IMG/VR virus record: IMGVR_UViG_3300022226_000002
Location: 1 to 64,000 of that record
DNA from: a virus
DNA length: 64,000 nucleotides
Reading direction: 5' to 3' (one strand)
The position numbers were made by a program, and so were the translations under genes. Below, one piece after another: positions 1 to 64,000 of the stretch. Under the pieces are notes generated by a model, which was not told the origin of the DNA, ran no database searches, and saw only the letters and a program-made list of their open reading frames with translations. The stretch's first letter is position 1. Every line of letters begins with the position of its first letter.

Positions 1-503
1 CCCCTGTAGAACCTGACCACCTTGTGCCGTCGGCTGTAGTCGCTCGAAAACCGCCACTCCATTCCGATCTCCTTCATCAGCCGGTCCACGGCATGATGCG
101 GCCATTGGATGGCAGAGTCTCCACCAATGCATCCGACCGTCCTGACCGGCCTGTCTGGGCGAGTCTCGTTGTCAAAGTTGCAGTGATGCTGAGGAATAAG
201 GTACAGCGGCCTAGTGCCAAAATAATCCGGCAGCACTGTCAACTGTTCCTCGGACACAGCAATCACGGGACCTTGCGTCATGCAATTGACACGTTTCAAG
301 CGAGGGATGCCGCAGTCGATAACGTCGTGAAACGCACGCCAAGGTTCCCTTGTCGGGCAATGGCCAAGAATGTAGATGCATACATCACCTTCATATCCAT
401 CCTCTGGGTTGAACCTCCCTCCCAGCCTATCGGCCATCTGAATTCCGCGGATCTCCCCAGGACCGCCGCAGAATCGCGCAAAAAATGAAAACGACGCGAT
501 CAT
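1..503 (-). CDS. Glycosyltransferase-like protein, C-terminus cut by window edge
   Basis: Open minus-strand frame starting at the ATG directly after the methyltransferase stop (TGA then ATG) and running off the left edge after about 167 codons. The visible part contains VIAVSEEQ and PLYLIPQHHCNF segments and a GGDSAIQWPHHAV segment, the pattern of short GT-B fold glycosyltransferase-like proteins in which a host-cell or nucleotide-sugar binding half follows. Function is inferred from this resemblance and from the neighbouring glycosyltransferase and methyltransferase; the catalytic half may lie outside the window. The plus-strand frame over the same bases is its shadow. Confidence 0.6.
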   Translation of the reverse strand, partial: MIASFSFFARFCGGPGEIRGIQMADRLGGRFNPEDGYEGDVCIYILGHCPTREPWRAFHDVIDCGIPRLKRVNCMTQGPVIAVSEEQLTVLPDYFGTRPLYLIPQHHCNFDNETRPDRPVRTVGCIGGDSAIQWPHHAVDRLMKEIGMEWRFSSDYSRRHKVVRFYR

Positions 504-1103
504 TCAACTCCTCCGCACCCAAAATGCGGTGGGCTCTTTCTCCCTGGTGATGTACCAAGGGCGAATGTCGTGGCACTTCGTGTAAGCATCTACCGCCTCC
601 ACAACGCCAGCCCAGTGGCCTGGTCGGTAATCGTGCAGGGCCACGATGCCGCCCATTCGGACCTTTGGCGCCCAGTAAATCAGATCACACACCACAAAAT
701 CAAACTGGTGGTTTGCATCGATGTAGACAAAATCAACCGATTGATCTTCAAATTCACTCACCGCATCCATGCTCGTCTTACGGATGACAGTGATGTTGTG
801 TCCTTTGATTTGATTCATGGCGTGCGCGTACAGCTTCTCCTGCCTCTCCTGGCTCGCGACGCCATGTCCAGCATCGTAGGCCATCCATGGATCAACGCAC
901 CACAAATGCATGTCGCGGTTGGCGTCGCAAAGGGCCGTAGCAAATTCGCCCTTCCGTGTGCCCACTTCCACGCCCTTCATGAATTGGAGCTTTTTGAAGA
1001 CTCGCCCAAGGTCCACGCGATTCCCTCTCTTGAGCAATCGCGGCAAGTTGTCGCTGGTGTCTTCGGTGGCGAATATCTCCAAGATCACTTTGTCTGCGTC
1101 CAT
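504..1103 (-). CDS. Class I SAM-dependent methyltransferase (Methyltransf_24 type)
   Basis: 199 residues. A Rossmann motif I is visible as EVGTRKGEF at about 46-54, an acidic-loop strand VDFVYIDANHQFD at about 124-136, and the GGIVALHDYRPGHW strand that is typical of the small Methyltransf_24 enzymes that modify sugars or other small acceptors. The start ATG overlaps the stop of the upstream glycosyltransferase (TAATG), so the two are translationally coupled. In context it probably decorates a glycan made by the flanking glycosyltransferases; the substrate is not visible from sequence. Confidence 0.8.
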   Translation of the reverse strand: MDADKVILEIFATEDTSDNLPRLLKRGNRVDLGRVFKKLQFMKGVEVGTRKGEFATALCDANRDMHLWCVDPWMAYDAGHGVASQERQEKLYAHAMNQIKGHNITVIRKTSMDAVSEFEDQSVDFVYIDANHQFDFVVCDLIYWAPKVRMGGIVALHDYRPGHWAGVVEAVDAYTKCHDIRPWYITREKEPTAFWVRRS

Positions 1104-1798
1104 TAAGCCACTCCTGTGTAGTGGGCCACGATGTCGGCCGCCTTGCCCCAGTAAGGAATCTCGGTCGCCTTCAGTTCGCCTTCCTGCCTCTTCAACTTTG
1201 GGTTATTCAGATACGTTGGCGACACCCCCGTCGGGTGTGCCAGGTTTACCACGGCAATCGGCGACCACCATTCAACGTGCTTGCGACGTGTCACATGCAT
1301 TCGGACGTCTGAATCCTCGCGGCCAATTTCACCCGGTCGCGGATGGCCTCGTGGGTACTTCGCCTCTCGTTCGTCCAACGCTGCAATCATCAACTCCCTT
1401 GAGCAGATCATCGTGAACCCGCCTAGTCTCCGAAGAAGCGAAAACCGAGGTTCCTTGTGCCAGGACATGACCGTCCAACGGGCCATGTTGTACGCCACTT
1501 CATCTGCCTTCGGCCGAAAGTGCCTGAAGTGAATTGGAGGATAGAGGGAATCATCCTCAGCGATGGCAATGTACTCCGTTCTGGCAGCCTTGGCGGCCTT
1601 GTTCCACATAAGAAACGTGCCCCATCTCCCGTATGGCACGTCCTGAACGATGTTCGTTTCCCCCAAGTCCATTGGTTTAGACGACACAGTAATCAATGGA
1701 AAATCACCTACCGCCGCCAGCAGATGCCCCAGGTGGAAATCAACCCAACGCTGGGGCATCCGATTGGCGGTCATGTAGATGATGGTTAAATCGGACAT
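1103..1798 (-). CDS. GT-A-like glycosyltransferase
   Basis: 231 residues from the ATG at 1798 (four bases after the upstream stop, TAAGGATG); a longer frame exists but its extra N-terminus only reads the upstream gene's repeat tail in another frame. The opening SDLTIIYMTANRMPQRW strand and an EDD triad at 81-83 preceded by EYIAIA fit a GT-A nucleotide-sugar transferase with a DxD-like metal site. A GREDSDVRMHVTRR stretch may be the acceptor side. It sits between a virion-type protein with a Ser/Pro-rich tail and a methyltransferase, suggesting glycosylation of a virion component. Confidence 0.7.
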   Translation of the reverse strand: MSDLTIIYMTANRMPQRWVDFHLGHLLAAVGDFPLITVSSKPMDLGETNIVQDVPYGRWGTFLMWNKAAKAARTEYIAIAEDDSLYPPIHFRHFRPKADEVAYNMARWTVMSWHKEPRFSLLRRLGGFTMICSRELMIAALDEREAKYPRGHPRPGEIGREDSDVRMHVTRRKHVEWWSPIAVVNLAHPTGVSPTYLNNPKLKRQEGELKATEIPYWGKAADIVAHYTGVA

Positions 1799-1800
1799 CC

Positions 1801-2289
1801 TTACGTCGCCGACGGTGAACTCGACGGTGAACTCGACGGCGAACTCGACGGCGAACTCGAAGGCGTACTCGAAGGCGACGCCGACGGCGAACTCGAAGGC
1901 GTACTCGAAGGCGACGCCGACGATACAACCGTCCCGACGTTCCCCTCCAAAATTTCCCAACGGAATGATCCGGCGGTAATCGTCACCGAGATCAACGACA
2001 GGAAGTCAGAGGCGTCCGCAAACGTCGCTTCCGTTTCCAGCGCCACGTTCAGGCCGGCGGCGGCAGTCACTACCGCATTTCCGCCGCCGTCCGTCTTCAG
2101 TCGCAAGACGAGCCGGATGCCGGGCTTGGTCGGATTGGCCAGCGTTCGGGTTTCTCCCGAAGCGCCCGTGGTCATTTCGCAGATTTGGAGGTCGGCCGTG
2201 GCGCGAATAGTGCCAGTGTCGCCGGGATCTGCCAGCAACTTCGGCCCTCTATAAAGGTCGTGATGTATTCTTTGAGGGGACATACCCAT
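1801..2289 (-). CDS. Probable virion protein with Ser/Pro-rich C-terminal tail
   Basis: 162 residues. Residues 1-118 form a compact domain (HDLYRGPKLLADPG, DLQICEM, LVLRLKTDGG, ADASDFLSLISV) that is clearly paralogous to the next gene. Residues from about 122 on are a SPSS/SPSA/TPSS low-complexity tail with no counterpart in the paralogue. A start at the third codon (ATG at 2283) is equally possible and aligns better with the paralogue. Position at the end of the fibre block suggests a virion or decoration protein; no family recognised. The tail resembles the linker of the protein at 5.8-6.7 kb. Confidence 0.75.
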   Translation of the reverse strand: MGMSPQRIHHDLYRGPKLLADPGDTGTIRATADLQICEMTTGASGETRTLANPTKPGIRLVLRLKTDGGGNAVVTAAAGLNVALETEATFADASDFLSLISVTITAGSFRWEILEGNVGTVVSSASPSSTPSSSPSASPSSTPSSSPSSSPSSSPSSSPSAT

Positions 2290-2360
2290 GAGAGGAACCC
2301 TTTCAAAAAGGTAGGAACAGGTGCAAGTTGCACCAGAGGAACACGTTCGGGTAACCGGCC

Positions 2361-2723
2361 CTACGCCAGCGTGACGCCAGTGTTGCCTTCAGCGATTTCC
2401 CATCTGTACCCGGTCGCTGTCGAGACAGAAATCAACGAAAGCAGATCGCTCGCGTCCGCAAATGTAGCCTCCGTTTCTAAGGAGGCATTAAGGCCCTCCG
2501 CAGCTGTCACAACTACGTTTCCGCCATCGGTCATGAGCCGCAACACCAAGCGGATGCCGGACTTCGTGGGAGCGGCAAGGATACGGGTCTCCGGCGCAGC
2601 GGAAACCATCTCGCAGATTTGCAGGTCCTGACTGACTCGGATCGTGCCTCCGTTGCCGGGATCCGCCATGGACTTGGGAACGCGGTACAGGTCTGAATGG
2701 ACTCGGTGCGACATGATAGACAT
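2361..2723 (-). CDS. Probable virion protein, paralogue of the next gene
   Basis: 120 residues. It matches the N-terminal domain of the 1801-2289 product over almost its whole length (shared DLYR..K..ADPG, DLQICEM, GIRLVLRL, LETEATFADASD, LLSLISV, RWEI.EGN), so the two are a tandem duplication. It lacks the Ser/Pro tail. The 70-base gap between the copies contains a perfect palindrome, GTGCAA-G-TTGCAC. Function unknown; probably a small structural protein. Confidence 0.75.
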   Translation of the reverse strand: MSIMSHRVHSDLYRVPKSMADPGNGGTIRVSQDLQICEMVSAAPETRILAAPTKSGIRLVLRLMTDGGNVVVTAAEGLNASLETEATFADASDLLSLISVSTATGYRWEIAEGNTGVTLA

Positions 2724-2817
2724 CCTTTCTCAAAAGGAAGAGGAACAGGGCCTTAGCCCAGAGGAACATGACAACACCGGGACAACGCCCGGCTCAGAAC
2801 AACACAATGTAGCTGCC

Positions 2818-4098
2818 TTAGACGCTCGGGAAACCTGTCTGATCTCTCGCCCACAAGACAAAGTCGTCGGCTTCCGCAAAAATGGTTGTAACTTTATTGT
2901 CTAGCTTCACACCATGTCGTGTAGCTGCTTGCTGGGTTGATGCACTGCCATAGGTAATCCTGTTCGCGCCTGACAGATATGCGGTAATCGTTGTCCCATC
3001 CGCAACTACCTGCACGGCATATTCTGTCCCAGCCGTGATCGTGACCGATGCGCTCGCTCTGGTCGTAGGTGTTCCACTGACATATTCGTTGATCTCGAAA
3101 CTGTTGCCGACAGCGTCTAGCAGAATCTCCCAATGGTCATCGGATGGGGTCGAATCATTCGCTCGGACAACTGCTGCCGCCCAATCTGATGGCGTCAATT
3201 TGACTTGCATGACAATGTCACTCTGGCTGACAGCAACATCACACAAGACATCATCGCCCGCCCCTGTCCCTGTGTTCTGCAGCTTGTTGCTTACTATTTC
3301 ACCTTCTCCTGAATTGCTTTTGGTCTCCGTCCATCCAATTCCATTACCTCCGCTCTCCGCTGCGCCGGCCCCGTCGGTACTGCCCAATGTGGTACTATCG
3401 GTTCGATCAAACGAATCACTTGCTAGTGGTGTTGGCGTCCAGCGTGTTGACGGGACCCGCCAGTTGTCCACTCCTGATGTTTCGCCCGCTATTTCGGATC
3501 TCGCGATTAGTGCAGGATAGAGTGTGGCTGTTGAGCCAGTGTCCCCCACCCATAGAAGAGTCCATATTCCGCTTATTTTGATAAAAAAGAAGGATCCTGT
3601 TGCCCTCAACACAATGGCATAGTTGTGCATTGTGGTAACAGTGTAATCAGCAATGACAATAACTGGATTTCCAGGCGAAACAACTCGCGCTGTGTCTGCC
3701 AATAATCCGAATGACGCCTCGTTATTGGCATTACTGGGAGTTGCGGCCGTGAAAAACCCAAATACCGGATGCGTCCAGCTAGAGCCATTGTCCGCGTCGC
3801 GCCGAACATCCAACAGAAACATGCGTCCAGCAGTCCGTGTAACTGCATCACCACGGACGTTGCTTGTGCTGCCGTCACCTGCAGCCGCGGAGTTAACCAC
3901 GGGGATCTCCAGGACGCCGCTGGAAATCGCCATTGAAGCGTGAGTCTGGATGAACGTCAGCGTACCCGGCCCCGGTTCAGCCGTGCGGGGAGAGACCACC
4001 GGAGCAGGATCTGCTGTAGTGAATTCGTCCGTCTGCTGGTAAGTCACGCCATATCCAGCCTTATGCAAAATAACGACCGGCACGAACATTACAGACAT
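2818..4098 (-). CDS. Tail or fibre protein with two lectin-like (LamG-type) domains
   Basis: 426 residues. Two beta-rich halves can be seen: residues about 50-215, and about 225-415, which starts with a SFDRTDSTTLG motif typical of concanavalin/LamG-like repeats in phage tail proteins and contains EYAVQVVADGTTITAYLSG, the usual ligand-face strand. No catalytic motif seen. It likely contributes to host surface binding. Start ATG at 4098 lies seven bases downstream of the preceding gene's stop. Confidence 0.65.
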   Translation of the reverse strand: MSVMFVPVVILHKAGYGVTYQQTDEFTTADPAPVVSPRTAEPGPGTLTFIQTHASMAISSGVLEIPVVNSAAAGDGSTSNVRGDAVTRTAGRMFLLDVRRDADNGSSWTHPVFGFFTAATPSNANNEASFGLLADTARVVSPGNPVIVIADYTVTTMHNYAIVLRATGSFFFIKISGIWTLLWVGDTGSTATLYPALIARSEIAGETSGVDNWRVPSTRWTPTPLASDSFDRTDSTTLGSTDGAGAAESGGNGIGWTETKSNSGEGEIVSNKLQNTGTGAGDDVLCDVAVSQSDIVMQVKLTPSDWAAAVVRANDSTPSDDHWEILLDAVGNSFEINEYVSGTPTTRASASVTITAGTEYAVQVVADGTTITAYLSGANRITYGSASTQQAATRHGVKLDNKVTTIFAEADDFVLWARDQTGFPSV

Positions 4099-4104
4099 CC
4101 TTAA

Positions 4105-4479
4105 TTAGAATGGCGAGGCAGTCATCCAAATCGCTTCAATCGTTCCTGTTGTGGCGTTACCGCCCTGTGCGACAACCACTTGGATGCGCTCCCCAATAAT
4201 CGGAATGAATTCCGAACTCGCACTTTCAGCAACAGCGTCCGCCACTGCATTGGCTAGGGCGCGAGGGTAGTAGAACACGTCACTGGTTCCAGCATTGGTC
4301 ACCGTCAAAATCGGTATGCCGGATGTCTCGCCGGTAATGGTTAGGTCCGCGCCAGTGGCCAGGGTTCCCGGTGAATACTTCAGAGCGATTAGTAATCCAC
4401 GGATCGTGGAGCCAATGTACACAGTGGCACTACCGTCTGCTGCCGTGGTAATGGTGGTTGGCGAACTATGGAAAATCAT
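4105..4479 (-). CDS. Small structural protein, head-tail block
   Basis: 124 residues beginning MIFHSSPTTITTAADGSATVY, a beginning I associate with short phage structural proteins near the connector or adaptor gene. The protein is beta-rich, with many TxTG turns (GADLTITGETSG, ILTVTNAGTSDVFYYP). No catalytic residues. It lies between the fibre gene and the adaptor-like gene. I cannot name a specific role. Confidence 0.65.
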   Translation of the reverse strand: MIFHSSPTTITTAADGSATVYIGSTIRGLLIALKYSPGTLATGADLTITGETSGIPILTVTNAGTSDVFYYPRALANAVADAVAESASSEFIPIIGERIQVVVAQGGNATTGTIEAIWMTASPF

Positions 4480-4549
4480 AACAGATCCCCCTCCCTGACG
4501 TGTTTTTAGTTAATGTCGCTGACATCTCGGTTGAGCGTGCTTTGACTAC

Positions 4550-5800
4550 TCATAAATCCGTTCCATCCAAAGAGACCGCTCCCAGACGTGACGATCTGAG
4601 CCAGTAAGAGTCGTAATCACTGCCGTATCGACGTTCACTGCGTGGCGCGTCTCGGCCTAGCGATGTCGCACCTGCGCGTTCCTGGTCGGTTTGAATCGCG
4701 AGCGGAAGAAGCTCGAGAAATCGGTTCTCGTGGACGTGCTCCCTCTCTTCGAAATTGTGCTCGGCGGCTGCGAGACACGCTTCCAGAATAAGCTGGCCCA
4801 GCTGCTCACCTCCTACCGGGTACTGATTTACAGAATCGATCATGGTCGGCCTGAGCAGCATCGGAACCCGCAAGACATAGGTGGCGTCGGGCGTGGGGTA
4901 AAATGCCAAACGACGCCTGCTTCCTGTCGTAGGGTCGAACTCTACTGTCCGCACCGAGTAGAACACCGGCCTATCGAAGTACGGGTCGTCCTGTTGCCAT
5001 GTCCGAATCGCCTGGTCGTGCCGCTGCCTGACGGGCGGATAGAGCTCGTTCTGATCCGGGTAGTATGTCAGGTCACTGTCATTTGACACGGCTTCAAACG
5101 ACGCATCCAGAGGAATTTCCGGTCGCCCGAGCTCATACGCCGTTCCTGCGTCGATATCCACCGTCGTGTCGTCCAACGTGATTTGTGTGTCGCTGTCCCG
5201 GCTGGCGATGGAGTAGTAGCTGTTGCTCGCCTTCAGCGTCCCGTCCGCTGCCCATGACGGAAACGTTCCGGTTGTCAGAGTCACCACGCCATTAACCACT
5301 GCGATAGTCCCCGTGGCGTAGGGCGGGGTGGTCGTTACGTCTTTAATGGGCCGGAAGAAAGACCACTCATGCGCGGCGTACACCCTTCGCAGGCCGTCTT
5401 TCAAACAGTCCTCCACATCATTTGTCTGATCAGCCGTCGCCCCATCGCGAATTCCGAACAGGTAATGCAGAACTCGTTCATACAGGCTCGCGTAGCTGGA
5501 CAGCATCCCGTAGGCATCATCGGCCACCGCAGGCAGGTCAAACTCGATATAGATGGTGTCGCCATCGTAGACGAACTCGATATAAGCGGTGTATGACACG
5601 TCGAACGCAGCGGTCAGGACATAATCGTAGGTGCCCGTGGCGCTGTTGGTCATGTTCGTTCCATCAGCAACTACCACCGCTTCGGTGTCGTTTCGCTTGA
5701 TACCATACGTGCCGGTTGGATCGGAGAGCTTGGCAGATGACACGTTCGTGAGAACGCCAGCAACCTTGAATGTCTGGGAAATGGTGCGGTTGATCGTCAT
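4550..5800 (-). CDS. Putative head-tail adaptor with N-terminal beta domain
   Basis: 416 residues. Residues 1-92 form a beta domain like the BppU or fibre N-terminal type. From about 100 the sequence turns helical (YERVLHYLFGIRDGA, DCLKDGLRRVYAAHEWSFF) and then beta, a layout of phage adaptor or gp4-like neck proteins in which a helical N-terminus is followed by a conserved ..YPTPDATYVLRVPMLLRP strand. The C-terminus again has helices (LGQLILEACLAAAEHNFEER). Its start overlaps the stop of the repeat-protein gene (ATGA). The adaptor assignment is inference from layout. Confidence 0.6.
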   Translation of the reverse strand: MTINRTISQTFKVAGVLTNVSSAKLSDPTGTYGIKRNDTEAVVVADGTNMTNSATGTYDYVLTAAFDVSYTAYIEFVYDGDTIYIEFDLPAVADDAYGMLSSYASLYERVLHYLFGIRDGATADQTNDVEDCLKDGLRRVYAAHEWSFFRPIKDVTTTPPYATGTIAVVNGVVTLTTGTFPSWAADGTLKASNSYYSIASRDSDTQITLDDTTVDIDAGTAYELGRPEIPLDASFEAVSNDSDLTYYPDQNELYPPVRQRHDQAIRTWQQDDPYFDRPVFYSVRTVEFDPTTGSRRRLAFYPTPDATYVLRVPMLLRPTMIDSVNQYPVGGEQLGQLILEACLAAAEHNFEEREHVHENRFLELLPLAIQTDQERAGATSLGRDAPRSERRYGSDYDSYWLRSSRLGAVSLDGTDL

Positions 5801-6753
5801 GTCACATCCGTCTCATCAAATGCGTAATCAGCACTCCCAGCGGAGCGAAACGTCACCTTGATCTCCCGTCTGCTATCTACATTCACTCCGGAAGACCTCG
5901 CTGTGAAGCACTGACTCTCGATGGTTATGATAACATCTGCGGCACTTGGGCTGGCGCTCGGGGTTGCACTCGGGGTTGCGCTCGGAGTTGCACTCGGAGT
6001 TGCACTTACACTGGCACTCGGGGTTGCACTTACACTGGCGCTCGGAGTTGCACTCGGACTCGCACTTGGGGTGGCGCTTACACTGGCACTCGGGGTGGCG
6101 CTCGGACTCGCACTTGGGGTGGCGCTTACACTGGCGCTTGGGGTGGCACTCGGGCTCGCGCTCGGGGTTGCACTCGGGCTGGCGCTGGGGCTGGCGCTGG
6201 GGCTCGCACTTGGGCTTGCGCTTGGGCTTGCGCTGGGACTCGCACTTGGGCTGGCACTCGGGCTTGCGCTGGGACTCGCACTTGGGCTGGCACTCGGGCT
6301 TGCGCTGGGACTCGCACTTGGGCTGGCACTCGGGCTTGGGCTTGCGCTTGGGCTTGCACTCGGGCTTGCACTTGGCGAGGCCGATGGTGACGCACTTGGG
6401 CTCGCGCTTGGGCTCGCACTTGGGCTTGCGCTCGGCGATGCCGACGGTGACGCACTCGGGCTCGCGCTTGGGCTTGGGCTTGCGCTTGGACTCGCACTGG
6501 GCGAGGCCGACGGTGACGCACTAGGGCTGGCGCTTGGGCTGGAGGCCGGGGCATCCGACACGTCAAGTGCAGGCGCGAACTCCCCAAACACGCCCTGCAC
6601 TCGATAGGCATCTGCAACACTTGTAAGGTCCTCGGAAACGACCGGTTTGAATTCACCGAAGACACCCTGGACATAGTTTAGACCAGCTGGGTAAAGATGA
6701 ATGCTCGGTTTAGCGCGCAGCGGCTGTATCGGGAATGAACGGCCGAGACGCAC
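5797..6753 (-). CDS. Virion protein with a 200-residue PSAS/PSAT linker
   Basis: 318 residues. The N-terminus carries a short internal duplication (YVQGVFGEFKP and RVQGVFGEFAP). Residues about 71-270 are an almost perfect SPSA repeat with TPSA and VSAT variants, and the last 48 residues are a small folded-looking domain (VIITIESQCFTARSSG). The linker has the composition of a flexible, potentially O-glycosylated spacer. It resembles the tail of the protein at 1.8 kb. Gene order between the adaptor and small fibre genes suggests a neck whisker or fibre. Length in relatives would be expected to vary with repeat number. Confidence 0.75.
   Translation of the reverse strand: MRLGRSFPIQPLRAKPSIHLYPAGLNYVQGVFGEFKPVVSEDLTSVADAYRVQGVFGEFAPALDVSDAPASSPSASPSASPSASPSASPSASPSPSASPSASPSASPSASPSASPSASPSASPSASPSASPSASPSASPSPSASPSASPSASPSASPSASPSASPSASPSASPSASPSASPSASPSASPSASPSATPSASPSATPSASVSATPSASPSATPSASVSATPSASPSATPSASVSATPSASVSATPSATPSATPSATPSASPSAADVIITIESQCFTARSSGVNVDSRREIKVTFRSAGSADYAFDETDVT
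5944..6543 (-). repeat. About 600 bp of 12-bp coding repeats (SPSA units)
   Basis: The coding strand repeats a four-codon unit encoding S-P-S-A, with blocks of S-P-S-A-T-P-S-A and S-V-S-A-T-P. Synonymous variation between units is high (GCN, AGN/TCN, CCN codons differ from unit to unit), and larger blocks of two to four units are duplicated. It creates long open frames in the opposite strand that are not genes. Repeat number is likely to be unstable. Confidence 0.9.
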
Positions 6754-6757
6754 GGGT

Positions 6758-7270
6758 TTAGACCTCGATAACTACGTAACAATAGGCATTGACGGCAGCA
6801 GCAGCCTTGACCCTGATTCGCAAATACTGAGCTGGTGTAAACGCAGGCTCACGTCCCAGTGGCCATTGCTTAATGAATTGCCCGGTAGGCGCGATGTGTT
6901 GCACATCCAGCATCCGGACATTGGCTGGAGTCCCTTCGACTGTCGAAGTATAACCCGTCGTTGTCGTGCTTAGCGTGAACGGATAATCGGTAACGGGTGT
7001 TGTCCCAAGGGGATCTAGGTTCACTATCCCAGCCGCGACATGGGCGGTAACTGTTGCAGCTACCGTTGTCGTCAGCAACTCCACATCGATTGGTTCAGCA
7101 GCCGTCGAACCATCAAATGAAATGCCCCATTCGACAACCTTACCCCTAGTGACCCTACTAGCCCCCATCTTCACTTGCAGCATGGTCTTAATGCCTGTGC
7201 CTGTCGTTACCGCTACCTGTGATGCGGTTGTGGGCCTGGGTCCATTCGGAATCAGATATAGCTCTGCCAT
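6758..7270 (-). CDS. Small beta-rich virion protein
   Basis: 170 residues, no recognised family. Beta-strand pattern with Ala/Thr-rich turns (ELLTTTVAATVTAHVAAGIVN, TLSTTTTGYTSTVEG) and no Cys cluster or catalytic motif apart from one Cys near the end. It sits four bases before the repeat protein and nine bases after the LamG gene, so it belongs to the fibre block. Probably a fibre or fibre-attachment subunit. Confidence 0.6.
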   Translation of the reverse strand: MAELYLIPNGPRPTTASQVAVTTGTGIKTMLQVKMGASRVTRGKVVEWGISFDGSTAAEPIDVELLTTTVAATVTAHVAAGIVNLDPLGTTPVTDYPFTLSTTTTGYTSTVEGTPANVRMLDVQHIAPTGQFIKQWPLGREPAFTPAQYLRIRVKAAAAVNAYCYVVIEV

Positions 7271-7279
7271 GTTGGCTCC

Positions 7280-8155
7280 TTAATAGAATGCAGCTCGTTC
7301 GACTGCTATGTCGCGTGAGAGTTGATTTTTGTGGAATGTATCCGCCGCTGGCGCTATGCCAACACGTCGACTGACCATATTCAGTAGTGGCGAGTACCGC
7401 AGCTGGCTCAGTCGGTATAGCTGGTTGACTTCTGCTGCGGACAGAGCGCGATTGTAAATGCGGATGTCGTCTAGTACGCCTTCGTAAAAATGTTGCCAAG
7501 CGCCGCTGATATTCCCAGCACCCAGTCCTACAGACAGCGAATTACTCAGATCCGCATTTGATGGGCTATTGCTCACCCCGAGCGTCGTTACATCCGGCTT
7601 GCCGTTTACATAGATTTGCGCATCCGCCGCATTAGGCGTTGTCTGCCGATTCACGAAGACCATTCCGGCCTGAACCCAACCAGCCAGACGTATATTCGTT
7701 GCTCCATCCCATGCCGAATAAGTCAATCCGTTTGTGATGGTCATGCGAACGCCATTTACCGCATCGTTATAGCTGAGCGCAAATCCCTGAATTTTTGGTG
7801 TCCCTTGCTGGATTTTATCAACAAACCTCTGAGTTACTGTAGATGTGACATTTACCCAGCAAAAGATACTAAATAACGTTGATGTCCCAAAATCAAACGC
7901 ATCGTCATCAGGAACAGTCATATAGTCATCCGTGCCATCAAACACCCACTCGCCAAAACCGCCGGGCCTGCTTGTCCCTTTCCATTTGGTACTGATCGCA
8001 TCTGCGCCAATAGACCATGTCCCGTGATTCTTCCCGACTAGATCCACCACCGTTGAACCGCCGTTGTTTGCTGGTGTTACTCGCCAATAACCCACCAGCC
8101 CACGATTAAGCGGGTGGTTCCAGTTGATCGGATTCTGCCAAATAACCGGACCCAT
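7280..8155 (-). CDS. LamG/concanavalin A-like lectin-fold fibre protein
   Basis: 291 residues. The hallmark sequence of the LamG_3 superfamily is present: HPLNRGLVGYWRV at about 14, FDGTDDYMTVPDDDAF at about 70, FSIFCWVN, QIYVNGKPD and the closing FYEGVLDDIRIYNRALSAAEVNQLY at about 220-245. These domains bind carbohydrate or act as passive fibre modules. The start ATG overlaps the upstream stop (TAATG). Likely a host-recognition fibre or tail-tip subunit. Confidence 0.85.
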   Translation of the reverse strand: MGPVIWQNPINWNHPLNRGLVGYWRVTPANNGGSTVVDLVGKNHGTWSIGADAISTKWKGTSRPGGFGEWVFDGTDDYMTVPDDDAFDFGTSTLFSIFCWVNVTSTVTQRFVDKIQQGTPKIQGFALSYNDAVNGVRMTITNGLTYSAWDGATNIRLAGWVQAGMVFVNRQTTPNAADAQIYVNGKPDVTTLGVSNSPSNADLSNSLSVGLGAGNISGAWQHFYEGVLDDIRIYNRALSAAEVNQLYRLSQLRYSPLLNMVSRRVGIAPAADTFHKNQLSRDIAVERAAFY

Positions 8156-8736
8156 TACTGCAGCTCTGGTATCACCGGATTCAGGACAATATGCGCCTCG
8201 ATGTCATCAGTATCGCAGATCGTTTGGCCGGTTTCATTCTTCACGATCAAAGAGCCATAGCGGTGTGGTGGGAACAGGTCGCCCACGTAGCCGATCTGCA
8301 CCGAATCGACAGCATCATTCGTCATAACCATGCTGCCGATGTATAGCAGCTGCTTGACCGAATCTGCCAAATCCGATGAATAGCCCGAATACGCTGCCGC
8401 AGCACCGCTGGCCGCTCCCATGTTGGCGGTGCCCGCTGTCGCCGATGGCGAAGCTGACCAGTAGAATTCGACCGCTTCCCCCGCTGTCGCCACAGCCACC
8501 TGCATCTCGATACAAGCCACGCACGCATACCGCTCGGCAAAGTGCGCCCCCAGGTCGACCTTGGCAGACTGGGCGGCCGCTGTATCAGCCAGGTTCAGCA
8601 ACACCAGCTCACACTGTGTATCGGTCCCGCTGCGCAAATCATTGGCAGCCGTCGGGCTGAAATCACCAGCGAAATTGGCGAAGCAAATCTGCGCCGGTGT
8701 ATCGTCCATCGGCTGCAGTAGGTATTTGTTTGGCAT
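8155..8736 (-). CDS. Structural protein of the fibre block
   Basis: 193 residues using the ATG at 8736, which overlaps the upstream stop (TGATG) behind a GGGGG ribosome site; a GTG one codon earlier is the alternative. The sequence is Ala-rich and beta-like with SVQIGYVGDLFPPHRYGSLIVKNETG near the end, reminiscent of small tail proteins that pair with LamG fibres. No named family. Coupled on both sides with its neighbours. Confidence 0.65.
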   Translation of the reverse strand: MPNKYLLQPMDDTPAQICFANFAGDFSPTAANDLRSGTDTQCELVLLNLADTAAAQSAKVDLGAHFAERYACVACIEMQVAVATAGEAVEFYWSASPSATAGTANMGAASGAAAAYSGYSSDLADSVKQLLYIGSMVMTNDAVDSVQIGYVGDLFPPHRYGSLIVKNETGQTICDTDDIEAHIVLNPVIPELQ

Positions 8737-9035
8737 CACGCACCCCCAGCAATTAACGCATCAACAGCGCTGTCGACATTCGTCTGAATGGCCGAATCGG
8801 ACGCACCTTGAATGGCGGCCACACTCAAACCCTTATTGGCAGCCAGCACATAGTTCAGGATTGCGATGGCTTTACCCTGGGGGTCATTGAGTGCACCGCT
8901 GGCCCAGGTAATCTGGGCTGTGGTTGGTGTGGCCCCGTCAATAAGTCCCTGCGCCTTGACAGCCACCGCAACCGCTACACGATTGCGAAGTGAGCTATCT
9001 GCCTGCAACTCTCTTAGTTCGGCATAGGTAGCCAT
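8736..9035 (-). CDS. Small helical phage structural protein
   Basis: 99 residues. The beginning YAELRELQADSSLRNRVAVAVAVKAQGLIDG followed by ITWASGALNDPQGKAIAILNYVLAANKG matches a small protein seen beside tail-fibre genes of many phages; its exact role is not known to me. Entirely helical in appearance, no cysteines. Start ATG at 9035 lies behind GAGGAGTAAACT. Confidence 0.7.
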   Translation of the reverse strand: MATYAELRELQADSSLRNRVAVAVAVKAQGLIDGATPTTAQITWASGALNDPQGKAIAILNYVLAANKGLSVAAIQGASDSAIQTNVDSAVDALIAGGA

Positions 9036-9054
9036 AGTTTACTCCTCTGATGAT

Positions 9055-9114
9055 TCATCGATTCTTTACCTCTGCTTCCAACTGCCTGGTCAGCCATTTA
9101 ATCATGCACCTCAT
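9055..9114 (-). CDS. Possible 19-residue coupled peptide
   Basis: An ATG overlaps the stop of the spike gene (ATGA) and opens a 19-codon frame ending LTRQLEAEVKNR. The last eleven residues nearly repeat the C-terminus of the coiled-coil protein at 46.5 kb (LTKQLEAEVKKR), also at the DNA level. This may be a truncated relic of that gene or a real small peptide. Weak evidence. Confidence 0.25.
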   Translation of the reverse strand: MRCMIKWLTRQLEAEVKNR

Positions 9115-11051
9115 GTAATCACAGGGATCGGGTCCATAAAGAACGTGTTGGCTTTGCCGCCTTCCTTGGTCTTGCAGTACCAGACTCGCAAATAGGCCAC
9201 TCCGGCTTGCGCGGGTGCGACCGTGACAGACAGAGCCGCCCATGCTGTCGAGCCGTTCATGTCGATGGTGCCCGTGCTCTTGGTGACCTTGCGGAAGTTG
9301 TTGGTTGCGTGCCCCCAGGCTGACAACTCAACCCAGAGTTCAGATGCCGTCGGGTCGGCGGTCCAGTCGGTAGTGGCTGTTGGACGGAAATAGATCTCGT
9401 ACGTTTTGCTGGCCGTGGTGGCGTAGATCGGGATGTCGAGGAGCTTCCATTTACCTCCACGCCAAGAGCCGCTACTTGAAAGCGTAGTTGTAGGCGTCAC
9501 CTTCACGGCAATCACACTACCACCACTGCGGACGGTACTCGTCTCCGACTGTACAGTTACTACATCTTCCTGCTTCGTTGTCGACCACTCGGTAAACTGT
9601 CTGCTGTCACTCGGGGTGCCGTTATAATCTTCAATCAACGTTCCATCGTTGTAGGTCTCAACCGCACTGTCCGACCCACTGAATATTACATTTCTACCGT
9701 AGTCTCTAGATACGTTCGTTGTCTGTGATCTCCAGTCGTCGACGCACCCAGCAAATTCAACCTGGGTCACTTCACATCCACCGTAGGTAATCAGCCCCAC
9801 GGAGGTAGCAACGGAATTGCAGTCGATTAAGCAGTTCTTTACCAAGCTCTGAGCCGCTACCTCAGCTCCGCCCAGCACGTTGTAGATGCGAGAGCCTTCA
9901 ACCAGTACCGGACTGTTAGTTACCGTGCCCTTGTTGCCGCCATTACCAGCGATTGTCAGGTTGGCAATATGAGCGCCTAGACTGCTGCTAACTTGTAGTG
10001 GGCCACTGAAGACGTCGCCATTGATTGTCAACCCGCTGAGTGTCCAATAATCATCCCCGTTCACCTGCACCCAAATAGTGCCGGAGATCGCGCTCCAGAA
10101 CGGCTTTGACTGCATATTGAATACAGTCTTACCACTTCCCGCATTGTTGCCGATATACGGTAGATAGAGCGTGACTGTGGTGGTTACAACTGTCTTGACC
10201 TCGTATGCGAATTCCTCCGAGTCGTCACCGCTCACGTAGATCACATCTCCTGCCGCCAACACGCCGGAAATGTCGCTGCTAAATGTGACGGTCTTGGAGC
10301 CAAACGTCAGCGTGGCCGTAGCCGTAACTGACAGATCGACATGGTCGCTCCATGCGTCATCATAGTCCGCTGTCAACACTAGCGGGGCCAGAATGGTTCC
10401 GTCAGAGGTAAAGGTGAGATTCGAGGCAGTGTCATACGCGGCCACTCTCCCGTTTCTCGCAATCGCAATGTCACCGGCGACCCTGGCGTTCTCACAGAAT
10501 TGATCGAACGACGCCCATGGAGAAGTTGTGGGATGTGTACCCGCATTCCCGTCATTGCCCGCATCCGAGTCGATGTAATAAGTGGTTCCTAGTATCTGTC
10601 TGCGACGTGCTGGAGGAACTCCAGTTGTACTTAAAGGGTTCCCATTGTCTTCCTTGTCGACGAGGACATATCCTCGTGCCCTTAGCGAACGCTCCTGTTG
10701 GATGCGGGCAATTGACTGCCGGAGTTTAGCAACCTTCCACTGCATCATTAACTCTTGCTCGGCAAACTGGTCGTTAATTGCAGATGCTAATGCGGGACCA
10801 GAAAGGACATCCTTCAGCTGCTCGTGAATCTCCCACTTCACGGCATCTGGAAAATCTTGATACTTGGCGTAATCTGCCTGAACACGAGCCAACTTGGCAA
10901 CGTGCATCTCGTCCATCTGGACAATCTGCCGGTTGTACTTGTGCTCCAGCGATTCCTGCTTGACGTCCTCTACCCAGTGATCATCCCGATAGGTCTGACG
11001 CTGGGTCTCCCACGCCTGGATCGCTGCTAGTTTTTCGGCTCGTGTCGGCAT
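9111..11051 (-). CDS. Tailspike-like protein with N-terminal coiled coil and beta-helix
   Basis: 646 residues. The first about 125 residues are strongly helical and charged (RAEKLAAIQAWETQRQTYRDDHW, KLRQSIARIQQERSLRARG). After a short linker comes TYYIDSDAGNDGNAGTHPTTSPWAS, the usual beginning of a parallel beta-helix (YYVDxxxGND), followed by regular beta strands with TLSGLTINGDV and NCLIDCN rungs. The C-terminal 130 residues look like a beta-sandwich. Predicted host-surface binding or depolymerising spike; catalytic residues cannot be assigned. Confidence 0.7.
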   Translation of the reverse strand: MPTRAEKLAAIQAWETQRQTYRDDHWVEDVKQESLEHKYNRQIVQMDEMHVAKLARVQADYAKYQDFPDAVKWEIHEQLKDVLSGPALASAINDQFAEQELMMQWKVAKLRQSIARIQQERSLRARGYVLVDKEDNGNPLSTTGVPPARRRQILGTTYYIDSDAGNDGNAGTHPTTSPWASFDQFCENARVAGDIAIARNGRVAAYDTASNLTFTSDGTILAPLVLTADYDDAWSDHVDLSVTATATLTFGSKTVTFSSDISGVLAAGDVIYVSGDDSEEFAYEVKTVVTTTVTLYLPYIGNNAGSGKTVFNMQSKPFWSAISGTIWVQVNGDDYWTLSGLTINGDVFSGPLQVSSSLGAHIANLTIAGNGGNKGTVTNSPVLVEGSRIYNVLGGAEVAAQSLVKNCLIDCNSVATSVGLITYGGCEVTQVEFAGCVDDWRSQTTNVSRDYGRNVIFSGSDSAVETYNDGTLIEDYNGTPSDSRQFTEWSTTKQEDVVTVQSETSTVRSGGSVIAVKVTPTTTLSSSGSWRGGKWKLLDIPIYATTASKTYEIYFRPTATTDWTADPTASELWVELSAWGHATNNFRKVTKSTGTIDMNGSTAWAALSVTVAPAQAGVAYLRVWYCKTKEGGKANTFFMDPIPVIT

Positions 11052-11072
11052 CTGTAATCAATCCTGTCCCTC

Positions 11073-11115
11073 AAAAATGCTTCCGGGGGCGCGCAGGCTG
11101 AACGCGCCCCCGGAA
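11073..11115 (-). terminator. Intrinsic terminator before the spike gene
   Basis: In the minus transcript a perfect 13-bp stem (TTCCGGGGGCGCG with its complement) and a 9-base loop is followed by GCATTTTT. It separates the 11151-11981 gene from the spike gene, so it would reduce expression of the distal fibre block relative to the capsid genes. It may also act as an mRNA stabiliser. Confidence 0.7.
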
Positions 11116-11150
11116 AGCCACGCGAGCATTACTCGCACTGGGCGCAGGCC

Positions 11151-11981
11151 TTAATACAACTGGGCACAGGCCCACCAGTCGATATCGAGGTTGGCGGCCG
11201 TGGCATCTGCCGGAGCTAGCCCAATCGTCGGCTGCATGAAATCGGCATCAGCGTCGGGGAACGCGGCATTGGCGATTTCCGTTTCACCAATCTCGGCCTC
11301 CTTGACACCGTTCACGAACCACTCCAGCTTGCGGGGGTAGTTGTAGTACCTGAACCCGAGCTTCACCCATGTGTCGGCCACCAGAGTCTCGACGGTGTCC
11401 AGGTCGGTGTCCTGTGACCCATCCATGACGGTTCCGCCAGAAACAAGGTACACGGCATCCAGTGCCGTGCTTTCACCAACCAAGTGCTGGAACCCGACAA
11501 CATCGGTCGCGCCAAGAACATCGGCGGCGAACAACACGCCTGCGGTTCCCGCGCCACTAGCACCACCGTTGGCCAACCCGACAAAGAAGCCGTGATCGCC
11601 CGCCACAATCGCTGCGGCGTTCACCCTAATACGACACTCGAACGCAAGGTCCTTCTGGAAACGGAACGGCCCCACATCAAGAGCGTTCCCCAGCTGGAGA
11701 ACAGCCTCTTCAGCATCGGCATTTGCCGTGAGCCGAACAACACCGGGCGCGTCGACGGTGCTAGCTATCTGTGCGACAGTTGCACCGTTGGTCTCCAGAT
11801 GAACGTATCCGCCGGTCAGCGTCGTTTCGCTAAACGACAAGAAGTCGTCGAAGAATCCGTATGCCGGGTTGCCTTCACCTCTCGTCCGGAAGTACCCACT
11901 ACCACTCGGGCAGTTGATCTTGCCCCACACTCTTGACGAAGGCCCAATGCCTTCGGTGTCCTCAAAATAAATCTGTGTCAT
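11151..11981 (-). CDS. Jelly-roll virion protein downstream of the capsid gene
   Basis: 276 residues from the ATG at 11981, which has a strong GGAGGGAG ribosome site; the longer frame to 12047 has none. The layout FFDDFLSF, then a short strand, LAFECRIRV..IVAGDHGFFVGLANGG, WVKLGFRYYNYPRKLEWFVNGVKE is that of lectin-like jelly-roll proteins that often follow the major capsid gene in podovirus-like phages. Probably a capsid decoration or head-fibre protein. Confidence 0.7.
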   Translation of the reverse strand: MTQIYFEDTEGIGPSSRVWGKINCPSGSGYFRTRGEGNPAYGFFDDFLSFSETTLTGGYVHLETNGATVAQIASTVDAPGVVRLTANADAEEAVLQLGNALDVGPFRFQKDLAFECRIRVNAAAIVAGDHGFFVGLANGGASGAGTAGVLFAADVLGATDVVGFQHLVGESTALDAVYLVSGGTVMDGSQDTDLDTVETLVADTWVKLGFRYYNYPRKLEWFVNGVKEAEIGETEIANAAFPDADADFMQPTIGLAPADATAANLDIDWWACAQLY

Positions 11982-12010
11982 TGGAAGACTCCCTCCAATA
12001 AAAGTAAGTG

Positions 12011-12045
12011 AAAAGCGGGGGGCGGGGTTTAGCGTCGCACCCCCC
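12011..12045 (-). terminator. Possible attenuator after the capsid gene
   Basis: Minus transcript: six G, 17-base loop, six C, then GCTTTT. It lies between the capsid stop and the next gene's ribosome site. The stem is short but all GC; a partial terminator after the most highly expressed gene would make sense. Confidence 0.4.
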
Positions 12046-12064
12046 AACGACGGCTAAGGAGCTC

Positions 12065-13183
12065 TTACGCAGTTTCAGTCACGGTTACCGTGCTGTAACC
12101 CCGGAAATTGGCCCGGCGGTTGAAGCACACGAGCTGCACACTGTCGTCCATCGCCCGAACTCGCACGTTGCTCATTTCGGGGTGCTGGAACGCCTTCCGC
12201 TTCCGCATCATGCGGCCGGCGGCGTAGTAACACTTGAACGACGCCCAGTTCACGCCCAGAATCACTCCGTCCGTGCGAGCGTTCGAGCTGGCGGAATTCG
12301 TCCAGGCAGGAATCCAGGTCATCGGAACGCCCCGGATGTAAACCACGCCGCTGTGCGCCGCCATGTCGTCACCGATGTTGTCGTTGCCCAACTGGAGCAA
12401 CCGGCGACCGGCAGCCAAACGGCTGTGTGTGGTCAGAAGTTCCCAATCGTGACGCTTCTGGTCCACGATGTCCGGTCGTTGAACCGGAGGCTGGAACTGG
12501 CAGAGGTCCATCGAATTGATGGTCTTCTCCACGAAATCTTCCCGGTCCACAACCGTGTAGGGGAACGTGCGGTTCCGCCACTGAGCGTATGTCACGGCGG
12601 AAATGCCACCGACACCGTTGGATGCCCACCCAACCGGCTCATAACCGTCGAACCCTTCTTCCGAATTGTTCTCGGTGAGCGAGTCGTCCGTCGCCGTGAT
12701 CCACCACAGCAGTGAAACAGGCGGGAACGGGGATTGCGTCGGACTGGAGGGCCCAGGCCCGAAGATCAAGTCTTCCATGCCGGTGTAAAACGACGTCACC
12801 AAATCCTGCTCGAGCGATTCGAGGTAGTCGTAAATCTGGCGGCCGCCGGTGCGGAAGATTTCCTCGTCAATGTCGTAGTGGTAGTTGTTGGTCGTGAGAC
12901 CCCACTTCAACTCGCCCTCGCTGAGTACGTTCACTCGACTTGAGGTATCCCGGTGATACAGACCGACAACCTGGAAGTTGTCGTTCGTGTTCACCTTGAC
13001 CTTCCACTTCGCCAGGGAAGTGCTCATCGTGTCCTTCTTCAGGTTGCCCGAAAAGAGACGCGATGCGTACTTGTACTCCTGCAGCGGCAGGGAGATGTCC
13101 TGCGCTGCCAGCCGCTCTTCACCAGCGAATTTCTCGTGAATACTTGCTACAAAATCATCAATTTGTTCAATGCCAAGCGCCAT
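12065..13183 (-). CDS. Major capsid protein (HK97-like fold expected)
   Basis: 372 residues directly downstream of a scaffold gene and two genes from the portal. The N-terminal helix DDFVASIHEKF, the long ordered stretch WKVKVNTNDNFQVVGLYHRDTS and a C-terminal domain with VYIRGVPMTWIPAW and VILGVNWASFKCYY, in which a late beta strand leads into a basic loop (GRMMRKRKAFQHPE), are as expected for an HK97-fold capsid protein. No N-terminal delta domain is obvious, which fits a separate scaffold gene. Assignment rests mainly on gene order and length. Confidence 0.8.
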   Translation of the reverse strand: MALGIEQIDDFVASIHEKFAGEERLAAQDISLPLQEYKYASRLFSGNLKKDTMSTSLAKWKVKVNTNDNFQVVGLYHRDTSSRVNVLSEGELKWGLTTNNYHYDIDEEIFRTGGRQIYDYLESLEQDLVTSFYTGMEDLIFGPGPSSPTQSPFPPVSLLWWITATDDSLTENNSEEGFDGYEPVGWASNGVGGISAVTYAQWRNRTFPYTVVDREDFVEKTINSMDLCQFQPPVQRPDIVDQKRHDWELLTTHSRLAAGRRLLQLGNDNIGDDMAAHSGVVYIRGVPMTWIPAWTNSASSNARTDGVILGVNWASFKCYYAAGRMMRKRKAFQHPEMSNVRVRAMDDSVQLVCFNRRANFRGYSTVTVTETA

Positions 13184-13199
13184 AAGGTCGCTCCTTTAT

Positions 13200-14231
13200 T
13201 CAGGCTCCGTCAAGCTCCCTGTAGAGACGATCAGCTTCGTCACGGGGGTCCTCCCGCGGATCTTGCGGTCGGGTCACCCCGCCTCCCTGCCGGCCGTTGC
13301 TCTGCTTGGAAATCTTGCGAGTCCGTTGTTTGATATCTTTCTTGCCGAGTTCATCCGCGAATACCATGCGGGCCACGCGGTTGACTAACGATTCGGTGAT
13401 CTCCGTTGGACGCCCCAATTGCTCCAGTCCTATCTGCTGCGCTTTCACCGCAACAATCAAGTCCTGTCGCCGCTGAAGCTGCTTGGGGGTTTCGTTGTCG
13501 GTCTTACCGAATAGATCGGTGTGACCCAACTTGTCAACCAAGTTGTCGAAGTGCTGTTCTTCGGCCCTGGCGGTAGATTCAATGAAATGCTCCTCCAGGA
13601 CTTCCAAACGCGACTCGTACTCCTGACGCTGAGAGTTGTAGTAGTCACGCATTCGCGTGAATTCCGCCACGATCTCCTCGTCGTACACCTCCTTGTCCAA
13701 CGTGACCTCGTACTGACCGCTTTCCCCGGTATCGGGGTCGTCAGGCGCGGGCGCGTCCTTCTTCGTAAACTGGCCCTTCTCGTTGCGAGTCTGGCCTGCG
13801 TCGCCTTCCGATTCGGCTAACGCCTTACGGCCGGCTTCTAACGCACTCTTGTCGAAAAGACGTAACGCCCGATCCAATTCCTCGCGACTGGCGAAATCGG
13901 CAATCTCCGATTCATCGATGCCATACGCGGCTGCCTCGGCTTTCACGTCGTCAGTCAACCATTCCTGGCCTTCTAACTCGTCGCCGGTATCCTCGCCTTC
14001 GTCGGTCTCGACGTCGGCGGTTTCACTGCCGGAATCTGTCTCGGCAGGTGTTTCTTTGTGTTTTGTGCTTCCAGGCTGCGGTGTGCTAGCCTGTTCGGAA
14101 GTGATCTGCGCGTCGGACTTCTCTTCGCCCTTGCGCTCGGCTTCGACTTCCTTCGCCACTTGCTCTGCGTAAGCCTGAATATCTTCGGTACTAGTGCCTT
14201 CGCTGACTTCGTTAAGGTCCGTCACTGCCAT
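13200..14231 (-). CDS. Scaffolding protein
   Basis: 343 residues, very acidic and low-complexity in the first 190 (DVETDEGEDTGDELEGQEW, PDDPDTGESG), then coiled coil (MRDYYNSQRQEYESRLEVLEEHFIESTARAEEQ), with a basic, Arg/Gln-rich C-terminus (IKQRTRKISKQSNGRQGGG). Acidic N-terminus, central coil and basic end, placed between portal-associated genes and the capsid gene, is the classical scaffold pattern. No protease motif seen. Confidence 0.8.
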   Translation of the reverse strand: MAVTDLNEVSEGTSTEDIQAYAEQVAKEVEAERKGEEKSDAQITSEQASTPQPGSTKHKETPAETDSGSETADVETDEGEDTGDELEGQEWLTDDVKAEAAAYGIDESEIADFASREELDRALRLFDKSALEAGRKALAESEGDAGQTRNEKGQFTKKDAPAPDDPDTGESGQYEVTLDKEVYDEEIVAEFTRMRDYYNSQRQEYESRLEVLEEHFIESTARAEEQHFDNLVDKLGHTDLFGKTDNETPKQLQRRQDLIVAVKAQQIGLEQLGRPTEITESLVNRVARMVFADELGKKDIKQRTRKISKQSNGRQGGGVTRPQDPREDPRDEADRLYRELDGA

Positions 14232-14246
14232 TGAATCAATCTCCCG

Positions 14247-14627
14247 TTATTCTGGTTGCGAGCCAAACCGGTCGTCTGGGGTGTATACATCCGACCACGC
14301 ACCGTCCAAATTGACCTTGTTCCCGCGATACCGCTGCCAACCGCGAGCACCCTGATCTCCGTTGCAGGAATACTCCATCGCACCGTCATCTCGAATGTTG
14401 ACGCCAGTGAGCAGGCCGCGATCCTTTAGGGCTTGTAGTTTCCTTCGCTCCTCTGCCACTTGGTTCGGAAGCACACCCATCGAATCGGATATACGCGGTT
14501 TGTTTTGACGACACGCTGTCGCAATCATCGCCGGGGCGTCCAACCAGTCGTCCTTGGGGGGAAGCAACTTATCAAGTTCTTCCCGCGTCACTTGCTTGCC
14601 GTTGTACGTCAGAACGACCTTACTCAT
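14247..14627 (-). CDS. Hypothetical protein between portal and scaffold
   Basis: 126 residues from the ATG at 14627; the longer frame would overlap the upstream gene deeply. It contains SKVVLTYNGKQVTREELDKLLPPKDDWLDAP and a segment VLPNQVAEERRKLQALKDRGLLTGVNIRDDG. This could be a small DNA- or portal-associated protein. No family recognised. Head-gene context is certain. Confidence 0.6.
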   Translation of the reverse strand: MSKVVLTYNGKQVTREELDKLLPPKDDWLDAPAMIATACRQNKPRISDSMGVLPNQVAEERRKLQALKDRGLLTGVNIRDDGAMEYSCNGDQGARGWQRYRGNKVNLDGAWSDVYTPDDRFGSQPE

Positions 14628-14631
14628 GCCA

Positions 14632-14832
14632 CTACTCTTTCGGGGAGTCGAACACAAATTCTGAATCCATCCAGTCCAATACTTCCTTGCACACAGCAAT
14701 CATCAGTTGGCCATTGGGTGAATTCTTGTCGAAGGCTCTGGTGTCCTCTCGCGCTTCATAGCCAAACCGTGGAGCCAGTCTCTCATACGACTCATGAAAA
14801 ACCTCGGCCACCTTTTCTGGCAATGGAATCAC
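14632..14832 (-). CDS. Small conserved head-block protein
   Basis: 66 residues; helical N-terminus (PEKVAEVFHESYERLAPRFGYE) and the segment SPNGQLMIAVCKEVLDWM, which I associate with small proteins between portal and capsid genes in podovirus-like phages. Its start overlaps the portal stop (ATGA type, four bases). Function unknown. Confidence 0.65.
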   Translation of the reverse strand: MIPLPEKVAEVFHESYERLAPRFGYEAREDTRAFDKNSPNGQLMIAVCKEVLDWMDSEFVFDSPKE

Positions 14833-16619
14833 GCCGGCCTCCTGTTCATTGCATTAGCCATCTGCCCGTTCACTTGAGAACCACCGCCCAGCAAGCTCTG
14901 GATCATGGCATTCGATCTCGCCTCCTGGGTGCCTCCCGTGGGGATATTCCGACGCACGGTTTCCCGTGATGTCACAGGACTCTGCCTGACCGTGTTCTGG
15001 TCGCCGCCCAACATCTCGGCCGGGTTGGCAAACGTGATGAAACGCTTGAATTCGGGGCGGTTCTTCAATCGGGCGATCTCATCGACAATTGCTTCTGCGT
15101 CCAGTGTCGCCCCAGACGCCTGGAACATCGGCCAAAGAGGTGCAAGTTGCTGGAGCGTCTGAAACAGCTCCTGCAGCTTCTGTTCGGGAGTCTTGAAGAC
15201 CATCGAGTACGGTTCCACTCGGAACTGATAGTCCTCGAATTCGCCCATGCGATAGTCGGGCGTCCAGTCTGAATTGACTTCAATACCGCTATTGCCGACG
15301 GGCATCGAAGAGTGCAACTCAAGCGTCTGGTCCTCCCACATCAACCTCCCAAGGTCCAAGATGGCATCCGAAGCAAACGACACAACCGACATCCGCATGT
15401 CGGCCACATTCTTCGACAGCTGACCGTGAATCAGTTCTTCCTGGCCTACCGTGGCCGACTGAGCGCCGAGGCCGCCCATCGCCTGAAGGTTTCCGGCTAA
15501 ACGGTCGTACTCGTCCTGAAGGAATGTAGCCAGCGCCATGTCCCGCTGATCGATGCCGCCCGTCTCAAACTGCTTGATCTGCTCTGGACTCTTGCCTCGA
15601 TACCACCCGTTTCGATCGGCAGTCCGCAGTCGTTCCGCATCGTCTTCCATTCCCGGCGGGTAGACGTTTACCACTCGATGTGCATCCGAATCCGATTCCA
15701 TCCTGCGATGTAGGCGATTCTGAAGATCGTGCATCCCCTTCAGGTTGATAGCTGGTGAAGTGGGAATCACATTGTCGGGAGTGTCGCCAAGAGACAGGAA
15801 CTTGTATGGCCCCGCCTGCGAACCCGTCCAATCGCGTTCGATCAGCGGTTCCAGGTCTTGCTGTTCGCACGCCATCGTGGCGATGGAATTGTTCTCCGCT
15901 ATCCATACATCCATCAGCCACAGCATCGGTTTCAGGTCGTCGTCTTCCGCTTGACCCCACTCCGAACCGATGTCGCGGGTTGCGCCTGTCTGGTCGTGAT
16001 GCTGCCGGCTGGTCGGCTTGAGCTTGTCTTTGACCTTCTTCGAGTACCCAGGCTCGTCCATGACTTTTTCGTAGTCGGCCCGGTAGCGATGCCCGCAGTA
16101 CCGCATCTTGGTCAGCTCTTTGGCGGGCATGTCCAAAATCAGGTCGTCCAACGAGACCCGATTCAGCCACGGCTCTCCAGGATCCAACCAGACATCCTCT
16201 TCCGATTCCAGCAGGCCGTGAAATCGCGTGTCCGTGTCGCGCATCATCACCACGCCACAGCCAAGACAGAAGAACGCATCCAGCACAATTTGCCGGAACG
16301 TCCTATCCAGATTCATGTCGCCGATGAGCTTGTTTAGATTGACCTCGAACCGTCGGGCGAACGGTAAGGTCTCCATCCGCGGCGTCGAGACCAGCACCTG
16401 CGGGTTGTTGGCGGCCAGAGCGACCGTATAAATGCGGGCCGTCTGGTTCATCAGGTTGACAAGCGTCTTGTTGTCAGCACCCGATGTGGAATACCACGAA
16501 CCCACGTAGTCTCTGATGAGAGTCTTGCGAACCCGGCGAAACGGTTCCATCGCCTCGCGGGACGAGCGAATGGCCTTCAGCAGTCGACCGCGCTTCTCGT
16601 CGTTGGCAAGATCAATCAT
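14829..16619 (-). CDS. Portal protein
   Basis: 596 residues, within the portal size range. Helical N-terminus with FRRVRKTLIRDYVGSWY, clip/stem-like segment RFEVNLNKLIGDMNLDRTFRQIVLDAFFCLGCGVVMMRDTD (read as separate short motifs, not exact), a wing region with GPYKFLSLGDTPDNVIPTSPAINLKGMHDLQNRLHRRM, and a Gln-rich helix KTPEQKLQELFQTLQQL near 490. A start overlapping the upstream stop (ATGA) couples it to that gene. It should form the dodecameric DNA gate docked by the terminase. Confidence 0.85.
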   Translation of the reverse strand: MIDLANDEKRGRLLKAIRSSREAMEPFRRVRKTLIRDYVGSWYSTSGADNKTLVNLMNQTARIYTVALAANNPQVLVSTPRMETLPFARRFEVNLNKLIGDMNLDRTFRQIVLDAFFCLGCGVVMMRDTDTRFHGLLESEEDVWLDPGEPWLNRVSLDDLILDMPAKELTKMRYCGHRYRADYEKVMDEPGYSKKVKDKLKPTSRQHHDQTGATRDIGSEWGQAEDDDLKPMLWLMDVWIAENNSIATMACEQQDLEPLIERDWTGSQAGPYKFLSLGDTPDNVIPTSPAINLKGMHDLQNRLHRRMESDSDAHRVVNVYPPGMEDDAERLRTADRNGWYRGKSPEQIKQFETGGIDQRDMALATFLQDEYDRLAGNLQAMGGLGAQSATVGQEELIHGQLSKNVADMRMSVVSFASDAILDLGRLMWEDQTLELHSSMPVGNSGIEVNSDWTPDYRMGEFEDYQFRVEPYSMVFKTPEQKLQELFQTLQQLAPLWPMFQASGATLDAEAIVDEIARLKNRPEFKRFITFANPAEMLGGDQNTVRQSPVTSRETVRRNIPTGGTQEARSNAMIQSLLGGGSQVNGQMANAMNRRPA

Positions 16620-16939
16620 CGCTTCGTTCTTGGGTAATACCCCTTGGGAGTCGGAGGCCCAATCTTTCCGCCTTTCTTGCCATACCCAGAACCCTTCTTA
16701 AGCCTGGTCATTGGGACCTTATACTTGCGGCTTCGACGAGCGGGGGCATTGAACTCCTTCGCGGTGATGGGAATCGCCTTCCCCACCTCAGTCGGTCCTC
16801 TGGACACTAACTTATGCTTACCGTCCGGACCAACCTCGTACGTATCCATGGTGGCCTTATACATGGGCGTCCCCGAAGCGGCGGGCTTTCTCTTGGTGGT
16901 AGACGGGGATTTACCCTTCAGAGTCCTGTACTTAGGCAT
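16616..16939 (-). CDS. Small basic protein before the portal
   Basis: 107 residues from the ATG at 16939 behind GAGGCG; very basic (KGKSPSTTKRKPAASG, RRSRKYKVPMTRLKKGSGYGKKGGK), Gly/Lys-rich toward the end. Likely DNA-binding or disordered; no recognised fold. It overlaps the portal start by four bases. A strong terminator precedes it, so it may have its own transcript start or depend on readthrough. Confidence 0.65.
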   Translation of the reverse strand: MPKYRTLKGKSPSTTKRKPAASGTPMYKATMDTYEVGPDGKHKLVSRGPTEVGKAIPITAKEFNAPARRSRKYKVPMTRLKKGSGYGKKGGKIGPPTPKGYYPRTKR

Positions 16940-16968
16940 CGCATCGCCTCGCATCAGAATGCGCAAAG

Positions 16969-17001
16969 AAAAAGGGAGGCTACGCTTTCGCGCTGCCTCC
17001 C
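16969..17001 (-). terminator. Intrinsic terminator upstream of the portal operon
   Basis: Minus transcript: GGGAGGC, AG, CGC, GAAA tetraloop, GCG, TA, GCCTCCC, then TTTTTC. A tidy 7+3 bp stem with a GNRA-like loop and U run. It lies between the 63-residue gene and the basic protein gene, marking a boundary between terminase and portal units. Confidence 0.75.
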
Positions 17002-17063
17002 ATTAGGCTGCGATGAATGGGCATCTCACCGGGGATCAGCCGGTTGTGCCTTGCAAGACAACG

Positions 17064-17255
17064 CTAGGCGTTGCCTCCCTTTGTTGATTTTCCCGTCATG
17101 TGCTGCTGTGACAGCAACTGTCCTCTCGTGTTCGCGGCGTTTACGAGTGCCTGCGTGTACTTGAGTGCTTCATCTGCGGTGCTGTTTGTACGAATCCTGC
17201 CAGCCACAATGATGAATGCCTTGTCAGTGTGTTCAATCAACTCTTTCTCGTCCAT
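17064..17255 (-). CDS. Small hypothetical protein
   Basis: 63 residues, start ATG at 17255 behind GGAGGGAGAACC. Helical: DEKELIEHTDKAFIIVAGRIRTN, TADEALKYTQALVNAANTRGQLL. No cysteines, no membrane segment. Between the tRNA and the terminator; role unknown. Confidence 0.6.
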   Translation of the reverse strand: MDEKELIEHTDKAFIIVAGRIRTNSTADEALKYTQALVNAANTRGQLLSQQHMTGKSTKGGNA

Positions 17256-17320
17256 TCGGTTCTCCCTCCTGGTTTCACCTCAGGAATGGTTAGATCCAGA
17301 AAACCCCACTAGGGACCAAG

Positions 17321-17392
17321 TGGCAGCCACGGGAATCGAACCCGAAATCGTCGCCTTATGAGAGCGATCGAGGCCCAGCCTCGCCAGCTGCT
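17321..17392 (-). tRNA. tRNA with CAT anticodon (Met or lysidine-type Ile)
   Basis: A 72-base cloverleaf can be drawn on the minus strand: acceptor AGCAGCT with GGCTGCC (first pair A-C mismatched), D stem CGAG/CTCG with a loop containing GGG, anticodon stem TCGCT/GGCGA with loop CTCATAA, five-base variable loop, T stem with TTCGATT loop, and discriminator A without encoded CCA. Positions 8-9 are GG instead of the usual TA and T-stem pair 49-65 is T-T. Its 5' half overlaps the end of the next gene, whose TAA stop is in the anticodon loop. The anticodon stem lacks the GGG/CCC pairs of initiator tRNAs. Confidence 0.7.
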
Positions 17393-17844
17393 TCAGTATG
17401 TTTCAAATGAGAAAAACCGCCCATCATGGTGAGGTCGCCATTCATCCTGTCGTACTCGTCACTTAAACCCTTGGTTATCGTCTGTGGCGGAAGCTCCTCG
17501 CCTACCACAAACCAGTCGATATCAATTCCATGAGCGTCACGCATCCGAAACACAATCTCTGAATACAGCCTGCTCCCGTGGAGGCAAAAGCTGCGCCATG
17601 CCGTCTTTGCTTCCAGGTCCACTCTTTCAGTCATCGGCTGTCCGCCAAACGTGACTGAGTGCAAGCTGGCATCCGACCTCGTCCGAATAACCCAACTGTA
17701 CCCACCGCTCTTGATGGTGAATTCCGACTCCCAGGGATCCGGACGTTCAAAGCCGAGCGCCTTCAAGGGGCGAACTAACGGTGCCAGAAGCACACCTAAC
17801 AAGGCACCCCGGCGCGTCATCGTAAAGCGATCTGCTTCCATCAT
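17356..17844 (-). CDS. Terminase-adjacent protein with twin-arginine-like start
   Basis: 162 residues from the ATG at 17844, which overlaps the terminase stop (TAATG); the longer frame begins with TTG. The N-terminus reads TMTRRGALLGVLLAPLVRPL, resembling a Tat signal (RR followed by a short hydrophobic run), but the run is short and the rest is soluble, with SGGYSWVIRTRSDAS and LHGSRLYSEIVFRM strands. Such a leader in a phage head-gene cluster is odd. Its last dozen codons lie inside the tRNA. No family named. Confidence 0.65.
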   Translation of the reverse strand: MMEADRFTMTRRGALLGVLLAPLVRPLKALGFERPDPWESEFTIKSGGYSWVIRTRSDASLHSVTFGGQPMTERVDLEAKTAWRSFCLHGSRLYSEIVFRMRDAHGIDIDWFVVGEELPPQTITKGLSDEYDRMNGDLTMMGGFSHLKHTEAAGEAGPRSLS

Positions 17845-19748
17845 TACCAGCCAACCACGTCTCGAATTCCCCAATCAGGACCACCGGATTTGACTCTTCT
17901 TCGTTCCTGCTGCTCCCGCCATAGAAAACTCCCATACTCAGGAGTTTGCCCAGTTTCTTCGCTCGTGTCAATCTTGTTTACCGCATTGTCGGTGTTAAAC
18001 ACCAGCCAACAGCCAGCTGAAGATATGGCCCGATCTCCATGGTTCTTCTCGGTCGCTCCCTTGTTTTTCGTCGGCGCATGAATGATTTTGTCACCGTCCC
18101 ACTCGTATTCACCGCACTCAGTTATCATTTCTGCCGACCGCGGAATGTACCGCCCTGTTTCCATCGCCAAGGCCATTTGCTCGAACATATCGGCCTTGTC
18201 GGGGTCTCGGCACGGCCAGCCGGGCTTGCGGCTTTTCTTCTGCGAGCCCAACTGCGTTACGTCCCGGAAGAATACGTTGCCGTAGTAGAGGACTTCCATG
18301 ACTTCCTTGGCGAAACCGCTGGACACCCCGGAATCTTCCCATCCCAACAAGGCTTTTCGCAGCCATAGGCATATCCCGACCACCCGGCGAGCGAACGGTC
18401 GCGGCTCGAGCCCCTTGATGGCGTATTCCACCACCTGCTCCCCAGTTCGGTCATCCAGCGCCGACAGCACTGAATTAGAGGAATAGGCACCCACACCACC
18501 CGAAGCAATGTCGCAGCCCACCGTGAACGGACCCAGCGGTGGAGCATTGTCGATGCCCGGCCTGAACCACAGTTTCAGCGGCCCATCGTCGCGAGGAATC
18601 AGACCCTGGAGCTTGAGCGTTTCCGAGTCAAAGACTGGCGTTCCTTGCCACACTGGGGGCTTGCAGTGTTGGCGTTTCACGCGATCTAACAGGTCTGCAG
18701 AAAACACCTTACCGACAGCCCCTCGCGGATCCATGTCAAGTTCGCGGGCAATGTATCGTGGAGTGGCACCGGGCTGAAGACGATGGGCGTTGTACCAGGG
18801 ACTCAAGACCCGGCCTTCCATCTTGTGGCCGCGACGTTCGATCGACTTCAACTCTCGCTGGTGGGACGCAATGTATTCATCAACTTCGTCCTGTTCTTCG
18901 GGCTTCAGCGCCTTGGCCACACCGTCATTCACGACATAGCTCAACCGCGAATGCAGCGGATTGTCCTTCCAGTCAAGCGTATACACTCGCGAGTTGTCAG
19001 GGTCTGTCGCCGACTCAAAGAATACGCCCGAATCGACACCGAACGTCGACACAAGAAATACTGCATTAGAAACATGGGATACTGAGCTGAGTACCTTGAA
19101 ATCGCGATTGGCCGCGATGAACTCTTCACTACCCGGCTCATCGAAGCAGAATAGGCTGGTCCTTCCTCCACGGGCCACATCGCTCGTTGCCGCGTAACCG
19201 CTCCACCCTGATCCGTTCGGCAGGCGGATCACATGCTCCGTCATGTTCCGCTCGTATCCGTCCGGAAGCATCCAGACAGGCAACCCGTCCAACATTGCCG
19301 CAATCTTGAACAAAATCGCACTGTCATCGACACGGCTATCAACAAGTTGCTCATTTCTCGTCACAAGCCCAACCGTGAATCCAGGCTCTTTCAGGGCGCG
19401 GCGAATGGTAACTGCCATGTAGGCAGCAGTTCCACCTTGAGCCCTGCTTTTTTTCAACGTCAGCGAAACAGGCTGCTCCGTGTGCATCGCCTCTTCGATC
19501 GTCTCGTCCATCGCCAGAATCACTGGCTCTTGATGCGGCCACAAGCAAAAAGGCTTCCTCTTAATCTTGGCCCGAGGCTCATGCACCCAGAGGAACGCCG
19601 CACAGAAGAACAGAACATCTTCCATGGCGGCCTGATACAAGGCATCCCTGAATCGGATGTCCGTCAATGCCCGCTCGCGGCAGCGAATGCGCCACTTCAG
19701 ATTGGCGATCGGGTCTTTCGGAACCAAATCATAAAAAGGAGCGACCAT
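17844..19748 (-). CDS. terL: Terminase large subunit
   Basis: 634 residues. ATPase: LTLKKSRAQGGTAAY at 97-110 is the phage-type Walker A (K-x-R-x-Q-G-x-T) and SLFCFDEPGSEEF at 198-210 is Walker B with catalytic Glu; FLVSTFG near 231-237 is motif III. Nuclease: FTVGCDIASGG at about 409-418 carries the first catalytic Asp, with further acids at WEDSG and KADMFEQMA. It packages DNA into the prohead through the portal. The start codon lies inside a terminator-like hairpin (see the 19733-19772 entry). Confidence 0.92.
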   Translation of the reverse strand: MVAPFYDLVPKDPIANLKWRIRCRERALTDIRFRDALYQAAMEDVLFFCAAFLWVHEPRAKIKRKPFCLWPHQEPVILAMDETIEEAMHTEQPVSLTLKKSRAQGGTAAYMAVTIRRALKEPGFTVGLVTRNEQLVDSRVDDSAILFKIAAMLDGLPVWMLPDGYERNMTEHVIRLPNGSGWSGYAATSDVARGGRTSLFCFDEPGSEEFIAANRDFKVLSSVSHVSNAVFLVSTFGVDSGVFFESATDPDNSRVYTLDWKDNPLHSRLSYVVNDGVAKALKPEEQDEVDEYIASHQRELKSIERRGHKMEGRVLSPWYNAHRLQPGATPRYIARELDMDPRGAVGKVFSADLLDRVKRQHCKPPVWQGTPVFDSETLKLQGLIPRDDGPLKLWFRPGIDNAPPLGPFTVGCDIASGGVGAYSSNSVLSALDDRTGEQVVEYAIKGLEPRPFARRVVGICLWLRKALLGWEDSGVSSGFAKEVMEVLYYGNVFFRDVTQLGSQKKSRKPGWPCRDPDKADMFEQMALAMETGRYIPRSAEMITECGEYEWDGDKIIHAPTKNKGATEKNHGDRAISSAGCWLVFNTDNAVNKIDTSEETGQTPEYGSFLWREQQERRRVKSGGPDWGIRDVVGW

Positions 19749-19772
19749 ACAGGAATTGTGCTGTATGGTCGC
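19733..19772 (-). promoter_or_regulatory. Terminator-like hairpin containing the terL start codon
   Basis: Minus transcript: 11-base arm GCGACCATACA, loop of ten bases, perfect complementary arm, then TCCTTTTT. The terL ATG is in the 3' arm, so when folded the start is sequestered, and the following U run makes the element look like an intrinsic terminator inside the first codons. No clear Shine-Dalgarno precedes the ATG. It could couple terminase synthesis to translation, antitermination or an RNA-binding protein. Confidence 0.65.
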
Positions 19773-19916
19773 TCACTGGTCAATTCACTCGTGCTTCTGA
19801 CAAGAGGCCATTCGGTATCATCTTTTTTATCGACCAGAAGCACAAGTCACATTGCCACAATCACGACCACGGTCGGTATCAGGTCGGCTGTCGAACGGGC
19901 AACGTTCCCATCGGCA
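19749..19916. other. Intergenic region with bipartite motif copies
   Basis: Between terL and the IS110-like gene. No open frame of note. It carries the 5' arm of the hairpin and three copies of the GGCGAC-type/TGATACCGA motif (boxes at 19812, 19873 and 19911). No sigma70-like promoter convinced me. Confidence 0.6.
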
Positions 19917-21161
19917 TCATTCACGCACTCGCCGTGGCACACCTTCTTGGTCGGCATCAAGAGGGTAATCGTGCCACCGATTCCACAAATCCCGAACAAA
20001 CCGTTTCGCCGCCAGCAATTGAGCATGCCGATGAGGGTGAAGGGCGACCTCTCCCGTTCCCTTGCAGTTCTGGCATTTCTTCCGGCCAACCTTTCCCGTG
20101 CCCTCGCACTTCCCGCAGATCCACCACTCGGGATGAGTTTCACGAGTCCGCTGCTTGGCCTCGTCGTAGCGTTTGCGGTAAGGACCCTCACCATTCTGCC
20201 GAACAATGTTCTCCTTCAGCTGCTGCATCGTGGCGTGCCGCTGAGGACTGTAGCCCGCCTCCTCCCAGTCCTCCGAGGTCAGTCCTTTCTCCAGCCTCCA
20301 GCGACTCGGCATCATCGTCTTGCCGTCCTTTGTGATCGGCGCACCGAACATCCGCCTCCACAGCTTTGCAGGATTTGGGTAATTGAAGAGATTGCCCGCT
20401 TCACCAATAATCGTCGCCAACATGCCAAGGCTGATGCCGCGAGTTTCTGGTTCATTGAACCACGGAGCGACCGGCAGTTGTCCCGCCAAACGAACCATCT
20501 CGTCCATCAACCCATTTTCGTAATCGGCCCATGCCTTGCGGGAAATCTTAGAAACACGGACGACCCCAGCGACACGCGTGCGTTCGGTATCAACGCGCGA
20601 GTCGTCGCCAGAATCGTCCGCAGTAGCACGTGGGTGCTCGGCATCAGCGATCTCGTCGCCTTCGCCCTGGACACTGTCACCATCGCAATCAGGTGAAGAC
20701 TCGTCCTCAGCGGCAAAGTCCACATCGGCATCATCGGTAGCAACGCCACTGTCTATCTCTTTGATCAGCTTCCCCGCCTTCTTCCACAGCTTCTCCCGCT
20801 CGGCTTCCGAGGGAAGTCCCGTGTGAAAACCGCACGCATTCCAGGCAACGAATGCGGTGATAGCGTTTTCTCCGCGGACGCTTTGCTTTAATGCAAAACG
20901 ACGCTGGCGTTCCAGGGATTGGAGGGAGCGGCAGAGTGAGTCCACAAATCCATCCTCGGAATCATGCTTCAACTCACCACTCTGCCGCACCTCCTGGGCA
21001 CCTGAAACTTCGGCAACAGGGCTGGCTTCGCCATTCCCATCTCCATTGGCACGTGCGTGGTCGGTATCAACGCGCGCGTCGCCATTGCCAGCACGTAGAA
21101 TCTCGGTATCAGACTCTCTGTCGCCAGCTCTTTTCTTGATTTGCCGTTTCTTGGTAGACAT
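19917..21161 (-). CDS. IS110-like C-terminal domain protein with zinc ribbon
   Basis: 414 residues. Residues 1-190 are acidic, low-complexity and hold several of the repeat motifs; a helical segment lies at about 72-137. Residues 240-275 (GISLGMLATIIGEAGNLFNYPNPAKLWRR) look like the helix-hairpin-helix of the IS110/IS116 transposase C-terminal domain. A CGKCEGTGKVGRKKCQNC zinc-binding pair of CxxCxGxG motifs is at about 350-370. No RuvC-like DEDD catalytic half is visible. Similar proteins beside phage terminases are often annotated as transposase; a DNA-binding role, even a small-terminase-like one, is possible but unproven. Confidence 0.6.
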   Translation of the reverse strand: MSTKKRQIKKRAGDRESDTEILRAGNGDARVDTDHARANGDGNGEASPVAEVSGAQEVRQSGELKHDSEDGFVDSLCRSLQSLERQRRFALKQSVRGENAITAFVAWNACGFHTGLPSEAEREKLWKKAGKLIKEIDSGVATDDADVDFAAEDESSPDCDGDSVQGEGDEIADAEHPRATADDSGDDSRVDTERTRVAGVVRVSKISRKAWADYENGLMDEMVRLAGQLPVAPWFNEPETRGISLGMLATIIGEAGNLFNYPNPAKLWRRMFGAPITKDGKTMMPSRWRLEKGLTSEDWEEAGYSPQRHATMQQLKENIVRQNGEGPYRKRYDEAKQRTRETHPEWWICGKCEGTGKVGRKKCQNCKGTGEVALHPHRHAQLLAAKRFVRDLWNRWHDYPLDADQEGVPRRVRE

Positions 21162-21293
21162 CTCTTTCTCCTTAGCATGGGCTCTGTCGGTAACAACGAT
21201 GATCTCGCTTCGGGCACGGCAACCTCCCTCTCGGCATCAGGGTTCGGGTCGCCATGCGTGACACAAAGGAAGTCGGTTACATTCGGGCCGTCG
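21162..21293. other. Intergenic spacer with three motif copies
   Basis: 132 bases between the IS110-like gene and its upstream neighbour, containing motif boxes at 21187, 21231 and 21273. A second frame reads through with the same peptide-like pattern (HGDPNPDAE), but in a different frame from the gene, which indicates repetition at the DNA level rather than of a protein module. Confidence 0.55.
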
Positions 21294-21821
21294 TCACGCA
21301 GCATCTCGTCCTAACTGTTTCGCAATCTTCTTGAACATCGCCTCAACCTCACGTTCTTTCAGACACTCCCGGACAGTACCTCCCTTTTTCGTGGAACAAG
21401 CCTTATAGCATTCGCGACACAAAGCCGCGTTGAACACCGAACCCGCCGCCTTCTCATCTTCCGCCTCTGCGAATGCAGGCAAGTCTTCCTTGTCGATGTC
21501 TCCCAGCAGCCAACCTGAAATCGTGTGCTCGAATACCGATTTCCGATACACAGACTCGGCCACATCACCCAAGGCTGAAGACGCACCAACCTTCCCTGGC
21601 CCGCCATAACCACCGTTGGCCTTTCGCATCTTTCGGTTGGAAACATGCCGAGCGAAATGTATTTGCTCACGCAAGGCACGATCGACCAATTCAGCAATCC
21701 ATTCCGGTAACTGCGGGATTTTCAGGCGACGCTTCACCGCCGACATCGCGCCTTCAATGTCGTCAATGTGTCGCATGGCACATTCCTGACACGCTCGCAA
21801 GACTCGTTCTTCTAAAGCCAT
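21294..21821 (-). CDS. Hypothetical protein with four-cysteine pattern
   Basis: 175 residues from the ATG at 21821 with a strong GGAGGAATGAA site. Helical N-terminus with CQECAMRHIDDIEGAMSAVKRRLKIPQLP; a later AALCRECYKACSTKKGGT may form a zinc site with it. A central LREQIHFARHVSNRKMRKANGGYGG is basic. Could be a small DNA-binding regulator or packaging accessory. No named family. Confidence 0.6.
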   Translation of the reverse strand: MALEERVLRACQECAMRHIDDIEGAMSAVKRRLKIPQLPEWIAELVDRALREQIHFARHVSNRKMRKANGGYGGPGKVGASSALGDVAESVYRKSVFEHTISGWLLGDIDKEDLPAFAEAEDEKAAGSVFNAALCRECYKACSTKKGGTVRECLKEREVEAMFKKIAKQLGRDAA

Positions 21822-21960
21822 TTCATTCCTCCGTGGAAGACAACTGCCCTTTCGGTAACACAACATTCCTCGTCACTTGACAGGTAGGTATTCGGTAACA
21901 CGAGATGCATCGTCATTTGGCGGCAGGAAAGAAACCGTAAACATCGGAGCTCTCGCCACC

Positions 21961-22050
21961 AAAAAAAACCGCCGAATCACCATGCGTTGGCTCCGGGAAA
22001 GAGGCGCACAGCAAAACGGCGGCTATGTATCTTTGAGCTTTCCCGGAGCC
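21961..22050 (-). promoter_or_regulatory. Interleaved stems (pseudoknot-like) followed by eight U
   Basis: Minus transcript order: arm A GGCTCCGGGAAAG, 15 bases, arm B CCGCCG, 15 bases, A' (perfect complement of A, 13 bp), 14 bases, B' CGGCGG, then TTTTTTTT. A:A' and B:B' cross, so either an H-type pseudoknot or two mutually exclusive helices (an attenuator) is possible; B:B' would place a GC stem directly before the U tract. It lies in the 270-base gap ahead of the 21294-21821 gene. Confidence 0.65.
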
Positions 22051-22092
22051 TCCAACGATGAATCTATCAGACTTGCGGTGCGGGGTCAATAC

Positions 22093-22392
22093 CTATCCTC
22101 GTTCCAGGGCCTCGCCCAAATCCATCTGCTTCAGCCGAGCCCGCAACGTGGACTCCCGAATTCCATACAAACTCGCCCAGGCCACAAGCGTTCGCCTCTG
22201 CCCCTTCCACTCCAGCCCGCACCGGCCACAGGACTGTGTGTGCCCGCTCCGCAAGTGGTCAAGCCTGACCGTAACCCTCTGGCCGCACTGGCACTTGCAC
22301 AAAAACTGGCGTTTAGACGCATGAGACTCGACCTCGAGAATCACTTCCAGGTCGCCGAAGGATGTGCCGGGAATGATATTTAGGCGTCTCAT
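22093..22392 (-). CDS. Zinc-ribbon plus helix-turn-helix DNA-binding protein
   Basis: 99 residues. GTSFGDLEVILEVESHASKRQFLCKCQCGQ followed by LRSGHTQSCGRCG matches the small CxCxCG..SxxTxSCGC module common in phage proteins often fused to AP2 or HNH domains. The remaining 30 residues (LVAWASLYGIRESTLRARLKQM) read as a helix-turn-helix. Likely a sequence-specific DNA binder or truncated homing endonuclease. First gene of the late leftward block; a regulator role would fit. Confidence 0.65.
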   Translation of the reverse strand: MRRLNIIPGTSFGDLEVILEVESHASKRQFLCKCQCGQRVTVRLDHLRSGHTQSCGRCGLEWKGQRRTLVAWASLYGIRESTLRARLKQMDLGEALERG

Positions 22393-22406
22393 CGCTAGGC
22401 TGCCAC

Positions 22407-22775
22407 TTAGGGGTCTGGAGGTTCGGGTGGGCCAGGAAATACGTTCTCAAAACAGGTCGCAGCATCGTTGTAGCGACTCTCAGCTAGAGCCCACCAAATA
22501 ATCGCCCAGTCGTAATCAGGTGGGTTCTCGTAGTAAGCGAGCAGCCCGTTGTGGTAGTAGGCGTTCCCCTCGTTGAGCTTCATGACGCCAACCACATATG
22601 TCTGAACCGTCTGTGGATCGACGGGCGGTGTCTGCTCTGCACACCTTTCTTCCGCCCAGCCTTTTTCAGCAACTGCTACCGATTCAGCATTGCGAGCGTA
22701 AATCCTTTGCTCATCGGCCAGTTCCTGGTCAGTCATTCCTAAGACACTAACAGCGGTCAGTAACAACCCAATCAT
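22407..22775 (-). CDS. Small exported protein
   Basis: 122 residues; hydrophobic N-terminus MIGLLLTAVSVLGMT resembling a short signal or anchor. The rest is acidic and aromatic (YYHNGLLAYYENPPDYDWAIIWWALAESRYND) with two cysteines and a PPEPPDP end. It shows the same overall plan as the protein at 33.6-34.0 kb (exported, many Tyr/Trp/Ala, paired NAAYYAW-like helices). The start overlaps the stop of the next gene upstream (ATGA). Confidence 0.55.
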   Translation of the reverse strand: MIGLLLTAVSVLGMTDQELADEQRIYARNAESVAVAEKGWAEERCAEQTPPVDPQTVQTYVVGVMKLNEGNAYYHNGLLAYYENPPDYDWAIIWWALAESRYNDAATCFENVFPGPPEPPDP

Positions 22776-23020
22776 GTCTCATCTCCTTTGGTATCGAACG
22801 TCACCTGGGGACTACCTTCAGTCAATTTCAGCAGTCGATTGACCTCTGCCCTCAGCCGCTCAATCTCGTCAGCCTGTGACTTCCACGCTTCGAGCAAAAG
22901 CAAACTGTCACGCCTACTTTTTTCGATCTCCGAGATACTGCCCCGGAGCAACTCAGTCAATTCTCCAGGACATGGAAACTTTGATCTGAGAGCTTGTTTT
23001 GCACGTTCAACTAGGTCCAT
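22772..23020 (-). CDS. Small coiled-coil protein
   Basis: 82 residues. EIEKSRRDSLLLLEAWKSQADEIERLRAEVNRLLKL is a clear coiled coil. It shares the IERLRAEN/V pattern with three other small genes nearby and with the 34.1 and 33.0 kb genes, so it belongs to a family of short scaffold-like helices duplicated in this genome. Role unknown. Confidence 0.6.
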   Translation of the reverse strand: MDLVERAKQALRSKFPCPGELTELLRGSISEIEKSRRDSLLLLEAWKSQADEIERLRAEVNRLLKLTEGSPQVTFDTKGDET

Positions 23021-23282
23021 CGCTCACCCTAATATCTCTAGTAGAGCCCTCGAAACCAGCGGGAAAAAACTTTCGGCTTTCCCACAACTCATTGTTCAGC
23101 CGCTCGATCTCTTTCTTCAGCCGCTTGATCTCAACAGCTTGACCGTCTGGCTTGTTGGCGAACCAGGTGACCTCCTCTTTCAGTTCTACGTTCTCAGCCC
23201 GCAGACGCTCGATCTCGTCGGCTGCTTCGTCGTACAAATCACGTTCAATCCCGGATCGCAGTCGCTCGGCCAAGTCACTCAT
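23007..23282 (-). CDS. Small coiled-coil protein
   Basis: 91 residues. ADEIERLRAENVELKEEVTWF and EIKRLKKEIERLNNELWESRKF form two coiled-coil segments around a short NKPDGQ turn. Overlaps both neighbours by a few bases. Same ADEIERLRAEN core as other genes in the region, suggesting local duplication. Confidence 0.6.
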   Translation of the reverse strand: MSDLAERLRSGIERDLYDEAADEIERLRAENVELKEEVTWFANKPDGQAVEIKRLKKEIERLNNELWESRKFFPAGFEGSTRDIRVSDGPS

Positions 23283-23464
23283 CGCTCACCTCCTCCCTGC
23301 CAACCAGCGGCGGCTGCATAGCCAACCAACACGGAAATCACGATGGCTGCAATCAGGTTGTATTCATGCTCAGTCACCCTAACAAACAACGACGACAAAC
23401 CAGCGGCACCGACAAAGGCAACCGCTCGACACGCAGCACGAAAAAACGACAGCCTGTTACTCAT
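23279..23464 (-). CDS. Small two-TM membrane protein
   Basis: 61 residues with hydrophobic stretches AVAFVGAAGLSSLFV at about 15-29 and NLIAAIVISVLVGYAAAAGW at about 36-55 and a basic N-terminus. Holin-like in size and topology, but it is not near the lysis group and has no diagnostic feature. Start and stop overlap its neighbours (ATGA pattern). Confidence 0.5.
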   Translation of the reverse strand: MSNRLSFFRAACRAVAFVGAAGLSSLFVRVTEHEYNLIAAIVISVLVGYAAAAGWQGGGER

Positions 23465-23666
23465 CGCTCACCTCCCTCACCAACCCCAGTGCTTGCTCTG
23501 CGATTTTTGCAAGAGTAGTAGGTGTCACACAAACCGCTGCACCAGTCCCGCCTTTTGATCGTGCAACTATGGCTGCAAGAGCAGCCCGCAGCCGCTCGAT
23601 CTCGGCATTGAGTCTCCGGATGTGTGCGATCTCGTGCTGTACCACCCGCGCCACTTCGTCACTCAT
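23457..23666 (-). CDS. Small coiled-coil protein
   Basis: 69 residues; HEIAHIRRLNAEIERLRAALAAIVARSKGG is a coiled coil, followed by VCVTPTTLAKIAEQALGL. Belongs with the neighbouring IERLRA-containing genes. Role unknown. Confidence 0.55.
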   Translation of the reverse strand: MSDEVARVVQHEIAHIRRLNAEIERLRAALAAIVARSKGGTGAAVCVTPTTLAKIAEQALGLVREVSDE

Positions 23667-23685
23667 CGCTCACCTCCTCGCTGAA

Positions 23686-23919
23686 TCAGGGCCGCGGTTC
23701 GGCCGGTTCGGCCGGTTCGGCCGGATCAGGAGGCCCTTCAGGGTCCACTCCAATCTCCGCCGTGTCGTCAACCGGATCTGGAGGACCTTCGGGATCATCT
23801 GGACGTTCGGGTTCGGCCGGGTCCACCGCGGCTGCCACGCTCTCCTCCAATTGCTCAAGCCTGTCCAGAACGTGCTCCAACTGAGATTCCAGTAGCAACA
23901 CCCTGTTAGCCAAAGTCAT
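23686..23919 (-). CDS. Coiled-coil protein with PAEP-repeat tail
   Basis: 77 residues using the ATG at 23919 (a GTG one codon earlier is possible). Residues 1-32 are a heptad coil (ANRVLLLESQLEHVLDRLEQLEESV); the remainder is acidic Pro-rich, with PEGPPDP twice and a PAEPAEPAEP end matching the direct repeat GGTTCGGCC in the DNA. Perhaps a spacer that anchors an envelope-associated oligomer. Confidence 0.55.
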   Translation of the reverse strand: MTLANRVLLLESQLEHVLDRLEQLEESVAAAVDPAEPERPDDPEGPPDPVDDTAEIGVDPEGPPDPAEPAEPAEPRP

Positions 23920-23956
23920 CACTGCTTGCTCCTTCTAAATACCTGTGAAACCACAA

Positions 23957-24319
23957 CTAACGTGAAGGCCGGGTAGCCCTCAGCTTCAGAATCGCCGCGC
24001 AGATAGCCAGAGCGGGAGTTTCGCCCTCAGAAACTGGAATGCAGTCTTCGGGCATGCTTACTGGGCGAACTTGCCACTTCGGGCAATAGTGATCAATCGT
24101 ATGAAAGTCAAACAGCCCCACCGCTTCCGCCGCCGCAAACGCTGCATTCAAATCCGTGCTTGGCTGGAACCTTTCTGGAATCGCAGATGTGCCATCCCGT
24201 GGATCAACGTAATACTCCACATCGCTGCCCAGGACTCGCTGCGTACAAATCAAACCAATCACACCTGCCACCGCACGATCCAACTCCACTCCCGCCTTGA
24301 TCTCAATGTCAGTTGTCAT
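23957..24319 (-). CDS. Phage ABA-sandwich domain protein
   Basis: 120 residues from the ATG at 24319, overlapping the upstream stop (TGATG). The order ELDRAVAGVIG, RFQPSTDLNAAFAAAEAVG, a beta hairpin, then ALAICAAILKLRAT is the alpha-beta-alpha sandwich family common in phage genomes (usually ..PSTD..AAw..v, then LAicraaL). Function of the family is unknown. Confidence 0.75.
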   Translation of the reverse strand: MTTDIEIKAGVELDRAVAGVIGLICTQRVLGSDVEYYVDPRDGTSAIPERFQPSTDLNAAFAAAEAVGLFDFHTIDHYCPKWQVRPVSMPEDCIPVSEGETPALAICAAILKLRATRPSR

Positions 24320-24783
24320 CACTCGCCTCGTGGAATGATCCTAAGTTGCTCCAGCCGCTTTACCTGCCACATTATCTCCTGTGGCTCGTCACCAACTCTC
24401 CTCGCTTCACGCCTGGCCTCTCTCGCTGCGTACTCTGCTGCGTCTTCATAATCCGGGTTGCAAGTTGCACTGACAGCGTTCAGCGCGCCGTACCATGACA
24501 ACTGCTCTCTGATAGAAGCGGAAATCTCTTCTGTCGAGCCAGTCGGTGTGACTTCGCTTTCAATGAACTCGCGAGACACTTCATCTTTCAGTTCGCGGGC
24601 TGCCTCGATCTCGCTCTCTGGCGCGCGCCCCTCTGCAACTGACCGCACTTTCCGAATCACTTCCCAGTTGCGTTGATCTGGTTCTCTACCAGAACTCATC
24701 CATCTATGTAGGGCGCGTACTGCGCAATCACAAGCAAACAACCGCAGGGCCATTTCCCTGCTCCGGTAGTGGTCCATAGTCAT
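24319..24783 (-). CDS. LRLFAC-type protein resembling planctomycete families
   Basis: 154 residues. ALRLFACDCAVRALHRW followed by EVIRKVRSVAEGRAPESEIEAARELKDEV and a tail of AEYAAREARREARR is the pattern of helical proteins I know mostly from Planctomycetes genomes (KLRLFACACCRR..., then Ala/Glu-rich repeats). Function unknown. Useful as a hint to the host. Start ATG overlaps the upstream stop (ATGA). Confidence 0.65.
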   Translation of the reverse strand: MTMDHYRSREMALRLFACDCAVRALHRWMSSGREPDQRNWEVIRKVRSVAEGRAPESEIEAARELKDEVSREFIESEVTPTGSTEEISASIREQLSWYGALNAVSATCNPDYEDAAEYAAREARREARRVGDEPQEIMWQVKRLEQLRIIPRGE

Positions 24784-24941
24784 TTCCCCAGCTCCCGTTT
24801 CGCGACCGCTTCCAGCCGCTGCCGAATCCAGGAACTTTCCTGAATGCCAGCCTTCTTCGCCGCGAGGCTAATCAGCTTCTTCAAAGACTCGTCGCTCCGA
24901 ATGTGGATGTGACTCGATTTCTGTGCTGTCTTCTTTGCCAT
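24780..24941 (-). CDS. Ribbon-helix-helix-like small DNA-binding protein
   Basis: 53 residues from the ATG at 24941 (GAGGTGACG ribosome site); the longer frame only reads the next gene's DNA. HIHIRSDESLKKLISLAAKKAGIQESSWIRQRLEAVAKREL has the strand then two helices of a ribbon-helix-helix domain. Probably binds DNA as a dimer and might autoregulate this small operon. Confidence 0.6.
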   Translation of the reverse strand: MAKKTAQKSSHIHIRSDESLKKLISLAAKKAGIQESSWIRQRLEAVAKRELGK

Positions 24942-24943
24942 CG

Positions 24944-25342
24944 TCACCTCGACGGATACACGTAAATCGGCTTGTTGTAGTATCTGCTGCCTAGACCGTA
25001 AGGATTCCGAATGCTCTGCGGTGAATATGGACTGCCGAAACGTCCGTACGGGTTGCTCACCGAATCCCGCCTGTACGGGTTCACACTGAACTCCCCGTAA
25101 TACCTCCCTCCCGACCACAACTGCGGCGGACGAGTCGCGTACGGATTCGACCACGACTCATTGCTGAATCTGCTCCCGTAGCGACTGTAAGCGTTAAAAA
25201 GACCGTCCGGCCGAAAACGACTCCCCGCACCGTACGGGTTCTCAAGAGACTGCCCGTCGTAAGGACTCACACCCCATGCACCGACCTGGCCAAAACACGT
25301 CCCACCAAACAACAACACCAGTAAAAACACTATCCTGCTCAT
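24944..25342 (-). CDS. Secreted NPYG-repeat protein
   Basis: 132 residues. A clean signal peptide (MSRIVFLLVLLFGGTCFG) is followed by repeated motifs: ENPYGAG, SNPYATR, VNPYRRD, SNPYGRFG, RNPYGLG with SPYSPQS between them. Such NPYG-x-x-GSPYSP repeats occur in short secreted bacterial proteins of unknown function. A Cys follows GGT near the cleavage site, so a lipoprotein is possible but the lipobox is poor. First gene of the leftward block, facing a divergent promoter region. Confidence 0.65.
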   Translation of the reverse strand: MSRIVFLLVLLFGGTCFGQVGAWGVSPYDGQSLENPYGAGSRFRPDGLFNAYSRYGSRFSNESWSNPYATRPPQLWSGGRYYGEFSVNPYRRDSVSNPYGRFGSPYSPQSIRNPYGLGSRYYNKPIYVYPSR

Positions 25343-25369
25343 CTCACCCCTCCCAAAACTAGAGTTGTG

Positions 25370-25397
25370 TTGACATTGTCACCAGCCGCAGTATAGT
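25370..25397 (+). promoter_or_regulatory. Sigma70-type promoter for the rightward methyltransferase operon
   Basis: TTGACA at 25370-25375, 16-bp spacer, TATAGT at 25392-25397, 44 bases ahead of the first rightward gene. The -35 lies within TGACA-T-TGTCA, a small palindrome that could be an operator. GTGTTGACATT is shared with the promoter at 46.46 kb. Confidence 0.6.
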
Positions 25398-25440
25398 CGG
25401 CAACTAGAGGAATGCAACTCACAACCACACGGAAACTATC

Positions 25441-25806
25441 ATGAACGACACGTCAAGATCACCGTTCCCTGAGTTGGTCGCCAAAAACCTGCTCGAAGAC
25501 TGGCTCTGCAAACTTGCCAATATGAGCAACCTTCCACGCACTCGGGAAACCAATTCCAAAGTGCTGGATCACCTCCAACTACTCGATGGTGGCGCTTTCG
25601 AGGACACGTACGTGTTTGACGTAGACTTGATGAAAGATGGGGCCGAAATAGACATCAAAACCTTTGATGAAGATTGCCTGCAACCGCTACAAGAATTCGC
25701 AGACTGGGCTCGAGAATGGTTGGGCGGCAGATTTTATTTGCGGTTCAACGTCTTTCTCTTCCATGCAGCAACCACTTTTTCCAATACCAACCAGGAGACA
25801 CCATGA
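25441..25806 (+). CDS. Hypothetical acidic protein
   Basis: 121 residues, acidic, with VAKNLLEDWLCKLANM helix and DLMKDGAEIDIKTFDEDCLQPLQEFADWAREWLG. No recognised motif. First gene after the promoter; its stop overlaps the DHH gene start (ATGA), so the two are coupled. Confidence 0.6.
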   Translation: MNDTSRSPFPELVAKNLLEDWLCKLANMSNLPRTRETNSKVLDHLQLLDGGAFEDTYVFDVDLMKDGAEIDIKTFDEDCLQPLQEFADWAREWLGGRFYLRFNVFLFHAATTFSNTNQETP

Positions 25807-26657
25807 AACCACTATGCCTCTACCACCGCTCTGACCTGGACGGAAAATGCTCCGGCCACATCGTCTCCAGATTCGTCGAAGATGTTGAACTACTAGGCGT
25901 CGAATACGGTGACGAACTGCCCTGGAATCAGTTCAATAGCCGCACTATCTACCTCGTCGACTTCTCGCTTCAGCCATGGTCCGATATGGAACGACTCGCC
26001 GAGGTCTCCGAACACCTCATCTGGATCGATCACCATAAATCCGCACTCCTCGACTACGACGAATCCGGACTGAATCTCGACGGCCGCCTAGATACCACAA
26101 AAGCCGCCTGTGAACTCTGCTGGGAATTCTTCACCAGCAAACCAATACCCAAAGCCGTATACCTGCTCGGAAGATACGACGTCTGGGACCTCGCTGCAGA
26201 TGATCTCGTCCTACCCTTCCAAATGGGCATGAGACTCCAACCCTGGAGCCCAGACGACAAACAATGGGATCTGTTCTTCCAAATCGGATGGGAAGATCAC
26301 CTCTTCCCTATCGTCAGAGACGGAAACGTCATCCTCAAATACCAAGAAAACACCAACCGACGTATCATGGCCAAAGCCTTCGAGCACGAGTGGGAGGGAT
26401 ACCTCTTCCTCGCCGTAAACGCCGGGGGACTCAACTCGCAAGCATTCGAGTCCAGATACGATCCAGATGAACACCACGCCGTCATGGCCTTCTTCTACGA
26501 CGGCTCCCAAAAACAATGGACCGTTTCCATGTACTCCCCAGATCAATCTTCGGACCTGTCAGGACTAGCCAAAAAGATGGGCGGAGGCGGTCACGCTGCC
26601 GCTTGCGGGTTCCAAGTCAATTCCCTCGCTCAAATCGGACTAAACGACGAGTACTAA
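25803..26657 (+). CDS. DHH-family phosphoesterase
   Basis: 284 residues from the ATG at 25803 (AGGAG site, ATGA overlap); the longer frame is not used. Motifs: HRSDLDGKCSG at 8-18 (DxDG), YLVDFSL at 50-56, WIDHHKSA at 74-81 (DHH) and GGGGHAAACGF at 260-270 (DHHA1 RNA/DNA-binding end). The family cleaves short oligoribonucleotides, pAp or cyclic dinucleotides. In a phage it could recycle nanoRNA or remove host signalling nucleotides; the substrate cannot be told from sequence. Confidence 0.85.
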   Translation: MKPLCLYHRSDLDGKCSGHIVSRFVEDVELLGVEYGDELPWNQFNSRTIYLVDFSLQPWSDMERLAEVSEHLIWIDHHKSALLDYDESGLNLDGRLDTTKAACELCWEFFTSKPIPKAVYLLGRYDVWDLAADDLVLPFQMGMRLQPWSPDDKQWDLFFQIGWEDHLFPIVRDGNVILKYQENTNRRIMAKAFEHEWEGYLFLAVNAGGLNSQAFESRYDPDEHHAVMAFFYDGSQKQWTVSMYSPDQSSDLSGLAKKMGGGGHAAACGFQVNSLAQIGLNDEY

Positions 26658-26663
26658 ACTCAC

Positions 26664-28058
26664 ATGACACTCATCCTCGACCGTGACGGAGTTCAAATAC
26701 ACCAAGGCGATTGCCTCGAAACGCTCGCCAAGCTCCCCAATCGCTCCGTTCACTGCTGCGTCACCAGCCCTCCATACTGGGGACTCAGGTCGTACGGCAC
26801 TGATCCATCGGTCTGGGGCGGCGATATGAGCTGTGAACATGAGTGGGAATCCGTCTCGCACTATGGCGGCGGCGGGCAGCCTAGCGATAAACAACGGTGG
26901 CAACACACCGGATCTGGCCCAAGCGGACACCCCAAAGTCGAAACGGGCACTTGCCAACTCTGCGGCGCCTGGCTCGGTTCACTCGGGCTCGAACCCACCC
27001 CCGAACTCTACGTTCAGCACATCGTCGAAGTCTTCCGGGAAGTACGCCGTGTACTACGGGACGATGCCACACTTTGGCTTAATCTGGGGGATTCATACGC
27101 CACAGGCGCCGGCAAGGCCAATAACCCTGGAAGCGATGCCCGGCCTCGAGGTGATCGACCCGGTTCGGCCGCCGGAAAGGCCGAATACGCCGACTTCCCC
27201 GCCTGCCAGCCCAATCGAATGCCCATCGCCGGTCTCAAACCTAAAGACCTCGTCGGTATCCCCTGGCGAGTAGCCTTCGCACTCCAAGCCGATGGCTGGT
27301 TTCTCCGCCAGGACATCATCTGGGCAAAACCAGCTCCCATGCCCGAATCGGTTCGGGACCGCTGCACAAAAGCCCACGAATACATCTTCCTGCTCTCTAA
27401 GTCCCAACGGTACTACTTTGACTCGGAGGCGATCGCGGAGCCATCAACCGATCCAGAGTCATACCGGGCCAGGACACCAAGGAATGAGGACGCTGGATAT
27501 CTTTCTGACAAGGATCGAATGCGAACGCGTGTATGTGAATCGGCGAACGGGAAGAGTTACCCAACCCGAAACAAACGCTCCGTATGGACTGTAAACACCA
27601 AACCATACCCCAAGGCCCACAAGGCCCACTTCGCCACCTTCCCACCAAAACTAATCGAACCCTGCATACTAGCCGGATGCCCCGCTGCCTGCTGCTCAAA
27701 GTGCGGCGCACCGTGGGTTCGCGTCACCCAGCGGGTCGACAAGGGCTACGACGGCAGCCGATATGGTGAAAACGCCGTGAACGCCACCGGTGGGGCAATC
27801 TCTGGCGGGACAGACAAGAGTACCCTCGGCAGTAGCGGAGGAAAACTCACAGGGGCTACCGAGACGATGGGATTTGAACCCACCTGCCAGTGTGGCGAGG
27901 GAAAAGCCCATGGTACCGTCCTAGACCCGTTCCTAGGCTCCGGTACCACCGCCGAAGTCGCGCAATCACTCGGAAGACGATCCATCGGTATCGAACTCAA
28001 TCCCGATTACTGCTCCCTCGCCGCCGATCGATTCAAACAACGGATACTCTTCCCATAA
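26664..28058 (+). CDS. Site-specific DNA methyltransferase (N4/N6 type)
   Basis: 464 residues. TSPPYWGLRSYG at 34-45 is catalytic motif IV of the SPPY class and DPFLGSGTT at about 421-429 is the SAM motif, in the permuted (beta class) order; a zinc-like CCSKCGAP...CQCG set lies in between, as in many phage enzymes of this type. Amino-methylates adenine N6 or cytosine N4. No restriction nuclease partner is seen, so it probably protects the phage genome. It follows the DHH gene with a six-base gap. Confidence 0.9.
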   Translation: MTLILDRDGVQIHQGDCLETLAKLPNRSVHCCVTSPPYWGLRSYGTDPSVWGGDMSCEHEWESVSHYGGGGQPSDKQRWQHTGSGPSGHPKVETGTCQLCGAWLGSLGLEPTPELYVQHIVEVFREVRRVLRDDATLWLNLGDSYATGAGKANNPGSDARPRGDRPGSAAGKAEYADFPACQPNRMPIAGLKPKDLVGIPWRVAFALQADGWFLRQDIIWAKPAPMPESVRDRCTKAHEYIFLLSKSQRYYFDSEAIAEPSTDPESYRARTPRNEDAGYLSDKDRMRTRVCESANGKSYPTRNKRSVWTVNTKPYPKAHKAHFATFPPKLIEPCILAGCPAACCSKCGAPWVRVTQRVDKGYDGSRYGENAVNATGGAISGGTDKSTLGSSGGKLTGATETMGFEPTCQCGEGKAHGTVLDPFLGSGTTAEVAQSLGRRSIGIELNPDYCSLAADRFKQRILFP

Positions 28059-28639
28059 GGGTGCGGCTTCCATACACCATTTCCTAGGACTCCCACCCAT
28101 AACCACTAAAACACCAACTACCAATAAACATGGACCCGGTGACGCAAGCTGAAAATCTCTTGTCAGTACAGAGGTATATACGCAGGGGACCCGGCGGCCG
28201 GCCGGGGGGGTCCGGTTGGGTTTCCGGCCGAGATGGACCGCCGCGGCGCCGAGCACCTGGGCCGGCAGCTCCACCAGGCCCACCCCACAGCCCACCGCAG
28301 CGGCCACAGCTGCGACCCACGAGCCACCCCACCCCACCAGCCACGCAGCAGCCCTATGGCCTGGCCACCTCACCACTTACGCAGCCCACCCACCACGCAC
28401 AGCCCACAGCCCTGCGCCCATGGGCCACACCACACACAGCACACACCACCACCACACCCACGGCGCCCGTGACATGGGGGTGAACCGGGAATCGGGGTCA
28501 GCCACCCCAGCACCATGGCGCAAGGACTTAGGAGCCAAAAGGCGCATTGTGCGCGTCCTTATGGGGGGGGTGCTAGGCGTCCGCGAATCGGGGATAGGAC
28601 GGGGATAGGGCGGGGATAGGGCGGGGATAGGGCAACGTG
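28059..28639. other. Non-coding, strand-asymmetric convergent region
   Basis: 580 bases between the converging methyltransferase and a leftward gene. About 28,250-28,470 is C/A-rich on the plus strand (G/T-rich on minus) with frequent CCCAC/CAGCCCA words; reading frames there are compositional. A hairpin-capable segment at 28,526-28,560 has AAGGAC...GTCCTT arms with an inner GCGCA/TGCGC stem. The 11-bp repeats are described separately. No gene seen. Confidence 0.6.
28590..28633 (+). repeat. Four tandem 11-bp G-rich repeats
   Basis: GGGGATAGGAC followed by three exact GGGGATAGGGC units. The spacing of G runs allows a G-quadruplex on the plus strand. It ends six bases before the stop codon of the leftward 28640-29575 gene, so it may act on the 3' end of that message or in replication or recombination. 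Confidence 0.9.
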
Positions 28640-29575
28640 TCAGTCGTCGGCTTCCATGTCGGCCAGCAGATCGCGGACTTCCGAAATGGCCAGCTTTTCC
28701 CGGCGGATGTGGGCGGCCTCGTCCTCCTGGGCGGCCGTCGCGCGGGCTGCAATGTCGCAGTACTTGCTGTAAGCCCGAATCGAGGTTTCCAGCCAGCCGA
28801 TGGCGGCCTTTGACGGTGCCGGCCGATCAGCTCGGCTTAGATCCACCCGAACGGCCCCGCCGGGCAATTCCTCTACCACGTCGATCCGGGAAGACTGCAC
28901 CCATTGAATCTCGGAGGCCAGGCTGGCGTTCGACTGCAGGGCTGGCCAGCCGGCAGGTAGGGCACCGAGCCCGGAAACGCCGGCCGGGGCGGGTTCCGGG
29001 GCCTCGAGCGGTTCGGGCTCTGGGGCTTCCGGCTCCGGTTCGGGGATCGGCTCCGGCTCGGGCATTTCCAGGTAGGCCGGGTCAACACCAGGAGGTGGGA
29101 ACTCAGCCAGAACAACCCGCCAGGCATGATCGGCCGCAGACGCACGGGTCAGACCAGCCGCAACCCCCTGACGTATCAAATCTTTCCGTCGTCGGTCAAC
29201 CTCCCAGCGGCGACCCTCCAGAATCCAGCGATTGGTGGCCTGGGATCGTGTCTCCTCGCGCGCGAAAGGAAGGCCACCCGGCGAATCCTGCCCCGCGGCA
29301 CCGTCACCGGCCGGAGTGACGCCCCCCGTTTCGAGTTGTGGCGGTTCAGTCTGATCCTGTTTGGTTGGTTGTCGCGTTGGCTGTCCGGTTGCGTTGTCTT
29401 GGTTGTTCTCTAGGGTAGCGTTGGAAGTGGCGTCGGAAACGGTCGCGGCTGGTCGCTTGCAGGGCTGGGGCTGGGGCTGTGGTTTCTTCTTTGGGGGTGG
29501 CTGTGGGGGTTGTTCAGCTTCGGAAACAGCCGGGGTGTGCACCAGGGGCGCGCTTTTTCGCTTGCGTTTGCTCAC
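28640..29575 (-). CDS. Proline-rich protein with conserved helical C-terminus
   Basis: 311 residues from a GTG that overlaps the upstream stop (GTGA). The first 110 and residues 170-200 are low-complexity (PPQPPPKKKPQPQ, PEPEPIPEPEPE). A helical middle (WILEGRRWEVDRRRKDLIRQGVAAGLTRASAADHAWR) and a compact end (IDVVEELPGGAVRVDLSRADR, WLETSIRAYSKYCDIAARA, EVRDLLADMEADD) look folded. Not recognised. Basic N-terminus KRKRK suggests nucleic-acid contact. Confidence 0.6.
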   Translation of the reverse strand: MSKRKRKSAPLVHTPAVSEAEQPPQPPPKKKPQPQPQPCKRPAATVSDATSNATLENNQDNATGQPTRQPTKQDQTEPPQLETGGVTPAGDGAAGQDSPGGLPFAREETRSQATNRWILEGRRWEVDRRRKDLIRQGVAAGLTRASAADHAWRVVLAEFPPPGVDPAYLEMPEPEPIPEPEPEAPEPEPLEAPEPAPAGVSGLGALPAGWPALQSNASLASEIQWVQSSRIDVVEELPGGAVRVDLSRADRPAPSKAAIGWLETSIRAYSKYCDIAARATAAQEDEAAHIRREKLAISEVRDLLADMEADD

Positions 29576-29877
29576 TTGGTGTTCCCTCCTTCACCGAACT
29601 GCGCGACTCCGAGCCCCTCAAAGAACGCCTTTGCGGCGGTGTGGGCGTCTCGAGCCATCTGGCGGAGGTGCTCGGGGTCGTCTGCGGCGGTCTCCCCGAC
29701 CTGGAACCCACACTCCGGGCAGACGTGGTGCCCCCCCAGGTGGTCGGCTGCCAGGCGGGAGTAGATCTGGAGGGAAAGAGCCTGCACCGCCTGGGAAATG
29801 GCGGCCTCGGTGGCTTTCCTCTGCTGGCCAATCGTGGGCACCGGAATACCGAAGGGTGGCGAGTTTCGACCGTTCAC
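29572..29877 (-). CDS. Small protein with a CxxC site
   Basis: 101 residues from a GTG (GGGGAGAG site). Helix TEAAISQAVQALSLQIYSRLAADH, then HVCPECGFQVGE, then helix HLRQMARDAHTAAKAFFEGLG. One CxxC plus nearby His (HHVC) could form a zinc knuckle. Transcribed from the promoter at about 30.0 kb. Function unknown. Confidence 0.55.
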   Translation of the reverse strand: MNGRNSPPFGIPVPTIGQQRKATEAAISQAVQALSLQIYSRLAADHLGGHHVCPECGFQVGETAADDPEHLRQMARDAHTAAKAFFEGLGVAQFGEGGNTK

Positions 29878-29887
29878 GGGCTCTCCC

Positions 29888-30015
29888 CTTATTGAGACTG
29901 GCCAGAATTCTGGCAGGTGTCCAGCGTCGAGGGGCCGGGAGATCGTGCGTTAGGCGGCCTCTCCGGGCCTCTGATTGGGGGATTATAGCCGGAAACGGCC
30001 CCGAGTCTCAATAAG
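29888..30015. repeat. 128-bp segment bounded by perfect 12-bp inverted repeats
   Basis: CTTATTGAGACT at 29888 and its exact reverse complement at 30004-30015. Inside are a perfect 14-bp palindrome GCCAGAATTCTGGC (29901-29914), GGGGCC/GGCCCC arms and the promoter above. No flanking target duplication was found. It may be a MITE-like insertion or a large promoter-leader fold. Confidence 0.7.
29982..30011 (-). promoter_or_regulatory. Sigma70-type promoter inside a long inverted repeat
   Basis: Minus strand: TTGAGA, 18-bp spacer, TATAAT (exact consensus). The -35 lies within the right arm of a 12-bp inverted repeat. It would drive the 29572-29877 and 28640-29575 genes; the -35 overlaps the stop of the 30008 gene. 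Confidence 0.6.
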
Positions 30016-30277
30016 AGCCGGTTTTTGGGTTGTAGCCGCCGTCTGGTTCTGAAAACTGATTTTCAGGTTTTTCAGCGGAGGAAAGGATAGCGGCCGCCAG
30101 TTCCGAAACGGTCTGCCCGGTAGCGGCAGCGTGCGCCCGAAGGCGCGCGGCTGTGCGGACCGGCACGTATACGCTGATCGTTTCCATGGGCTCCGGGTGT
30201 GCCGGCGGGCGACCTGCTCCCGGCCTGCGTCCGCCGTGGCCTTGTTTTCCCGCTGTTTTTGGGGTGTTTTGGGGCAT
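30008..30277 (-). CDS. Small basic protein, possible ribbon-helix-helix
   Basis: 89 residues. KQGHGGRRPGAGRPPAHPEP is a GRP-type basic stretch, then METISVYVPVRTAARLRAHAAATGQTVSELAAAIL has the strand-helix-helix shape of a ribbon-helix-helix repressor. First leftward gene opposite the plus operon, so it may regulate the divergent promoters. Confidence 0.6.
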   Translation of the reverse strand: MPQNTPKTAGKQGHGGRRPGAGRPPAHPEPMETISVYVPVRTAARLRAHAAATGQTVSELAAAILSSAEKPENQFSEPDGGYNPKTGSY

Positions 30278-30373
30278 GGCTGAATTATCTTGATTTTCTT
30301 TGCGGATTCATGTGGACACGGCACGAATAGTGTATATGATTCACTGTTGACATTCAAGACATGGGCGCCAACC
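30278..30373. promoter_or_regulatory. Divergent intergenic region
   Basis: About 95 bases between leftward and rightward operons, AT-richer than its surroundings. GTTGACATTC on the plus strand matches the -35 context of two other promoters, but no matching -10 is visible at 16-18 bp; TATATGATT upstream of it could be a -10 for another start. Direction of use uncertain. Confidence 0.35.
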
Positions 30374-30541
30374 ATGACCACCACACAAATCAGCCCCGCT
30401 CGATTCCCCTCTACCCGGTTGGCGCCTGGTTTGGAATTCGGGCGGGGCTTTCTCTTTGGAGCAAATGAGCATGTACCACGTAACCTGCTGCAATGGCTAC
30501 TATTCCGTAGGGTCAACCAGCGACCCGAACAAGGCGGTTGA
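30374..30541 (+). CDS. Possible leader peptide (MTTT start)
   Basis: 55 residues from an ATGACCACCAC start that matches the start context of four following genes. It runs through an attenuator-like stem and overlaps the next gene by about 77 bases, so only its first part may matter, as a leader peptide. Composition is not convincing as a folded protein. Confidence 0.3.
   Translation: MTTTQISPARFPSTRLAPGLEFGRGFLFGANEHVPRNLLQWLLFRRVNQRPEQGG
30392..30457 (+). promoter_or_regulatory. Attenuator-like stem ahead of the rightward operon
   Basis: AGCCCCGC at 30392-30399 pairs with GCGGGGCT at 30442-30449, followed by TTCTCTTT. Inner CCCG/CGGG can extend the fold. It lies between a MTTT leader frame and the first clear small gene, whose ribosome site follows at once. 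Confidence 0.45.
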
Positions 30542-30614
30542 AATCGCCCGCGCCACGCCCTCAAGTCCGCCCCCGTACGACCACGCCACCCGGACAGGAA
30601 TGTACGACCGATGA
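30465..30614 (+). CDS. Small protein, 49 residues
   Basis: ATG at 30465 behind TTTGGAG; ends with TGA overlapping the next start (ATGA). Sequence begins MSMYHVTCCNGYYSVGSTSD and continues PNKAVEIARATPSSPPPYDH. A short beta-then-helix protein with a CC pair. Too short for many gene finders but the spacing and coupling support it. Confidence 0.6.
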   Translation: MSMYHVTCCNGYYSVGSTSDPNKAVEIARATPSSPPPYDHATRTGMYDR

Positions 30615-30799
30615 CCACAAACAGCCCACAAGAAGAAGTCTTGGCGCTGGCGTTCGCGCTTACTCAGCTCTGCAACATATGCGACGAAGACGCCAGCGAC
30701 GGCCTGCTATGGGCGGAACGGGTGGCCGCTGAAGTCGCCAAGGCGCGGAGGCTTTTAGAACTGATCGACGCCCGCAAGTACACCCGACAGGAGCCCTGA
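30611..30799 (+). CDS. Small helical protein
   Basis: 62 residues, start overlaps the previous stop (ATGA). TTNSPQEEVLALAFALTQLCNICDEDASDGLLWAERVAAEVAKARRLLELID is largely helical with two Cys in CNIC. Role unknown. Start context ATGACCAC is shared with neighbours. Confidence 0.6.
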   Translation: MTTNSPQEEVLALAFALTQLCNICDEDASDGLLWAERVAAEVAKARRLLELIDARKYTRQEP

Positions 30800-30803
30800 A
30801 ACG

Positions 30804-31316
30804 ATGACCACGACCAACGAACACCTTTCAACGGATTCCCCAGGCTGGGCGCCCATGTGGGAAGCTCTGGCCGACGCCACCGGCGACCGTGCCGACTATT
30901 GCCCCGAAACCAACGAAGTGTGGCAGTACATGGGCACTTACGACGGCGCGCACCAGTTCCGCCACCGTCACCGCCCCGAGAGTTGCCCACCGATCAAGGG
31001 CTTTGCTGGAAAGCACTGCGACCGGGTTTACTTGCACCTCGACGCGGAAACGCTGCGAGTGACGCGGGTACACGTTCGGCTTTACCTCGACGACTCGGCC
31101 AGTATCTACGCCGGGCACGTTCACGGGCCGGGCAACACGCCACCACGGCCAAGCGGCGGCAGCTCCGACATTACCGGGGAGGAACACGAGCGCATGAACT
31201 GCCCGCGCTGCGGCGGCAATCACCCCCTGCGAGACTGCCCGCGCCCCGATCAGGAGCAATTCGAGGCCAATTGCGGCGGCGCTTTCGATGGCTTCAACCG
31301 TTACTTCCGACGCTGA
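30804..31316 (+). CDS. Hypothetical protein with C-terminal zinc knuckle
   Basis: 170 residues. N-terminal part contains WQYMGTYDGAHQFRHRHRPESC and a beta segment VYLHLDAETLRVTRVHVRLYLDD; residues about 133-145 are CPRCGGNHPLRDC, a CCHC-like zinc knuckle. Possibly binds single-stranded nucleic acid. Starts ATGACCACGACC. Confidence 0.6.
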   Translation: MTTTNEHLSTDSPGWAPMWEALADATGDRADYCPETNEVWQYMGTYDGAHQFRHRHRPESCPPIKGFAGKHCDRVYLHLDAETLRVTRVHVRLYLDDSASIYAGHVHGPGNTPPRPSGGSSDITGEEHERMNCPRCGGNHPLRDCPRPDQEQFEANCGGAFDGFNRYFRR

Positions 31317-31362
31317 CCCAGGACTCTAAAACCGTCGCAACGACGGCAAGGAACCCGAAACC

Positions 31363-31758
31363 ATGACCACGACACGCAAACGCCGAAACTGCCGATTCTG
31401 GGCCTACGTCAACGGCGGCCCGGTCAAGATCACCCTCAAGCCCGGTCAACGGCTCGAACACTCCGAGGGTGGCCCCACCGATGAGGGCTGGCATTGTGAC
31501 TCCACCGCCTGGGAATACCCCGCAGACGAGGCGGCAGTGTACCGCGAATGGTGCAGCGATGGCCGCGACTGCGACGGACGGCTTACCCACAGCGGGGAGG
31601 ATCGGTGCCCACTCGATCAGCTCGACGCGGGCAACGTGCCGTATGTGACCGACGAAGACAACCACGCCACCTGGTGGGGAGTGATCTGGCCTGACTGGCA
31701 GGAACACCGGAACCACGGGGGTACGACGAATACGCCCAGGCTGCCGGCTATTGAGTGA
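31363..31758 (+). CDS. Hypothetical Trp/Cys-rich protein
   Basis: 131 residues; RKRRNCRFWAYVNGGPVKITLKPGQRLEHSEGG resembles the beginning of small phage proteins of the same type, with VYREWCSDGRDCDGRLTHSG later. Five cysteines, possibly metal-bound. Starts ATGACCACGACA. Function unknown. Confidence 0.55.
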   Translation: MTTTRKRRNCRFWAYVNGGPVKITLKPGQRLEHSEGGPTDEGWHCDSTAWEYPADEAAVYREWCSDGRDCDGRLTHSGEDRCPLDQLDAGNVPYVTDEDNHATWWGVIWPDWQEHRNHGGTTNTPRLPAIE

Positions 31759-31767
31759 GCCGAGGAC

Positions 31768-31792
31768 ACGCGGCGCGACGGTCGCGCCGCGT
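31768..31792 (+). promoter_or_regulatory. 11-bp hairpin between small genes
   Basis: ACGCGGCGCGA, CGG loop, exact complement. It is followed by TTCCTCGTTTC, too few U for a good terminator, so mRNA processing or stabilisation is more likely. It sits in the 100-base gap before the 70-residue gene. Confidence 0.5.
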
Positions 31793-31859
31793 TCCTCGTT
31801 TCATTCCGAAACGACCGGCTGGGCGGTTTCCCAGCGACCACGACCGGAGGCCACGACAG

Positions 31860-32072
31860 ATGACCACGACCTTCCAAATCTACGTAGACCGAGGCAACGG
31901 CCTGGAACTCGACGGATGCTGGGGCAGTGAACATGCCCAATTCGAGAGCCAACAGGAAGCCGCAGAAGCCGCCCAGCACTTACACAACTGCTACCCGGAC
32001 TGTGAATGGGTGGTAGTGGATGAATTCACTGAGAACGAAATCCTACGCTTGCCCACCTCACCACGACCTTAG
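31860..32072 (+). CDS. Small hypothetical protein
   Basis: 70 residues from the ATG at 31860 behind GGAGG; the upstream extension covers the hairpin and is not used. TTTFQIYVDRGNGLELDGCWGSEHAQFESQQEAAEAAQHLHNCYPDCEWVVVDE reads as a beta-alpha-beta fold with a substrate-like loop. No family. Starts ATGACCACGACC. Confidence 0.6.
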   Translation: MTTTFQIYVDRGNGLELDGCWGSEHAQFESQQEAAEAAQHLHNCYPDCEWVVVDEFTENEILRLPTSPRP

Positions 32073-32084
32073 GAGGGTTAGAAC

Positions 32085-32636
32085 ATGGGCCTCGACATGT
32101 ACCTGTACAAGAGAACGTATGTCAAAAACTGGGATCATTACCCAAAAGACGAGAGACACCACGTCACAGTGCGAAAAGGTACCGCCTTACACCCTGAAAT
32201 TAAACCAGAACGGGTGTGCTACATCATTGAACAGGTGGCCTACTGGAGGAAGGCAAACGCCATTCACAGGTGGTTCGTGGAGAACGTCCAAGACGGAAAC
32301 GATAACTGCGGCGAGCACTACCTTGAAAGGGACCAGATAGAAAGCTTGGTCAATCTCTGCAAAGAAGTCTTGAGCACCGTCGAGACCGTCGAGGGCGATG
32401 TCAGCACCGGGACCAGTTACTACCCTGATGGCCGGGTTGAACATCACTCAAAGCGTGGCCCAAAAGTCGCTCAGGTGAGCATTGCAGAGGACAAGCTGCC
32501 CACGCAATCGGGGTTCTTTTTCGGTGGCACAGAATACGACGAATACTACCTCGAAGACCTCAAACAAACGGTAAAGATGCTCGAGCCGCTGCTTGACGAG
32601 ACGGAAGGCGATTTTTACTACCGTTCTTCGTGGTAA
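32085..32636 (+). CDS. Conserved phage protein (MGLDMYLY family)
   Basis: 183 residues. GLDMYLYKRTYV, VAYWRKANAIHRWFVENVQDGNDNCGEHYLERDQIESLVNLC and LPTQSGFFFGGTEYDEYYLEDLKQTV are signatures of a protein family widespread in phages and sometimes labelled phosphoglycerate kinase without good reason. Function unknown. Strong GGAGGG ribosome site. Confidence 0.85.
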   Translation: MGLDMYLYKRTYVKNWDHYPKDERHHVTVRKGTALHPEIKPERVCYIIEQVAYWRKANAIHRWFVENVQDGNDNCGEHYLERDQIESLVNLCKEVLSTVETVEGDVSTGTSYYPDGRVEHHSKRGPKVAQVSIAEDKLPTQSGFFFGGTEYDEYYLEDLKQTVKMLEPLLDETEGDFYYRSSW

Positions 32637-32668
32637 ATCTGATGACCTAACAGAGAAGGAACACGACG

Positions 32669-32839
32669 ATGGAAGATGCATTAGTTGAACTCGCCCACGC
32701 CGCAATCAGCGGCGCTTGCTGGCTGGCCGCCGTTTACTGGATCGGTCGCCCGCTCGTCTTATTGGGTATCGACCTGGCGAAAGCCAAGTACATTCCGACA
32801 CCACCGCCACGCCAGAAACCCCGCGAGGTGACACCATGA
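32669..32839 (+). CDS. Small membrane protein, 56 residues
   Basis: ATG at 32669 behind AGAGAAGGA. MEDALVELAHAAISG then CWLAAVYWIGRPLVLLGIDL, one hydrophobic segment, then a PTPPPRQKPRE tail. Stop overlaps the next start (ATGA). Below usual gene-finder cutoffs. Confidence 0.6.
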   Translation: MEDALVELAHAAISGACWLAAVYWIGRPLVLLGIDLAKAKYIPTPPPRQKPREVTP

Positions 32840-32934
32840 TCGCTGAAACGATAATCAGCCTATCGGTGCTCATCACGGCCGGATTCGGGCTGGCCTACTG
32901 CGTCGCCGTTCTTACGCGAGACGAAACAGGCTAG
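32836..32934 (+). CDS. Tiny single-TM peptide, 32 residues
   Basis: MIAETIISLSVLITAGFG then LAYCVAVLTRDETG: almost entirely one membrane span with a charged end. Coupled to the gene before by ATGA and followed by the operon terminator. Similar in style to the 31-residue peptide at 33.3 kb. Confidence 0.5.
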   Translation: MIAETIISLSVLITAGFGLAYCVAVLTRDETG

Positions 32935-32959
32935 GGATTCGTCGTGGTCTCCCTAGCAG

Positions 32960-32997
32960 CGCCGGGTCGGTCACTGAACCGGCCCGGCGTCTTTTTT
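32960..32997 (+). terminator. Strong intrinsic terminator
   Basis: 12-bp GC-rich stem (CGCCGGGTCGGT with one G-T pair), six-base loop, then TCTTTTTT. Ends the rightward small-gene operon. Confidence 0.9.
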
Positions 32998-33017
32998 ACC
33001 CCCGAACGGAGCACAAA

Positions 33018-33293
33018 ATGAAAACTGTAGCCAGCCAGCTCAGCGTACAGATCGGCAACCTAAGAGCCGAGAATCACGAACTGCGGATCAACACGACCCA
33101 CCTGGAATGGTTGCTCGCAAACGCGCACGAGTCGCTCCAGGAGCAGACCGCCGAAATCGAGCGGCTGAGGAACCTTCTAATCGAGCGAGAAGTCTGCCCC
33201 GACTGTGGGAACATGACCGTCGAAGTGGACGAGGATGGGCGCTGGTTCTGCACTTCGGGATTGCCAGGCTGCCAAAACAATGACGGAGGCTAA
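33018..33293 (+). CDS. Coiled-coil protein with zinc ribbon end
   Basis: 91 residues. LSVQIGNLRAENHELRINTTHLEWLLANAHESLQEQTAEIERLRNLL is coiled coil; then CPDCGNMTVEVDEDGRWFCTSGLPGC, a two-CxxC-like ribbon. Start behind CGGAG. Located past the terminator, so it needs its own promoter or readthrough. Confidence 0.6.
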   Translation: MKTVASQLSVQIGNLRAENHELRINTTHLEWLLANAHESLQEQTAEIERLRNLLIEREVCPDCGNMTVEVDEDGRWFCTSGLPGCQNNDGG

Positions 33294-33295
33294 CC

Positions 33296-33391
33296 ATGCT
33301 GGAAACTATCGGACTCGTACTGTTCCGATCCGCGGTCATCACCGGCCTGGGGTTGACCCTTCTGTGCCTCGTAATCTGGACCGACGAATGA
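33296..33391 (+). CDS. Tiny single-TM peptide, 31 residues
   Basis: ATG at 33296 with GGAGG three codons upstream. LETIGLVLFRSAVITGLG then LTLLCLVIWTDE, one membrane span and acidic end. It ends two bases from the converging zinc-finger gene. Confidence 0.5.
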   Translation: MLETIGLVLFRSAVITGLGLTLLCLVIWTDE

Positions 33392-33392
33392 A

Positions 33393-33584
33393 CTACGAGC
33401 ACTCGGGACACAAGCATTTCTGCTGCCCCTGATCGTCTTCGACGATTACGACGTTCGCCCACCACCAAATCCGCCAGCAGTTATGGCAACGGATACACGA
33501 TTCGTACGTCTCGCCGCCGCTGACGGGACAGCGGGGGGTTCCGTCCCCATGAAATCCCTCGTGTTCTGTCGTACCGGGAATCAC
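33393..33584 (-). CDS. Small zinc-finger protein
   Basis: 63 residues from a GTG overlapping the upstream stop (GTGA). CPVSGGETYESCIRCHNCWRIWWWANV followed by QKCLCPEC has paired CxxCxxC and CxCxxC sites for zinc. Last gene of the leftward 34.8-33.4 kb block. Confidence 0.6.
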   Translation of the reverse strand: MIPGTTEHEGFHGDGTPRCPVSGGETYESCIRCHNCWRIWWWANVVIVEDDQGQQKCLCPECS

Positions 33585-34042
33585 CGGCAGAATTCTTGGT
33601 ACAGCCCCTCCGCTTCCCAGGTGTAATACTCCGCAATCCATGCGTAGTAGGCTGCGTTTCCCCAGTCCTGAGCAGCGAAATACCCGTCAGATAACGCCAT
33701 CGCGCTATCGGCCCCAATCATGTAGTTTTCTGCTGGATGCCAGTAATTCTCCATATCAAACTGCGTCGCTGGGCCGGTCTGTGGGTTCTGGCTACGCTCC
33801 TCGGCCTCATCCCTCGCGGCGCTCGCAAATCCGAATCCAACAGCGGCCTCGTGTCTTTGCTGAGTAGCCTGCATTTCACTCGGCGTGCTCATCATGTCAG
33901 CGAGACGATCCCCGCCTGTTGCCGAAAGCCACCGCTCCATCCGCTGCAACTGGTCGATACCGACGACCAGATTGATGTCGACGGCTTCTGCGGACGAACA
34001 CACGCCCACGATCAGTGCTGCTGCGATCAGTGCCGTTTTCAT
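33581..34042 (-). CDS. Exported protein
   Basis: 153 residues from the ATG at 34042 (GGAGAAAAACC). Signal peptide MKTALIAAALIVGVCSSAEA, then DINLVVGIDQLQRMERWLSATG and a Tyr/Trp/Ala-rich helical end (NAAYYAWIAEYYTWEAEGLY). Resembles in plan the exported protein at 22.4 kb. An in-frame start at 34093 exists but spoils the signal peptide. Confidence 0.6.
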   Translation of the reverse strand: MKTALIAAALIVGVCSSAEAVDINLVVGIDQLQRMERWLSATGGDRLADMMSTPSEMQATQQRHEAAVGFGFASAARDEAEERSQNPQTGPATQFDMENYWHPAENYMIGADSAMALSDGYFAAQDWGNAAYYAWIAEYYTWEAEGLYQEFCR

Positions 34043-34094
34043 GGTTTTTCTCCAGAGAACCACCATACCCGTTACTGCAGCTCGTCGTATCATC

Positions 34095-34304
34095 TCATTC
34101 CCCTTTTTTGGATTCCTCGAGCCTCTCGCGATAAGCGTTGTCAGCCTCGTACGATTTCTGTGCTGCTCTGTACGGCTCTAGCTTTGCAACCTCAGACCGT
34201 AGTCGCTCGATTTCGTCGGCTGCTTCTTGTAGGTATGCACAGGCATAGCCGTTGGGCAAAGTCTGAGCACACGCCCTTAGCCGTTCAACGATGTAGTCGC
34301 TCAC
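34095..34304 (-). CDS. Small coiled-coil protein
   Basis: 69 residues from a GTG at 34304 (GTGA overlap). SDYIVERLRACAQTLPNGYACAYLQEAADEIERLRSEVAKLEPY has the ADEIERLRSEV core of the coiled-coil genes at 22.8-23.7 kb. Same duplicated family, different locus. Confidence 0.6.
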   Translation of the reverse strand: MSDYIVERLRACAQTLPNGYACAYLQEAADEIERLRSEVAKLEPYRAAQKSYEADNAYRERLEESKKGE

Positions 34305-34516
34305 GTTAACCTCCCTATGCGTTTCTGTACTTTCGTCCCCTTCACCAGAATCAGCCACCCCTGCTCCCGAAACACGTACGCACCGCTGACGTTGTGCTCG
34401 TACCGCTCAAAGCTCAGGCGCCGGCGAGTAGTATGTGCCCGCCAGCGCTTCGCGACATCCGTCACCTTACACACTGAAAGGAGCGTACCGGCTGGAATCT
34501 CGAAGCGATCACACAC
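34301..34516 (-). CDS. Small hypothetical protein
   Basis: 71 residues, GTG start. FEIPAGTLLSVCKVTDVAKRWRAH then YEHNVSGAYVFREQGWLILVKGTKVQKRIG, a beta-rich small protein. Its first 55 bases overlap the preceding 47-residue frame, so one of the two starts may be wrong. Confidence 0.5.
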   Translation of the reverse strand: MCDRFEIPAGTLLSVCKVTDVAKRWRAHTTRRRLSFERYEHNVSGAYVFREQGWLILVKGTKVQKRIGRLT

Positions 34517-34605
34517 AGAACAACAACTCCTCCGACGCTCTCGTGGCCGCTGTATACCGCCATCGATCGAGCAGGCTCAAACTCAACAACAACGTAGTCT
34601 TGCAT
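34462..34605 (-). CDS. Possible 47-residue protein
   Basis: ATG at 34605 behind GAGAGGGAAAG, opening MQDYVVVEFEPARSMAVYSG and continuing HESVGGVVVLCVIASRFQPV. The ribosome site is good but the frame overlaps the next gene by 55 bases. Could be the true first half of one frameshifted gene. Confidence 0.4.
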   Translation of the reverse strand: MQDYVVVEFEPARSMAVYSGHESVGGVVVLCVIASRFQPVRSFQCVR

Positions 34606-34616
34606 AGCTTTCCCTC

Positions 34617-34784
34617 TCAATGTCTTATCGACGAGGTATGAACGTCGTTTGTGCTAACCCGGCCCAGGAGTTCGCAGGACAACCCGTCAGCGCAATGCCC
34701 CCCCCTCCCCGCTACTTGTTTTTCGACGCCGCTCAGCAACCCCTCCAACGTCGCCCAGCATTTGCGCAGTTGCTGGGAATTCAT
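34617..34784 (-). CDS. Doubtful small protein
   Basis: 55 residues from the ATG at 34784. NSQQLRKCWATLEGLLSGVEKQVAG is helical; the rest is unremarkable. No strong ribosome site. Kept with low confidence because it fills the start of the leftward block. Confidence 0.3.
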   Translation of the reverse strand: MNSQQLRKCWATLEGLLSGVEKQVAGRGGHCADGLSCELLGRVSTNDVHTSSIRH

Positions 34785-34861
34785 CACGCAACTTGGGATA
34801 TGACTCCCTAGGCCGAGTCCGTAGACCCGCCACCAGCCCGGAACAGTGTCAGTGCCCGGCA

Positions 34862-35413
34862 TTCTGGATCATGGCCATTGCGTGATTGGCTCTTTTTCCG
34901 GTGTCGCTGTGCCTGCTGGCCTTGGCTCCGGTCACCTGGCTTCGCCTTACCATCTACCGCTACACCTACGTGGGTGGAATGTGGGCGCAAAAAAGGCCCT
35001 CGGCAGAGCCAGGCAGCACAAGGGGATTGCCTTGTTCGGTGTCCTGGTTGCCGAGGAATTGTGCCGGCGCCCGCGGGAGCGGGAATGTCCCAGCCTTCCC
35101 CGCGGGCTAAACGTCCGCTTAATGGCGCGGATGTTGAGTCGAAATAGACGGTTGCCTGACCTGACCCCAGGCAGTAGCCCCACGCAAGGCCGGGTCGCGA
35201 ACACCGGCCGCCGGCTAGAACCGTCGCAGATATTGGTGGGAATCTGTCGCCTTCTACGACCCGGTTTGGACCCGGTGACTCTGTATCTGGGCGGGTTCGC
35301 ACATTCCGAATTCCGTGGTGCATGCGGATGTGTGAAGCACCCTCCCACGTTACGGCAGCAAGGCGAGGTGGTTTGGTGCCCCTCGCACGCCATAGCCCAG
35401 TAGCCAAATTCCC
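34862..35413 (-). ncRNA. Candidate structured non-coding RNA region
   Basis: No convincing gene (long frames on both strands have improbable composition). On the minus strand many perfect helices can be drawn: CAGAT/ATCTG, TGCCTG/CAGGCA, a 9-bp GCCCGCGGG/CCCGCGGGC at 35069-35107 enclosing GGGA-ATG-TCCC, and a 3' element ending in a U run (next entry). It begins just below the terminator at 35.43 kb. I could not match it to a known RNA class. Confidence 0.35.
34989..35056 (-). terminator. Complex terminator: nested stem followed by six U
   Basis: Minus transcript: CCTCGGCA, A, CCAGG, an inner ACAAGG/CCTTGT hairpin, CCTGG, CTC, TGCCGAGG, GCC, TTTTTT. Three coaxial helices (8, 5 and 6 bp) then a U run. 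Ends the structured region on its left side. Confidence 0.65.
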
Positions 35414-35451
35414 AAAAAAAGAGCCCCCGACAGTTGCGAAGTGTCGAGGGC
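35414..35451 (-). terminator. Intrinsic terminator of the leftward early operon
   Basis: 10-bp stem GCCCTCGACA with its complement (one T-G pair), 9-base loop, then TCTTTTTTT. It lies about 110 bases after the last gene of the 46.3-35.6 kb operon. Confidence 0.85.
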
Positions 35452-35560
35452 CAGATATCGCGTGCCGAGAGAGCAGAAAGCGATATGTTGAATTGTACGT
35501 CATGGTCTCTCTCGGCTGAAGTTCCACTGCTCTGCTTCGCTCAGAGCGTTCACGTAGTTT
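35452..35560. other. Intergenic region with inverted repeats
   Basis: GCCGAGAGAG and its complement CTCTCTCGGC are separated by about 37 bases, and GCTCTG/CAGAGC forms a small hairpin further right. No open frame. May be part of the operon 3' end processing. Confidence 0.45.
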
Positions 35561-35869
35561 CTACTCTCTGACTGAAACTGTCAAGATTCCCATTTCGTGG
35601 GCCGCCTCTAAAACATGCCCATCGCCTGGATCGGCCTCGATTCCGTGGCATCCTGCAGCGGTTTCCATCTCGATGATCCGCTCCCGAAGCGAGGTGCAGC
35701 CCGCGCACTGCTTGTGGGTGAACGGATCACCCTGGAAGATGCCAGTGGTCTTCTGGTAGATTTCGCCTTTCTGAATCGTTCTACCGCACTCGTAGCACTG
35801 ATGTGGCTTTCGAGCCCTGGGTTTTGATTGGGTAAAGCAGTCGTAGGGTTCGGTGTCTATGAAGCACAT
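35561..35869 (-). CDS. Small zinc-finger phage protein
   Basis: 102 residues, GGAGTAATCC start site. CYECGRTIQKGEIYQKTTGIFQ and CAGCTSLRERI give four cysteines in two CxxC pairs, the pattern of small phage zinc proteins that begin with ..ARKPHQCYECGR. HGIEADPGDGHVLEAAHEMG follows. Last gene of the early operon. Confidence 0.65.
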   Translation of the reverse strand: MCFIDTEPYDCFTQSKPRARKPHQCYECGRTIQKGEIYQKTTGIFQGDPFTHKQCAGCTSLRERIIEMETAAGCHGIEADPGDGHVLEAAHEMGILTVSVRE

Positions 35870-35872
35870 GGA

Positions 35873-36244
35873 TTACTCCCTTGTCATCCAATCCACCACC
35901 TCCCACAGCTCAATCCTACGGGGGGCGTTCGGGCTAGTCAGTTCCAGGTACGCCGCCAGGTCGAAATCTGAGGGCCTGCGTGCCCTCAGGAGGGCCAATT
36001 GCCGAGATTCCGGCCATTCACCCTTATTCTCGAAAGGACCGCCGTTACAGGCCCAGCAGAGCACCAGAACGGCATATGGCTGGTCGAGGGCCTTCTGGCG
36101 GTTTGTTCCGTTGGCTATTTCGTGTACGCACAGTTTCCGCTTCGCTCCGCAGTTCTCGCAGCGGCCGACCCGTGCAACCAGGGCCTCTCGGAACGGTTTG
36201 GCCTCCCGCTCACGCCGAGCCCGTTTCTTACTTTTTGTCCGCAT
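35873..36244 (-). CDS. HNH-like protein with basic leader
   Basis: 123 residues. Begins MRTKSKKRARREREA, nearly identical to the leader in front of the PP-loop gene. GRCENCGAKRKLCVHEIANGTNRQKALDQPYAVLVLCWACN has the CxxC..H..N..CxxC arrangement of a small HNH nuclease. May nick DNA in recombination, as in the NinG type. Confidence 0.65.
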   Translation of the reverse strand: MRTKSKKRARREREAKPFREALVARVGRCENCGAKRKLCVHEIANGTNRQKALDQPYAVLVLCWACNGGPFENKGEWPESRQLALLRARRPSDFDLAAYLELTSPNAPRRIELWEVVDWMTRE

Positions 36245-36482
36245 CTGCGCCGTTATCCTTCAAAATAAACGACCAGTCAGTTCCGACCATTGCCAGAAAC
36301 AGTACGTCGCCTTCAATCTCCACCGGCCTGACATGGGAGTCCTCCAGCCGACGACAGAAACACTCGATGCACAGAACTTCGTGGGGTTGGCATCCTGCCA
36401 AACTCCACAGATCATCGGACACGGAAAATTCAAACCGCTGCACTCGCTCGCAGCGATCACAGGTTTGATGGTTCAAAGTCAC
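36228..36482 (-). CDS. Small CxxC protein
   Basis: 84 residues from a GTG at 36482 that overlaps the PP-loop stop (GTGA). NHQTCDRCERVQRFEFSVSDDLW and LCIECFCRRLEDSHV give two cysteine pairs of a zinc-stabilised beta fold. Ends in the DNA that also encodes the HNH gene leader. Confidence 0.55.
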   Translation of the reverse strand: MTLNHQTCDRCERVQRFEFSVSDDLWSLAGCQPHEVLCIECFCRRLEDSHVRPVEIEGDVLFLAMVGTDWSFILKDNGADADKK

Positions 36483-37321
36483 ACTCCACACATGCCGCTG
36501 CACTCATCCGCAAATAGCGGCAGCTGGTTTTTGTCCTGGTCCTTCCACAGGTTCGCCTGATCCAACGGAACCCTGTCCGAGTGAACATACACATCCCCTC
36601 GCATGCCACCACACTTTCGGATGGCGGCGTCGAATTCCACGGCCTCCTGCCATGCCTCGGGGTCATTGGCCTGCATTTCTCGCCACTCCCGGTTGTGGTG
36701 GTACGGACAGGCAATACAGGCTGACCTCGGTGCCTGGGGATAGCCATGCTCCTCCAGCCACTGAAGGCACATAATACGGGTGATCCGACGCTCGACCAGC
36801 GGATACCAGTTCTCCGCAAACTTATCCTCGCTGATTCGCATCCTCTGTCGCTCGTCGTGGCTGATCCCGTACCAGCGTCTGATGACAACTTCCTTGGGTG
36901 CTCGCTGCCGGGGTTTTAGTCCAAGAACCTGACGCCGGATACAAAGTTCGATCGGTCGGATCTTGTACTCGTAGGTGCATTGCCTGCGAATCTGGCCACG
37001 TTCACCATTTGGGCCGAGAACGAAATACGGCATGCTGGCCCAGCGGCTTTTTTTGGCACCATCTCCTGGTTCCCCGCGAACTTGTCCCTCTAGTGCGTTT
37101 GCCTTGATATTCCCAATCGACACCCTGTGGGCCTTAATTCCGGCCTTTGTCGCCTTCTCCTCCAGCCAGTCCATCTGCTCATAGACAGCCTTTGGTTCCC
37201 AACCGGTGTCGGCGAAGATGGCGTGGTCTAGCCGAGGCAGTTCCCCCTCGATCGACATGAGCAGCACGGTACTGGACTGGACGCCAGCACCGAGGTTGAG
37301 AACTTCAATCAGTTCCGTCAT
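36479..37321 (-). CDS. PAPS-reductase-like PP-loop protein
   Basis: 280 residues from the ATG at 37321, with GGGAGG five bases upstream; an earlier MMRTKSKKRAKREREA start is possible. LNLGAGVQSSTVLLM at 9-22 is a PP-loop, FADTGWEPKAVYE and a later CIACPYHHNREW cluster match the phage PAPS-reductase/ATP-pyrophosphatase family. Members are found in replication modules; they may take part in sulfur or nucleobase chemistry. No Fe-S partner nearby. Confidence 0.8.
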   Translation of the reverse strand: MTELIEVLNLGAGVQSSTVLLMSIEGELPRLDHAIFADTGWEPKAVYEQMDWLEEKATKAGIKAHRVSIGNIKANALEGQVRGEPGDGAKKSRWASMPYFVLGPNGERGQIRRQCTYEYKIRPIELCIRRQVLGLKPRQRAPKEVVIRRWYGISHDERQRMRISEDKFAENWYPLVERRITRIMCLQWLEEHGYPQAPRSACIACPYHHNREWREMQANDPEAWQEAVEFDAAIRKCGGMRGDVYVHSDRVPLDQANLWKDQDKNQLPLFADECSGMCGV

Positions 37322-37514
37322 GGTGGCCTCCCGCTCCCGCTTCGCCCTCTTTTTGCTCTTGGTCCGCATCATTCCATGTCCATGCCAACAGAACGATTTC
37401 CATGACAGCTGCGTCAATAACACTGTCCGCTGGCAAATCGACTGGCGGATCTCGCCAGCCTAAAAAATGTCTTTTAATGGCTTCGTTGCCCTCCCGAACC
37501 AGTTCACTGTCCAT
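37305..37514 (-). CDS. Small acidic protein
   Basis: 69 residues. ELVREGNEAIKRHFLGWRDPPVDLPADSVIDAAVMEIVLLAWTWND is helical; the tail overlaps the PP-loop start by 17 bases. No recognised domain. Confidence 0.5.
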   Translation of the reverse strand: MDSELVREGNEAIKRHFLGWRDPPVDLPADSVIDAAVMEIVLLAWTWNDADQEQKEGEAGAGGHHDGTD

Positions 37515-37533
37515 CGGTTTCTCCCGGCCAGAA

Positions 37534-37755
37534 TCACCTCTCCCTTTTGACTTGCTGGATCAGCCGCTTGTTGGCCAGCCGCCGGTCCTGCCAACACTCG
37601 AAGCAGGTGCCCGAGTCGATATGCACCAACTCGGTCCTGTGGCCGCAGCTGGCCCGGATACCGTTCTTGTGTCGCCGGAATAGCGCCATCATGGCCTCGT
37701 GCTGTTCGTGCTGTCGCGTCCAACTCTGAATCTTCTTAGTTGATTGTCGTCGCAT
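37534..37755 (-). CDS. Small basic protein with a cysteine pair
   Basis: 73 residues from the ATG at 37755 overlapping the upstream stop (TGATG). KIQSWTRQHEQHEAMMALFRRHKNGIRASCGHRTELVHIDSGTCFECWQDRRLANKRLIQ has CGH..CFEC, a possible zinc site. Function unknown. Confidence 0.55.
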   Translation of the reverse strand: MRRQSTKKIQSWTRQHEQHEAMMALFRRHKNGIRASCGHRTELVHIDSGTCFECWQDRRLANKRLIQQVKRER

Positions 37756-38021
37756 CACTCCAGCCCTTTTTCCTCGGCCAGCCACCGCGGAATCCGAATG
37801 CTGTCAATCCAATCGTCCCGTTCGGGCACGTCTCCGTCTATCTGGCTGATCGGGATCCACAGCGCGATGTCGCCATCGTAATCCTCCGTGTCGGTCAGGC
37901 CGATCGCCTTGTCCGTCCTCGCCAGCACCAGCATTTCGTCGGCGAACACGATTTCGACGATCTCGCCGCGGGGTTCGGGCTTGTCCTGGAATTTGTCGGG
38001 CCATTCGCTAAGTGGCATCAT
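37755..38021 (-). CDS. Small acidic protein
   Basis: 88 residues. PLSEWPDKFQDKPEPRGEIVEIVFADEMLVLARTDKAIGLTDTEDYDGDIALWIPISQID reads as a small SH3-like or beta-barrel fold. Starts with two ATG codons; the first overlaps the upstream stop. No family. Confidence 0.55.
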   Translation of the reverse strand: MMPLSEWPDKFQDKPEPRGEIVEIVFADEMLVLARTDKAIGLTDTEDYDGDIALWIPISQIDGDVPERDDWIDSIRIPRWLAEEKGLE

Positions 38022-38341
38022 AATTCCTCCTCGAATTCAAACTCCCTGTGAACCGTCCCGGCCCTCAGGAGTTTCGGCGTCAGCTCGTAAGGCTGAATCG
38101 GCTCGTCCTGCCGCTTCTCGGCCATTGCTCGAGCGATCTCCTCCGAAACCGGCGTGATGGCGTAAATCGACCCGGTGCCGATCAGTTTGCTCCACGCCTG
38201 GGTTTTCTCGGTCTTGGGAACGTCGACCCGGACAAAGCCTGTACCGGCAATAACCTGTTCAGTTACGCGGCCGATGTAGCGCTGATGCCCCATCACATCA
38301 ACGATGGCCCATTCGTCAAAGGTTGGTGCGTGATCTGTCAT
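38018..38341 (-). CDS. Small hypothetical protein
   Basis: 107 residues from the ATG at 38341 (AGGAAACGC site; ATGA overlap with the HNH gene). PTFDEWAIVDVMGHQRYIGRVTEQVIAGTGFVRVDVPKTEKTQAWSKLIGTGSIYAITPVSEEIARAMA resembles proteins often found next to small phage HNH or exonuclease genes. Function unknown. Confidence 0.6.
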   Translation of the reverse strand: MTDHAPTFDEWAIVDVMGHQRYIGRVTEQVIAGTGFVRVDVPKTEKTQAWSKLIGTGSIYAITPVSEEIARAMAEKRQDEPIQPYELTPKLLRAGTVHREFEFEEEL

Positions 38342-38721
38342 GCGTTTCCTTTCTGAGTTCGGACTTGATGGCATCCCTTGCACCGCACTGCCAACCCATA
38401 TGTCTCGCAGAACAAACGTTCGGCGAACGGACGAAAGTCGTCCCAGCTTTTCAGCTGCCCGCACGGGACTATGTGGTCCACCTCTACCTCTTTCCGCGGG
38501 AACCATCCCAAGCAGTCGGCGCATTCATACTCCCATTTCAAACGCTTGTTGCTGCTCTGGCTCGGCCGGCGCGCCTGCTTCAGGGCCAGTCTTGCCAAAG
38601 GCGGCCATTTTCGCGAGGCGGCTCGCAAGTTTGAGCGGAGGAAGGCCCAGAACGAAGCCTCGGTCCACTCTCCGCCAGCACGGGTTCTAGCCACGCGGTT
38701 TGTCTTGGGTTTCCGGGCCAT
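38338..38721 (-). CDS. HNH endonuclease
   Basis: 127 residues from the ATG at 38721. CADC at 67-70, EVDHIVPCG at 80-88 and CKGCH at 114-118 form a standard zinc-bound HNH site, preceded by a basic N-terminus (RKPKTNRVARTRAGG). Phage HNH proteins of this size are packaging or recombination nucleases, or free-standing mobile elements. Here it is coupled on both sides (TGATG, ATGA), which argues for a phage function. Confidence 0.8.
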   Translation of the reverse strand: MARKPKTNRVARTRAGGEWTEASFWAFLRSNLRAASRKWPPLARLALKQARRPSQSSNKRLKWEYECADCLGWFPRKEVEVDHIVPCGQLKSWDDFRPFAERLFCETYGLAVRCKGCHQVRTQKGNA

Positions 38722-38885
38722 CAAAACAGCTTCTTCTGTGCGTCCAGGACGTTCTTCACGGCGGAATCGACTCGACGTTCCAATTCTTTGGCCGTGCTGA
38801 GCCACTGGGGTGAACGCTCTTTGAAATATGACTTTTGAGCGTCTCGCATCTGTCGGACCAGTTCAGCGAATTCCTCGATCTTCAT
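38721..38885 (-). CDS. Small phage protein (MRxAQKxYFK family), 54 residues
   Basis: MKIEEFAELVRQMRDAQKSY then FKERSPQWLSTAKELERRVD then SAVKNVLDAQKKLF. The AQKxYFKxRS..L..K.LER.VD pattern is recurrent in short phage proteins of unknown function. Coupled to the HNH gene by TGATG. Too short for length-filtered gene calls. Confidence 0.75.
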   Translation of the reverse strand: MKIEEFAELVRQMRDAQKSYFKERSPQWLSTAKELERRVDSAVKNVLDAQKKLF

Positions 38886-39090
38886 TTATCCTAACCCATT
38901 GTGTTCCGATACACTCGTCACCACCCTTGTTGAAAATAGGCTGGGCAACAAACTCCGCTGTCTCACCCTGTTGTAATTCTCCAAACCCAAGAATGGTTAT
39001 CGGTTCCTTACAAACAACATTGATAGTATCGTGTGGTCTGGGTGATCCAGGAAGAGAATACTTTTCTGATCGTGGTATCTCGAGCTTCAT
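38863..39090 (-). CDS. Small beta-rich protein
   Basis: 75 residues. KLEIPRSEKYSLPGSPRPHDTINVVCKEPITILGFGELQQGETAEFVAQPIFNKGGDE has a beta-barrel look. Its start context AGGATAAATGAAG is repeated at the next gene's start at 38885, which it overlaps by 23 bases. Function unknown. Confidence 0.55.
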   Translation of the reverse strand: MKLEIPRSEKYSLPGSPRPHDTINVVCKEPITILGFGELQQGETAEFVAQPIFNKGGDECIGTQWVRINEDRGIR

Positions 39091-39350
39091 TTATCCTCTC
39101 CTCCATTCTTCACCTGCTTTCGCAGTTCGATAAACGCGGCCGACGCCTTGTCCAGGCGATCTGTCACAGTTGCCTCTAGCTTCCCGAATTCCATGTGCAG
39201 CCGTTTCATGGCTTGGTCACGCTCTGATTCGCGGGTCTGCAAATCCTTGACCTGCTTCCGCAGCAACTCGATCGCCATCGACCGCAACTGTTCCCGATAG
39301 GCTTCGACCTGGCCCTTCAAGCGAGCGATTTCAAGGTCCTTCTCGTCCAT
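39087..39350 (-). CDS. Coiled-coil protein
   Basis: 87 residues. EIARLKGQVEAYREQLRSMAIELLRKQVKDLQTRESERDQAMKRLHMEFGKLEATVTDRLDKASAAFIELRKQV is one long coil. Start overlaps the preceding stop (TAATG). Possibly a structural partner of replication proteins. Confidence 0.6.
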   Translation of the reverse strand: MDEKDLEIARLKGQVEAYREQLRSMAIELLRKQVKDLQTRESERDQAMKRLHMEFGKLEATVTDRLDKASAAFIELRKQVKNGGEDK

Positions 39351-39757
39351 TAGTTTCCATATGCAAGCATGTCGCAGAGACGATTTGACTTAAGTAATCG
39401 CCCCCAAAATTCGCCTCTTTGAGCAGTAACCTCGCGGCACATATCGGCGACCGTAATTTTGGAACCCAATTCGCCCTTGGAAGACAACCACAATTCGTAC
39501 GCGCTCCATCCGAACCACAACTCAAGTTCGTCGACAGGTGGCGTTACGATCAAAGGAGACATAAATCCTAGAGCAACTAGACGCCGAGACAGCGGGACAA
39601 CTTCTGGACTCTCGTACAACTCACGCGGGTCAAGGTCGTAACCGCCAATCGTCAACTGATATGGATCGCCTCGGTTCAAGACAACATGCGTCGCACGGCG
39701 TAAAGCGTTTACAAGATCGGCCTCTGTATCGTCTTTGTGAACCATCAGTAAATTCAT
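39350..39757 (-). CDS. Hypothetical protein
   Basis: 135 residues. DDTEADLVNALRRATHVVLNRGDPYQLTIGGYDLDPRELYE then PPVDELELWFGWSAYELWLSSKG. No motif recognised. It overlaps the helicase stop by four bases. Confidence 0.55.
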   Translation of the reverse strand: MNLLMVHKDDTEADLVNALRRATHVVLNRGDPYQLTIGGYDLDPRELYESPEVVPLSRRLVALGFMSPLIVTPPVDELELWFGWSAYELWLSSKGELGSKITVADMCREVTAQRGEFWGRLLKSNRLCDMLAYGN

Positions 39758-41355
39758 CGTCTGCTCCTCAGATGCGGATACACAGCTTCCGGTGCGCGTT
39801 TCATGTCCGCCGAGTTATCGGGTAAATACTTCAAACCCTTGCGAGGCCATCGCCCCTGCTCACGCTGAAACATCGCCTTGCACCAGTTCAGCGTCTTCTT
39901 CTGTTTGTCGCGATTCTGAGCTTTGGAATTCCATCCGCGCGCGATGAAGACCCACTTAAGCCACGCTGCTTCTTCGCTGTCTTGATTCTTTTTCTTGCGC
40001 CTGCGAATCTCATCGGCCGGAACCGACCGAATGGAACCATCCTCGAACCGAATACGGCGAACTGACTTGGTGCCGACGTTCTCGCCGCAATTCGGGCATT
40101 TCCCTCCGACGCATTTCTGATAGGGTCTGAGTGCTTCTTTGCACATCGGGCACACCCATGGCTTGCGGGTAGCCCAGGACTCTCCACATGATTCGCACTT
40201 ATAGTTGCCGTCAATTGGTCCGTAAATGTCCTTGGAACCGCATTTTGGACAGCGAGTACCAGCTTTTCGCTCGTTGATCTCTTCGATGGTCTGGTCGTTA
40301 GTAATCTCACACCAGGGTGGGTCTTGATCCGGGTGAACCATGTGGCGCCACAGGTTTCCGGCGAAATCAATTACGACTGCTGACTCTTGACCTTCGTGTG
40401 GGCGTTTAATTCGCCCAAGTTTCTGCCAGTACACCCGAAATTGGTGAGTGGGCTGAAGGTCAATCAAACACTGTGCGATTGGCAAGTCGAGTCCTTCTCG
40501 GACCACATCCACGCCGAGCAGCATCTGGCAGTCTGTCTCTTTGAATTCGCTGAATGTGTCGTCTCGCTCATCCTGATGAGTTGTTCCGTCCACGATCTTC
40601 GCGGTAATGCCTTGAGTTATGGCAATCTTGTGGAACTGGTTGCACACCGCGCGATTCGGGAAAACCACCATCGTCTGCATGTGCCGATACGGTTCCCACT
40701 CCTTGAAGACGTCGCCGTACACGGTGCAGGATTCGACTCGTTGTCCAATCTCGTCCTGACTGGCGGACTTCAGGTTGATCCCACCCATATCGGGCTCGCT
40801 CGGCGCTAGATACGGGTATACTGGCAACAAGTGCCGCGCTTCAATCACTGCGGTATTCCGAATTGGCTCGATAACCACATCAAAATGGCCAATCTTCGAC
40901 CCTCCTGGTCCAACAGGAGTTGCCGTCAGCCCAAGGGCACGTACAGACGGGAATCGCTCTTTCAGCAACCTGCGGTAAGCGTCGTTCTCCTGGTGGGCTT
41001 CGTCGAGGATGATGAAGTCGGGCTGGTCGATCCCATGGAACTTGCGGCGCTTAAGCGTCTGGATGCTGGCAACTTGCACTGGGGCTTCATGGTCTTGGTC
41101 TTCGCTCCCCATAATGATGCCCGTGCGTATACCGGCCTGCTTACAGTGGTCACGGAGCTGGCGAACAATCTGGCGCCGGTTCGTAGCAATCAGGACTCGA
41201 TTGCCCTTGGATGCGGACTTCATTCCCATGTCGGCGATGACGACGCCCTTGCCGAATCCGGTCGGCGCTGTGGCGAGCACGCAACGATTCCTGCTGAACG
41301 CTTTGCGGATCTCGTCCTCAAATTCGACCTGTTGTGGGCGAAGCGTGTACGTCAT
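39754..41355 (-). CDS. SF2 helicase with C-terminal zinc ribbons
   Basis: 533 residues from the ATG at 41355 (ATGA overlap). Walker A ATAPTGFGKGVV at 29-39, motif II ILDEAHQEN at 116-124, motif III GLTATPVG at 142-149, and the ARGRI-like LGRIKRPHEGQ motif VI near 325. After the helicase core come three to four CxxC pairs (CPKCGSKD, CESCGES, CPMCKEA, CPNCGEN). A phage replication or recombination helicase of the UvsW/RecG-like SF2 class; which one is not decidable by eye. Confidence 0.85.
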   Translation of the reverse strand: MTYTLRPQQVEFEDEIRKAFSRNRCVLATAPTGFGKGVVIADMGMKSASKGNRVLIATNRRQIVRQLRDHCKQAGIRTGIIMGSEDQDHEAPVQVASIQTLKRRKFHGIDQPDFIILDEAHQENDAYRRLLKERFPSVRALGLTATPVGPGGSKIGHFDVVIEPIRNTAVIEARHLLPVYPYLAPSEPDMGGINLKSASQDEIGQRVESCTVYGDVFKEWEPYRHMQTMVVFPNRAVCNQFHKIAITQGITAKIVDGTTHQDERDDTFSEFKETDCQMLLGVDVVREGLDLPIAQCLIDLQPTHQFRVYWQKLGRIKRPHEGQESAVVIDFAGNLWRHMVHPDQDPPWCEITNDQTIEEINERKAGTRCPKCGSKDIYGPIDGNYKCESCGESWATRKPWVCPMCKEALRPYQKCVGGKCPNCGENVGTKSVRRIRFEDGSIRSVPADEIRRRKKKNQDSEEAAWLKWVFIARGWNSKAQNRDKQKKTLNWCKAMFQREQGRWPRKGLKYLPDNSADMKRAPEAVYPHLRSRR

Positions 41356-42158
41356 TTTAGCCCTTTCTTCCACGCATCCAGCGAGTTGAACAACTCCTTG
41401 GCAGCCTCAATCACACGGTCCCCCCGCTTCCCTGGGAACCGTTCCCGATACACGTCGATTCCAGCTGGGTTCCCATTCATCCACCGTCCAACGGTATCGG
41501 CCCAACCTTTCAGAACCTGCTGAACCTCCCACACCTCCTTCTCTCGGCCGGTTTTGGCTGTTATGGGCGGCGACTCCATGCCCGTGCTGGCGTCCGGACT
41601 GGCGCCGGCTGGAGCGGACGAACCGCCTTCCCCGCCGGCTGAAACGTCCGCATTACCCTGCGGAGGTTGATCTCCCACCTTACTGCTAGGCAATGGTGCA
41701 AATTGCACTTTTGGGGCCTTCCTCTCCGCAACCACATATTTGACTAACCGTATTGACACTCCGGCTTTAGAGGCAATCTCGGCCTGAGTCATCTTGTCGC
41801 CATTGTCCAGTAGCCACTCAACACAGGCCCGTTTGTCCGCGCGGCTCATGCGGAGCCCGTGGCGGTCGTTGGCGGTCATGCCGAAGATTCTGGCGTCCTT
41901 GACTGTGCCCTTGTGGACGCGACACGGAATGGAGCTCCGCTTGGCTCTCTGAGCCGCCAGAGTGCGGTGAAAGCCGTCGGCCACGAGGTAGTCGGTCCCA
42001 TCGTGGAACACGTCTAGAGGGCCGAAGGGCCATTCTCCATCGCTCTCGGCGATGAGATCAGCGTAATCCTCGACAACTTCTTCATCGATCGAGATTCGGC
42101 TTTGTGTTCCAGCATCGATTCTGATCGTGTCGACTGACAGAATCTGTGTTTTCGCCAT
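41352..42158 (-). CDS. ParB-like nuclease-domain protein
   Basis: 268 residues. QSRISIDEEVVEDYADLI, then DYLVADGFHRTLAAQRA at 57-72 with the GxHR motif of the ParB/Srx fold, then a helix-turn-helix near 122-142 (MTQAEIASKAGVSIRLVKYVV). The tail carries a Gly/Ser/Pro-rich linker before a helical end. Single-gene phage ParB-like proteins can be regulators or nucleases. Led by the structured leader at 42.17-42.25 kb. Confidence 0.8.
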   Translation of the reverse strand: MAKTQILSVDTIRIDAGTQSRISIDEEVVEDYADLIAESDGEWPFGPLDVFHDGTDYLVADGFHRTLAAQRAKRSSIPCRVHKGTVKDARIFGMTANDRHGLRMSRADKRACVEWLLDNGDKMTQAEIASKAGVSIRLVKYVVAERKAPKVQFAPLPSSKVGDQPPQGNADVSAGGEGGSSAPAGASPDASTGMESPPITAKTGREKEVWEVQQVLKGWADTVGRWMNGNPAGIDVYRERFPGKRGDRVIEAAKELFNSLDAWKKGLK

Positions 42159-42169
42159 CCGTTGGCCCC

Positions 42170-42249
42170 CAAAAAGAAAGAGCCTTGCCCCAACGACTGC
42201 TGCCGGATATCACGCCGGTCCCTTTCGGGAATCGCTGGGGCAAGGCTCT
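42170..42249 (-). promoter_or_regulatory. Structured leader with terminal U run
   Basis: Minus transcript: 14-bp perfect P1 (AGAGCCTTGCCCCA and complement) extended by GCGA/TCGT, enclosing TCCC-GAAA-GGGA (GNRA tetraloop) and CCGG-CGTGATAT-CCGG, i.e. a three-way junction, followed by TTTCTTTTT. It sits immediately before the ParB-like gene, so it could be a terminator or attenuator controlling the distal half of the operon. Confidence 0.65.
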
Positions 42250-42333
42250 CACCTTCTTAGCATCGAATTGTCGTGATATAGCCAGCATTGATCCGTCAAT
42301 CTAAAACAGACAGCTGCGACAAGTCAATCTGAA
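42250..42333. other. Short intergenic segment
   Basis: A TTGACG lies on the minus strand near 42.30 kb, but no well-spaced -10 follows. Nothing else seen. Confidence 0.35.
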
Positions 42334-42693
42334 TCATCTGACAGTCATCGGACCAGGGTATTTCAGACGCAACTTCAACACCCACGCTTGAACCAGTTCC
42401 GCCTGCTCAACCGTCACTTCACTGTCGTCGTAGAGCCACTCAGGAGTGGCCTTCCGTATCCAGTCCGAAACCTCTTCGCGAGTCAGATCCGGTTTATCGA
42501 TGTTTCCGTCTTTCCAGAGGTCGTACAGCCCGTCGGGACTCGCACACACAATCTCGTACTCGCGCAACCCTGGAACTGGTGACACAGCGAAAGCCACATC
42601 ACCAGGACGACTCATAATAAACAAGATTCCGTAACCCTTGTGGTTTTTAAGCTCTTCCAGTTTCTGGATTTGCTGTCTCGTCGTGTCGTTCAT
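42334..42693 (-). CDS. Hypothetical protein
   Basis: 119 residues from the ATG at 42693 with AGGAG. DTTRQQIQKLEELKNHKGYGILFIMSRPGDVAFAVSPVPGLREYEIVCASPDGLYDLWKDG; later DLTREEVSDWIRKATPEW. No family recognised. Alpha/beta appearance. Confidence 0.6.
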   Translation of the reverse strand: MNDTTRQQIQKLEELKNHKGYGILFIMSRPGDVAFAVSPVPGLREYEIVCASPDGLYDLWKDGNIDKPDLTREEVSDWIRKATPEWLYDDSEVTVEQAELVQAWVLKLRLKYPGPMTVR

Positions 42694-42785
42694 TATGATT
42701 TCTCCTAAAAAAACCCCGGCCGACCCCCCTCGTTTCCTGTGAGAGGCTATCCGCCGATGGGATCCGTGCGGTAGCCGGCCAGGGT

Positions 42786-42983
42786 TCATGGCTGCCTTTT
42801 TGTCGGCCGACCTTCATCCTGTGCTCGTTTGATAGCGTCCCGCACCTCCTTCCGATGAACTGACAGGTCCGAAGGCGCTGTGATGCCGAGACGCACTTTA
42901 TCGCCACGAATTTCGACGACCATGATTTCGATGTCGTCCCCGATGGTGATCACTTCATTCAGATGTCTGCTAAGCACGAGCAT
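42786..42983 (-). CDS. csrA: CsrA/RsmA-type translational regulator
   Basis: 65 residues beginning [25 protein letters not shown] with [17 protein letters not shown], the full CsrA signature: strand-swapped dimer core and the RxVHRxE RNA-contact motif. CsrA proteins bind GGA in 5' leaders and block or stabilise mRNAs. A phage copy may redirect host metabolism or control phage messages. Strong AAGGAG site. Confidence 0.9.
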
Positions 42984-42995
42984 TTATGACTCCTT

Positions 42996-44195
42996 TCAAA
43001 TCCTTGTCGAAGTGGGGAGCGGAAGGTCTGTCCGGAGAGTGACAAGTTGACGAGTAATCTCCAATTTGCTTTGAAACTCAATCAACGCTTTCCGCTTGGC
43101 AGGCTTGATACGTTCGTCGTCTGCCTTGGCCGCCTGGATGGCCGCTTCCGCGGTGCCGAATTCCTTGATGAGATCAGCAGCGCCCTTCTCACCGACCCCG
43201 ACAGCACCCTTGATTCCATCGGTGGCGTCACCCATCAGACACTGGAACTCCACCCATTGTCCGGGGCGAATGCCGGTCGCCTCTGTGTGCTGCTTCGCGC
43301 TGAGCCACTTGTATTCGGGCAGCATGTCACCGCTGGTTTCGTCCTCGACCCACTCCACATCGAGCAACATGTTACACTTGTCGCTGAGGCATTGTTTGCA
43401 GTCCTTGTCTTGCGTCAGGAGCGTAACCCGGCCGTCGAACTGCTTGGCAAAACTGGCCATGCAATCGTCGGCTTCCTGCCCTTCAACCTGCACGCATGCG
43501 TACCCATGACCCTCGAGCAATTCATGCACAAGGTTCAATTGCTGGCCGAGTTCCGGGTCTTTCGGAGGGCGGTCCTTGTACTTCTCATCCCAACTCTCAG
43601 TTAGCTCCTTGCGGTGATTGACCTTGCTATCGAAACAACAGGCAACGTCGGTCAGGCCCTTGTCCTGCAGTCGTTCAGCTGTCCGCTGCACCCACGATGA
43701 CACTCCGACAGCCGCTTCAACGCCGGCTCCCGAGTACCAGAAGCGGTGCAGGAAGTAGTTCACGTCGACGGCCAGCAGCCACCGAGGCCGGTTGTCGTCA
43801 GCTCGTTCCTGTTGGTCGGCCTTGCGCGACTCGTCTGTAGTCAGGCCCTTGTCGACAATGTCTTCGAGCCGCTCGTGGCGATCTGAACGACCAGCGTTCC
43901 TCATATACTGCGAATAGGTCGCTTCGATCTCGCGGTCTTCCTCTTTTGGATAGGACTTACAAACGCCTGCCGCGCGAGTCACCATTCCTGGGCTTGCCCA
44001 CTCGGGCCAGACCTGGAAGTGCTTGTCTGGCCACCGCGATTCACAGTAGCGATAGAGGTCCCCAATCTGGAACATCACGTCGCGCTGCTGTTCGCAGAGC
44101 CCCCTGGCGTATGACTCGGCCATTTCCATTGTCATGCCACTGCAGTCCAGGAAACGCTTTCGCATTCGCGGTTGGGGTTGGGGTTGATCGCTCAT
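42996..44195 (-). CDS. 5'-3' exonuclease (FEN/PolI N-terminal type)
   Basis: 399 residues. Residues 1-130 are a novel extension with RMRKRFLDCSGMTMEMA and a Cys-rich end. From 138 the FEN fold: LLAVDVNYFLHRF (first Asp), VEGQEADDCMASFAKQF at 237-253, LLTQDKDCKQC at 259-269, and the helix-two-turn-helix MGDATDGIKGAVGVGEKGAADLIKEFG at about 325-351. Cleaves 5' ends or flaps during phage replication. The start ATG overlaps a tiny upstream frame. Confidence 0.9.
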   Translation of the reverse strand: MSDQPQPQPRMRKRFLDCSGMTMEMAESYARGLCEQQRDVMFQIGDLYRYCESRWPDKHFQVWPEWASPGMVTRAAGVCKSYPKEEDREIEATYSQYMRNAGRSDRHERLEDIVDKGLTTDESRKADQQERADDNRPRWLLAVDVNYFLHRFWYSGAGVEAAVGVSSWVQRTAERLQDKGLTDVACCFDSKVNHRKELTESWDEKYKDRPPKDPELGQQLNLVHELLEGHGYACVQVEGQEADDCMASFAKQFDGRVTLLTQDKDCKQCLSDKCNMLLDVEWVEDETSGDMLPEYKWLSAKQHTEATGIRPGQWVEFQCLMGDATDGIKGAVGVGEKGAADLIKEFGTAEAAIQAAKADDERIKPAKRKALIEFQSKLEITRQLVTLRTDLPLPTSTRI

Positions 44196-44254
44196 GGCTT
44201 TTTACCCTGTTGTGCGCCACGCACCTCGAAGAACTGGTCACGCATCCTGGTCAT
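44192..44254 (-). CDS. Possible 20-residue leader peptide
   Basis: ATG at 44254 opens MTRMRDQFFEVRGAQQGKKP with a TGA overlapping the exonuclease ATG (ATGA). The coupling is suggestive but there is no clear ribosome site. Confidence 0.3.
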   Translation of the reverse strand: MTRMRDQFFEVRGAQQGKKP

Positions 44255-44257
44255 TAC

Positions 44258-44461
44258 TTATTCCACCTTACTTCGCAACTCATCCAGTGCTACTTCCAAA
44301 GCCTCTCGCAGCGCGACGTGAGGAATGTAATCAGACATCCTCTCGAAGACATCACGCACGATTTGGTGCAGGTCTGGCCCTGATTCCCTGTGCATTGCTT
44401 CGCCAAGACCCCACTCCTCGCCCTTGTCGTACTCTACCGCAAACTCCAATGTGAATTTCAT
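44258..44461 (-). CDS. Small hypothetical protein
   Basis: 67 residues from the ATG at 44461 with GGAGACC. KFTLEFAVEYDKGEEWGLGEAMHRESGPDLHQIVRDVFERMSDYIPHVALREALEVALDELRSK: beta start then long helix. No family. Confidence 0.55.
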   Translation of the reverse strand: MKFTLEFAVEYDKGEEWGLGEAMHRESGPDLHQIVRDVFERMSDYIPHVALREALEVALDELRSKVE

Positions 44462-44474
44462 CGTATGGTCTCCT

Positions 44475-44957
44475 TCATGCTGTCTCCTCGGACAGCAGGA
44501 TCGTTGAGTCGTCGTACGGGTCAAACCCGACAAAGTCCACTCGCTCGAACTTACCCACCCGCTTCAGCCATGCAGCGATATCGTCGAGGATTGACGGTGG
44601 CCCCCATGCCGACTGAAACTTGATGGCGATAGGATTCCCGTCGCCACCGAGGGGAAACGCCTGCATGTCATACGTGCCCCACTTTGTCCCCCAGTTCTCG
44701 GCAGCCCAGTCATACCAACTCGTGTCATCACTGGCCGTCCTGATGATTGCGCCGTCTTCGCCCTTACGTTCCGTCCACACACTTGCTCTCGTGCCATCTG
44801 ACATGATTGCCGTGCCTGAATGGAGTTCCTCCGTGTGCTCGGGCATTGGCTTGACCACAGCACACAAGTTCGTGTCTTGGTGACGCTCATTGAAGTCGTC
44901 GCAGTCGAAGTCGTGCCCTGGTGAGCAAATTGCGATGGTTGTGTAGTGGTTTGGCAT
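44475..44957 (-). CDS. DUF1281/YubB-like ferredoxin-fold protein
   Basis: 160 residues. PNHYTTIAICSPG at the start, SWYDWAAENWGTKWGTYDMQAF in the middle, KFQSAWGPPSILDDIAAWL and FDPYDDSTILLSEE at the end match the YubB ferredoxin-like family found on plasmids and phages (P-N-x-x-x-N..WGTKW..F-x-T-A-W-x-P-P). Role unknown. AGGAG ribosome site. Confidence 0.75.
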   Translation of the reverse strand: MPNHYTTIAICSPGHDFDCDDFNERHQDTNLCAVVKPMPEHTEELHSGTAIMSDGTRASVWTERKGEDGAIIRTASDDTSWYDWAAENWGTKWGTYDMQAFPLGGDGNPIAIKFQSAWGPPSILDDIAAWLKRVGKFERVDFVGFDPYDDSTILLSEETA

Positions 44958-44959
44958 TT

Positions 44960-45103
44960 CTAGCTCCTCATCTCCACGGTGTTAAGTTTTCCGCAATTCG
45001 GGCACCCTTCCCACTCAGCTCGACGTGCCACGTAACTGCTCATGTGGATGCCGCAGTAGGTGCAGATGAAAGGCTTCAATTTGGGATCATGCTCGGTCAC
45101 CAT
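44960..45103 (-). CDS. Small zinc-ribbon protein, 47 residues
   Basis: ATG at 45103 behind GGAGGC. VTEHDPKLKPFICTYCGIHM, then SSYVARRAEWEGCPNCGKL: CxxC plus CxxC ribbon. Overlaps the end of the next gene by 17 bases. A clean minimal zinc ribbon. Confidence 0.65.
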   Translation of the reverse strand: MVTEHDPKLKPFICTYCGIHMSSYVARRAEWEGCPNCGKLNTVEMRS

Positions 45104-45317
45104 GCCAATTGCCTCCAGGATAGAAGCTGATATTCACAGCGAGCCCGATTCGCGGGTCGCCTTCCTCTTCGGTCCACTGGCCATCATCCCGCAACCAGAC
45201 GTCTGTTCCGTCTCGGACTCCGTGGATGAACGGCTTCTTGTGGTAGCCGAGTTGGTAGCAGAACGTGATTTTCGTGACGGGACTGGTATCTTCATTGTCC
45301 ATTGAATGTCGCACCAT
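45087..45317 (-). CDS. Small hypothetical protein
   Basis: 76 residues. MDNEDTSPVTKITFCYQLGYHKKPFIHGVRDGTDVWLRDDGQWTEEEGDPRIGLAVNISFYPGG: beta-rich, charged. No family. Its 5' end is antisense to a methyltransferase remnant. Confidence 0.5.
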   Translation of the reverse strand: MVRHSMDNEDTSPVTKITFCYQLGYHKKPFIHGVRDGTDVWLRDDGQWTEEEGDPRIGLAVNISFYPGGNWHGDRA

Positions 45318-45443
45318 TTCTTCGATTGTCTGCCGAGATGGCTTCCAACGTGGCAGCTCGTCGGCAACGCCATCGGAATCGAGATTGAAGAGCGCTACTG
45401 CGAGATAGCCGCGAACCGTTTACGTCAGAAGGTGCTGTTTTGA
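45306..45443 (+). pseudogene. Remnant of a DNA methyltransferase C-terminus
   Basis: Plus-strand frame, 45 codons after an in-frame stop, ending VGNAIGIEIEERYCEIAANR then LRQKVLF. This is the conserved C-terminal helix of SPPY-class DNA methyltransferases (G[RN]xxIGIE..xxYCxxAxxRL), without any catalytic domain. It lies in the gap between two leftward genes in reverse orientation, so an old methyltransferase gene was replaced and only its 3' end is left. Confidence 0.65.
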
Positions 45444-45446
45444 GAC

Positions 45447-45569
45447 TCACTTCCGATGCCATAACCCATCGGGGGCGGCCTCTCCTAGCTCACGAGCCTT
45501 CCTAAGAATCGATTCGTCGGGCTTGTGCAGCTCAACCGTCAGCTTCCCGTTCTTGAAATGGGGCTTCAT
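45447..45569 (-). CDS. Small basic protein, 40 residues
   Basis: ATG at 45569 behind GAAAGGACC. MKPHFKNGKLTVELHKPDES then ILRKARELGEAAPDGLWHRK. The K-x-G-K-(L/V)-x-V-E-L start resembles short proteins of phage replication modules. Overlaps the next gene by 38 bases. Function unknown. Confidence 0.55.
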   Translation of the reverse strand: MKPHFKNGKLTVELHKPDESILRKARELGEAAPDGLWHRK

Positions 45570-45744
45570 GGTCCTTCCTTTCTCGTATTCGTTTCCAAGT
45601 GCCAAGGTTATCAACGTGCCCGCCCGTGGAGTCTTCCAGGAAAGGGCCCGTAGGAGAGCCGGTCGTCGGGCTGATCGGGTCGCGGCCGCATTCGTGGTCG
45701 TGGCCCTCGCCTGTTTCGCTTCCGCAGATGGAGCAGTAGTTCAT
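45532..45744 (-). CDS. Small zinc-binding protein
   Basis: 70 residues; MNYCSICGSETGEGHDHECG gives a C-x2-C..H-x-H-x-C metal site. The rest is polar. GGAGTGAG ribosome site. Function unknown. Confidence 0.55.
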   Translation of the reverse strand: MNYCSICGSETGEGHDHECGRDPISPTTGSPTGPFLEDSTGGHVDNLGTWKRIRERKDHEAPFQEREADG

Positions 45745-45750
45745 CGGGAC

Positions 45751-46305
45751 TCACTCCTCAAAAGGAACATCTTCGTCAGGACCGTCCTTCAGCAGCTTCC
45801 AGCACGCATCTAACCACTCGCGGCACCAAGAACCGCGATCGGAATAGTCCACTTCCTCGCCAATGACGTGCTTGCACCACCCGCTGAAATGCTGTAATCG
45901 CTGCGGCCTGTCGAGTCCCGCCAGTTCCGCATTGTTAACCTTGGCGTACTTCAGCTTGAGCGAGTTTAGCTGGGCCGTGGTTACCACATCGTCCATCTCC
46001 TCGGCACAGGCGATGTCACCGGAAGCAAGGTAGCCCGCGAACGCCAAGGCACGCCCGACGGCGATGGTTTCCTGCTTCTCAAACTGTTTTTGCCGACCAC
46101 TGACCTTATCCATGGAATGGCCGGTAAAAGTCCCCTTTTTCGTGGTGACCCTCGCCGAAAAGATCACATGTCCCTCCTTAAATTCGCATGAGGTCTCGAT
46201 CTGGCACTGATCGTTGTCCTCGTGAAACGCCGCCGACCTGGCTGCTACCTTGGCGTATTGCACGCCCTTGCCAATCTCGATCGTTTCTACTTTGCGGTCA
46301 CTCAT
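45751..46305 (-). CDS. Putative single-strand annealing protein (ERF-like)
   Basis: 184 residues with GGAGGAG. The core KGTFTGHSMDKVSGRQKQFEKQETIAVGRALAFAGYLASGDIAC contains the E-T-x-A-x-GRALAFAGY signature shared by ERF and related phage recombinases; the first part, VQYAKVAARSAAFHEDN, fits as well. Would anneal DNA during recombination-dependent replication, with the exonuclease and helicase downstream in the operon. It could also be another DNA-binding family. Confidence 0.6.
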   Translation of the reverse strand: MSDRKVETIEIGKGVQYAKVAARSAAFHEDNDQCQIETSCEFKEGHVIFSARVTTKKGTFTGHSMDKVSGRQKQFEKQETIAVGRALAFAGYLASGDIACAEEMDDVVTTAQLNSLKLKYAKVNNAELAGLDRPQRLQHFSGWCKHVIGEEVDYSDRGSWCREWLDACWKLLKDGPDEDVPFEE

Positions 46306-46330
46306 GGCGGGTTTCTCCTCCGCGCATAAG

Positions 46331-46395
46331 AGCCCCCACGCCTGGGAGAAACCGCAGCAGCGCGAGCGAGCGCAAGAGCGACCAGGCGGGGGACT
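46331..46395 (-). promoter_or_regulatory. Leader hairpin in the early operon 5' UTR
   Basis: Minus transcript: AGTCCCC paired with GGGGGCT and GCCTGG paired with CCAGGC across a 36-base loop, between the promoter and the first gene. Not followed by U, so an mRNA leader structure, not a terminator. Confidence 0.5.
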
Positions 46396-46425
46396 CGAGA
46401 GTTCAAAGTAGCAGCGGTTTCTCTG

Positions 46426-46468
46426 GCGGTATTATTACCGCGCCTAACTAGGAATGTCAACACATTCC
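46426..46468 (-). promoter_or_regulatory. Early promoter flanked by two operator-like palindromes
   Basis: Minus strand: TTGACA, 17-bp spacer, TAATAA. The -35 lies within GGAATGT-GTTG-ACATTCC and the -10 within GCGGTA-ATAA-TACCGC, both perfect. A repressor at either site would block it. It fires leftward into the replication operon ending at 35.4 kb. Confidence 0.8.
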
Positions 46469-46505
46469 GGCAACTTTTTTCGCTAGTGAGGTGCGAAGGC
46501 TGTGG

Positions 46506-46796
46506 TCATCGCTTCTTAACCTCTGCTTCCAGCTGCTTTGTCAATTCCATGTTCTCTGTCAGCGACACCTCCAGCTTCTCCTGCGAGGTGGCCAGGTTGC
46601 GTATCGACGCATCGAGTTTGTCTTGCGTGCGGGTCAATCGGCTGTTCACTTCTTCGTGAACCTCCTCTAGTGTCGCACGCAGACTGAGGACGTGTCCCCG
46701 CATGTGAATTAGTACCAGGATGATGCAGACGTTGAACGTAACACTGATCAGCAGCATACCGCCCACTGAGATCATTTCGGTAGTAAACTCATTCAT
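46506..46796 (-). CDS. Membrane-anchored coiled-coil protein
   Basis: 96 residues; TM at about 9-32 (SVGGMLLISVTFNVCIILVLIHM), then HVLSLRATLEEVHEEVNSRLTRTQDKLDASIRNLATSQEKLEVSLTENMELTKQLEAEVKKR, a coil ending in the sequence echoed at 9.06 kb. Might be a spanin-like or receptor-associated membrane protein. ATGA coupling to the gene before it. Confidence 0.55.
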   Translation of the reverse strand: MNEFTTEMISVGGMLLISVTFNVCIILVLIHMRGHVLSLRATLEEVHEEVNSRLTRTQDKLDASIRNLATSQEKLEVSLTENMELTKQLEAEVKKR

Positions 46797-47170
46797 GGGT
46801 CTTGCAACTGCCGCTTCAAATACTCGAATTCCGCCAGAATTCGGGCATTCTGTTCAATGATCTTCTTCTGGTCAGCCTCCAAACTCAAAATCCTATTCCG
46901 CCAGTCAGCGGGTGGTAATGTGTTGAACCGTGACTCTATATCACCAATCCGATTACCTAGTCGCGCCTCCATGGCATCGCCCTGCTGCCGAGTAAATCGC
47001 GGGCCATACTCACGGAAGTATTTACTAGACATAATCTCGGTGGTCGCCCAGGTTCCCCAGCTCAAAACAGCCGTCATGAACACAGGGAACATCACAAGCG
47101 TCACTTTCAGTAAGTGCGCCCACCACCCATTTAGTTGGCCAATAGTTGGCACACTTTTTGTTGTCGTCAT
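46793..47170 (-). CDS. Membrane protein with periplasmic coil
   Basis: 125 residues from the ATG at 47170. TM at about 20-42 (LLKVTLVMFPVFMTAVLSWGTW), then FTRQQGDAMEARLGNRIGDIESRFNTLPPADWRNRILSLEADQKKIIEQNARILAEFEYLKRQL. Same plan as the previous protein. Nine G lie upstream of the start. Perhaps a holin or spanin partner. Confidence 0.55.
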   Translation of the reverse strand: MTTTKSVPTIGQLNGWWAHLLKVTLVMFPVFMTAVLSWGTWATTEIMSSKYFREYGPRFTRQQGDAMEARLGNRIGDIESRFNTLPPADWRNRILSLEADQKKIIEQNARILAEFEYLKRQLQDP

Positions 47171-47250
47171 TTCTCGCGCACCCCCCCCCAATTTTTTGAA
47201 TCCGGTTTTGCCCCGGATTCTCGACCAGACAGAGAGTGCATGTTTTGTTC

Positions 47251-47284
47251 GGCCGGTTTAGGTGGCAGCCTACCGGCCTTTTTT
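47251..47284 (+). terminator. Plus-strand intrinsic terminator
   Basis: GGCCGGT, 14 bases, ACCGGCC, TTTTTT. It points rightward although no rightward gene is nearby; it may stop antisense transcripts entering the lysis block. Confidence 0.6.
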
Positions 47285-47320
47285 GCTCCGATATCAGCCC
47301 GCCGGGCTGTACTCTCAGCC

Positions 47321-47692
47321 TCAGCAGCCGCCCCGCACGATTAATCTGCGAATTGGCCCGCGACGCATGAATGGCTGCCGGTTGCTGCCTGTCACCCAGA
47401 CCCGCCGCACTCGCCGCCCGCGCCACCCATATCGCCTAGTTTCCCAGTGGCCGGATGATTTGACCACCGGAGCGGCCACCTGGACCGCCACAGGGGGCTC
47501 CTCGGGCACGTAGGCGGGCTGTTCGGGTGCAGGCTCTGGTACAGCGACTGCCGGCTGATCGGCCGTTAGCAGCTGCCTGGGGGCCTCTGCCTGTACTGTG
47601 GCCGGTGCTGGGCTGGGAGCGGGTGCGGGTGCAACCATACCGTAGAGCATCAGGCTGCCGGCCAGGGCTGCCGCAATTCGCAAGGATTTCAT
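47321..47692 (-). CDS. Exported Pro/Ala-rich protein
   Basis: 123 residues. Signal peptide MKSLRIAAALAGSLMLYGMVA, then a Pro/Ala-rich stretch (PAPAPSPAPATVQ, EPAPEQPAYVPEEPPVAV) and a basic aromatic end (HWETRRYGWRGRRVRRVW, RRGPIRRLIVRGGC). A periplasmic wall-contact or spanin-like role is possible. Coupled by ATGA to the peptidase gene. Confidence 0.6.
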   Translation of the reverse strand: MKSLRIAAALAGSLMLYGMVAPAPAPSPAPATVQAEAPRQLLTADQPAVAVPEPAPEQPAYVPEEPPVAVQVAAPVVKSSGHWETRRYGWRGRRVRRVWVTGSNRQPFMRRGPIRRLIVRGGC

Positions 47693-48579
47693 GGGCTGTC
47701 ATCTCCAGCTGGGCGGTCCCAGTCATCGGGGGTAGTGGTGCTCCAGACGCAGTAACTCCCACCCACTGCTGAGCGGATCATCCTAAGTGAGTCATAACGG
47801 ATCACGTCATACGAGTCGGAGTAGGCGGCATACAGCTGGTTGTCGCGCCAGACGACGGAGCAGTAGGGAATCGAATGGCCCGACCGGCCGACACCAACTG
47901 CCCGACCAGCCAGCAGGCAGCAGACCACCTGCTCGTATGATCTCGGGTTGATTATTTCGAGCGGCCGTAGGTGCATAGCCGTTTCTTGCCAGCCGTCGGG
48001 AAACCGGGAGACGGGCACCCAAGGGCCATTGCTGTTATTCGCTCCACCCTTGCCGGCTGTCCCGTGTAGCGTGTGCTTGAACAGCTTCTCCTGTCCCCAG
48101 ATCGGTTCTGGTATGAACCCCCGACGCAAGGCGATCCCCAGCACCTGCTGACATCCCGCGCCGCCCCACTGCCTGGGATTGGCCTCGGCGTAGATGCTGA
48201 TCTGCGAGACGCAGACTGGATGCCCGCTCTTGCCTTGCGATTCCCAACTGCTTGAGCTTTCCGCTTGAGCATTCCAGGTCGTCTCAAAGCATTGGACCAA
48301 TGCGTGAGACGTACACTCATGACTCGGACTTTGGTTAGTCCAGCGATTACGCCGGTCCATCGCCCATGTCTTGTACTTGTCGTTCTCCCTCGCTACGTCC
48401 TTCCACTCGCTCGGCTCCACCCATAGAGAATCGGGGAAGTCTCGCGCCCCCATCATCTCCAGATTCTCGGGCGTGTCTCGCGCGGCTAGATTGTCCGGGT
48501 ATCCCGATGGCTTCGGGAGAACATAATCGACAAGTTCATCCGGGAAGCTGACCTGCGTGCTGTCATGTGACTTGGCCAT
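47689..48579 (-). CDS. Papain-like cysteine peptidase
   Basis: 296 residues. TNQSPSHECTSHALVQCFE gives Gln 83 and Cys 89 with the Q-x5-C of papain-fold peptidases; HSIPYCSVVW near 235 supplies His, and YAAYSDSYD a later Asp/Asn. No signal peptide. In this lysis-type block it might be a cell-wall or virion-associated peptidase, or a maturation enzyme. TAATG coupling with the next gene. Confidence 0.7.
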   Translation of the reverse strand: MAKSHDSTQVSFPDELVDYVLPKPSGYPDNLAARDTPENLEMMGARDFPDSLWVEPSEWKDVARENDKYKTWAMDRRNRWTNQSPSHECTSHALVQCFETTWNAQAESSSSWESQGKSGHPVCVSQISIYAEANPRQWGGAGCQQVLGIALRRGFIPEPIWGQEKLFKHTLHGTAGKGGANNSNGPWVPVSRFPDGWQETAMHLRPLEIINPRSYEQVVCCLLAGRAVGVGRSGHSIPYCSVVWRDNQLYAAYSDSYDVIRYDSLRMIRSAVGGSYCVWSTTTPDDWDRPAGDDSP

Positions 48580-48950
48580 TACAGCGCCCCCATCACATCG
48601 TCTTCGGTTTGGGGGTCATTCACGATACGCACCACCTGTTCGCCGGCTTGCACAACGAGACACGGAAGGCCGGCTTCCCTGCCAACCCTCAATGCCACTT
48701 TGTATTGGTCGGGTATCTGTCCATCACCGTCCCGCTGGTCCTGCTCGAACGAACTGGCCTGAATGCCGGTGTCACCTGCATTGATCTGTTGGAGCGCAAA
48801 CGATACCGGGCGTGGCACAGAGCCCTGATCCTTTTCATAGACGTACGTCACCTGGTCGATGGCCGATGGTACGAGTGTCGAACCACCGCTGCGGGACAGC
48901 AGGATCAGCACCAGCACCAGAACGCCGATCAGTCGTACGCGGGTAGTCAT
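48579..48950 (-). CDS. Membrane-anchored protein
   Basis: 123 residues. Anchor or signal LIGVLVLVLILLSRSGG, then ASSFEQDQRDGDGQIPDQYKVALRVGREAGLPCLVVQAGEQVVRIV, which resembles a thioredoxin-like end strand (..LPCLVV..). Could face the periplasm. ATGA coupling. Confidence 0.55.
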   Translation of the reverse strand: MTTRVRLIGVLVLVLILLSRSGGSTLVPSAIDQVTYVYEKDQGSVPRPVSFALQQINAGDTGIQASSFEQDQRDGDGQIPDQYKVALRVGREAGLPCLVVQAGEQVVRIVNDPQTEDDVMGAL

Positions 48951-49279
48951 TCGGAAATCCTAGTAGCTACTGAATGCCCTTGCATCTGCTCATCGTGCAT
49001 TTCATTGATGGGCACGATCAACTCCAACAGTTTTGCGACCAACTCAGTTTTGCCGGATCTCGTCGCATGATTCATAATGCACAGCAACGCGGCCTGGCAA
49101 TCGTGCTCGTGCTCGGCAGGCGGCGGCGACGTTCCTCGCGGGATCAGCTTGGTCATCCATGTCAGCAGTGGTTTGGCCGGTGCGTTTTTCCCAAACAGCA
49201 GCAGGGCCGCGATCCCGATTAGCACGCCAATATTGATCGGGTTTTGGATCAGATTCGTCAGCCAAGAGAGATCTGGCAT
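48947..49279 (-). CDS. Small membrane protein
   Basis: 110 residues; TM at about 15-33 (INIGVLIGIAALLLFGK), then a basic segment and HEHDCQAALLCIMNHATRSGKTELVAKLLELIVPINEMHDEQ. One Cys pair. Holin-like possibility. AGGAG site. Confidence 0.55.
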   Translation of the reverse strand: MPDLSWLTNLIQNPINIGVLIGIAALLLFGKNAPAKPLLTWMTKLIPRGTSPPPAEHEHDCQAALLCIMNHATRSGKTELVAKLLELIVPINEMHDEQMQGHSVATRISE

Positions 49280-49287
49280 GTCAGCTC

Positions 49288-49398
49288 CTAGGGTAATTGT
49301 TGCTCCCAGGGCATCGAGAGTGCCCAGGCGATGATCAGCAGCAGGACCAGACCAACTACGGCGAAACAGCCGATCACGTGGTCGATGCGGAGCCTCAC
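49288..49398 (-). CDS. Tiny membrane peptide, 36 residues
   Basis: GTG at 49398 overlaps the previous stop (GTGA). RLRIDHVIGCFAVVGLVLLL then IIAWALSMPWEQQLP: one span, basic before it. Missed by length cutoffs. Confidence 0.55.
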   Translation of the reverse strand: MRLRIDHVIGCFAVVGLVLLLIIAWALSMPWEQQLP

Positions 49399-49622
49399 GG
49401 CCTGACTCCCGAATCCTGGGAGGATTTGTCGGCGTCGCGCGAGAACAGCAGCCCCAGTGCCGCGATCACAACGGGAACTACCACGTTCCAATCCGGGTTT
49501 GTCATCGGGTCACCGTCAATAACCTCCCGCACAGCGCCGAAAATTACCGTCACGGCGGCCAGAATCGACGCCACCGTGGTTTTCCGGTTGGCCAGAATGG
49601 CCGTAATTAGCCTGGTGAACAT
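49395..49622 (-). CDS. Holin-like membrane protein
   Basis: 75 residues. FTRLITAILANRKTTVASILAAVTVIFGAVREVIDGDPMTNPDWNVVVPVVIAALGLLFSRDADK has two hydrophobic helices with a short Asp-rich loop and charged end, as in many small phage holins. AAGGGGGAAAT start site. First gene after the promoter at 49.66 kb. Confidence 0.6.
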   Translation of the reverse strand: MFTRLITAILANRKTTVASILAAVTVIFGAVREVIDGDPMTNPDWNVVVPVVIAALGLLFSRDADKSSQDSGVRP

Positions 49623-49651
49623 ATTTCCCCCTTAAATAAAGACCACAGTAA

Positions 49652-49681
49652 ATTCTACTGCGGCCGTGGGTGCAGGCACAA
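49652..49681 (-). promoter_or_regulatory. Possible promoter with operator-like palindrome
   Basis: Minus strand: TTGTGC, 18 bp, TAGAAT. The -10 is centred in CCGCAGTA-GAATT-TACTGTGG, an almost perfect palindrome. It would drive the holin-like and membrane genes. Confidence 0.45.
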
Positions 49682-49731
49682 CGTGTTTCTGCCCACTTCG
49701 CGCTGCCTGTCAATTCCGCAGTCGATCTGCC

Positions 49732-52700
49732 TCACTTCTTTTTGCGTTCGTCGTCCTTCTTTTTACGTTCGTCTCTCCACCGGTCTTCCTGCTCAACCTT
49801 CCACCTTCCAAATTCGGTGTTGTATGACCGCTTAAGCTTGCCGGTCTTCGGATCTTTGACTATCGGCCCCTGTATCTCAAGCCGTGCGGCATCCTTATCC
49901 AAGCCGTAGAGCTCGGCGAGTGCCTTAAATTTGTCCCAGTTCATATCAGGAGCACCACTGTAGTGGTTCCATAGATGCTGCTGGGCTTCAACATTGGACA
50001 GGCCGGTGGCTTTGAGTTCCCGGACGGACTTCGCGAGGTCTTCCTTCCCTTTCTCCGACTCGGGTTCCTTTACGGCGTTGAACACAATATCCTGCAGCCA
50101 GTCCTGCCTTAGTTGGTCAATAGCCTGTGCGTCTTTAAGAAGTCTCTGGGCCTCGTCCCGCATCCCCTCTCGAATCTGGCGGGCTTCATCCTTCTTGCCA
50201 TCTTTGTAGAGGTTGCGCGCCTTGGTGCCCATTTCTCGCAAGTGTTTCGCAGCGGCCTTGTATTTCATCGTGGCCTGAAATTCCTTCCGCACACGGTCAT
50301 ACCCTTTGCGCCCAGCCTTCTTTCTCAGTTCGCGGCGGGCTTTATCGAAAGCGTCCGACTGCTCGTTGATGTACTTCACAGAAGCGGCGAGATAGCCGAT
50401 GGATGGTCGCCAGAAGAGTCGGCCAATCTGTGGGTATTCAGACAAGTCCTTGGGTAGCTTGCCTTCATTCAGGACGGAAAGGGTCCTGACTGTCTCTTCC
50501 ACCTGAGTGCCAACGAGATTGCCGACGACGTACTCAGCCATGATCGGGCTGACTTCTAGCTTCTCGCCGAGCCGCTTGTAGAACTCGGGAGTGCTTTCGT
50601 AAGCCTGAGATGCCGGGTCATCCCGGTAGAACGTCTTGAGGCTCTCGGGGACGATCGCTCTTTGTAACCAGAAGGAATAGTTCGCCTTGGCTTCTATGGT
50701 GGTGAGTCCGATGGGAGTTGCGAGACTGGATAACACTGGCATATCGGCAGTTCGTCGCGCGGCCTGAGCAAGCAACTTCTTGTCGTCGATGTTTACCCCG
50801 CTCATTTGTTCCATCGTCTTGTTGAACGTGTATCCAACGACGGCGCCCTCGGGACCGTATGGAATCGGCATTCGCAGCATTGGCAGCCCTGGCACCTTGA
50901 CCGGCAGGTCCCGCAACTTGCTGTCCTCTGGTTGCTCCACGTACTGCTCTCGCTCCTCGTCGTCCATCAAGGCCCACGTCACTGTTGCGGCCAGGGCGGA
51001 CATCGCCCCCAAGTAAGCCATTGCCACAGCCTGATCTCCACGACTGCGCTTCTGCGTGGCACGTTCAGCTACCTGATATACCACCTGCATTCCTGGATTT
51101 AGAAACATCGCAAAGCGGTAGATTGAAGCAATCACATTGGACCCAGGCCGGGAAATGAAGTTGCCGCTGATCTCGTCATATACCCGTGTTGACCGAATGT
51201 CCGTGGCGCCCTTCCTCTTCGCCACAACCGCTGCCCCTTCTCGAGGAGTGGATTCCGCCCACTGACTGGCGTATCGAATCGGAAAATTCAGAGCCTGGAA
51301 TGGCTTGTACGCTGCCCATGCCGCCTGGCCCGGAGCGTACTGCAGCCGATCAAGCCAGTTCATGTGTTTCCAACCATCGACAAGGATTCCTTGAGACATG
51401 AAGTCGACGAACCGATTCACTCCCAAAATGTGCTGGTCACTGTGGGTGTGCTTGAACGAGTTAGATAGCAGTTCTGTGTCCACCTTGACGGACTTGTCGC
51501 CAGCATCGAACAGATTGGCAACTTGGTTCGCAGAGCCTGCCGCCCAGTACACACCGGGGATGTAGCGTTCCATTCCCCTTCCCAACACCACGTTTCCGAA
51601 CAGGTCGCGGAACATAGCTCGGGGAACGAATGAAACGCTATTGGTGATCGAGTCCTTGATTGCCTGACCTGGACCGCCGAAGAAGTTGCTCAGCCACTGC
51701 ACTACCTTCGATGGACTTTCCACTCTGGTGAAGAAGTCATACAGCAGTTCATCCTTAACCTGCTCGAACTTCACCTTTCCACCCTCAAACCGCGTGAGTA
51801 CATTGACAGCCCGCGGTGATTTGGACCTAATGATAGGCTTTCCTGGGAAATTCACATCGATGTCTTTGGGGTCGATGGGGTTGTCTTTGTACTCCTCTGT
51901 TTCATTGAGGTATTCGGCAATCACCTCCTGCATCTCACTTCGATTCAACGTCGCTACCCTGGCGGAATCCAATCGCAGGGGAACCATGACTCGCTGCGCC
52001 GCCCACTTTGCTTCTGCAGGAACATCCTCCATTGCCTGGATGTCGGCCTGCATATCCTTCACGGCGTTTCGCACGGCGTTGTGGTAGTACGCTCGGTAGG
52101 CAGCATGAACATGGGAAGAGATGGCGTTCTTGAGATCCTGAAACGGGAGCACCGAGCCATGTGCGCGACGAAGCTGAGATCGCAACTGTCCCGCAGATGA
52201 CCCCAGTCGCGACTCACCCCGTTCCACCTGACGCGGCAAAGGCACGTAGAATTCATGGGCCTCAACCATCGTCTGGTATTGGTCCGTCGTCACTTCGCCA
52301 CTGAGGACATTCAGAAGCATGATCTGACGAAGGAAGCTGGTTAGTCTCGACTGCTGTTCTTCAAACTCTGGGTTATTGGATTCCGTCTCCTGAAGAGCGC
52401 GACGCAGTTGCTCGGGTCTTTCTCCGGCTGAACGACCAGGGTATTCGTGACCGTGCTTCTCCCATCGCTCCAGAGCCGACTTGCTCTGAGCGTACTGCAG
52501 AAATTCCGGCCACTTCTGTCGGCCGACGGCTACCGCAATATCATTGATGGTGTAGTCCGTGAGTTGTATGCGGTTTCCCTCTTCCTGAGACTCGGGAATG
52601 ACGGCACCAGCCGCTTCCAACTGCTCTATCTGCGTGTCGCTGAACCACTGCCGAGGAGCCATGACGGTCGCTCCTCGTTGCTTCTGTCTACCGAAAATGG

Positions 52701-55700
52701 CGCCACTCGCGTCTCCTCCGATATGCCACAGATAGTGCGACCAGTCACGAACAGATTGCACCCGCTCGTCAACCTTCTTTCCAATCTCCTTACCCGCCGT
52801 TAACGCTGCGTTGACGATTGGGCTTTCAAGACGATATGAAACCGCCGCTTCCGCGCTCATCAGATTGTACATTGAGCGGTGAACAAGCTCCGTAACCGCA
52901 TTCTTAGCCCCTCGCTTTGGCCCTACGGCGTGAGACCTCTGGCGGGCCATTACCGGACGCTGCATGTGGGCCACCAGGCCCCTGTGGGCGTCCCTGAGAG
53001 CCGCTGCCACATCGGGGTGTTCCACGTTCAACATCTCGAACATCGACTGCTGGAGCGGGGCAGGCACGCTGGAGGGGGCTGTTACGGATAGTCTCACCAG
53101 TTCCGCAAACCCTTCCCATTCAGTTTCGGCCGAGGCAGCCGTTCCGTCCCTCTGTGTCAATGCAATCAACTCTCCGGCCTGCTCCACCATCCACTCGGAA
53201 AACCGTTCGTTCTGAGACAACACCTCTGCCAGCGCGTGGCCCTGTTCGTGGAAGTTCCAAGGACCAACATCCGACATGGAGCGAATCAAGTGCGGCGTCC
53301 GCTGATACTGGCCGGGGGTTCTCAGCTGCTCGCTTCCGATTCTCATCTCGGCTTGCAGGGCGTCGGTGAAATCCTTGACGATCTGTCGAAATCCGACCGT
53401 GGTTCCTTCCCGGTCATTTTTCAGGCGGTTAACCGTTCGCTTGCCTCGGGATGTCTCCGGAGCTTGAGAGACGTACTCTGCTGGAGTCAGAATGGCGCCA
53501 ACGTCACCTGGCGCTCCCGCAAGCTCTGTTTCCTTCGGCTTGTCTTCGGTGGCCTTTGCAGGTTCTTCCTCTTCGGGAAGTGGTTGAAGCCTGATTAGCT
53601 TCTCTGGGTTTGTACGAGCTGACTCGTAAGCCGCTCGCGGTGAGTCCCCTTGGCCGACCGCGAATCCACCTGGAGACACAATTTGCCATCTGTCTATCGG
53701 TTTAACTGGCAACCCTTCCAAAATCTTCGGGGTTTCGCCAGGGGCAACAAGCTCGTAGTCGACGTGAAGACGGTCTTGAATCTCTTCGGCTGTCCACTCT
53801 CGTCGGTCCTGCAGTTCCGGGAATAACGGAGTGCCGTCCTTGTCCGTTACCTCTTTGGCGGGCAAGGGAGCGAAGTTGTCACCGACCGCGTACAGAATCT
53901 GTTCGTCTCCGCGGTGGCCCGCTACCTCGTATTCATTGCCTTTGTGGAACACCGTGGTCCCCACCGGAGCCCCAGCTCGCAGCCAGGCTGGTGAAGCACC
54001 TGGGTTAGCTTCCATCTCATCCTGCAAGGCTTGGAGCTTCGCACGCTTGGAATCAAGCTGCAGCTGCTTCGGGAATGGTTGGCCAACGGCCCCATGTGCC
54101 ATGTCGATGAATCGCTGATCCTTCTCGACGGACATCCGCAGCTTGTCGATCCGAGCGGGGATGTTGGACAACACACCCTGTAGGCTTTCCTCGCTCCAGC
54201 GCACATTCAGATTGCTTTCGCCCACGTAGAGAATGCCGTTGTTGTTGAACAGCGGCAGGCCGCGATACTCGCCGATCTGGACCTTGGCACCGATCGTGTT
54301 CTGGTATCGCTCCTCCAGAGCCTTCAACTCGTCTCGAATCTTGTCCTTCCCGGTGATTACCTGGTCGCGGATGGTGATCGTCGGCTTGTCCGGCTTGTTC
54401 TCCCGCCAGGTGTCGTGTTCCTGCTGAAGCAGGTCGATGCGTTTTTGGGTCGTCTCGATGAAGCCCAGCTTCTGGTTCGCCCTGGAAACCGTCTCGGTAA
54501 TTGTGCGCGCGTGGCTATCACGGGCCCGCTCCAGCTTCTGTACCTGGCCCTCAAGACGGATTCGCATCTGCACGCGGGGATCGCCGGCCGCAGCTGCGAA
54601 CGACTGCTCCATATCGGTCCCGGAGCCATCGTCGGAGAGATCGATATCGTCCATCTCGATCGTTCGTTCGGTTCCGTCAGCACGCATGAAGCGATCGATG
54701 AAGCGAGACTTGGTGAGAAGCACCTGCCACCGCCGGCCGTCCTGCGGTCCTTCTGTCAGATAGCGGTACTCGTGGACCGTGTTCCACTTGTTCCCCTGCC
54801 GGTGACCTCGGCCGTTCCGCTGTTCCAGGTCGCCAGGCATCCAAGGCGCGTCGAGGTGGTGCATCGCGGCCATCTCATCCTGAGCGTTGACCCCGGTTCC
54901 CATGGTCTCAGTCGACCCGATAGCGAAACGAATCTTTCCGTCTCGCATGTCCTGGGCCGCCTGGGTGCGACGACTCTTGCTCATCGTGGAGAAGATTGCT
55001 ATCTCGTTTTCAGCTACACCCTCTTCAATTAGACGACGCTTGACCTCCTTGGCTAGGTTGAACACCCGGACTCGCTCAGTAATGGGCTCGCCGTCATGTG
55101 TTCTGCCGAGCGTGCGAGTCGTCCAGTCGTTGTGCCCCACCTGCATAAAGATCATCTGCGTAGCCTTCGGATGCTCGTGGTAGTGAGCCATGGCATTTTG
55201 CAGCATCCGGTTGATCTTCAAGGCCGGGTCTTTCGGGTCCAGCGTGTTGCTGGTCTCTGGTCCCCAGTCGGTAACTATCGCCCCCTCGTCATTGACTCGT
55301 GTTCCAAATCCCGTCAGCCTCGGGTCCATGGCCAGCTTCACGCCCTCACCCTCAATGACCAGAGGGTTGTACCTCCCTCCGGGCTCTCGCATCATACGGA
55401 CCTTATCTCGGCCCTGAGCGTTCTTGAAGGTCGTGTACCGCTCTTTAAGTTCCTCGCTGTGTGCCTGTTGGTGGGGAATCATCTCCAAGGTGGTATTGTG
55501 GATTTGCTTGAACGGTATCCCTACCGGGTTCTCGGTACGACCCTCACGGCGATCGCGGGGAGAGAATTCAGGCATGTCCTCGGCGAAGACGATGTCCATG
55601 TACTGGCCAACCATCTGTCGCAGTTCAGGAAGGTTGACGAACGACGAAAGGCGGTCGAAGTTCTCCCACGTCCCACCGGAAGACAGCTCGGTCAACGTCT

Positions 55701-58700
55701 CTTGAGTCGCAAACGTGTTGAACCATCCATCCCAGTGACGCACGCCAGCCGCTTCCATATCCTCGGCCATTACGAACCGCATCATGTTGTAGATTTCGTT
55801 GATGGTGTTCGTGATCGGCGTCCCGGTGAACATATAAGCGCCGCGCCCGTTGTTGTTCCCCCGGATGTAGTCGGCCAGCATCAGCATCATCGTGCCACGC
55901 TTAGAAGCCGTCTTGTTGAGCCCTTTTATGTTTTGCTTGGTCGTGATCGGGAGCTTTTTGAAGATATGGGCCTCGTCGACCATGACCATGTCGACGCCCA
56001 TATCCTCGAACGTAATCCCCGTCCCCCTTTGCATAGCCTGGGCGGCTTTTGTGATCATAGCCCGCAGTTTGAGCCGTTCTTTCACCAGCTCCTTGGCTGT
56101 CGGCTCCCTGAGCCTCCTCAGCTCCTCGGAGCTCACGTCGTCCAGGTTCGCCGGCATACTGCCCTTGGAGAAATCAGCCGCTTCCGACTCCTCGTACGCT
56201 TCCAGCGCGGCAGCCTCCAAGGCATCCATTTCCGGCTGCAGTAGCCTTTCGACCGTCTCGGGACGCATCTGGAAACGATCGGCCATCGAATGTGGGACAA
56301 TGATCAAGTCCCAGTCTTCCGTGGCGATCGCCTGCAGGGTGGCTTCCTTCCGCTGGGCGTCCAGGTTGTCCACGTACAGAATGTTGGCGTTGGGGTAAGC
56401 CTCCTGGATCTCGTTGCGAACCGCCTGCGAATTGGCGTTGTGGGCCAGAAGCAGCGGTTTAGAAGCCAGCCCGAGCCGCCTCGACTCCATGGCCAGCGCG
56501 CCCATGGTCAACGTCTTCCCGGTGCCCACCTGGTGGCCGTAGATCCCGCGGCCGGACACGATGCCACGCCAGACGGCAGACTCCTGGTGCTGACGCAGAT
56601 TGAACGGCTGGTCTCCTCGCTCGAGCGTCAATCCCTCGAAATCGAGCGGGACGTCAGAAAAGTCTGGGGTGACGGTGCTGTTGAATTCCTCGTTGTAGAC
56701 CCCGGACAGCCGAGTGATACGGTCGGGGCTCGTCCAGATCCAGTTGGTGAACTTCTCCCGAAGCTCACTGATCTTCGTGTTGGCCTCGGCCGTGCTTACT
56801 GGATCCGCAATCCGACTACCGGGATTTTCCGGGTCCTCCATCGTCAGCTTCACCGTGGCATTGTTCATGGCCGCGTTCATCAGCTTGTTGAACGATATGC
56901 CTCGGTGACCGTGTGTGTGCTGGGCCTCTGTCTTGGCGTTGATTTCAGGAGGAATGTTGGTTCGCCATCCGTTCACCCGCATCTCTACGTCAAATGAACT
57001 CGCCGGCTCATTGAGGAGGAACCCAAGGAAATCGGCGTAGTCGCCTGCTTCGACCCACGTTGCCCCTAGCTTGGCTTCGATCTGCGAGTAGGGAATCGGC
57101 TCGGGCAAGCGTTCCTGAACAGCCTCAATCGACCGCTCCAGCCCATCCATTCCCTCGGCCTGCGCGGCTTGCAGCTGCCGCAGTTTGCGGGCCATGTTCC
57201 CCCGCAGGAAGACATCAGCTGCGTCGTAGGTGCCCGTGCCGGTCTTGTAAATCTTGCCACCGGATTCCAACTCGGAGATGACCTGATCGACCGGCACCTT
57301 GGCTGCCGCTGCGATCCGCTCCATGTCCAGGTCGAGAGATCGATTGCGCTCCATTGCAAACGCATCGTCAACCGTCGGCTTCTCGACAACCTTCCGCTGG
57401 CGAACGGTCGACCGCTCGAAGATTGGACGCTTGGTGAACGTGCCGTCTTCCTGCTCGGCTTCTAGGGACAGCATGGTGGCTGCCATCGGATCGCCAGCAC
57501 GAACCAGGTGGCGCACCGCCGCTGACTTGCCGAGAGGGCCGTATTTTGCCACGAACGCATCGTAGACGCGGTTCAGCTCGGCGCGGGACTTGGTGGCATC
57601 CTCGCTGACTGCCTGCTTGCCCAGCACCTCCCGCATGGCCTCACGAACGTCAAGAGCGGACTCAATCTGCTTGCGGTTGGCTATGATCGTCGCTGCCTTC
57701 GTTCCCTTCTTGCGGCGCCACGGGACGAAGTCGATCAGCGGAAGCAGCTGTTCGCCTTTGACAATCCACAGGTCGTCATCCTGGGAAATGACGCTATTCT
57801 GCCGCATCTGCGTGAGGTTGGCCCGCTCTCGCCCCTCGGAAGGCGCCCGCTCGGTGTCAATAGTGCCTTCCGGGAGCCTGGCCATTGCTTCATCCAGCGC
57901 CGCCTGCAGGTCCGCCGGCGGGTCCACGATCATACCCGGACGACCGGACGTGGTTCCGTGGCCGTGGGTCATCGTCCCAAGGATGTTCTCCGGGTGATTC
58001 AGCCAGTATTCGTTGACTGCAATCGTTTCGCCGGCGGGAGTCTCGTAATCGACGATGGAGGTCCACTTTTCTCCGGTTGGTTCTTCACCCGGCTTTCGCT
58101 TCCGAATGACAACCAGATCCGCAACCACCTTCGTTCCGGCATAGGCTTGGAAGGCGCCAGTCGGCAACCGGATCGCTGCGACCAGGTCTCCATCGTTGGC
58201 GATCTGGGCACGCATCAGCTTCGCCTGGACCTTGCCGTCCATCGTGCTGTTGGACGTGATGAACGCCAGCACACCGCCCGGCTTGAGTTGGTCGAATGCT
58301 TTCTTGAAGAAGTAGTTGTGAATGGAGAAGTCTTGCTTGTACCGTCGATCGGGAATCTTGTAGTTGCCGAACGGCACGTTGGACACGATCACGTCGTAGA
58401 AGTTGTCGGGCGTCTGGGATTCCTGGTAGCCCATCTGCTGGATGTTTGCGTCTGGATGAAGCGACCTGGCGATGTTGGCCGTTATGTTATCCAGCTCGAT
58501 CCCGGTGAGCCTGGAATTGCCCATCAGATCGCGTGGCATCAGCGCGAAGAAGTTGCCGATCCCCATGGACGGTTCGAGCACGCGACCGCCCTCGAAGCCC
58601 ATGCGGCGCAGACCGTCCCAGATGGCCGTGACGGTTTGAGGGTCAGTGAAGTGAGCGTTGACGATCGACTGCTGAGCTGACTTCCAGTCTTCTTCACCGA

Positions 58701-61700
58701 GGTAGATGCGAAGCCACTCGTCGGCGTCTTCCCAGCCTTCCTTGGGACGAGGGCGGTCCCAAGTGCCTTTGAATAGCTCCTGGCCGAATGCTCCCCAGCC
58801 GGTGTAGCCCGCAAGGATGTCCAATTCCTCTGCGGTCGGAGGGCGGACAGATTCCTCGAGGTCGCGAACGATTTCTATTGCGCGGCGGTTGCGCTCGAAC
58901 TTCGCTTTCGGCCCACCGCCGATGATGGCGTCGGTGTTGGTGAGGTGGTAGTTGGGACGGGTTGCTCTTGGGGCTCGGTCTCGTCCTCTTCCGGTGTCAT
59001 CAGAAGGTGCTCGCCCGCTATCAGCGCCGCGTCCCCCTCGCTCATCCCCTCTCTCTGAATCAGCCGCCTCAGTTCCTGATCCCTCTTCTCCTGCTGGACG
59101 ATCACGAACGGCTTCAGTACCCTCAACCTGTTCAGCTCCTTGGTCATCTTCGGACGGTACTCCTTCCAGTACCTGATCACCTGCTGTGCCAGGTCGTTCG
59201 CTACGGTCCCCCCGATCTCCTGGGCCTGCTGCTTGATCTGTTGGGCCTGCTGCTTCGTCAACGTCTCCATCTGGCACCTCCAGGAAGTCTTCGACCTTGC
59301 CGGCCGGGTCATCGACCACGCCTCTAGTATGCAGCGCCCGCCAGCCAGATTCCATATACGGCGCGAAATTCCGGGCGAATTCGTCGCTGAAGTTCTCGAC
59401 CACCGCCTCGACGTACCCCTTGAACGTATTGACGCCAGCCTTCGCGTAAAGGTACGCCACTTCGACAGTTTCGGCCATCATCGCTGGATCCACACCAGAC
59501 GTGAGCTTGGAGTTGATCTTCGCCATGAGAGCTTTAGCTGCGTCATGGGCAGCCTGCAAATCCTCGGCAGCCGATTCCAAAGTTTTCTGGCTGCGTCGTT
59601 TCGGTGGCTTCCTGCCACTCTTGGGACGATCGGCGAAGGCTTGCTTGGCAGTCTCTGCCAATGACTGCTCAAGGTTTCCTTGGGCAACCTTGTACGCGGC
59701 AAATGTGTCCGTGTGTTCGTCGATCACCCCTTCGAGTGCTTTGTATGCTTCATTCCAAGCATCGGAAGACTCCAACAATTCATCGCTGGATTTGTAAGCC
59801 CCAGAATGAATCGTATTCATCAGCTTGGAGACCGCAGGTTCCAGTTGGTCAATTGCCTTTTGGCTGTCCAGTTGGTCGCGAACGGATTCCAGGAAACTGT
59901 CTCGATGGCGCCGCACGAAGTCCTGCCGGTCGATCTCCTTCGCCATGCCAGGCATTCCAGGCAACACGAACTGTCCGCCCTTCGTCTTCACGGGTCGCTT
60001 GCGGCCAACCTTCTTCTCGGCTGGCGCTTTGCCCATGATCTTGTCGAGAGCTGCCAGCGCCGCCGCGTCCATCTCGGCCTGCTCAGCGGGTCGTTCCTCA
60101 CTTGGTTTCTCCTCAGAAAAAGGTGCTGGAGCGGTTCTAGCCGGTTCCACCGGTGGAGGAGTGCTTGGTTTCTCCTCATGTGCTGCTGCGAATGTACCGT
60201 AGTTGGACTTGAATGAGGCTTCGTCAATGACAGGTGTGCCGCGAGTATCCGCACCGACATTACGTCGGTACATCTGCCATGCTTCATCCGCATCCTTGGC
60301 GCGTACCTTGCCGCTGAATAGGGCAGCGATGAATTCGTTGGCATCCTCCTCCAGTTCACCACGAGATGGCTTCTGTGTCTGTTCAGAAGGTGCTGGAGCG
60401 GTTCTAGCCGGTTTCACCGGTGGAGGAGTGACTTCTTCATCAGTAACCGCTGGTGGCTCTACTGGTACTGCCGCTTCCGGAACCGGTGCAGTGAGTGGCT
60501 GTAATTGCTCTGCAATCTCCGGTGGTGCTTCAAAGTTGTTGTAGGGGGCAGTCTGGTCTGTGCCTTCGTCGTCGAATGCCTTGGTCAGCAGAGGTGAATC
60601 GGCTGGAAGGTCCACATAAGATACGGGCGCCCCTGGACGGAAGTTTTCAGCCCACTTCCGGTCCTGCGACAACCAGCGAGGTTCGCCAGCCTTTAATTGC
60701 CCTGCGTGATAGAAACGCACGCGGCCCTCTGGTACGGGCGGTTCCTCTACCTGTACTTCCGGTGCTGCAGCGACTTCGCCCTCTGACTGTTGTTTGGCCG
60801 CTAGTACCGCAATCGCATCGGGCACCGAATCAGGGTCCACCTCTAACGATGGGTACAGGGCGTGCGCCCGAACTTCTTCGCCAAATAATTTCCCGCCCTT
60901 GTAGCCATACGACTCAAACATGAAGTCTTGAACTTCCTGCGTCGCCGCAACATCATGCCACTCTTTCTGCTGCTCATCGCTAAGGCGAGTCCATTCGTCG
61001 TGCGCGACCTCATGCCGCAACACCTGCTCTACCTTCTGGGAATCGGTCTTGTTGTACCACTCAGGATTTGCGTGGATGACATTCTCGCTCGGGCTGTAAC
61101 TGGCGGTGTACTGGCCCGATTGATCGAAGACTATGGGAACTCCCATAAAGTCCGATGGTCTTACTTCTGGCTCTACTTGTACTTCCGGTGCTGCAGCGAC
61201 TTCGCTTGGCGCAACGTTATCGGCGGGAGACACTGACTTCCGCCGGAGCACGCTGTCGACATCGCCATTGGCTTCTGAAAATGCCTCAGCGAAATCTTCC
61301 TCTGCAGCTTCGCTCTGCTGGTAAGTTTGTGCTCTGTACCCGCTTTGTCTTTCAATGTCCTTCCCGTGCTGAGTAACGCGAGGCCCGTCTGACCACTCCT
61401 GCCTTTGCTCATCTGTCAATGCCTCCCAGGCGTGATGTCCAATCTCATGTCGGACAATGTGGTCTTTTGTCGTGAAAAGATCCGACATGCCCCTTTCGGT
61501 TGCCACGTTGACGCCCCGAATTGCCATGTCTCCGTGTTGTATATGGCCCTTTTGACCTGCCGCATGTTCTCTGGGCATGTACTGAATAAACGTCAATCCG
61601 TGACTCTTCATCAGGTCAAAGGTTTCTGGTGCCAACTGGTCAACCCATTCCGGGTCTACCTCGGGATCAACCCACATGCCGCTGTAGTGCCTTTGCCAGC

Positions 61701-63138
61701 CTGATCGCTCAAACGCTCCATCCACCCCTTCTGTCGTTTCATCAGCCTCCAGCAACTCGCCAAGTAGTCGCCGCTTCTTCGCCTTGACTCTCTCTCTTGT
61801 CTCCTCGACGGTCGACGAAGTGGGCTCTAGTGGTACTTCCGTGTCACGGGCTTCTGCCCCGGCTTCCGCTTCGATATCGTCCCGCCGTACTTCCGTTCCC
61901 ACTTGTCCGCCAGGCGGGGGTGTTTCCAGTGGAGGTATCGCCTCTGCTTCTGGCTCTTGAATGGCATCTTGAATCTCCTGTTCGAGTTGTTGAATCTCTA
62001 TATCCGCGTTCCTGGTACGCTCCTCCTGCTTCGTTCCCTCAATGCCCAAGTCCCTGGCGGCTTTCCTGCTGATCGGCCCCTTAGCGCGAATGGCCTTGAG
62101 GTCGGCCAGCCTTTGCTGGTACTGGCTGGCGCGTGCAGCGCTGGTCGCCGCTCCTGCAACAGCGGGAACGCCCATCATGAACGCCATAGGCACAATAGCT
62201 TGCGTGCCTTGATCCCACGCTTCCTCGAACGCAGTTCCTAAGTTTTGGTCTGGTGCGTTCTCGTCTAGGTGGGTCGCTACTGCGCGGGCAAATCCGCTCG
62301 ATAGACCTTGAAGGGCCTCTTCTCCGAACCCTTCAACCGGCAGCTTCTTCATCGCATTCCAAAGGTACGCGCGGCCTGCGGCTAGGGCTCCTTTGTCCAA
62401 AGGAACCTTTCCTACCTTGAAAGGATTCGGAACGATTGCCTCGATCGACGCCGTACCAGCTGCAGTCAACATCGCTCCAGCCTTCGCCCTCCAGTCGTTT
62501 ATGTCTATTCCGGCATTCTTCCATGACTCAAGCTCCTGAGAATACTGCCCTGGAAATCCAGCTGCTGTAATTCCAGCAACTTCCGCAGCTCGCATTGTCG
62601 TTCGCCCCATTCCTGCCAATTTCGCCATGGCAGGTGCTAAACCGGTCGCCTTCGACAATCCTGCTCCTGCCGCGCCGCCTCCAACAACTGTTGCCATCCA
62701 AGGCACCATTTCCAACGCCTGAAGTGGGCCTGCCTGATACCACGGATCGCGAGACGTAGCCGGCGCAATAGTTTCAGCAGCAACACCCTCAAGCTGATGG
62801 ATGGCTCTGATTTCGTCTTCTGTGCCTCCAAAACCAGTCAATTCCATGATGGGCTGCGCCACAGCAGAGACACCTCGTCCCAACGCTGATGCTGTACGCG
62901 AGAGTGCCCCACCTCGTTCTGACCGCATCCCTTCCGCGATGGCCGGAGCACGTTGAAGAATTTGCTGCTGTTGGGCAGGAGTTGCAGAACGCCAAAGACC
63001 AAGCACGGCGCGACGATCTCCGAGATTTCCAAGAATCTCAGGAGTTAACCGTTCGGCCTTTAATTCGTCCGGTGTGTAGTACGACGGATTGTCTTCTTGA
63101 AGCAATTTCAATTCGTCGGTAGTCAAATACTCTGGCAT
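49732..63138 (-). CDS. Giant polyvalent protein (adenine methylase + SNF2 helicase)
   Basis: About 4,468 residues from the ATG at 63138 (TGATG with the upstream gene). N-terminus: hydrophobic Ala/Gly stretches at about 140-200 and 310-345. HEIGHHAWEAL near 565 and HEVAHDEWTRL near 709 are HExxH metallopeptidase-like motifs; acidic linkers up to 1420. Methylase: VLEPSMGIGNF near 1518, SNVPFGNYK near 1585. Helicase: GHQVGTGKT near 2202, VDEAHIF near 2386, TGTPITN near 2434, RGHRQGN near 2771. A third HEQGHALAEVL near 3297 is followed by an LPD38-like part from about 3780 and a coiled basic tail. These are the polyvalent proteins described in phages and conjugative elements, thought to be injected and to counter restriction. 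Confidence 0.85.
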   Translation of the reverse strand: MPEYLTTDELKLLQEDNPSYYTPDELKAERLTPEILGNLGDRRAVLGLWRSATPAQQQQILQRAPAIAEGMRSERGGALSRTASALGRGVSAVAQPIMELTGFGGTEDEIRAIHQLEGVAAETIAPATSRDPWYQAGPLQALEMVPWMATVVGGGAAGAGLSKATGLAPAMAKLAGMGRTTMRAAEVAGITAAGFPGQYSQELESWKNAGIDINDWRAKAGAMLTAAGTASIEAIVPNPFKVGKVPLDKGALAAGRAYLWNAMKKLPVEGFGEEALQGLSSGFARAVATHLDENAPDQNLGTAFEEAWDQGTQAIVPMAFMMGVPAVAGAATSAARASQYQQRLADLKAIRAKGPISRKAARDLGIEGTKQEERTRNADIEIQQLEQEIQDAIQEPEAEAIPPLETPPPGGQVGTEVRRDDIEAEAGAEARDTEVPLEPTSSTVEETRERVKAKKRRLLGELLEADETTEGVDGAFERSGWQRHYSGMWVDPEVDPEWVDQLAPETFDLMKSHGLTFIQYMPREHAAGQKGHIQHGDMAIRGVNVATERGMSDLFTTKDHIVRHEIGHHAWEALTDEQRQEWSDGPRVTQHGKDIERQSGYRAQTYQQSEAAEEDFAEAFSEANGDVDSVLRRKSVSPADNVAPSEVAAAPEVQVEPEVRPSDFMGVPIVFDQSGQYTASYSPSENVIHANPEWYNKTDSQKVEQVLRHEVAHDEWTRLSDEQQKEWHDVAATQEVQDFMFESYGYKGGKLFGEEVRAHALYPSLEVDPDSVPDAIAVLAAKQQSEGEVAAAPEVQVEEPPVPEGRVRFYHAGQLKAGEPRWLSQDRKWAENFRPGAPVSYVDLPADSPLLTKAFDDEGTDQTAPYNNFEAPPEIAEQLQPLTAPVPEAAVPVEPPAVTDEEVTPPPVKPARTAPAPSEQTQKPSRGELEEDANEFIAALFSGKVRAKDADEAWQMYRRNVGADTRGTPVIDEASFKSNYGTFAAAHEEKPSTPPPVEPARTAPAPFSEEKPSEERPAEQAEMDAAALAALDKIMGKAPAEKKVGRKRPVKTKGGQFVLPGMPGMAKEIDRQDFVRRHRDSFLESVRDQLDSQKAIDQLEPAVSKLMNTIHSGAYKSSDELLESSDAWNEAYKALEGVIDEHTDTFAAYKVAQGNLEQSLAETAKQAFADRPKSGRKPPKRRSQKTLESAAEDLQAAHDAAKALMAKINSKLTSGVDPAMMAETVEVAYLYAKAGVNTFKGYVEAVVENFSDEFARNFAPYMESGWRALHTRGVVDDPAGKVEDFLEVPDGDVDEAAGPTDQAAGPGDRGDRSERPGTAGDQVLEGVPSEDDQGAEQVEGTEAVRDRPAGEEGSGTEAADSERGDERGGRGADSGRAPSDDTGRGRDRAPRATRPNYHLTNTDAIIGGGPKAKFERNRRAIEIVRDLEESVRPPTAEELDILAGYTGWGAFGQELFKGTWDRPRPKEGWEDADEWLRIYLGEEDWKSAQQSIVNAHFTDPQTVTAIWDGLRRMGFEGGRVLEPSMGIGNFFALMPRDLMGNSRLTGIELDNITANIARSLHPDANIQQMGYQESQTPDNFYDVIVSNVPFGNYKIPDRRYKQDFSIHNYFFKKAFDQLKPGGVLAFITSNSTMDGKVQAKLMRAQIANDGDLVAAIRLPTGAFQAYAGTKVVADLVVIRKRKPGEEPTGEKWTSIVDYETPAGETIAVNEYWLNHPENILGTMTHGHGTTSGRPGMIVDPPADLQAALDEAMARLPEGTIDTERAPSEGRERANLTQMRQNSVISQDDDLWIVKGEQLLPLIDFVPWRRKKGTKAATIIANRKQIESALDVREAMREVLGKQAVSEDATKSRAELNRVYDAFVAKYGPLGKSAAVRHLVRAGDPMAATMLSLEAEQEDGTFTKRPIFERSTVRQRKVVEKPTVDDAFAMERNRSLDLDMERIAAAAKVPVDQVISELESGGKIYKTGTGTYDAADVFLRGNMARKLRQLQAAQAEGMDGLERSIEAVQERLPEPIPYSQIEAKLGATWVEAGDYADFLGFLLNEPASSFDVEMRVNGWRTNIPPEINAKTEAQHTHGHRGISFNKLMNAAMNNATVKLTMEDPENPGSRIADPVSTAEANTKISELREKFTNWIWTSPDRITRLSGVYNEEFNSTVTPDFSDVPLDFEGLTLERGDQPFNLRQHQESAVWRGIVSGRGIYGHQVGTGKTLTMGALAMESRRLGLASKPLLLAHNANSQAVRNEIQEAYPNANILYVDNLDAQRKEATLQAIATEDWDLIIVPHSMADRFQMRPETVERLLQPEMDALEAAALEAYEESEAADFSKGSMPANLDDVSSEELRRLREPTAKELVKERLKLRAMITKAAQAMQRGTGITFEDMGVDMVMVDEAHIFKKLPITTKQNIKGLNKTASKRGTMMLMLADYIRGNNNGRGAYMFTGTPITNTINEIYNMMRFVMAEDMEAAGVRHWDGWFNTFATQETLTELSSGGTWENFDRLSSFVNLPELRQMVGQYMDIVFAEDMPEFSPRDRREGRTENPVGIPFKQIHNTTLEMIPHQQAHSEELKERYTTFKNAQGRDKVRMMREPGGRYNPLVIEGEGVKLAMDPRLTGFGTRVNDEGAIVTDWGPETSNTLDPKDPALKINRMLQNAMAHYHEHPKATQMIFMQVGHNDWTTRTLGRTHDGEPITERVRVFNLAKEVKRRLIEEGVAENEIAIFSTMSKSRRTQAAQDMRDGKIRFAIGSTETMGTGVNAQDEMAAMHHLDAPWMPGDLEQRNGRGHRQGNKWNTVHEYRYLTEGPQDGRRWQVLLTKSRFIDRFMRADGTERTIEMDDIDLSDDGSGTDMEQSFAAAAGDPRVQMRIRLEGQVQKLERARDSHARTITETVSRANQKLGFIETTQKRIDLLQQEHDTWRENKPDKPTITIRDQVITGKDKIRDELKALEERYQNTIGAKVQIGEYRGLPLFNNNGILYVGESNLNVRWSEESLQGVLSNIPARIDKLRMSVEKDQRFIDMAHGAVGQPFPKQLQLDSKRAKLQALQDEMEANPGASPAWLRAGAPVGTTVFHKGNEYEVAGHRGDEQILYAVGDNFAPLPAKEVTDKDGTPLFPELQDRREWTAEEIQDRLHVDYELVAPGETPKILEGLPVKPIDRWQIVSPGGFAVGQGDSPRAAYESARTNPEKLIRLQPLPEEEEPAKATEDKPKETELAGAPGDVGAILTPAEYVSQAPETSRGKRTVNRLKNDREGTTVGFRQIVKDFTDALQAEMRIGSEQLRTPGQYQRTPHLIRSMSDVGPWNFHEQGHALAEVLSQNERFSEWMVEQAGELIALTQRDGTAASAETEWEGFAELVRLSVTAPSSVPAPLQQSMFEMLNVEHPDVAAALRDAHRGLVAHMQRPVMARQRSHAVGPKRGAKNAVTELVHRSMYNLMSAEAAVSYRLESPIVNAALTAGKEIGKKVDERVQSVRDWSHYLWHIGGDASGAIFGRQKQRGATVMAPRQWFSDTQIEQLEAAGAVIPESQEEGNRIQLTDYTINDIAVAVGRQKWPEFLQYAQSKSALERWEKHGHEYPGRSAGERPEQLRRALQETESNNPEFEEQQSRLTSFLRQIMLLNVLSGEVTTDQYQTMVEAHEFYVPLPRQVERGESRLGSSAGQLRSQLRRAHGSVLPFQDLKNAISSHVHAAYRAYYHNAVRNAVKDMQADIQAMEDVPAEAKWAAQRVMVPLRLDSARVATLNRSEMQEVIAEYLNETEEYKDNPIDPKDIDVNFPGKPIIRSKSPRAVNVLTRFEGGKVKFEQVKDELLYDFFTRVESPSKVVQWLSNFFGGPGQAIKDSITNSVSFVPRAMFRDLFGNVVLGRGMERYIPGVYWAAGSANQVANLFDAGDKSVKVDTELLSNSFKHTHSDQHILGVNRFVDFMSQGILVDGWKHMNWLDRLQYAPGQAAWAAYKPFQALNFPIRYASQWAESTPREGAAVVAKRKGATDIRSTRVYDEISGNFISRPGSNVIASIYRFAMFLNPGMQVVYQVAERATQKRSRGDQAVAMAYLGAMSALAATVTWALMDDEEREQYVEQPEDSKLRDLPVKVPGLPMLRMPIPYGPEGAVVGYTFNKTMEQMSGVNIDDKKLLAQAARRTADMPVLSSLATPIGLTTIEAKANYSFWLQRAIVPESLKTFYRDDPASQAYESTPEFYKRLGEKLEVSPIMAEYVVGNLVGTQVEETVRTLSVLNEGKLPKDLSEYPQIGRLFWRPSIGYLAASVKYINEQSDAFDKARRELRKKAGRKGYDRVRKEFQATMKYKAAAKHLREMGTKARNLYKDGKKDEARQIREGMRDEAQRLLKDAQAIDQLRQDWLQDIVFNAVKEPESEKGKEDLAKSVRELKATGLSNVEAQQHLWNHYSGAPDMNWDKFKALAELYGLDKDAARLEIQGPIVKDPKTGKLKRSYNTEFGRWKVEQEDRWRDERKKKDDERKKK

Positions 63139-64000
63139 CACATTATTCCTGCTGCAGTCATGTCGTAATCGTAGTCAATCTGCCGCGGTGGCGGTTCAGC
63201 GACATCTTCACTACCTAACACTTCCCATAGCTTCAATTTTGGATTCCATCGCACAAACTTAAGTTGCCCACTAAGGATAGTTCTAAACACCGTGCCGTCC
63301 TTTGGCGGATTGTCTTCAATCTCTGGCGTCAAGGTGCGAGCGCTTTGAAGCTGTTTTGGTGTGGCTGGCTTCGGTGGAGTTTTAGGCTTCTGTGGAGTAG
63401 GACCAGTTTCTCCCGTCGCCTTTGATGTCGCCCCAGCCGGTGCTACTGGCTCAGTTCCGGGAATCTGGGAACCCCCGCCAGCGCGCAGAGCATCTATTCT
63501 CTGCTGCAGGGGACTACCGCTCTCGCGGGCCTGCTCCACGATCGCGGCGTCTTCTGGTTCTGCGTCTGGGGGAAGTGGCGGGGCCGCTGTTGTTGGTTCT
63601 ACAATACCGGATGGTGTAAGCACTGGTTGGGCAGGTGGTGCTGCCGGCTGTGAAGCCGCACCGGGATCAACTCCGGTAGCCTCTTGGAGTGCCCGGGGGA
63701 ACTCGCTTCCAATCGTAATCGGATCTGTCGACCCTGGTGTAGCTGCCGCCCCTGGTGTAGCTGCCGCTGCCGGTGGAGTAGACAAATCTGGCGGTGGATA
63801 TGCTTTTGCCCACTCATCGCGAACCTTGGTCGCTTCTGCAGCAGCGCCAGCCACGTCGAACGCTGGCTCGTCGTCGATCACTTTGTTACGCGCCTCTTTG
63901 AATGCGTCTTCCCAAACCTTCCGAGATAGGGCCTCGTAATCCGCCTGTTTCTTGTTCCTCGCTTCGGCTTCCTTTCTATCTAGCTCGACTTTCTCCTTCG
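63138..64000 (-). CDS. Proline-rich partner of the giant protein (N-terminus cut)
   Basis: Open frame continues off the right edge: a charged coil (EKVELDRKEAEARNKKQADY) leads into a Pro/Ala-rich region (TPPAAAATPGAAATPGSTD, AAPPAQPVLTPSG) and a short folded end (VFRTILSGQLKFVRWNPKLKLWEVLG). Its stop overlaps the giant gene start, so the two are coupled. Probably an internal virion or scaffold-like partner. The GTG-start 247-residue version is only the part inside the window. Confidence 0.6.
   Translation of the reverse strand, partial: KEKVELDRKEAEARNKKQADYEALSRKVWEDAFKEARNKVIDDEPAFDVAGAAAEATKVRDEWAKAYPPPDLSTPPAAAATPGAAATPGSTDPITIGSEFPRALQEATGVDPGAASQPAAPPAQPVLTPSGIVEPTTAAPPLPPDAEPEDAAIVEQARESGSPLQQRIDALRAGGGSQIPGTEPVAPAGATSKATGETGPTPQKPKTPPKPATPKQLQSARTLTPEIEDNPPKDGTVFRTILSGQLKFVRWNPKLKLWEVLGSEDVAEPPPRQIDYDYDMTAAGIM

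What the first reader, a model, noticed from the sequence alone, without database searches (positions are those of the whole stretch)
19812..21900. Array of about 16 bipartite GGCGAC-N8-TGATACCGA motifs around the terminase-proximal gene
Reading the minus strand I found the same two-part word again and again: GGCGAC-like, a spacer of 8 bp in ten cases (10 in four, 11 in one), then TGATACCGA or a one-base variant. All copies point the same way. They lie in three intergenic spacers and in the acidic half of the IS110-like gene, where at least two reading frames are crossed, so the repetition is of DNA rather than of protein. A fixed 8-bp spacing suggests a protein contacting both halves on one face. 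Position next to terL suggests a packaging (pac) or regulatory site; the IS110-like protein is an obvious candidate binder.
Basis: seen in the sequence. Interest (0 to 1): 0.78.

Follow-up and report, generated by a model that had tools for sequence, protein, structure and literature searches.

The report
Guide-RNA array inside its effector gene
The repeated DNA word next to a phage's packaging gene is an array of about 17 two-part guide RNAs for a TIGR-Tas RNA-guided DNA-binding protein, and, unusually, half of the guides lie inside the protein-coding gene of that protein itself.

Summary
The repeat array is real, but it is not a pac site or operator array. It is a TIGR (tandem interspaced guide RNA) array. 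Each unit reads CGA (box C), 9-nt spacer A, TGNTNCCGA (loop repeat), 9-nt spacer B, TG (box D), flanked by arms that vary but pair with each other. The 9-nt spacing is exact and the arms covary within units (0 of 5000 permutations match). The "IS110-like" gene is a nuclease-less Tas protein (TasA type). All seven homologs hit NCBIfam TIGR_Tas_endo, though the window protein scores below its equivalog cut-off. The predicted fold matches solved TasH-tigRNA complexes.

What looks new is the arrangement. Eight of 17 units lie in two disordered segments of the tas ORF, one of them an insertion between helices of the Nop coiled coil. A ninth lies in its C-terminal tail. The loop repeat of a tenth supplies the tas stop codon. 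Two unrelated viral contigs (L179, L180) also carry units inside the tas ORF, and a helical gene sits just upstream of tas in each new locus examined. A sister phage (L001) keeps the system with mostly different spacers. Targets are unknown.

The parts
19917..21161 (-). tas gene (P0001, 414 aa): nuclease-less Tas protein (TasA type), Nop domain plus CxxCxGxG zinc motif; residues 1-68 and 142-185 encoded by TIGR units
   Evidence: NCBIfam NF052498 E 2.5e-16 (60 bits, equivalog cut-off 100); Foldseek top six TasH-tigRNA structures prob 0.96-1.00; AlphaFold disorder at 1-68 and 142-185; SD AAGGAG before ATG
21881..21912 (-). TIGR unit 1 (CGA TGCATCTCG TGTTACCGA ATACCTACC TG), upstream of accessory gene
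21841..21872 (-). TIGR unit 2
21262..21293 (-). TIGR unit 3 (arms GCGTGA/TCACGC), between accessory gene and tas
21220..21251 (-). TIGR unit 4
21176..21207 (-). TIGR unit 5
21092..21123 (-). TIGR unit 6, inside tas ORF (linker 1)
21050..21081 (-). TIGR unit 7, inside tas ORF (linker 1)
20999..21030 (-). TIGR unit 8, inside tas ORF (linker 1)
20945..20976 (-). TIGR unit 9, inside tas ORF (linker 1; box C degenerate TGA)
20714..20745 (-). TIGR unit 10, inside tas ORF (linker 2; box C degenerate CGT)
20672..20703 (-). TIGR unit 11, inside tas ORF (linker 2); spacer A and B match two different adjacent units of L001
20627..20658 (-). TIGR unit 12, inside tas ORF (linker 2)
20573..20604 (-). TIGR unit 13, inside tas ORF (linker 2, before coiled-coil helix 2)
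19940..19971 (-). TIGR unit 14, in the C-terminal tail of tas (arms GGTGGCA/TGCCACG)
19900..19931 (-). TIGR unit 15; the TGA of its loop repeat TGATGCCGA (19919-19911) is the tas stop codon
19862..19893 (-). TIGR unit 16, intergenic
19801..19832 (-). TIGR unit 17, intergenic, closed by a 12-13 bp stem (19835-19847 / 19787-19799)
21294..21821 (-). P0002, accessory gene upstream of tas (start at 21821 from SD GGAGG; ORF listed from 21866)
   Evidence: same gene order in L176-L181; weak profile match to the accessory set E 0.008, hhalign probability 5%
19739..19774 (-). 14-bp hairpin followed by CTTTTT after the last unit: terminator-like, overlaps the terL start codon
17844..19748 (-). terL (neighbour, not part of the system)
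   Evidence: phrog_5989 E 5.8e-07

Best explanation
The array is a TIGR guide-RNA array, and the gene it runs through encodes its Tas protein: a TasA-type, nuclease-less Nop-domain protein with a zinc motif. Shown here: the protein family, the unit anatomy (box C CGA, 9-nt spacer A, loop repeat TGNTNCCGA, 9-nt spacer B, box D TG, covarying stems) and the positions. Inferred from the published system: the minus-strand transcript is cut into about 36-60-nt units, a Tas dimer binds boxes C and D, and the two spacers pair with opposite strands of an 18-bp DNA target, bending or unwinding it without cutting. The most likely use is interference with, or regulation of, other DNA (rival phages, plasmids or host genes) by occupancy. 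About half of the units are encoded inside the tas ORF, as two acidic disordered segments and the tail, so the tas mRNA doubles as guide precursor. Those guides can only be expressed together with the message, and cutting them out would destroy it, a possible built-in feedback.
For: Protein: NF052498 E 2.5e-16 for P0001 and hits in all 7 homologs; profile of the 7 hits PDB 9mty, which the TIGR-Tas paper cites, at E 1.6e-13; Foldseek top six are TasH-tigRNA structures, followed far below threshold by Nop5 and Prp31. Array: exact 9-nt spacing on both sides, none at 8 or 10, in window and L001; conservation falls to background in both 9-nt spacers; box C and box D are shared by loop and edge, as the paper describes; each unit's arms pair with each other rather than with other units' arms, 0/5000 permutations; a terminator-like hairpin follows. 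In-ORF: phase constant and gaps multiples of 3 inside the ORF, but 37-61 nt in any phase outside; SD sequences precede the ATG in window and L001; the array-encoded segments are predicted disordered and linker 2 is an insertion relative to homologs; same in L179 (4 units, 0.06 expected) and L180 (6 units, 0.17 expected).
Against: P0001 scores 60 bits against a cut-off of 100 for the NCBIfam equivalog. No transcription, processing or binding data exist. No spacer pair has a convincing target: 9 matches with up to 2 mismatches in 655 kb, about 6 expected by my estimate. No promoter-like site lies directly upstream of the array. AlphaFold confidence is moderate (mean pLDDT 65) and all Foldseek E-values exceed 0.001. 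Degenerate box C in units 9 and 10 suggests not all units work.
Confidence: 0.94

Rival explanations
1. pac site or TerS-binding array for DNA packaging next to terL.
For: Position directly upstream of terL; direct repeats in one orientation; the genome closes with a 126-bp end overlap, so it is circular or circularly permuted.
Against: No TerS hit for P0001 or P0002. Most close terL relatives have no such array at that place. Units have variable 9-nt spacers and covarying RNA stems. The same type of array lies beside tas, not terL, in Rhizobium phage RHph_X2_25 and others.
Confidence: 0.02
2. Operator, iteron or partition array bound as DNA by P0001 or another phage protein (autoregulation, replication origin, centromere).
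For: Direct repeats within and around a nucleic-acid-binding protein's gene resemble lambda O-type iterons (from general knowledge); a ParB-like gene exists at 41352-42158.
Against: GC skew shows no switch here. Spacing is irregular between units (36-61 nt) but exactly 9 nt within them. Unit-specific arm pairing is not expected of a DNA operator. The protein family binds guide RNA.
Confidence: 0.03
3. Protein-level repeat (acidic G-D-x-x-x-D-T-E repeats) expanded by slippage, with no RNA role; intergenic copies are eroded gene ends.
For: All in-ORF copies share one frame; similar-looking DNA in the Ser/Pro/Ala repeat genes.
Against: Intergenic copies keep the boxes and the 9-nt spacing as well as the in-ORF ones do. 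L001 has four intergenic gaps of exactly 37 nt. Arms covary. The TGA of one loop repeat is the stop codon.
Confidence: 0.01
4. A genuine TIGR-Tas locus, but the tas ORF extension is a by-product: the array overlaps an open frame and its translation is irrelevant to function.
For: Linkers are disordered and diverge freely between window and L001; in L178 all units found are intergenic.
Against: Units in linker 2 lie inside the Nop domain, so they must be translated. The frame is kept through about 130 linker codons in the window and about 200 in L001 despite unit gains and losses. The pattern recurs in L179 and L180.
Confidence: 0.3

Closest known systems
TIGR-Tas systems, nuclease-less TasA type (Faure et al. 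2025, PMC12045711)
   Same: Nop-domain protein; array of units with two 9-nt spacers; box C and box D shared between loop and edge elements; phage setting; terminator after the array.
   Different: Published main text places arrays upstream, downstream or between genes; here 8 of 17 units lie in two segments of the tas ORF, one more in its tail, and one supplies the stop codon. Box C is CGA rather than CCA. Zinc motif in the Nop C-terminal region. A second gene in a recurrent position upstream.
TIGR stem-loop arrays (same paper, Fig. 7)
   Same: Variable palindromic arms replace edge repeats; spacers sit next to box C and box D; the paper notes that some stem-loop arrays keep a conserved loop repeat.
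   Different: Here a strict 9-nt loop repeat with variable stems, an intermediate of the two published array types; L001 downstream units look nearly dual-repeat (TGTGCCACGA/TGTGGCACGA edges).
TasParB-TasA operons (same paper, fig. S14)
   Same: Two-gene operon with arrays around and between the genes.
   Different: P0002 and its positional counterparts show no ParB match.
IS110 transposases and bridge RNA
   Same: Shared Nop/RNA-binding C-terminal domain, split guide RNA.
   Different: No DEDD catalytic domain; array of many guides instead of one bridge RNA.

Membership tests
TIGR-Tas | Tas protein with Nop domain | tested here: met
   NF052498 E 2.5e-16; Foldseek to TasH structures; 9mty by profile
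NCBIfam NF052498 equivalog (TIGR_Tas_endo) | Equivalog score cut-off (100 bits) | tested here: not met
   60.3 bits; none of the 27 records tested reached it. It is an equivalog model for the endonuclease, so P0001 is filed as a Tas relative, not as that equivalog
TIGR-Tas | Adjacent array of units with two about 9-nt variable spacers | tested here: met
[quoted passage not shown]
   CGA ends and TG starts both elements
TIGR-Tas | Transcription and processing into about 36-nt tigRNAs | not testable with these tools
   needs RNA sequencing
TIGR-Tas | tigRNA-guided recognition of both DNA strands of an 18-bp target | tested here: inconclusive
   no significant target in 655 kb of own genome and relatives; 6 scattered exact hits for one unit and 0 for another in IMG/VR
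TIGR-Tas | Rho-independent terminator after the array | tested here: met
   14-bp stem plus CTTTTT at 19774-19739, though the hairpin also overlaps the terL start
TasA (nuclease-less Tas) | No HNH or RuvC domain | tested here: met
   no HNH or RuvC domain in Pfam, PHROGs or NCBIfam
TIGR stem-loop array | Palindromic flanks specific to each unit | tested here: met
   arm pairing above 5000 permutations; folds of sample units
IS110 transposase | DEDD/RuvC-like catalytic domain | tested here: not met
   absent from P0001; N-terminal 68 residues are array-encoded and disordered
Phage pac site | Recognised by a small terminase; conserved with terL | tested here: not met
   no TerS match; array absent in most terL relatives
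CRISPR | Near-identical 25-36-nt repeats with similar-sized spacers and cas genes | tested here: not met
   9-nt repeats and spacers, no cas genes seen

The most novel reading that the evidence does not exclude
In this phage clade the guide array and its effector gene are one dual-coding object: the tas mRNA is also the guide precursor, guides pass through the coiled-coil domain of the protein that uses them, and maturation of guides consumes the message, so guide supply and protein level are coupled. Guides turn over by recombination at the 9-nt loop repeats (window unit 11 joins spacer A of one L001 unit with spacer B of the next), giving new spacer pairs without an adaptation module.
Probability: 0.5. 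Interest if true: 0.85.

Novelty: new variant of a known kind. Interest (0 to 1): 0.74.

Why it matters
TIGR-Tas systems were described in 2025, and their natural role, array growth and guide maturation are open questions in that paper. This locus offers an array partly encoded inside its own effector, which bears on maturation and regulation. It gives a pair of sister phages with the same effector and mostly different guides, useful for target finding. It shows a trace of spacer shuffling at loop repeats, one route for array change. It also shows a helical gene just upstream of tas in every new locus examined, while the paper reports no clear partner for TasA except TasParB in some operons.

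Tried and rejected
Searching P0001 or P0002 alone in IMG/VR and phages found nothing; the homologs appeared only through terL (L001) and through a weak 25% match in Rhizobium phage RHph_X2_25. PHROG labels "transposase" and "antitermination Q-like" led to short-lived ideas of a late regulator; the Q-like match is only the CxxCxGxG zinc motif. An early reading of the Rhizobium phage units on the opposite strand was wrong: sense-strand units have box C CCA. The first fold with 2 sequences was poor; the second with 7 was usable. Target search was negative. The AGGCGGTC array of L004/L015 was tested as another TIGR array and has none of the unit geometry. The similar words at 65.9-66.8 kb are Ser/Pro/Ala coding repeats. 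PHROG 4285 in relatives rang nowhere, controls included, so that search says nothing. In one search the L001 units were offset by one base; one search repeats the test with the offset corrected. Foldseek E-values were above 0.001, so the fold evidence rests on probability and on the consistent identity of the top hits.

Full report
Observation. The genome record G000 is 78,933 bp, and its first 126 bp recur near its end, so it is essentially complete. No second array exists in it. The only other cluster of similar words is a Ser/Pro/Ala-repeat coding region.

What the repeat is. Around each TGNTNCCGA word, CGA stands exactly 9 nt upstream and TG exactly 9 nt downstream: 12 and 15 of 16 in the window, 11 and 15 of 16 in L001, none at 8 or 10 nt. 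Both hold in 0 of 10 such words elsewhere on the minus strand and 1 of 14 on the plus strand. Stacking 36 units (17 window, 19 L001) shows CGA, then 9 unconserved bases, then the nearly invariant loop repeat, then 9 unconserved bases, then TG. Arm pairing exceeds every one of 5000 permutations of partners in window and L001. Sample units fold as stem-closed loops; two of three have z about -4 and the third -1.5.

What the gene is. P0001 (19917-21161) matches NCBIfam NF052498, TIGR-Tas RNA-guided endonuclease, at E 2.5e-16 but 60 bits, below the equivalog cut-off of 100. Homologs from L001, two Rhizobium genomes and three IMG/VR contigs all match the same model. A profile of the seven matches PDB 9mty, an entry cited in the TIGR-Tas paper, at E 1.6e-13. 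The AlphaFold model from seven sequences gives TasH-tigRNA complexes as its top six Foldseek hits, with Nop5 and Prp31 far below at E about 5. No HNH or RuvC domain was found, so it is TasA-like.

Fit to the published system. PMC12045711 defines TIGR arrays by two alternating repeats of 8-12 nt with 9-nt spacers, boxes C and D shared between loop and edge repeats, a terminator, and, in a second type, variable palindromic stems in place of edge repeats, sometimes with a conserved loop. All sequence-level features are met here. The window array is intermediate between the two published types. Transcription, processing and targeting are inferred, not shown.

The unusual part. Units 1-2 lie upstream of P0002, 3-5 between P0002 and tas, 6-9 in tas linker 1, 10-13 in linker 2, 14 in the tas tail, 15 across the tas stop and 16-17 downstream. 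In-ORF units all have the same codon phase and gaps that are multiples of 3; intergenic gaps are 37-61 nt in any phase. The loop repeat's TGA, falling in frame in unit 15, is the tas stop codon. Both in-ORF stretches are predicted disordered (1-68, 142-185). Linker 2 is an insertion between the coiled-coil helices relative to homologs, so a wrong start codon cannot explain it. Good ribosome-binding sites precede the ATG in window and L001. L180 carries 6 stem-loop units inside its tas ORF (0.17 expected) and L179 carries 4 (0.06 expected). L181 has two inside the linker of the upstream gene and more across the tas 3' end. The paper's main text does not mention units inside tas; its supplement could not be read.

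Relatives. Of 54 terL relatives, L001 (terL 87%) has the same system. Its Nop domain is 89% identical to the window's in protein, and its linkers are longer with more units. The other terL-relative records searched carry no tas; some of them are short fragments. Most spacer pairs differ between window and L001. In linker 2, window unit 11 combines spacer A of one L001 unit (8/9) with spacer B of the next (9/9), with the intervening 39 nt absent, which is what recombination at the loop repeat would give.

Accessory gene. A helical protein of 169-275 aa lies just upstream of tas in RHph_X2_25, L178, L179, L180 and L181, and a similar ORF lies upstream of tas in L177. The window's P0002 is in the same place. 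Homology of P0002 to the set is only suggestive (hhalign E 0.008 in a single comparison, probability 5%), and the L181 protein was placed by position only. No family matches were found for P0002, P0005 or the aligned members.

Function. Without a nuclease the likeliest action is guide-directed occupancy of DNA. The paper proposes interference with other mobile elements without cleavage, or help to integrases, for TasA. Target searches here gave nothing above chance, so the use remains open.

Place in the genome. A zinc-ribbon/HTH gene sits upstream of terL in two dozen relatives, in many of them within 50-550 nt; here the 2.3-kb TIGR-Tas cassette separates the two. The slot is variable: L015 carries a different, unexplained AGGCGGTC array there. 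The terL promoter-like element and hairpin are seen in several relatives without the array, so they belong to terL rather than to the array, although the hairpin may also end the array transcript.

Noticed in passing
L015:6941-7960 (also L004), upstream of terL: About 20 copies of AGGCGGTC in 1 kb of noncoding G-rich DNA, period 49 with steps of 5 bp, in the same slot as the TIGR cassette; no tas, no stem-loop units. Unexplained.
   Followed up: partly
window 19783-19739: TTGACN-N17-(C/G)ACAAT promoter-like element ending about 6 nt before the terL ATG in several relatives, suggesting leaderless terL mRNA; a 14-bp inverted repeat overlapping it changes on both arms between window, L001 and L015.
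   Followed up: partly
window 22089-21965: Promoter-like site followed by a strongly structured, possibly pseudoknotted element (GGCTCCGGGAAAG/CTTTCCCGGAGCC and GCCGCC/GGCGG-T8), 79% conserved in L015; no Rfam match.
   Followed up: partly
window 22093-22392: Zinc-ribbon/HTH protein related to HNH-linked domains (phrog_374), found upstream of terL in two dozen relatives, often adjacent to it; candidate small terminase or regulator.
   Followed up: partly
L056:5706-7085 (genome about 65.7-67.1 kb) and window 5797-6753: Low-complexity SASPSATPSA repeat proteins.
   Followed up: no
window 49732-63141: A single 4469-aa ORF, about 17% of the genome.
   Followed up: no
window 41352-42158: ParB-like protein beside a helicase gene; the TIGR paper reports ParB-like partners of TasA, but this one is 20 kb from tas.
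   Followed up: no
window 17320-17392: tRNA-Met (CAT) gene between terL and the portal gene.
   Followed up: no
L020/L028 about 2.1-2.4 kb upstream of terL: AATCCGTAC DNA repeats that are codon-level NPY repeats of a secreted-looking protein.
   Followed up: no
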